From the NCBI GenBank assembly GCA_017517985.1, contig JAFWWX010000129.1, positions 1 to 18,732 on the forward strand: a stretch of DNA of 18,732 nucleotides, given 5' to 3'. Position numbers and translations under genes: made by a program. Of this stretch, positions 1 through 18,732 are shown one piece after another. The notes under the pieces were generated by a model, which made no database searches, was not told where the DNA came from, and saw nothing but the letters and a program-made list of their open reading frames with translations. This stretch comes from Clostridia bacterium. GTDB taxonomy: Bacteria > Bacillota_A > Clostridia > Oscillospirales > CAG-382. Positions within the stretch are counted from its first letter, which is position 1; each line of letters opens with the position of its first letter.

Positions 1-109
1 ACTTATGTCAATATTTCTATTATTGCCTTAATTTTTTTGTTAAGATTTCTACATATTTATAATAGATGATATTATGTTTATCATTATAGAAAAAATTAAT
101 TTAATTTTC

Positions 110-137
110 TTGACTTTCAACATAAACAGTGTATAAT
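110..137 (+). promoter_or_regulatory. Sigma-A-type promoter of the LTA-synthase-family gene
   Basis: TTGACT at 110-115 and TATAAT at 132-137 are separated by 16 bp, close to the vegetative consensus. Transcription should begin near 144. This rules out the upstream GTG codon at 129, which lies before the predicted start of the RNA, and supports the ATG at 162. The preceding 1-109 is very AT-rich and shows only weak short inverted repeats (for example ATGATA/TATCAT near 66-84). Nothing else could be supported there. Confidence 0.8.
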
Positions 138-161
138 ATATATATTGTGGGAGGTATTATT

Positions 162-2207
162 ATGAAAAAGATTTCTTCCTTTTTGATTTGTTTTAAAAAT
201 AAAATAAATAGTATTACTTTAATAAAAAGCTTCGCAGGCAAAATTAAGACATATGCTGAACTGCATCCATATAAATTACATCTTCACATCTCACTTTTCC
301 TTGCATTATTTGTTGTTATTACCGTACAATCCTTTGAGTGTTTTTCTATTTTTGGTGGTTTTACTTTTATTTTTAAAAACACATATTTTTTTATTATAAA
401 CTATCTGATAGTTTTTCTGATACTTGCAACTGCTTTCTTTTTTAGAAGGCGTGTCGTTTTACTATCACTGTACACAATCCTATGGACTGTTCTTGGACTT
501 GCAAACTTCATTGTTATGCTACACCGTCCTATGCCTATTGCCGCAATTGATTTTGTCGTTATGACTACAACTATGGACATAATCCCTCATTATTTTTCTG
601 TTTTTCATATCATTTTATGTGCCGTGGGTATTGTAGCATTTATTTCTCTTTTTACATACTTATTTATAAAATCAAAAAAACACATATGTAATTTTAAACA
701 GGCAATCTCCCCCTTTGCGTGTTCTGCAATTTTGCTATTTATATTCTTATTTGGTGGCTCTTTAACGGGCAATCTAAAAGTATCATACAATGATGTAAAT
801 GCCGCATATAACAACCACGGATTTATATATTGCTTTACATCTTCATTTTTGGCAAAGGGTATTTCAAAGCCCGCTGATTATTCTTCAAACAATATTACTG
901 ACATACTTAGTAAATATGAAAATGTAAAATCCGAAAAAACAATTAAGCCAAATATTATTGTTTTACAGCTTGAATCATTTCTTGATACCTCAAAATATGA
1001 AAAATATCCTTTAAAGTCCGACCCTATCCCTAATTTTCACAAAATATGCGAACAATTCGGAGAAGGCTCACTTGTTGTTCCGTCAAACGGAGGCGGTACG
1101 GTTAATACTGAGTTTGAAGTTTTAACAGGTATGAACCTTGAGTTTTTTGGCACTATTGAATATCCATATACAACTGTACTAAAAAATAAAACCTGTGAGT
1201 CCGCAGCTTATATACTTGACGAAAACGGCTATACATCTCACGCAATACATAATCACACCGGTGTATTTTATGCGAGAGATCAGGTTTATCCAAACCTGGG
1301 ATTTGATACATTCATTCCGATCGAATTTATGCAATACGAAAAAACTGAGACCGGCTGGGCCAAAGATACTGCAATATTGCAGAGCATCAGGGAGTCCCTT
1401 GAAAGCACCCCTGGTACAGATTTTATATTTGCGGTAACCGTTCAAGGACACGGTGCATACTCAAGCGAGGATAACTCAAAATTGCCCTATAAAATCAAAG
1501 GAAAAGAAAATCTTTCCGGAAGCGATTTTCGTAAAGCCTCTATGTACGAATACTACTGCAATCTTTTGTCAGAAACAGACGCTGTAATAGGTGAGCTTTT
1601 TGATTATGTTATGAACAGTAACGAAGAATTTGTGGTTGTTCTGTACGGTGATCATCTTCCCTCTCTTGACTTTGACTCGGAGCTTTATGAATATCAGTCG
1701 GATTATATGACAACATACACCGTATTTTCAAATATTACGGATAAGTTTTCTTATGAATTTACACACGAGCTTCCTTCCTACCGTCTTATGTCAACTTTAT
1801 TTGAGGAGCTTGGAATTGACAACGGAATTATAAATAAAATAAACAGAAGATATACTGATGCCGATTATGAGAGCAGCCTTAAAGATATTCAGTACGATAT
1901 GCTCTATGGCAAAGGTTTTTCCTATAACGGAAAGCCTTACGAACGTAAGGATATTCAATTCGGATGTAATAAAATAGTAATAAACTCAGTTGTATACAAC
2001 GACGGCTTTTTAACACTACGAGGAGAAAATTTCACAAAAGAATCTGAAATAAACATTAACGGCCGCGAACGCGAAACAGGATTTGTTGATAGCTCAACAA
2101 TAGTATGTGCTTGTTCGGAAATTGACCAAGAAGACATTATAAGTGTTTGCCAGACTGCTGTTGATGGCAAAAAACTGCATGAGATCTTCTACACTCCCGA
2201 CAACTGA
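162..2207 (+). CDS. LTA synthase family phosphoglycerol transferase (membrane sulfatase-fold protein)
   Basis: This 681-residue protein belongs to the LtaS/phosphoglycerol-transferase branch of the alkaline-phosphatase superfamily. Such enzymes move glycerol phosphate from phosphatidylglycerol to a surface acceptor outside the membrane. About five hydrophobic segments occupy residues 41-203 (roughly 41-60, 72-94, 97-119, 147-170, 186-203), and an extracellular sulfatase-fold domain follows from about 263. By motif position, E271 (QLESF), T313 (GGGTVNTEFE, the expected catalytic Thr), H430 (QGHGAY) and D497/H498 (YGDHLP) are the metal or catalytic residues. The start is the ATG at 162, 7 nt after GGGAGG. 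The C-terminus extends beyond the usual domain: residues about 598-681 resemble an IPT/TIG-like beta domain. The gene stands alone between its promoter and terminator. The family is clear, but the acceptor (lipoteichoic acid or another glycopolymer) cannot be told. Confidence 0.88.
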   Translation: MKKISSFLICFKNKINSITLIKSFAGKIKTYAELHPYKLHLHISLFLALFVVITVQSFECFSIFGGFTFIFKNTYFFIINYLIVFLILATAFFFRRRVVLLSLYTILWTVLGLANFIVMLHRPMPIAAIDFVVMTTTMDIIPHYFSVFHIILCAVGIVAFISLFTYLFIKSKKHICNFKQAISPFACSAILLFIFLFGGSLTGNLKVSYNDVNAAYNNHGFIYCFTSSFLAKGISKPADYSSNNITDILSKYENVKSEKTIKPNIIVLQLESFLDTSKYEKYPLKSDPIPNFHKICEQFGEGSLVVPSNGGGTVNTEFEVLTGMNLEFFGTIEYPYTTVLKNKTCESAAYILDENGYTSHAIHNHTGVFYARDQVYPNLGFDTFIPIEFMQYEKTETGWAKDTAILQSIRESLESTPGTDFIFAVTVQGHGAYSSEDNSKLPYKIKGKENLSGSDFRKASMYEYYCNLLSETDAVIGELFDYVMNSNEEFVVVLYGDHLPSLDFDSELYEYQSDYMTTYTVFSNITDKFSYEFTHELPSYRLMSTLFEELGIDNGIINKINRRYTDADYESSLKDIQYDMLYGKGFSYNGKPYERKDIQFGCNKIVINSVVYNDGFLTLRGENFTKESEININGRERETGFVDSSTIVCACSEIDQEDIISVCQTAVDGKKLHEIFYTPDN

Positions 2208-2215
2208 TAAAATTT

Positions 2216-2253
2216 AAAGACTTGCATGATTCTAAATCGTGCAAGTCTTTTTT
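2216..2253 (+). terminator. Rho-independent terminator after the LTA-synthase-family gene, possibly bidirectional
   Basis: A 16-bp stem (2216-2231 with 2235-2250, one U-G wobble) closes a 3-nt CTA loop and runs into TTTTTT at 2248-2253. On the minus strand the same hairpin is followed by a mixed A/T stretch containing TTTT (complement of about 2206-2215). It may therefore also stop transcription from queA, whose stop codon is at 2298. No other candidate terminator for queA was seen in 2254-2297. Confidence 0.9.
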
Positions 2254-2297
2254 ATGTCCTGTGTTACATATAAGATTTCTGTTTCAATTTTTTACTT

Positions 2298-3377
2298 TTA
2301 TAAAAATAGACACGCATCACCAAAGGAGAAAAATCTGTATTCATTTTCAACTGCGATCTTATACATATTCAGTACCTCCTCTCTGCCTGCAAAAGCTGAA
2401 ATCAGCATTATAAGTGTACTTTGCGGAAGATGGAAGTTGGTAATAAGGCTGTCAACCGCTTTGAATTTATAACCGGGATAAATAAAGATTTCCGTATTAT
2501 CGGATTTAGCTGTCAACATTCCGTTTTCATCAGCATTTGACTCTATCGTTCTGCAGGAAGTTGTACCTATGCAAAAAATTTTTCCGCCGTTTCTCTTTAC
2601 TTCATTAAATATTTTTGCACTTTCCTCGGAAACCGAGTAAAATTCGCTGTGCATTTTATGATGCTTTATGTTATCCTCGTGAACAGGTCTAAATGTGCCA
2701 AGTCCAACATGGAGAGTAACCGGAATTACTTTTATTCCCTTTGCCTTAATATCTTCAAGAAGTTCCTTTGTAAAATGAAGTCCGGCTGTGGGGGCAGCAC
2801 TTGAGCCTTCGTGTTTTGCGTAAACTGTCTGGTATCTACCCTTTTCTGCTGTTCTCTCGTGAATATACGGTGGAAGAGGCATTTCACCTATCTCGTCAAG
2901 CAGTGCAAAAAATTCGCCCGTATATTCAAAGTCAACAATTCTGTTTCCGTCATCAAGTATTTCCACAACTTTTGCCTTCAGCTTTCCGTTGCCTATCTCA
3001 ATTACAGTTCCAACAGGTGCTTTCCTTGCGGGCTTCATCAGCACCTCCCAGGTATCCTTTTCCTTTCTTTCAAGAAGAAAGACCTCAATGATACTGTCGC
3101 CAAGCTCGTCTGTCAGCTCACCTTTTGTATTTTTTATTCTTCGTTTTCCAAAAAGTCGTGCCGGAATTACCTTTGAGTTGTTTATAACTATTGCATCTCC
3201 CGGATTCATATATTCAATCACATCGCAAAAATGCCTGTGAGAAAGCTCTCCGCTTTTTCTATCCATAACAAGAAGCCGTGACATATCACGCTTTTCTGCA
3301 GGACTCTGAGCAATCAACCTTTCCGGAAGCTCATAGTCGTATGAGGATAAAAGAAAAATTTCGTCATTGGTAGTCAT
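2298..3377 (-). CDS. queA: S-adenosylmethionine:tRNA ribosyltransferase-isomerase (QueA)
   Basis: QueA transfers and isomerises the ribosyl part of SAM onto preQ1 at position 34 of GUN-anticodon tRNAs, giving epoxyqueuosine. The 359-residue protein carries family signatures throughout: YELPERLIAQ near 14-23, SRLLV near 33-37, VINNSKVIPARL near 64-75, EGSSAAPTAGLHFT at 190-203, TLHVGLGTFRPV at 221-232, and the ending FSFGDA. It is slightly longer than typical members, with about ten extra residues before the usual start and a short insert around 84-95. The ATG at 3377 follows AAGGATG with good spacing, so the N-terminal extension is probably real. It lies 17 bp downstream of the GH116-related gene on the same strand, so the two are probably co-transcribed. 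The usual partner tgt is not in this window. Confidence 0.96.
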   Translation of the reverse strand: MTTNDEIFLLSSYDYELPERLIAQSPAEKRDMSRLLVMDRKSGELSHRHFCDVIEYMNPGDAIVINNSKVIPARLFGKRRIKNTKGELTDELGDSIIEVFLLERKEKDTWEVLMKPARKAPVGTVIEIGNGKLKAKVVEILDDGNRIVDFEYTGEFFALLDEIGEMPLPPYIHERTAEKGRYQTVYAKHEGSSAAPTAGLHFTKELLEDIKAKGIKVIPVTLHVGLGTFRPVHEDNIKHHKMHSEFYSVSEESAKIFNEVKRNGGKIFCIGTTSCRTIESNADENGMLTAKSDNTEIFIYPGYKFKAVDSLITNFHLPQSTLIMLISAFAGREEVLNMYKIAVENEYRFFSFGDACLFL

Positions 3378-3394
3378 ATATAAACATCCTTATA

Positions 3395-5401
3395 TTAATT
3401 TATTCTGAATATAACAAGCATATCTCTTGTACTGTTTACCTCACAGTCGTTATCAAGAATTGCCTTATTTCTGTCTTTTGAAAATCCTATTTCAAAGCCA
3501 CCGCATTTAACCTTCAACGGAATATCCGGAACTTCAATTTGCCGTATTTTGATACTTCCTTTAATACACTTGAGTTGAATATAGTCAATACCTCTCTCAA
3601 TAAATCCAAAGAAGTTATCAAAGCACACAACACCTCTGAACACACCCCTCTGTGCAAAATTCATATTTGGACAAAATTTATAGGATTTATTGTAAGCATC
3701 TATTTTCTGCCCACAGGATATACCAAGGAGTGAGTAGTTTACCGATGTAGCAGCATTATCGAATTCGTTTTTTGTATCATTCAACAGATTTCCTACAGTA
3801 ACCTCATATTTTTTTTCAAAATCCAAAACATCGGCAAGTCCAGTAATATCAGTGTACAGATGAAAAAGTTTGTTTTCATGCGAATTTTCAGCACAAACAT
3901 TTCCTGATTTAAGGGCTTCTTTGCATTTTTCATAAAGTATACTAAACTTTTCTGCGTGCTTCTTATCCTTCAAAATATCTGCCATTTCTAAGGAGGCTTT
4001 AAGCACTGCAGCATACAATTCAGAAACCAATGTGTCTGATTCTGTAATAAATTCAATTGAATCTATAATGTCATACCAGACCGAAGACAGCCACTGAAGG
4101 TTTCCACAAAGTTTAAACTCCCCATAAACTCTCAAAATATCGTATAGCTGACTTTTTATATTAACTCGGTTTTCCAAAGTACTTATTCTATACACATCAC
4201 TTCTGTAATGGTTTGCTATTATTGAGCGTTCAAGATTCGGAAAAAGATACGGAATTATATATGCGTAAGAAAAATATTCAAAATCGGAGGCCTTCTCACT
4301 GTCTCTGTCAGGAACATAACAGAGTGAGCCATCATAACCTCTGACATTTAACGGTGTTTTCAAGGCTGTTATACTTGCACTTACCGCCTCAAGAATCTTT
4401 ACAGGAAGTGTTGACGAGTACAAAACTTGCCTTAAAACATCCGTTTCCTCAAATAGTCTCTCCCACTGTGAAAGACAATAGTATGCACACTCATCGGCTC
4501 CCGTAAAATATCTTGAATAATAGTTTTTAATAATATTATTTTCGTAATTTTCAGTATCAGTATTATCAAAATTCATAATATTCATGGTATATGGCATATA
4601 CCAGGATATTAAAAATCTCACCTTGTTTTTTTCTCCGGGATTAAGTGTAAATTCTGTTGAAATTACAGCAGTGTTACTTATATCCTTTTCCGGCTCATAA
4701 ATACGGTTATCAAGATCACCGCGCAATATTTCTTCTACAAAGTCAGAAATTATGTCTTGCTTTGAATCTCTGCAAAGATGTTCAATGTATCTAATATTGT
4801 CACCGTATACGCCAATACACATTTCTCCCTGCTCGTATCTTTTTAGATTTTCCTTTGAAGACGAGAGCTTAATATATTTGATTTTATCGTTTCGGCTGTC
4901 TGAAAAACTATTGATACTGTAATCAAAAGGGTTTCTTAACACATCATAAAAAGTATACTTTATTGTTTCATTGCTGGTATTCTCAACCTCGTATTCCATT
5001 AGCGCTGCGGGAATACTTGAATCCGTGTCATTCAGCGGAATAAGTGGATTCCAGGCTGTTAGATATATCTTGCCCGGGAATTTGTCGTGAAAAAAATCAA
5101 TTTCGGAAAACGGTGTGCTGACAACAAAATCACTTTCGAGAAAACTATATGTTATATCGGAATCTGTTTGAAGTAGTCTTGCATCACACATTTCCCCATC
5201 TTTCTCTGCTTTTACAGCAAAAAAAGAAAAACATTTTCCTGATTTATTATCGGTCATATTAAGCGAATCAAAACCTGTCAACGCTCCATTTGATTCAAGT
5301 CTTATACACCCTGTGCCGATTCCACCCAAGGGAATTGATATATCTCTTTTATTTTCACCGGTATATATAATTTTTTTTATAGGATAATTCAGCTCATTCA
5401 T
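3395..5401 (-). CDS. GH116 (glucosylceramidase/GBA2-like) related protein, probably without a complete active site
   Basis: The first half of this 668-residue protein resembles the GBA2/GH116 N-terminal beta-sandwich domain: PLGGIGTGCI at 24-33, AWNPLIPLNDTDSSIPAALMEY near 116-137, and an FLISWYMPYTMN segment near 263-274. The second half follows the helical GH116 domain: a STLPVKILEAVSASI segment at 330-344, YLFPNLERS at 385-393, VYGEFKLCGNLQWL near 425-438, and SELYAAVLKASLEMA at 460-474. Between residues 452 and 460, active GH116 enzymes have a longer stretch that includes the catalytic Asp. Here the helices on either side are almost joined. After residue 500 similarity becomes poor. Typical GH116 enzymes are about 800 residues or more. 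No signal peptide is apparent. The ATG at 5401 follows GGAG with 7-nt spacing. It may be a binding or regulatory relative, or a divergent enzyme. The family link is from memory of motifs. Confidence 0.7.
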   Translation of the reverse strand: MNELNYPIKKIIYTGENKRDISIPLGGIGTGCIRLESNGALTGFDSLNMTDNKSGKCFSFFAVKAEKDGEMCDARLLQTDSDITYSFLESDFVVSTPFSEIDFFHDKFPGKIYLTAWNPLIPLNDTDSSIPAALMEYEVENTSNETIKYTFYDVLRNPFDYSINSFSDSRNDKIKYIKLSSSKENLKRYEQGEMCIGVYGDNIRYIEHLCRDSKQDIISDFVEEILRGDLDNRIYEPEKDISNTAVISTEFTLNPGEKNKVRFLISWYMPYTMNIMNFDNTDTENYENNIIKNYYSRYFTGADECAYYCLSQWERLFEETDVLRQVLYSSTLPVKILEAVSASITALKTPLNVRGYDGSLCYVPDRDSEKASDFEYFSYAYIIPYLFPNLERSIIANHYRSDVYRISTLENRVNIKSQLYDILRVYGEFKLCGNLQWLSSVWYDIIDSIEFITESDTLVSELYAAVLKASLEMADILKDKKHAEKFSILYEKCKEALKSGNVCAENSHENKLFHLYTDITGLADVLDFEKKYEVTVGNLLNDTKNEFDNAATSVNYSLLGISCGQKIDAYNKSYKFCPNMNFAQRGVFRGVVCFDNFFGFIERGIDYIQLKCIKGSIKIRQIEVPDIPLKVKCGGFEIGFSKDRNKAILDNDCEVNSTRDMLVIFRIN

Positions 5402-5432
5402 AAAGGAACTCCAAAAAAATTTTATTTAAAAT

Positions 5433-5461
5433 ATAATAACACATCCGAAAAGGAATTTCAA
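5433..5461 (-). promoter_or_regulatory. Promoter for the GH116-related gene and queA
   Basis: Reading the minus strand, TTGAAA (complement of 5456-5461) is followed after exactly 17 bp by TATTAT (complement of 5433-5438). It lies about 30 bp upstream of the ATG at 5401. It is divergent from the pcrA promoter within the same 178-bp intergenic region. Confidence 0.65.
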
Positions 5462-5521
5462 GTACAATAACAATAAAAAACCAAGAAAAACACGAAATCA
5501 TAAATGTTAAAAGAATTATAG

Positions 5522-5550
5522 TTGATTTTGAGTTTATATTGATATATAAT
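5522..5550 (+). promoter_or_regulatory. Promoter for pcrA
   Basis: TTGATT at 5522-5527 and TATAAT at 5545-5550 are separated by 17 bp and lie 29 bp before the pcrA ATG. GGAG at 5570-5573 is the ribosome binding site. The stretch between this and the divergent promoter (5462-5521) is A-rich, and I saw no repeat or operator-like palindrome in it. Confidence 0.75.
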
Positions 5551-5579
5551 GATTTATTATTACATATACGGAGTTTAAA

Positions 5580-8018
5580 ATGTCGCTGTCAGAAAGATTT
5601 ATAAAAGCTAAACGAAAATTATTTGAAAGATATTATTTAAACCTTAACGATATGCAGAAAAGAGCTGTTTTTACAGTAAAGGGGCCTCTTCTTATTCTTG
5701 CAGGAGCAGGAAGCGGCAAGACCACTGTTCTTGTAAACAGAATCGCTTATATAATCAAATACGGAAACGCTTATTTCGGGGACACTCCGACAGACGGAAT
5801 CCCGGAAGAATTTGTATCTATGCTTGAAATAGTTGCAGATGACCCCAATACTTCAAGAGAGGACATTGAACAAAATCTTGAAATGTTTGCTCTTGAACCT
5901 GCAAGTCCATGGCAGGTACTTGCCATAACCTTTACAAACAAAGCCGCAAATGAGATGAAAGAACGCCTTTCGAAAATTCTTGGCGATGACGCTCTTGATA
6001 TATGGGCAGGCACCTTCCACTCTGTTTGTGTAAAGATTTTAAGAAGATTCATCGACAGGCTTGGCATTGATAACTCATTCACTATTTACGACACAGACGA
6101 TCAAAAAAAACTCGTTTCAGCCTGTCTTAAGGAGCTTAATATAGACGAAAAGAATATGCCGGCAAGAAGTGTTCTTTCAACCATCAGTAAGGCAAAAGAC
6201 AAGCTTATTGACTGCGATGATTTTGAGCTTAATATAAATAAACATAATATTCGTGAAGTTACTATATCAAAGATATACAGGCTTTATGAAGCAAAAAAAC
6301 GTGCGGCAAACGCACTTGACTTTGACGATATTATTGTTTATACGGTAAAACTTCTTACGGAGTTTCCTGAAATACGAAAGGTTTACACAGACAAATTCAA
6401 ATACGTTCTTGTTGACGAGTATCAGGATACAAACATGGCACAGTTTATGCTTGTAAAGCTGCTTTGCTCAAAAGAATGTAATGTAATGGCTGTTGGCGAT
6501 GACGACCAGAGTATTTATAAATTCAGAGGAGCAACAATTGAAAATATTCTTTCCTTTGACAAAAGCTTTGAAAACGCAAAGCTTATAAAGCTTGAACAGA
6601 ATTACCGTTCAAAAAGCAACATTCTCGATGCGGCAAACGCCATCATCTCAAACAACAAAGGCAGAAAAGGCAAAACACTCTGGACAAGTAACGACAAAGG
6701 TGAAAAAATCACAATCGCAAGTCTTGATACTCAGAATGACGAGGCAAGATACATCACTGATAAGATTGGCGAGCTTACGAAATGCGGTAAATACACCTAC
6801 AACGACATTGTTGTTCTTTACAGAATAAACGCTATGGCAAACTCCCTTGAAACAACCTTTGCAAAAAGCGGTTTCCCCTACCGTATACTTGGTGGAGTAA
6901 GATTCTATGACAGAAAAGAAATAAAGGATATTATTGCTTATCTTTGCTTTATACAGAATCCCTCCGATATGGTACGCCTGAGAAGAATAATCAACTGTCC
7001 AAGACGAGGTATCGGCGAAACTACAGTTAATGCAATTGATGCGGTTTGTTCAAAGTACGGGATAACCCCATATATTGCAATGAGGGATGCTTTAAATTAC
7101 AGTGAAATTTCAAGAAGCGCACCAAAGCTTCGTATTTTCTGCGATTTGATTGATGAATTTAGGAAAACAGCTGAAAATCAGCCACTTCCAGTACTTATTG
7201 AAAAGGTTATTGACAAAAGCGGTTATCGTCAAATGCTTCTTGATATGGGAGAGGAAGGAACAGACGATCTTGAGAATATTCAGGAACTTGTTTCAAATGC
7301 TGTAACCTATACAGAAAGTTCGGAAGAACCTACTCTTGCAGGATTCCTTGAAGAAGTTGCACTTGTTGCTGACATTGACAACTATGACAAGGATGCGGCA
7401 GCTGTAACTCTTATGACAATTCACAGTGCAAAAGGGCTTGAGTTTCCAATAGTATTTCTTCCCGGAATGGAGGAAAATATATTCCCCGGGCCAAAATCAA
7501 TTGGTGAAGAAGCAGAGCTTGAGGAAGAAAGACGACTTGCATATGTAGCGGTTACAAGAGCAAAGGAAAAACTCTATATTTCCCACACCCATTCAAGACT
7601 ACTTTTCGGAAGAACTTCATACAATCAGCTTTCTCGTTTTGCAAGTGAAATCCCGGATAATATAGTCAATCACGAGGGTGAACCGGGAATCAGTTATCTT
7701 CGTGGATTTGACAACGATTACTCACAGGAAAGACAGAGATTTTCCGGAACAGGTTTCTCAAGAGCAGGAAAAGCATCCCCACTTACAGACAACAGACCTT
7801 CCGGCACCAATATTTCCTCTTTTATGCCAAAGGTATCACAGGTTGCTTCCATCATATACAGTCCAGGGGATTATGTTGAACACCCGATTTTCGGCAAAGG
7901 CTTTATTATGACAACCAAAGCCATTGGCGCTGACACTCTTTATGAAATTGCTTTTGATAATGTCGGAACAAAGAAAATTATGGCAAGCTACGCAAAACTA
8001 AAACCCTGTTCAGAATAA
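5580..8018 (+). CDS. pcrA: ATP-dependent 3'-5' DNA helicase PcrA (UvrD/Rep family, SF1A)
   Basis: All SF1A helicase motifs are present in order in this 812-residue protein: the Q-motif (NLNDMQKRAV, about 21-30), Walker A GAGSGKT at 42-48, motif Ia AITFTNKAANEM near 115-126, TFHSVC near 145-150, motif II VDEYQDTN, motif III VGDDDQSIYKFRGA, motif IV EQNYRS, motif V TIHSAKGLEF, and motif VI RRLAYVAVTRAK. The last 45 or so residues (GDYVEHPIFGKG onward) form the Tudor-like C-terminal domain that in PcrA/UvrD contacts RNA polymerase. PcrA acts in nucleotide excision repair, conflict resolution and rolling-circle replication. Between motifs I and Ia there is an insert of about 43 residues (about 62-110) absent from Bacillus PcrA. 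Start: ATG at 5580, 6 nt after GGAG. The gene is monocistronic, ending at a terminator 5 bp downstream. Confidence 0.96.
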   Translation: MSLSERFIKAKRKLFERYYLNLNDMQKRAVFTVKGPLLILAGAGSGKTTVLVNRIAYIIKYGNAYFGDTPTDGIPEEFVSMLEIVADDPNTSREDIEQNLEMFALEPASPWQVLAITFTNKAANEMKERLSKILGDDALDIWAGTFHSVCVKILRRFIDRLGIDNSFTIYDTDDQKKLVSACLKELNIDEKNMPARSVLSTISKAKDKLIDCDDFELNINKHNIREVTISKIYRLYEAKKRAANALDFDDIIVYTVKLLTEFPEIRKVYTDKFKYVLVDEYQDTNMAQFMLVKLLCSKECNVMAVGDDDQSIYKFRGATIENILSFDKSFENAKLIKLEQNYRSKSNILDAANAIISNNKGRKGKTLWTSNDKGEKITIASLDTQNDEARYITDKIGELTKCGKYTYNDIVVLYRINAMANSLETTFAKSGFPYRILGGVRFYDRKEIKDIIAYLCFIQNPSDMVRLRRIINCPRRGIGETTVNAIDAVCSKYGITPYIAMRDALNYSEISRSAPKLRIFCDLIDEFRKTAENQPLPVLIEKVIDKSGYRQMLLDMGEEGTDDLENIQELVSNAVTYTESSEEPTLAGFLEEVALVADIDNYDKDAAAVTLMTIHSAKGLEFPIVFLPGMEENIFPGPKSIGEEAELEEERRLAYVAVTRAKEKLYISHTHSRLLFGRTSYNQLSRFASEIPDNIVNHEGEPGISYLRGFDNDYSQERQRFSGTGFSRAGKASPLTDNRPSGTNISSFMPKVSQVASIIYSPGDYVEHPIFGKGFIMTTKAIGADTLYEIAFDNVGTKKIMASYAKLKPCSE

Positions 8019-8022
8019 AAAT

Positions 8023-8063
8023 TCGGCAGTACAGTTTCGTTTCTGTACTGCCGATAATTTTTT
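8023..8063 (+). terminator. Bidirectional terminator between pcrA and the PAP2 gene
   Basis: A perfect 12-bp stem (8023-8034 with 8043-8054) with an 8-nt loop is followed on the plus strand by TTTTTT at 8058-8063. On the minus strand it is followed by TTTTT (complement of the A-run near 8017-8021). It therefore serves both converging genes. The PAP2 stop codon at 8062-8064 lies inside the plus-strand U-tract. Confidence 0.92.
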
Positions 8064-8595
8064 AAAGTGAGTTCTTCTTACTTATCTTCTCATAAAGCTT
8101 TATTGAAATAATACCAATTATTATTCCTATAACGCAACCGCAAAGTACATCTGTTGGGAAATGGACATACAAATAAAGTCTCGAGAATGCAACAAGTGTT
8201 GCTATTGCTATTGCCAAATATCCTATTTTACGGTTCATATAAAACATCACAGTTGCCATTTCAAATGACGCCATCGTATGTCCTGACGGGAAAGAATAAT
8301 CATCGGGAGCTTTTATAAGAAGTTCGCAATCAGTACCAAAAGGGCGCTGCCTTGCTACAATGTTCTTCAAAAACAAGTTTCCGAATATAAGCCCAAGTGT
8401 TAACGCAATACCAAGCATAATTCCATATTTTCTTGTTCTTTTAAAAACCATAAGAATTAAGGCAAGAACAATATAGAGGGCACCACCGTTACCGATTGCG
8501 GATATAATAGGCATAACATTATCAAGAAGCGGACAACTGAATATATTAACTATGGAATCAAGAACACTTCTGTCAATTGACTGTATTAACTCCAT
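8062..8595 (-). CDS. PAP2-family membrane phosphatase
   Basis: This small integral membrane phosphatase has the three PAP2 signature motifs in order: K-x6-RP (KNIVARQRP, about 77-85), PSGH (103-106), and SR-x5-H-x3-D (SRLYLYVHFPTD, about 138-149). H106 and H145 are the expected catalytic histidines and D149 the supporting Asp. Hydrophobic segments surround the motifs. At 177 residues it has the length of the short bacterial PAP2 enzymes, such as undecaprenyl-diphosphate or phosphatidylglycerol-phosphate phosphatases. The substrate cannot be decided from sequence. An ATG also exists at 8601, but AAAGGG lies only 2 nt before it and 8 nt before the ATG at 8595, so the latter is chosen. It is separated from the upstream LytTR gene by a terminator. 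No convincing promoter was seen in 8602-8640, so it may depend partly on read-through. Confidence 0.92.
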   Translation of the reverse strand: MELIQSIDRSVLDSIVNIFSCPLLDNVMPIISAIGNGGALYIVLALILMVFKRTRKYGIMLGIALTLGLIFGNLFLKNIVARQRPFGTDCELLIKAPDDYSFPSGHTMASFEMATVMFYMNRKIGYLAIAIATLVAFSRLYLYVHFPTDVLCGCVIGIIIGIISIKLYEKISKKNSL

Positions 8596-8640
8596 ATACA
8601 TTACCCTTTATCTGTTATTAAGTAATTTATTCCAAATATT

Positions 8641-8675
8641 TTAATTTTAAAAGCCAACGAATAATCATCGGCTTT
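8641..8675 (-). terminator. Terminator at the end of the met-ilv-vor operon
   Basis: On the minus strand an 11-bp stem with two G-U pairs (complement of 8665-8675 with 8650-8660) and a 4-nt loop ends in TTTTAAAATTAAAA. The U-tract is short, so termination may be partial and allow some transcription into the PAP2 gene. It begins 6 bp after the stop codon of the LytTR gene. Confidence 0.7.
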
Positions 8676-8681
8676 CAGGTT

Positions 8682-9395
8682 TTATTTCATTTTACAGTAA
8701 TCGTCGTAATATTTCTTGATTTCCTTAAGTCTTCTTTTGGGAATTGAAATGCTTTCGCCATTATCCATTATAAAGGAATCAACTGTAACATTGACAATTC
8801 TGTCCATATTGACAATACAGTTCTTATAGCTCCGGAGAAAATTTCCGTGCTTTAAGAGTCTATCTGCAACATCGGAAAAGGAAACGCTAAAAAAGCTTGA
8901 ATGTCCCTGTGTACTGTGTACCTCGACACTATGGTTTCCGTAATCAACATAATATATATCCGACAGACGGATATTGACAGCATTTTTCTTGAACATAAGT
9001 GTAATTGTATTATCTGTATGCTCATAATCTGCAACTGTCATATATATTCTGCCAAGGTGTTTTATGGGGTACAATGAAATAATGTATTTGCTGTAAATGT
9101 TGTGGTTTATTTGAACAGTAAGGCAGTCCTTTTTTACCACCTCGGCATCAAGTACCTGACAAAGTTCCGATTGGCTTAATATTTCTCTCAGGGCGGCCCT
9201 TGCCTCAGCATCAAGCTCATCAAATTTTTCCGGAAACATTTCAAGAAATATTTCTTGACCCACCATAGACTCATCTTCACGATATGATATTACACGAGCA
9301 GTTTTTTCCTTTACACTTATATTCACAGTAATTTTATAAATGTGATTTAACATTTCATTACACCGAACACATTGTTCGCCGGCAATATCTGTCAT
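8682..9395 (-). CDS. LytTR-domain DNA-binding regulator without a receiver domain
   Basis: Residues about 135-233 of this 237-residue protein form a LytTR DNA-binding domain (IRLSDIYYVDYGNHSVEVHS, then FLRSYKNCIVNMDRI at 187-201 and ISIPKRRLKEIKKYY at 216-230). The N-terminal 130 residues are not a response-regulator receiver: there is no acidic pocket or phosphoacceptor pattern. They read like a soluble PAS-like sensor (HIYKITVNISVKEKTARVIS near 18-37, then a helix-rich stretch and two beta-rich strands). That assignment is inference. The frame stays open upstream to 9473, inside the ligase gene, but GGAGG with 7-nt spacing points to the ATG at 9395. It is the last gene of the operon, 19 bp after the acyl-CoA synthetase. 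Its targets are unknown. Confidence 0.85.
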   Translation of the reverse strand: MTDIAGEQCVRCNEMLNHIYKITVNISVKEKTARVISYREDESMVGQEIFLEMFPEKFDELDAEARAALREILSQSELCQVLDAEVVKKDCLTVQINHNIYSKYIISLYPIKHLGRIYMTVADYEHTDNTITLMFKKNAVNIRLSDIYYVDYGNHSVEVHSTQGHSSFFSVSFSDVADRLLKHGNFLRSYKNCIVNMDRIVNVTVDSFIMDNGESISIPKRRLKEIKKYYDDYCKMK

Positions 9396-9414
9396 AAAGA
9401 TTCCTCCACTATTA

Positions 9415-11106
9415 TTAATTATCACTCTTTTGTGCGTCCTTTTCACGAAGTTCACTTCTGCGGATCTTACCATTGAAGGTCTTGGGAAGTGAATCCACGT
9501 ACTCTACAACTCTTGGATACTTATATGGTGCTGTATTATCCTTTACATACTTCTGAAGCTCCTTTGTCAGAGCATCAGTACCCTCAAAACCGTTGTTAAG
9601 TACGATTGTTGCCTTAACGGCAAAACCTCTGACGGGATCAGGAACACCTGTTACAGCGACCTCCTTAACGGCATCATGTTCAAGAAGAACGCTTTCGATT
9701 TCAAAGGGCCCGATTCTGTATCCGGAGGATTTGATTACATCGTCATTTCTTCCGACATATCTGAACATACCCTTTTCATCTCTGTATGCGGTATCTCCTG
9801 TGTGATAAAAACCGTTGTACATAGCTCTTTCAGTGTCAACATCACTGAAGTTATATGTGTCGATAAGTCCGCAGGACTTTCTCTTTTTAGAGAGGACTCT
9901 GCAACAAATTTCACCGGTAGCACCTCTTACAACGGGATTTCCGTCAGGATCAAGAAGATGCATATCAAATCCGGGAACAGGATATCCAAGTGTTCCGGGA
10001 ACAGGCTTTGTCCATGGGTAAAGCGTTGCAATGCAAAGACAAGTTTCTGTCTGACCGAAGCCTTCGTAAATTTCAAGTCCTGTCGCAGCTTTCCATTTAT
10101 TGAATATTTCGGGATTAAGCGCTTCACCTGCACTACAGCAATGAGTAAGTGAAGAAAGGTCGTACTTTGACACATCCTGCTCAAGCATCATTCTGTACAT
10201 TGTAGGCGGAACACAGAAGGTGGTAACCCTGTGCTTCTCCATAACCTTAAGAACAGCAGCAGGATCAAATTTATCAAAGTCATAAACGAGTACGGCACTT
10301 TCTCCGAACCACTGTCCGTAGAACTTACCCCAAAGAGATTTCAGCCAACCTGTATCGGAAATTGTAAAGTGAAGACCACCATCTACAACTCTGTGCCAGA
10401 ACACACCGGTCATGATATGCCCAAGGGGATATTTAAAGTTATGGGTGATAATTTTCGGATATCCGGTAGTACCTGAGGAGAATGCCATAAGCATCATATC
10501 ATCTGCCTTGGTGGCATCCTTTCCTGTCGGTCTCTGCCATTTATCGCTTGCCATACTGAAGCCTTCTTCAAAGTCGTGCCAGCCGTTACCGCATTTTTTA
10601 TGCTCTGTAACAAGCTTTATCTCGACTGTTTCATAGCCTTCACCTTCATCAAAATACTCAGTTGCATTGCCGAAACCTGTTGCAATTACGCACTTTATCT
10701 GACCTGCATTACATCTGTATACATAGTCCTTGGCTTTGAGCATATCTGTTGCCTGTACTGCAACAGCTCCTATTTTATGAAGACCAAGCATACAGAACCA
10801 GAAGTAATAGCTTCTTCTGAGTACAAGAAGGACTCTGTCACCTTTTTTAATTCCAAGATATTTAAAGTAGTTTGCTGCCTTATTGGACGCAAGCATCATA
10901 TCTTTAAAAGTAAACTTTTTTTCCTCACCGTCATTTGAAACCCAAATCATAGCAAGCTTATCGGGTTTTGTTTTTCCAAGAACATCTATAACATCATATG
11001 CGAAGTTGAAGTTGTCATTGAATGTAAGTGTATAGTTTTGCTGTGCATCCTCAAGTGACAGAAAGTCATCTCTGGATGCTCCAACAAACTTTTCGTATAT
11101 AGCCAT
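9415..11106 (-). CDS. AMP-forming acyl-CoA synthetase (acetyl/medium-chain acyl-CoA synthetase type)
   Basis: This 563-residue ANL-superfamily enzyme activates a carboxylic acid through an acyl-adenylate to its CoA thioester. Core motifs are intact: FSSGTTGYPK (209-218, phosphate-binding loop), YEGFGQTET (347-355), YHTGD (434-438, ribose-binding Asp), YVGRNDDVIKSSGYRIGPFEIES region (450-472, hinge and CoA site), and the C-terminal catalytic Lys K547 in NGKIRR. The sequence resembles the AcsA/medium-chain (MACS-like) group more than long-chain FadD enzymes. The acid is not readable from sequence. The operon (VOR, ilvE) suggests a branched short-chain acid or an arylacetate. Start: ATG at 11106 after AAGGAG. 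It lies 35 bp downstream of the XRE-cupin gene and 19 bp upstream of the LytTR gene. Reverse use to make ATP from acyl-CoA is possible but less usual for AMP-forming enzymes. Confidence 0.93.
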   Translation of the reverse strand: MAIYEKFVGASRDDFLSLEDAQQNYTLTFNDNFNFAYDVIDVLGKTKPDKLAMIWVSNDGEEKKFTFKDMMLASNKAANYFKYLGIKKGDRVLLVLRRSYYFWFCMLGLHKIGAVAVQATDMLKAKDYVYRCNAGQIKCVIATGFGNATEYFDEGEGYETVEIKLVTEHKKCGNGWHDFEEGFSMASDKWQRPTGKDATKADDMMLMAFSSGTTGYPKIITHNFKYPLGHIMTGVFWHRVVDGGLHFTISDTGWLKSLWGKFYGQWFGESAVLVYDFDKFDPAAVLKVMEKHRVTTFCVPPTMYRMMLEQDVSKYDLSSLTHCCSAGEALNPEIFNKWKAATGLEIYEGFGQTETCLCIATLYPWTKPVPGTLGYPVPGFDMHLLDPDGNPVVRGATGEICCRVLSKKRKSCGLIDTYNFSDVDTERAMYNGFYHTGDTAYRDEKGMFRYVGRNDDVIKSSGYRIGPFEIESVLLEHDAVKEVAVTGVPDPVRGFAVKATIVLNNGFEGTDALTKELQKYVKDNTAPYKYPRVVEYVDSLPKTFNGKIRRSELREKDAQKSDN

Positions 11107-11141
11107 TGGTTTAATCTCCTTTTATTTGCTTGTTATATTTT

Positions 11142-11693
11142 TTATTTCATTACTACAGCAATAAATTGTGCTTCTTTGTCGCCGATTGCTACTTCTGCAT
11201 GCGGAATACTTGCATCAAAATATACACTATCGCCTTTTGAAAGCTCATAGGAAATATCACCAATGTAAAGCATCATCTTTCCTGAGAGGACATAGTTAAA
11301 CTCCTGTCCTTCGTGACCGTGCATTACGGGAGGCTTATTGTCGGGAGTTATTGTAACAAGGAAAGGCTCTGCCTTCTTGTTTCTGAAGGTATATGCAAGG
11401 TGCTTATAATCGTATTCTTCGTCACGCTTAACGGAATAACCCTTGCCCTTCTTTACCATACAACACATAGAAAGGGTCGGCGCACTGCCGCTGATTAAAT
11501 CCAGAACATCAACACCTAATATCTCTGCTGCATTGTAAATAAGGCTGAAGGAGAAATCCATTTCGCCGTTTTCATATGCAAGGTAGGAATCGTGGTCGAC
11601 TTCAAGTCTTGATGCCATCTCATTAGTTGTTATATCCATATCCTCACGGAGAGCACGAAGTCTAAGACCAATATCCTTTATCTGTTCGTTCAT
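11142..11693 (-). CDS. XRE-family regulator with C-terminal cupin sensor
   Basis: This 183-residue protein has a helix-turn-helix domain at about 5-65 (RLRALREDMDITTNEMA, then SYLAYENGE) and a cupin_2 barrel at about 105-182. The cupin keeps a metal-site pattern: H125, H127, E131 (HGHEGQEF) and H165 (IPHAEV). In this architecture the cupin senses a small ligand or metal and the HTH binds operators, often of the neighbouring genes. An upstream TTG at 11714 is in frame, but that reading would include the Shine-Dalgarno AAAGGAT. The ATG at 11693 sits 7-8 nt after it and is preferred. The gene is inside the operon, between vorC and the acyl-CoA synthetase, where such regulators commonly accompany AMP-forming ligases. 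It is probably a regulator of this operon. Ligand unknown. Confidence 0.93.
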   Translation of the reverse strand: MNEQIKDIGLRLRALREDMDITTNEMASRLEVDHDSYLAYENGEMDFSFSLIYNAAEILGVDVLDLISGSAPTLSMCCMVKKGKGYSVKRDEEYDYKHLAYTFRNKKAEPFLVTITPDNKPPVMHGHEGQEFNYVLSGKMMLYIGDISYELSKGDSVYFDASIPHAEVAIGDKEAQFIAVVMK

Positions 11694-11730
11694 AATCAAT
11701 ATCCTTTCTTTCAAATAATAAACTTACGGC

Positions 11731-12267
11731 TTACTTTACAAATTCGTATCCTAGAGTAAGTGCTTTCTTGTTAGGTTCAAAAAGCTTTACCTTTGTGGGA
11801 GGAACAACCTTCTGCAGTGCCGCTTCGGTATTTTCAAAAGAAGTGATATTGCACTTCTTAATAATCGCACCGGTTATTATCATATTTGCAAGACCTGAAA
11901 GGTCGTTTTCTGTAGCCATAGAGCTTGCCGGAATGTAAACTACATCAACATCGCTTCTTTCAACCTTTCTGTCAATAAGAGCGCTGTCAACAAAGATTGT
12001 TCCGCCGGGAATTACCTCGTTTACATACTTATCAAGAGAAGGTGTGTTCATCGCTACAAGGATTTCAGGCTTATCTACTATGGGAGAACCTATAATTGTA
12101 TCGCTAAGAATGATGGAACAGTTAGCTGTACCGCCTCTCATTTCAGGACCGTAGGAAGGAAGCCAGGATACCTGTCTATCTTCATTAAGTCCGATATATG
12201 CAAGGAATTTACCTGCAAAAAGGATTCCCTGACCGCCAAATCCAGCAATAAGTATTTTCTTTTCCAT
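11731..12267 (-). CDS. vorC: 2-oxoacid:ferredoxin oxidoreductase gamma subunit (VorC type)
   Basis: This 178-residue subunit forms the gamma domain of the four-part ferredoxin-dependent 2-oxoacid oxidoreductase. In the PFOR/VOR family it is the domain that helps position CoA. It shows the family's GFGGQGI at 9-15 and SYGPEMRGGTANC at 38-50, followed by a Rossmann-like alternation to the end. Its Shine-Dalgarno AAAGGAGG lies across the end of vorA, with the stop codon of vorA only 3 bp from the ATG, so the two are translationally linked. Length is typical. The name vorC depends on the substrate assignment of the complex; the 2-oxoglutarate equivalent would be korC. Confidence 0.92.
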   Translation of the reverse strand: MEKKILIAGFGGQGILFAGKFLAYIGLNEDRQVSWLPSYGPEMRGGTANCSIILSDTIIGSPIVDKPEILVAMNTPSLDKYVNEVIPGGTIFVDSALIDRKVERSDVDVVYIPASSMATENDLSGLANMIITGAIIKKCNITSFENTEAALQKVVPPTKVKLFEPNKKALTLGYEFVK

Positions 12268-12270
12268 TTG

Positions 12271-13017
12271 TCAGTCCTCCTTTGCTGTAATATCCTTATA
12301 TACACCGAGAGGATAATAAGGAATCATATTTTCTTCAAGCCATACAAGAGCGTCTTCCGGAGTCTTACCCCAGTTTGTGGGACAAGTGGAAAGTACTTCA
12401 ACAAGAGAGAAGCCCTTGCCGTCAATCTGATTCTGGAATGCCTTCTTAATAGCTGCTTTTGCTTTCTTTACATTCTTTACATTGTTTACTGCGACTCTTT
12501 CAAGATATACAGCACCATCAACATTGGAAAGCATTTCGCAAACCTTTACAGGGTAACCTACAGTATTGACATCTCTTCCGTAGGGAGAGGTCTGTGTTAC
12601 CTGACCGGGAAGTGTTGTGGGAGCCATCTGGCCACCTGTCATACCGTAAATTGCATTGTTTACAAAAATTACTGTGATGTTTTCGCGTCTTGCCGCTGCG
12701 TGTACTGTTTCAGCAGTACCAATCGCTGCAAGGTCACCATCACCCTGATATGTAAATACAATATTTTCCTTATCGCTTCTTTTGATGCCTGTAGCAACAG
12801 CCGGAGCACGTCCGTGAGCTGCCTGTACCATATCGCAGTTAAAGTAGTTGTATGCAAACACGGAGCATCCTACAGGCGCAACACCGATTGTCTTACCAAG
12901 AACTCCGAGTTCTTCAAGAACTTCTGCTACAAGTCTGTGGATTATACCGTGTGTACAACCGGGACAGTAGTGAAGCGGTGCGTCTGTCAGTCCCTTTGTT
13001 TTTTCAAATACTGTCAT
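12271..13017 (-). CDS. vorA: 2-oxoacid:ferredoxin oxidoreductase beta subunit, thiamine-diphosphate binding (VorA type)
   Basis: This 248-residue subunit binds thiamine diphosphate and Mg2+, where the 2-oxo acid is decarboxylated (or formed, in reverse). The TPP motif is clear: GDGD at 92-95, followed by NN at 120-121 and IYGMTGGQMAPT near 123-134. HYCPGCTHG near 16-24 and the conserved GVAPVGCS and AHGRAPAVATG segments match the beta subunit of VOR/KOR enzymes. The start ATG overlaps the vorB stop by one base (TAATG), which indicates translational coupling. Electrons pass to the ferredoxin subunit encoded upstream. Confidence 0.94.
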   Translation of the reverse strand: MTVFEKTKGLTDAPLHYCPGCTHGIIHRLVAEVLEELGVLGKTIGVAPVGCSVFAYNYFNCDMVQAAHGRAPAVATGIKRSDKENIVFTYQGDGDLAAIGTAETVHAAARRENITVIFVNNAIYGMTGGQMAPTTLPGQVTQTSPYGRDVNTVGYPVKVCEMLSNVDGAVYLERVAVNNVKNVKKAKAAIKKAFQNQIDGKGFSLVEVLSTCPTNWGKTPEDALVWLEENMIPYYPLGVYKDITAKED

Positions 13018-14090
13018 TAGTTTTTACCTCCATCCTTTGCAACTTCGCAAATCTTATCAAGAATGAATTCGGGAGAAGGAATCATACCGCCTGTTCTTGT
13101 GCAGGAATATACCGGCTTTTTGCACTTTGTTGCAAGCTCTACATCTTCAATCATCTGACCCATATTTAGCTCAACACAGATAAAGCTCTTTACCTTGTCT
13201 GCAGCTTCAAGAAGTACTTTCTTTGGGAATGGCCAGAGTGTGATAGGTCTTATCATACCAATCTTTATTCCCTTTTCTCTTGCAGCATCAATGGCATTCT
13301 GTGCAACTCTTGATGCAACACCAAATGCAACAACACAGTATTCTGCATCGTCCATCTTGTAGGATTCGTACATTACTTCGTTTTCTTCAACCTTGGCATA
13401 TCTTTCATATCTTTCAAGGTTCCAGTTTTCAAGGTGTTCGGGGTTAAGTGCAAGGGAGTTTACAATATTAGGTTTTCTTTCTTCCTTTGTACCCGTAGTT
13501 GCCCAAGGCTTTTCGATTTTTTCCGGAGCAGGTACATTGTCAAAAGACACAGGTTCCATCATCTGACCAAGTGTACCGTCTGCAAGAATCATTGCAGTCA
13601 TTCTGTATTTATCTGCAAGGTCAAAGCCTTTAACTGTAAGATTTACCATTTCGTTAACAGAGTTAGGGGCAAGAACGATAAGGTGGAAGTCACCATGTCC
13701 ACCGCCTTTTGTTGCCTGGAAATAGTCAGACTGAGAAGGCTGAATACCACCAAGTCCAGGACCGCCTCTCTGTACGTTTACAATAAGTGCGGGAAGGTCG
13801 CAGCCTGCAAGATAGGATATACCTTCGCTCTTAAGGGATATTCCGGGGCTGGAGGATGATGTCATTACTCTCTTACCTGTTGATGCAACACCAATAACCA
13901 TATTGATTGCCGCAACTTCACTCTCTGCCTGGAGGAATACACCTCCGTCAATTTTGGGAAGTCTTTTTGACATATATGCTGCAACTTCCGTCTGGGGGGT
14001 TATGGGGTATCCGAAGTAGTGACGGCAACCTGCCATTATAGCAGCTTCTGCCATTGCTTCATTACCCTTCATAAGTTTCTTTTCGCTCAT
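13017..14090 (-). CDS. vorB: 2-oxoacid:ferredoxin oxidoreductase alpha subunit (VorB type, 3-methyl-2-oxobutanoate)
   Basis: This 357-residue subunit contains the pyrimidine-binding domain of the thiamine enzyme (GYPITPQTE at 27-35, QAESEVAAI near 54-62, TSSSSPGISLKSEG near 77-90, GGIQPSQSDYFQATKGGGHGD in the middle) and the C-terminal transketolase-like domain (IRPITLWPFP). It matches clostridial proteins commonly named VorB (2-oxoisovalerate), but substrate calls in this family are weak: KOR, VOR and IOR look alike. An in-frame start exists at 14135 inside the ferredoxin gene. AAAGGA with 9-nt spacing before the ATG at 14090 decides the start. Gene order delta-alpha-beta-gamma within 2.6 kb marks a complete enzyme. 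Confidence 0.93.
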   Translation of the reverse strand: MSEKKLMKGNEAMAEAAIMAGCRHYFGYPITPQTEVAAYMSKRLPKIDGGVFLQAESEVAAINMVIGVASTGKRVMTSSSSPGISLKSEGISYLAGCDLPALIVNVQRGGPGLGGIQPSQSDYFQATKGGGHGDFHLIVLAPNSVNEMVNLTVKGFDLADKYRMTAMILADGTLGQMMEPVSFDNVPAPEKIEKPWATTGTKEERKPNIVNSLALNPEHLENWNLERYERYAKVEENEVMYESYKMDDAEYCVVAFGVASRVAQNAIDAAREKGIKIGMIRPITLWPFPKKVLLEAADKVKSFICVELNMGQMIEDVELATKCKKPVYSCTRTGGMIPSPEFILDKICEVAKDGGKN

Positions 14091-14124
14091 TTTATCATTT
14101 CCTTTCGTAACAAACAAATATGTA

Positions 14125-14328
14125 TTACTTTTCAACGGTAATTACGCAATCGGGACACATTGTTGCACAGAACGCACAAGCTATACAAGCACTCTGGTCT
14201 GTGATGCCCGCTGTACGGTAACCCTTGGCATTAAGCTTATCGTTAAGCTTAACTATCTTCTTGGGACAGGCTGATACGCAAAGACCACAGCCTTTACACA
14301 TATCTTCTTTAAATGTAACCTTCGGCAT
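14125..14328 (-). CDS. Ferredoxin-type delta subunit with two [4Fe-4S] clusters
   Basis: This 67-residue protein is a bacterial-type ferredoxin with two complete CxxCxxCxxxCP motifs: C11, C14, C17, C21 and C48, C51, C54, C58. There is an additional C61. It matches the delta subunit of four-subunit 2-oxoacid:ferredoxin oxidoreductases and would carry electrons between the thiamine site and the soluble ferredoxin pool. Start: ATG at 14328, 8 nt after GAGG. It precedes vorB by 34 bp and follows the P-loop ATPase gene by 21 bp. Confidence 0.94.
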   Translation of the reverse strand: MPKVTFKEDMCKGCGLCVSACPKKIVKLNDKLNAKGYRTAGITDQSACIACAFCATMCPDCVITVEK

Positions 14329-14349
14329 AGTTTTTTCCTCGCTTTCTTT

Positions 14350-15024
14350 TCAAAATGACTGTCTGACGCAAATTTTAATCGGCATAAGAGCAGTTATTTT
14401 TGTTTTTAATTCTTTGTATATTGTATCTTTAACAGTTGTGAACTTAAGTGGAATTCCGGAAAGCTCCGAAACCTTTTCTGAATACTCAACACTTGCAAGA
14501 ACATCTTCTGCTGTTGTTTCGTCTCCGATGTTTGAGTTATTCACAATTCCCGTAAATTTTACTCCGGCAGAATACTCTATTTCCCTCATAACTTCAATTG
14601 TTTCTTCGGGAGTTCCTGTCAGAAAACGGTACTTGTTAATCACAAAAAGCATCTCAAAGTTATTTTCCTCAACAAGATACGGTACATATCTTCCGAGAGC
14701 CAGCGCACCTCTGTCGTCACCGCCCACATCTATAACTGCGTGTTTGCTTTTGTCGTGGACTATTGAATAAGCCTGCGCCGGAAGTGCCGGTGTATCAACA
14801 TTTGTATTTGCCATAACGGATGACACAAGTCTTATACCGTTTTCGGAAAGAAGCTTCTCTGCATCCTTTGTTCGGAAATATGGATTTACTATATCAAGGT
14901 CGGCAATATCAACGTTTATTCCACTTTCCTTGATTTGTAAGGCATAATTTATGGCAATATTTGTTTTTCCACTTCCGTAGTGACCTGCAAAGATTGTTAC
15001 TCTTTTCAAATTTTTACAATCCAT
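14350..15024 (-). CDS. SIMIBI-class P-loop ATPase (MinD/CobQ-like) of unknown function, linked to VOR
   Basis: This 224-residue soluble protein has a Walker A loop GHYGSGKT at 14-21, where the signature Lys of MinD/ParA-type deviant loops is replaced by His15. It also has DLDIVNPYF at 42-50 (a switch-I-like segment) and VIDVGGDDRG at 97-106 (DxGG switch II). NKYRFLTG (130-137) and NNSNIGDET (162-170) are further conserved-looking blocks. There is no C-terminal amphipathic helix like that of MinD and no CxxC motif like that of the Mrp/Nbp35 Fe-S carriers. I recall similar genes beside 2-oxoacid:ferredoxin oxidoreductases in other Clostridia, but know no assigned function. Here it sits directly before the ferredoxin subunit. 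Its ATG overlaps the end of ilvE by 19 bp, with GAGG 10 nt upstream, so its synthesis is coupled to ilvE. Confidence 0.85.
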   Translation of the reverse strand: MDCKNLKRVTIFAGHYGSGKTNIAINYALQIKESGINVDIADLDIVNPYFRTKDAEKLLSENGIRLVSSVMANTNVDTPALPAQAYSIVHDKSKHAVIDVGGDDRGALALGRYVPYLVEENNFEMLFVINKYRFLTGTPEETIEVMREIEYSAGVKFTGIVNNSNIGDETTAEDVLASVEYSEKVSELSGIPLKFTTVKDTIYKELKTKITALMPIKICVRQSF

Positions 15025-16064
15025 CCGTGTTTATCCTCAATCTTGCCCCACTGAATACCTGTAAGTGTATCGTAGAGATGCTGAGTGGTTTTGCCAATTT
15101 CATTGTTGTTAACTGTATATTCCTTACCGTCAAAGGAGAGCTTTCCGATAGGAGATACTACAGCCGCAGTACCACAACCCCATGCTTCTTCAAGTGTACC
15201 ATTTTCGCAAGCTTCAAGAAGTTCATCTACAGAGAGAAGTCTTTCGCTAACATTGTAGCCTTCCTCTCTGAGAAGCTCAAGGCAGGACTTTCTTGTAATA
15301 CCGGGAAGAATTGAGCCTGTGAGCATAGGAGTAACGACCTCGCCCGCAATCTTGAACATTACATTCATAGCACCAACTTCTTCTATATACTTTCTTTCAA
15401 TACCGTCAAGCCAAAGTACCTGTGTGTAGCCCTTTTCTTCAGCTTTTGCACCTGCTCTGTTTGCAGCAGCATAGTTGCCACCGCACTTTGCAAAACCTGT
15501 ACCGCCTTTAACTGCTCTTACATCGTCCTTTTCAATCATAATTTTTACGGGATTGATACCTTCTTTGTAGTAGCTTCCGCTGGGAGATGCTATAATTACA
15601 AATTTTGCGTTCTGGATTCCATGAACACCAAGTGTTTCATCGTTACCGAAAAGGAAGGGTCTGAGATACAGAGATTCTCCTGCGCCGTAAGGTACCCATT
15701 CCTGCTCGTGCTTTACAAATTCTGTAATAGCTTTGAGCATATCTTCTTCGGGCATTGTGGGAAGCTGAAGTCTATCAGCGGAGTTGTTCATTCTTCTTAC
15801 ATTTTCAATAGGTCTGAAAAGCTGAACGCTTCCGTCTGCGATTCTGTATGCCTTAAGTCCTTCAAAAATTTCAGCACCATAATGAAACACTGTTGCTGCA
15901 GGGTGAAGTGAAAGATTTGCAAAGGGTACTATTCTTGCATCATACCAGCCCTTCTGAACATTGTAGTCCATTACGAACATATGGTCTGTAAAGTGCTTTC
16001 CAAAGCCAAGGTTTTCAGTAACCTTTGTACCTGGAGTTTTTGTGTTTTCAATTCTAATTTCCAT
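15006..16064 (-). CDS. ilvE: Branched-chain-amino-acid aminotransferase (fold-type IV PLP enzyme)
   Basis: This 352-residue enzyme interconverts valine, leucine and isoleucine with their 2-oxo acids, using glutamate/2-oxoglutarate. It is the long BCAT form shared with eukaryotes and many Firmicutes: an LSLHPAATVFHYGAEIFEGLKAYR stretch near 51-74, LYLRPFLFGND near 132-142, the PLP-binding Lys K193 in AKCGGNYAA, EEVGAMNVMF, and the cofactor-phosphate loop with GCGTAAVVSP near 306-315. Length is normal. Start: ATG at 16064 after GAGAGG, 5 bp from the metA stop. Position between metA and the VOR genes suggests that it takes or supplies the branched 2-oxo acids handled by VOR. Confidence 0.96.
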   Translation of the reverse strand: MEIRIENTKTPGTKVTENLGFGKHFTDHMFVMDYNVQKGWYDARIVPFANLSLHPAATVFHYGAEIFEGLKAYRIADGSVQLFRPIENVRRMNNSADRLQLPTMPEEDMLKAITEFVKHEQEWVPYGAGESLYLRPFLFGNDETLGVHGIQNAKFVIIASPSGSYYKEGINPVKIMIEKDDVRAVKGGTGFAKCGGNYAAANRAGAKAEEKGYTQVLWLDGIERKYIEEVGAMNVMFKIAGEVVTPMLTGSILPGITRKSCLELLREEGYNVSERLLSVDELLEACENGTLEEAWGCGTAAVVSPIGKLSFDGKEYTVNNNEIGKTTQHLYDTLTGIQWGKIEDKHGWIVKI

Positions 16065-16069
16065 TTTTA

Positions 16070-17002
16070 TTACCTCTCTTTGTTGAATTCAATTTGGGTT
16101 ATATCATATGGTGTTGTCTGATATACATAATAGTTAAGCCAGTTGGAATAAATGAGATTTGCGTGTGAACGCCAGGTACAAAGTGGTTCTTTTGTATCAT
16201 CGTCATCCGGAAAGTAATTTACCGGAATTTCAATGGGAAGTCCTGCGTTCTTGTCTCTCAAATATTCGTTTTTCAATGTTTGCGCATCATATTCGGAATG
16301 TCCGGTTATAAATATCTGTCTTCCACCATCCGTTGAAACTGCATATACTCCGGCTTCCTTGCTAGATGCAAGTATTCTCAGTTCGGAGACCTTTTCTATA
16401 TCCTCTCTGTGAACGGTTGTATGTCTGGAATGTGGAACAAGAAATTCATCATCAAAGCCACGAAACAGCATTGAAGATTTTCTGTCAACCGTATGCCTGA
16501 ACACACCGAACATTTTTTTATCAAGCGGATATTTTTTTATTCCGTAATGATAGTAAAGTCCAGCCTGTGCTCCCCAGCAAATATGGAATGTACTGTGTAC
16601 ATTTGTCTTTGTCCATTCCATTATCTCGCAAAGCTCCTGCCAGTAGTCGACATCTTCAAACTCAATTTGCTCTACAGGTGCACCGGTAATTATCATACCG
16701 TCAAACTTTCTGTTTTTTATATCGTCAAAGTGTTTATAGAATGCAAGCAAGTGGTCTTTCGAGGTATTCTTTGATGTATGAGATTTTGTACAGATAAGCT
16801 CAAGCTCAACCTGCAACGGAGAGTTTCCAAGCAGTCTTGAAAGCTGTGTTTCCGTGTCAATTTTTAATGGCATAAGATTAAGAAGAACAATCTTCAATGG
16901 TCTTATATCCTGAGTCATCGCACGCTTTTCTGTCATTACGAAAATATTTTCCTGATTAAGCGTCTTTACAGCCGGTAGTTCATTTGGTATTTTTATCGGC
17001 AT
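16070..17002 (-). CDS. metA: Homoserine O-acetyltransferase (MetA family)
   Basis: This 310-residue enzyme acylates homoserine in the first committed step of methionine synthesis. With E. coli-type numbering the catalytic residues fall exactly in place: Cys142 (HICWGAQAG), His235 and Glu237 (ITGHSEYD). Residue 111 is Glu ([10 protein letters not shown]). In studied MetA proteins Glu111 gives acetyl-CoA preference, whereas Gly111 gives succinyl-CoA, so O-acetylhomoserine is the expected product. This fits the adjacent O-acetylhomoserine sulfhydrylase. It is cytoplasmic. Start: ATG at 17002 after AGAGGTGA, 14 bp downstream of metY. Confidence 0.96.
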
Positions 17003-17016
17003 TAAATCACCTCTTT

Positions 17017-18294
17017 TCAGTCACAAAGAGCCTGTGCTAAGTCTGCGATAATATCCTCTGCATTTTCAATACCGCAGGAGAATCTTATCATACTCGGAGA
17101 AATTCCGCAGTTGTAAAGCTCTGCGTCAGACATCTGACGGTGAGTTGCGCTTGCCGGATGAAGAACACAGGTATGAGCATCCGCAACATGAGTTGCAATA
17201 ATGGCAAGTTTTAGCTTCTTCATAAACTTTTCGGCAGCTGCTCTTCCGCCCTTGATTTCAAAACTTACGACACCGCAGGAACCCTTGGGAAGATATTTCT
17301 GTGCAAGCTCGTAATATTTGTCACCCTCAAGTCCGCAGTATTTGACAGATTCAATCTTTTCGTGATTATTTAAAAATTCTGCAACAGCCTGACCGTTTGC
17401 ACAGTGTCTTTCCATTCTTACATGCAGACTTTCAAGTCCCAGATTAAGAAGAAAAGCATTCTGTGGCGACTGAATAGAACCAAGGTCACGCATAAGCTGT
17501 GCGGTTGCTTTTGTGATATATGCACCTTCAAGCCCGAATTTTTCTGTATATGTTATTCCGTGATAGCTGTGGTCGGGTGTACACAGTCCAGGGAATTTGT
17601 CCGGATACTTTGTCCAGTCGAACTTACCGCTGTCAACTATACATCCGCCAACGCCGGAGGCGTGACCATCCATATACTTTGTCGTGGAATGGATTACAAT
17701 GTCTGCACCCCATTCAATAGGTCTGCAGTTTACAGGAGTTGCAAAAGTATTATCGATTATAAGCGGAACTCCATGCTTATGAGCCATATTTGCAAACTTT
17801 TCAATATCAAGAACAACAAGTGCAGGATTTGCGATAGTTTCGGCAAAAACTGCCTTTGTATTTGGTTTAAATGCTGCTTCAAATTCTTCTTCAGAGCAGT
17901 CGGGATTTATAAATGTAAACTCAATACCCATTCTTTTCATTGTTACGGCAAAAAGATTATAGCTTCCGCCATAAATGCAGGAGGATGCTACAACATGGTC
18001 TCCGCAGGAAGCAATATTAAACACACTGTAAAAGGATGCTGCCTGACCGGAGGATGTAAGCATTGCTGCACTACCGCCTTCGAGGGCACAGATTTTTGCT
18101 GCTACATTGTCATTTGTGGGATTCTGAAGTCTTGTGTAGAAATAACCGCTTGCTTCAAGGTCAAACAGCTTTGCCATATCCTCACTTGTATCGTATTTAA
18201 AGGTTGTACTCTGGATAATCGGTATCTGTCTCGGTTCACCATTTCCGGGAATATATCCCCCTTGAACACAGGTTGTTTCAATTTTGTTTTTCAT
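17017..18294 (-). CDS. metY: O-acetylhomoserine sulfhydrylase (O-acetylhomoserine aminocarboxypropyltransferase)
   Basis: This 425-residue PLP enzyme of the Cys/Met metabolism family joins O-acetylhomoserine with sulfide (to homocysteine) or methanethiol (to methionine). Markers: [13 protein letters not shown] near 50-62, SSGQAAS near 81-87, DNTFATP at 181-187, and the PLP Lys K206 in [10 protein letters not shown]. The long stretch between the PLP Lys and the next block ([14 protein letters not shown], then YHGITY) is typical of MetY rather than of cystathionine gamma-synthase or beta-lyase, which are shorter (about 380-400 residues). The frame opens with an ATG at 18303 that overlaps the Shine-Dalgarno AAGGAT. 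The ATG at 18294, 7 nt downstream of it, is preferred. It is the first enzyme gene of the operon. Confidence 0.95.
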
Positions 18295-18322
18295 ATTAAC
18301 CATCCTTTCATAAACAAAGATA

Positions 18323-18351
18323 TGCGGTCTTGCAACTCTTGCAAAACCGCA
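18323..18351 (-). promoter_or_regulatory. Hairpin between the small membrane gene and metY (possible attenuator or weak terminator)
   Basis: TGCGGT, a one-base mismatch and TTGCAA (18323-18335) pair with TTGCAA, the mismatch and ACCGCA (18339-18351) around a 3-nt loop: 12 pairs in all. In the minus-strand RNA it is followed by UAUCUUUGUUUAUG, a broken U-tract, and then the metY ribosome binding site. It could end a fraction of transcripts of the small gene, or act as an RNA-processing or attenuation element before metY. The 71-bp gap is too short for a SAM riboswitch or a T-box. Confidence 0.5.
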
Positions 18352-18365
18352 CCTGATAGTTTAGT

Positions 18366-18662
18366 TTAAGTTCTTGTCACACACAGTTTTGCAATATTTA
18401 ATTTTTTTGGCTTACGCATTATAATAATCGCAGAAATTATAATTATGGGCATAGCAATCATAATTATGCTGTGTATTATAATTCCATAAAAAATAATGCC
18501 GATAAGCGCAAAGAGAAGAAAAACAGACACTGCCGCAGCAATGCCTGTAATAACAGCATTATTAACAAAATTCGCAGAATTGTGCGCACAAAAAGTAGAA
18601 GGTGCAGTACTGTTTGCATCTTTAGAAAAACTCTTATTTCCATTTGAAAAAGCTTTGAGCAT
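18366..18662 (-). CDS. Small membrane protein of unknown function, first gene of the operon
   Basis: I do not recognise this 98-residue protein. Residues 1-35 are polar and Ser/Asn/Ala-rich. About 36-60 and 61-82 form two adjoining very hydrophobic segments with an Ile-rich second half (MPIIIISAIIIM). The end is short and basic (RKPKKLNIAK and on). The frame is open from 18680, but GGAGGT with 7-nt spacing places the start at the ATG at 18662. A perfect sigma-A promoter lies immediately upstream, which supports expression. It is 71 bp upstream of metY on the same strand. A link to sulfur or amino-acid metabolism is only suggested by position. Confidence 0.7.
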   Translation of the reverse strand: MLKAFSNGNKSFSKDANSTAPSTFCAHNSANFVNNAVITGIAAAVSVFLLFALIGIIFYGIIIHSIIMIAMPIIIISAIIIMRKPKKLNIAKLCVTRT

Positions 18663-18693
18663 TTCTGACACCTCCATCAAAATATATGCAAAT

Positions 18694-18722
18694 ATTATAT
18701 CACGCCACCGTCATTTTGTCAA
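18694..18722 (-). promoter_or_regulatory. Perfect-consensus sigma-A promoter at the head of the operon
   Basis: On the minus strand, TTGACA (complement of 18717-18722) and TATAAT (complement of 18694-18699) are exactly 17 bp apart, a full match to the vegetative consensus. The predicted start site is near 18687, leaving a leader of about 25 nt before the ATG at 18662. It probably drives the small membrane gene and, past the hairpin at 18323-18351, the metY-to-LytTR run. Confidence 0.9.
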
Positions 18723-18732
18723 GTAAAAACTA

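What the first reader, a model, noticed from the sequence alone, without database searches (positions are those of the whole stretch)
9415..16064. Acid-to-amino-acid module: acyl-CoA synthetase + VOR + branched-chain aminotransferase in one operon
Seen: ilvE, an ATPase gene, ferredoxin, vorB, vorA, vorC, XRE-cupin and an AMP-forming ligase lie in one direction with gaps of 37 bp or less and several overlaps. Known: ruminal and gut anaerobes can activate isobutyrate, isovalerate, 2-methylbutyrate or arylacetates, carboxylate the CoA ester with reduced ferredoxin, and transaminate the 2-oxo acid to an amino acid. Inference: this operon encodes that complete route as a unit, so the host would salvage branched-chain fatty acids made by its neighbours. 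The ligase being AMP-forming favours acid activation over fermentation. The opposite direction (amino-acid oxidation with ferredoxin reduction) is the main alternative.
Basis: partly seen in the sequence, partly recalled or inferred. Interest (0 to 1): 0.7.

Follow-up and report, generated by a model that had tools for sequence, protein, structure and literature searches.

The report
Operon building isoleucine from branched acid
A gut bacterium carries one operon that appears to turn a branched short-chain acid made by its neighbours into isoleucine, and the operon's own RNA leader seems to switch it on when isoleucine runs short, which points to the genes behind a sixty-year-old nutritional need of gut and rumen bacteria.

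Summary
In detail: the eight genes form one tight run (largest gap 37 bp). It begins further upstream: promoter-like site, isoleucine-rich leader ORF, terminator-like hairpin, metY, metA. The same promoter-leader-hairpin layout precedes the operon in 16 loci (three leader families), and a 17th has an Ile (AUC) T-box instead. Paralogous XRE-cupin-ligase fusion genes have T-boxes in 33 of 36 genomes examined, 25 Ile and 8 Val; the 7 genomes with the window-type operon (one inferred) all read Val. Of 17 operon genomes, 10 lack both acetolactate synthase and ilvC, while 16 of 17 keep hisD. The ligase's nearest solved relative prefers 2-methylbutyrate, and four pocket residues match. The anabolic reading is therefore well supported, most likely 2-methylbutyrate to isoleucine. 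No enzyme was assayed. The chemistry is old knowledge; the operon, its regulation and the ligase-by-amino-acid code are the new part. Against it: 7 of 17 operon genomes keep the normal pathway, the link with ilvC loss rests on few independent contrasts, and only VorB passes a curated VOR cut-off.

The parts
18694..18722 (-). promoter-like site TTGACA-17-TATAAT with TG before the second hexamer
   Evidence: 12 of 12 match; sites of 10-12 of 12 in front of the leader ORF in all 16 leader loci
18366..18662 (-). 98-aa leader ORF, 19 Ile; up to 12 Ile in 20 residues; 3 Met in the distal part
   Evidence: 12 further homologues of 97-103 aa
18322..18352 (-). terminator-like hairpin between leader ORF and metY
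   Evidence: 14 pairs, 6 G-C; -19.7 kcal/mol; present in the fold, where the leader segment as a whole is not unusually stable (z -1.8)
17017..18303 (-). metY-like O-acetylhomoserine sulfhydrylase (start may be 18294)
   Evidence: TIGR01326 579 bits, cut-off 495
16070..17002 (-). metA, homoserine O-acetyltransferase
   Evidence: NF047918 516 bits, cut-off 460.5
15006..16064 (-). ilvE, class II branched-chain aminotransferase
   Evidence: TIGR01123 405.6 bits, cut-off 250
14350..15024 (-). SIMIBI-type P-loop NTPase, function unknown, travels with vorBAC
   Evidence: weak CbiA/ParA match below cut-off; model pLDDT 87, nearest folds SRP GTPases and HypB; next to VOR in 30 of the 30 VorB loci that were fetched, of 43 VorB genomes
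14125..14328 (-). 2x[4Fe-4S] ferredoxin subunit (delta)
   Evidence: Fer4 domains
13017..14090 (-). vorB (alpha subunit)
   Evidence: NF005507 VorB 542.5 bits, cut-off 399
12271..13017 (-). vorA (TPP-binding beta subunit)
   Evidence: PF02775; no curated NCBIfam cut-off reached
11731..12267 (-). vorC (gamma subunit)
   Evidence: PF01558; no curated NCBIfam cut-off reached
11142..11693 (-). XRE-cupin regulator
   Evidence: HTH_19 and Cupin_2; fused to a ligase paralogue in all 33 T-box-led fusion genes
9415..11106 (-). AMP-forming acyl-CoA ligase, MacsMa-type
   Evidence: PF00501/PF13193; 612 bits to PDB 3etc; K256, W259, C298, G351 all conserved
8682..9395 (-). LytTR-domain protein, 19 bp downstream of the ligase; possible last member
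   Evidence: PF04397; a relative follows the ligase in L004, L007 and L014

Best explanation
This is an amino-acid biosynthesis operon that starts from a branched short-chain acid. Inferred steps: the ligase makes the acyl-CoA from the acid and ATP; the VOR complex carboxylates the acyl-CoA with CO2 and reduced ferredoxin to the 2-oxo acid; IlvE aminates it. The main product is most likely isoleucine, made from 2-methylbutyrate. Control is inferred to be by attenuation: when charged Ile-tRNA is short, the ribosome stalls in the Ile-rich leader ORF and the terminator in front of metY is not formed. Shown here: gene order, families, leader-hairpin layout, T-box specifiers in related genes, and absence of the standard pathway from the nearest relative. 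Not shown: enzyme activities, flux and attenuation itself.
For: (1) Promoter-like site, Ile-rich ORF and hairpin precede the operon in 16 loci, of three leader families; in 15 of 16 the script called a hairpin with a T-run after the ORF. Only 1 of 485 ORFs of 160 aa or more in the same loci has 9 Ile in 20 residues, and none has 10. (2) In L012 a T-box (RF00230, 101 bits, cut-off 93) with specifier AUC sits directly before ilvE of the same operon; the column was calibrated on UGG before trpB (TIGR00263, 510 bits). (3) In L154 a T-box with GUC (Val) precedes fusion ligase-NTPase-Fd-vorBAC-ilvE, the whole route. (4) Fusion ligases: T-box in 33 of 36 genomes, Ile 25, Val 8, each 117-244 nt before a gene that holds both XRE-cupin and ligase. 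The 7 genomes with the window-type operon (G014 inferred) read Val; of the 26 without it 25 read Ile, and G035, with its own ligase-VOR-ilvE run, reads Val. (5) 10 of 17 operon genomes have neither ilvB over cut-off nor ilvC, none has only one of them; 16 of 17 keep hisD, 17 of 17 alaS. (6) Ligase pocket as in MacsMa, whose preferred acid is 2-methylbutyrate (PMC10455477, passages). (7) Leader codons follow gene content: Met in the two leaders before metY-metA, more Leu in the four whose operon holds a LeuA-like gene.
Against: 7 of 17 operon genomes keep ilvB and ilvC, so the operon is not strictly a replacement. In the wider family VOR and ilvC tend to exclude each other (7 of 43 VOR+ against 16 of 20 VOR- have ilvC; p 1.7e-6), but on the alaS tree only about 2.5 of 9 independent pairs are informative, all in the expected direction, median p 0.25. 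hisD is also missing in 15 of 36 VOR+ ilvC- family genomes and in G014, the other member of the window's nearest genus, which also has a leuB-like gene below cut-off (269 of 353 bits). VorA and VorC reach no curated cut-off. The long leaders have a conserved N-terminal half (SKDA..TAPS), unusual for a leader peptide; they could be small membrane proteins, Ile-rich for another reason; 20 of 2912 short ORFs (35-159 aa, the leaders among them) reach 9 Ile in 20. The G006 leader has only 6 Ile and 6 Val. The window itself has no T-box, and its own genome could not be searched.
Confidence: 0.74

Rival explanations
1. The operon serves valine, leucine and isoleucine alike: a ligase and VOR of broad range make all three 2-oxo acids, and Ile codons are merely the control signal.
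For: One VorB match at E up to 1e-60 in each of 43 genomes, so one VOR must serve more than one acid; IlvE is known to take all three (recalled). S. aureus controls the whole ilv-leu operon through an Ile/Leu-rich leader (PMC5794164, passages).
Against: A Val-coded fusion ligase and a Leu-coded LeuA-like gene exist in the same genomes, for example G001 and G063, which leaves Ile to this ligase; the L012 T-box names Ile alone.
Confidence: 0.2
2. Oxidative direction: branched-chain amino acids are deaminated and oxidised to acyl-CoA with ferredoxin reduction, and the ligase runs backwards or salvages acid.
For: The same enzymes catalyse it in amino-acid fermenters (recalled); AMP-forming ligases are proposed to run in the ATP-forming direction in syntrophs (PMC5017805, passages); 15 of 36 VOR+ ilvC- genomes also lack hisD.
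Against: Ile codons before a terminator-like hairpin and an Ile T-box would switch genes on at Ile shortage, the wrong sign for a catabolic operon; metY-metA lie in the same operon; no gene of the run is a butyrate kinase or ADP-forming synthetase.
Confidence: 0.06
3. The acyl-CoA is mainly a primer for branched-chain membrane lipids, from acid by the ligase or from amino acid by IlvE and VOR.
For: S. aureus MbcS, the best NCBIfam match of the ligase, does this with 2-methylbutyrate and isobutyrate (PMC10026030, passages).
Against: The MbcS cut-off is missed by far (420.6 of 850 bits); amino-acid-coded leaders do not fit a lipid role; no fatty-acid gene in the run.
Confidence: 0.06
4. The leader ORF is an ordinary small membrane protein and the operon is not controlled by Ile.
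For: Conserved N-terminal half among homologues; the long form (80-102 aa) exceeds classic leader peptides (recalled); leader fold not unusually stable.
Against: ORFs of 38 and 45 aa without detected similarity take its place in six genomes, and a T-box in L012; Met and Leu content follows gene content.
Confidence: 0.12

Closest known systems
Branched-chain acid carboxylation pathway of rumen bacteria (isovalerate to Leu, isobutyrate to Val, 2-methylbutyrate to Ile; Allison, Peel, Robinson 1966-1971)
   Same: Same acids, same proposed chemistry, same kind of habitat; cited in PMC7356843 (passages)
   Different: Known from feeding and isotope work; here a candidate operon with its regulation. 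PMC7709123 (2020, passages) still calls the reverse reaction not proven yet.
MacsMa, 2-methylbutyrate-preferring acyl-CoA synthetase of Methanosarcina acetivorans (PDB 3etc)
   Same: Nearest solved relative, 612 bits; K256, W259, C298 and G351 conserved
   Different: Substrate of the window's enzyme untested
MbcS, methylbutyryl-CoA synthetase of Staphylococcus aureus
   Same: Best NCBIfam match; activates 2-methylbutyrate and isobutyrate (PMC10026030, passages)
   Different: Half the curated cut-off; serves lipid synthesis
Leader-peptide attenuation of ilv operons (S. aureus ilv-leu and, as cited there, E. coli; PMC5794164, passages)
   Same: Branched-chain codon cluster, then terminator, then biosynthesis genes
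   Different: Would control acid activation and VOR instead of ilvBCD; long leader with conserved N-terminal half
T-box riboswitches
   Same: Stem I, specifier, GGTGGTACCGCG core
   Different: They precede acyl-CoA ligases; the main texts of two T-box surveys (PMC2494555, PMC3766115) hold no 'CoA ligase', 'CoA synthetase' or 'ferredoxin' (supplements not searched)

Membership tests
2-oxoacid:ferredoxin oxidoreductase, VOR type | alpha, beta, gamma, delta subunits together | tested here: met
   PF01855/PF17147, PF02775, PF01558, Fer4 in adjacent genes
2-oxoacid:ferredoxin oxidoreductase, VOR type | curated cut-offs for all subunits | tested here: not met
   VorB passes (542.5 of 399); VorA, VorC and the ferredoxin reach no curated NCBIfam cut-off in the lists shown
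2-oxoacid:ferredoxin oxidoreductase, VOR type | activity on branched 2-oxo acids or acyl-CoAs | not testable with these tools
   -
Macs-type acyl-CoA synthetase | AMP-binding and C-terminal domains; Gly in place of the acetate-limiting Trp, plus Trp259 | tested here: met
   role of these two residues from PMC10455477 (passages)
MbcS (NF047394) | curated cut-off 850 bits | tested here: not met
   420.6 bits
Class II branched-chain aminotransferase | TIGR01123 cut-off | tested here: met
   405.6 of 250.05 bits
Leader-peptide attenuator | promoter, codon-rich ORF and terminator-like hairpin before the first gene | tested here: met
Leader-peptide attenuator | competing antiterminator and response to Ile | not tested
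   terminator hairpin seen in the fold; alternative fold not analysed
T-box riboswitch | RF00230 before the window's own operon | tested here: not met
   none in the window at E up to 0.5; present before the same operon in L012

The most novel reading that the evidence does not exclude
Gut Clostridia of this family run a regulon of acid-to-amino-acid routes in which each growth-factor acid has its own ligase under its own tRNA-sensing leader: 2-methylbutyrate to Ile (window operon; Ile-coded fusion ligase where the operon is missing), isobutyrate to Val (Val-coded fusion ligase), probably isovalerate to Leu (LeuA-like gene with an AP_endonuclease-FadD-like ligase, CUC T-box) and phenylacetate to Phe (PaaK-ACT, UUC T-box), sharing one VOR, or IorA for the aromatic acid. 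In part of the family this has replaced ilvB, ilvC, ilvD and leuB.
Probability: 0.55. Interest if true: 0.82.

Novelty: new variant of a known kind. Interest (0 to 1): 0.72.

Why it matters
Rumen and gut anaerobes have long been known to use branched-chain acids, and in part phenylacetate, as amino-acid precursors. This gives candidate genes for that need, and specifier codons that name the product of otherwise unassignable acyl-CoA ligases (where a source names relatives, it is 'acetyl-CoA synthetase' or 'AMP-binding protein'). It would make cross-feeding on branched acids predictable from genomes and testable.

Tried and rejected
Rejected: arylacetate as the substrate (separate PaaK with Phe T-box in L162; IorA over cut-off in 15 of 17 operon genomes; G065 has it in two pieces, G005 has none). 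Rejected: strict replacement of the ilv pathway by the operon (7 of 17 operon genomes keep ilvB and ilvC). Rejected: NTPase as a known maturation factor; sequence and fold searches place it only in the SIMIBI class. Led nowhere: a first alaS tree was wrong because five rows were read in the wrong frame, repeated; the B. fragilis kor paper and the arthropod-gut methanogen paper did not bear on the operon; 19 regions upstream of standalone ligases of 552-579 aa open frame gave no T-box (L189-L207). Model R1 was trained on 13 of the leaders that it then found, and it missed at least one T-box core (L158, 10944), so its misses are not proof of absence. One of the 16 T-boxes found upstream of LeuA_dimer genes (L220) is followed by another ORF and was taken out of the count.
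Full report
What is there. The minus strand of the window carries, in order of transcription: promoter-like site 18722-18694 (TTGACA-17-TATAAT), a 98-aa Ile-rich ORF, a terminator-like hairpin, metY, metA, ilvE, a P-loop NTPase, a 67-aa ferredoxin, vorB, vorA, vorC, an XRE-cupin protein, an AMP-forming ligase and a LytTR-domain protein. No gap from metY to the ligase exceeds 37 bp, and the scan shows no terminator-like site on this strand between metY and the ligase.

Relatives. A genome-contig scan with the ligase gave 18 loci; L001, from a water-buffalo caecum MAG, is 96% identical in the ligase. The order ilvE-NTPase-Fd-vorB-vorA-vorC-XRE-cupin-ligase is kept in L001, 2, 4, 5, 6, 7, 9, 10, 12 and 17; L011 has the block without ilvE in front; L003 and L008 are cut; and it is kept in G062-G066. 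metY-metA precede it only in the window, L001 and L002. In L004, L005 and L011 an amidohydrolase, a LeuA-like protein (in L004: 312 bits, cut-off 532) and an AP_endonuclease-FadD-like ligase fusion precede it. L015, an archaeal MAG, has the VOR-NTPase block divergent from XRE-cupin and two ligases.

Standard pathway. No genome is held for the window. In 76 relatives I searched ilvC, ilvD (only the 63 genomes of G001's family), ilvB (61), leuB (30), LeuA_dimer (21), ilvE (22), hisD (56), alaS (38) and IorA (66). G001 has ilvE and hisD but no ilvB, ilvC or ilvD, and no leuB over cut-off. G014, its sister, also lacks ilvB, ilvC and ilvD, but lacks hisD too and has a leuB-like gene at 269 of 353 bits. 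Counting as operon genomes the 17 in which vorB to ligase stand together (G001-G007, G009-G012, G015, G062-G066), 10 lack ilvC and ilvB over cut-off and 7 have both; hisD is in 16, alaS in 17. Family-wide, ilvC is in 7 of 43 genomes with VorB and 16 of 20 without (Fisher p 1.7e-6); on the alaS tree of 68 rows only 2.5 of 9 independent pairs on average are informative, all in the expected direction, median p 0.25. hisD is present in 23 of 23 ilvC+ family genomes but only 21 of 36 VOR+ ilvC- ones, so general auxotrophy grows in some of these lineages. G018 keeps ilvB, ilvN, leuA, leuC and leuB side by side without ilvC or ilvD; I cannot explain that. All are draft genomes: alaS is over cut-off in 68 of 76.

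Regulation by T-boxes. In L012 an RF00230 T-box at 4708-4939 stands between a promoter-like site and ilvE of the same operon. The specifier was read in the column where the T-box before trpB in L158 (TIGR00263, 510 bits, cut-off 392) has UGG: L012 reads AUC, isoleucine. From recall, that trpB leader also has UGGC in place of UGGU in its core, as expected for a Trp tRNA, which supports the calibration. A stem-I model (R1, 13 leaders) then found 49 hits in 82 sources and 7 in 40 more, the weakest at E 3.8e-9. For XRE-cupin-ligase fusions the leaders of 36 genomes were examined: 33 have a T-box (none found in G055, G025, G053); 25 read AUC (Ile), 7 GUA (Val), 1 GUC (Val, G035). In each of the 33 the next gene starts 117-244 nt after stem I and begins with XRE-cupin followed by ligase. 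The seven GUA genomes are G001, G007, G062, G063, G064, G066, which carry the window-type operon, and G014, where only the operon's end is on a contig (L014). Of the 26 others 25 read Ile. G035 reads Val, and there the T-box precedes fusion ligase, NTPase, Fd, vorBAC and ilvE in one run (L154). LeuA-like genes: of 21 upstream regions examined (two very short), 15 have a T-box directly before the gene, all CUC (Leu); a sixteenth (L220, also CUC) precedes another ORF. The PaaK-ACT pair in L162 reads UUC (Phe).

Regulation of the window's operon. The window and 15 other loci have no T-box found before the operon but a promoter-like site (10-12 of 12), an Ile-rich ORF and a hairpin. Long leaders (80-102 aa) occur in the window, G001, 4, 5, 7, 8, 9, 10, 11 and 15; a 38-aa leader ending AICRA in G062-G066; a third, 45-aa, in G006. 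In G008 the operon is in pieces (LeuA_dimer, ilvE and vorB on one contig, ligase on another), so it is not among the 17 above. G009, G010 and G015 are near-identical and not independent. G002 and G003 do not show the operon's start. Maximum Ile per 20 residues is 9-13 in 13 of 16 (8 in G011, 7 in G004, 6 in G006); in ORFs of 160 aa or more 1 of 485 reaches 9 and none 10, in ORFs of 35-159 aa 20 of 2912 reach 9, leaders included. The script's hairpin call is poor for G008 and picks another hairpin for G066; the expected ones are legible in the sequence. Leader content follows the operon: Met is 3 and 4 in the distal part of the two leaders before metY-metA, 0 or 1 in the other 14; the Leu/Ile ratio is 0.33-1.44 in the four whose operon holds a LeuA-like gene (for G008 by its LeuA_dimer match) and 0.09-0.67 in the other 12 (Mann-Whitney p 0.0045, rows not independent). 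Twelve more homologues of the window's leader exist.

Enzymes. The ligase's nearest solved relative is 3etc (612 bits, residues 10-558), MacsMa, whose preferred acid is 2-methylbutyrate and whose Trp259 and Gly (for the acetate Trp) matter for the acyl pocket (PMC10455477, passages). K256, W259, C298 and G351 are conserved at the same numbers (the roles of K256 and C298 are recalled). The best NCBIfam model, MbcS, is missed (420.6 of 850 bits). VorB passes its subfamily cut-off; VorA and VorC do not, and VorA's nearest solved chain is a 2-oxoglutarate oxidoreductase, so VOR specificity rests on context. The NTPase has a SIMIBI-like fold and accompanies vorBAC in 30 of 30 VorB loci fetched; its role is open.

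Reading. A catabolic operon should not be induced by lack of its substrate. Ile-coded leaders, an Ile T-box on the same operon, a Val T-box on the same enzymes in G035, and loss of ilvB, ilvC and ilvD in the closest relatives together favour synthesis. Where the window-type operon exists the fusion ligase reads Val, and where it does not the fusion reads Ile (G035 apart); by division of labour the operon's ligase is the Ile one. The match with the 2-methylbutyrate preference of MacsMa completes the proposal.

Literature. Carboxylation of isovalerate, isobutyrate and 2-methylbutyrate to Leu, Val and Ile in rumen bacteria is cited in PMC7356843 (passages). PMC7709123 (passages) states that the reverse reaction was not proven yet. 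I found no paper describing this operon or T-box-controlled acid ligases in the listings of searches of one open-access library; most subscription journals are absent from it.

Noticed in passing
L162:4499-8666; also L004, L005, L011: A divergent LeuA-like gene plus an AP_endonuclease_2-FadD-like ligase fusion stands behind a Leu (CUC) T-box in L162 and inside the operon in the others; leuB is below cut-off in several of these genomes, so what the LeuA-like enzyme makes is unclear.
   Followed up: partly
L162:2302-4377: PaaK-like phenylacetate-CoA ligase and an ACT-domain-pair protein behind a Phe (UUC) T-box; a PaaK relative also lies beside IorA in L163, L167 and L168, three of six IorA loci.
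   Followed up: partly
33 fusion loci, for example L159, L160, L162, L154: XRE-cupin fused to the ligase paralogue as one protein of about 760 aa, suggesting that the two window genes act together.
   Followed up: yes
window 14350-15024 and the 30 VorB loci fetched: Uncharacterised SIMIBI-like NTPase next to vorBAC; at least 8000 homologues, the few named ones called hypothetical protein or P-loop NTPase.
   Followed up: partly
L158 (G018): ilvB, ilvN, leuA, leuC and leuB adjacent, but no ilvC or ilvD found in that genome.
   Followed up: no
L155, L157 (also L156, L161): In other genera the NTPase-Fd-vorBAC block is followed by ispD (L155, PF01128) and by an ispF-family gene (L157, PF02542); the same by eye in L156 and L161.
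   Followed up: partly
window 7497-7596: Match below gathering score to RF03531, a C. difficile sRNA inside a helicase gene, within the uvrD-like gene; also in L001.
   Followed up: no
L015: VOR-NTPase block and two MacsMa-like ligases with XRE-cupin in a Methanomethylophilaceae MAG.
   Followed up: no
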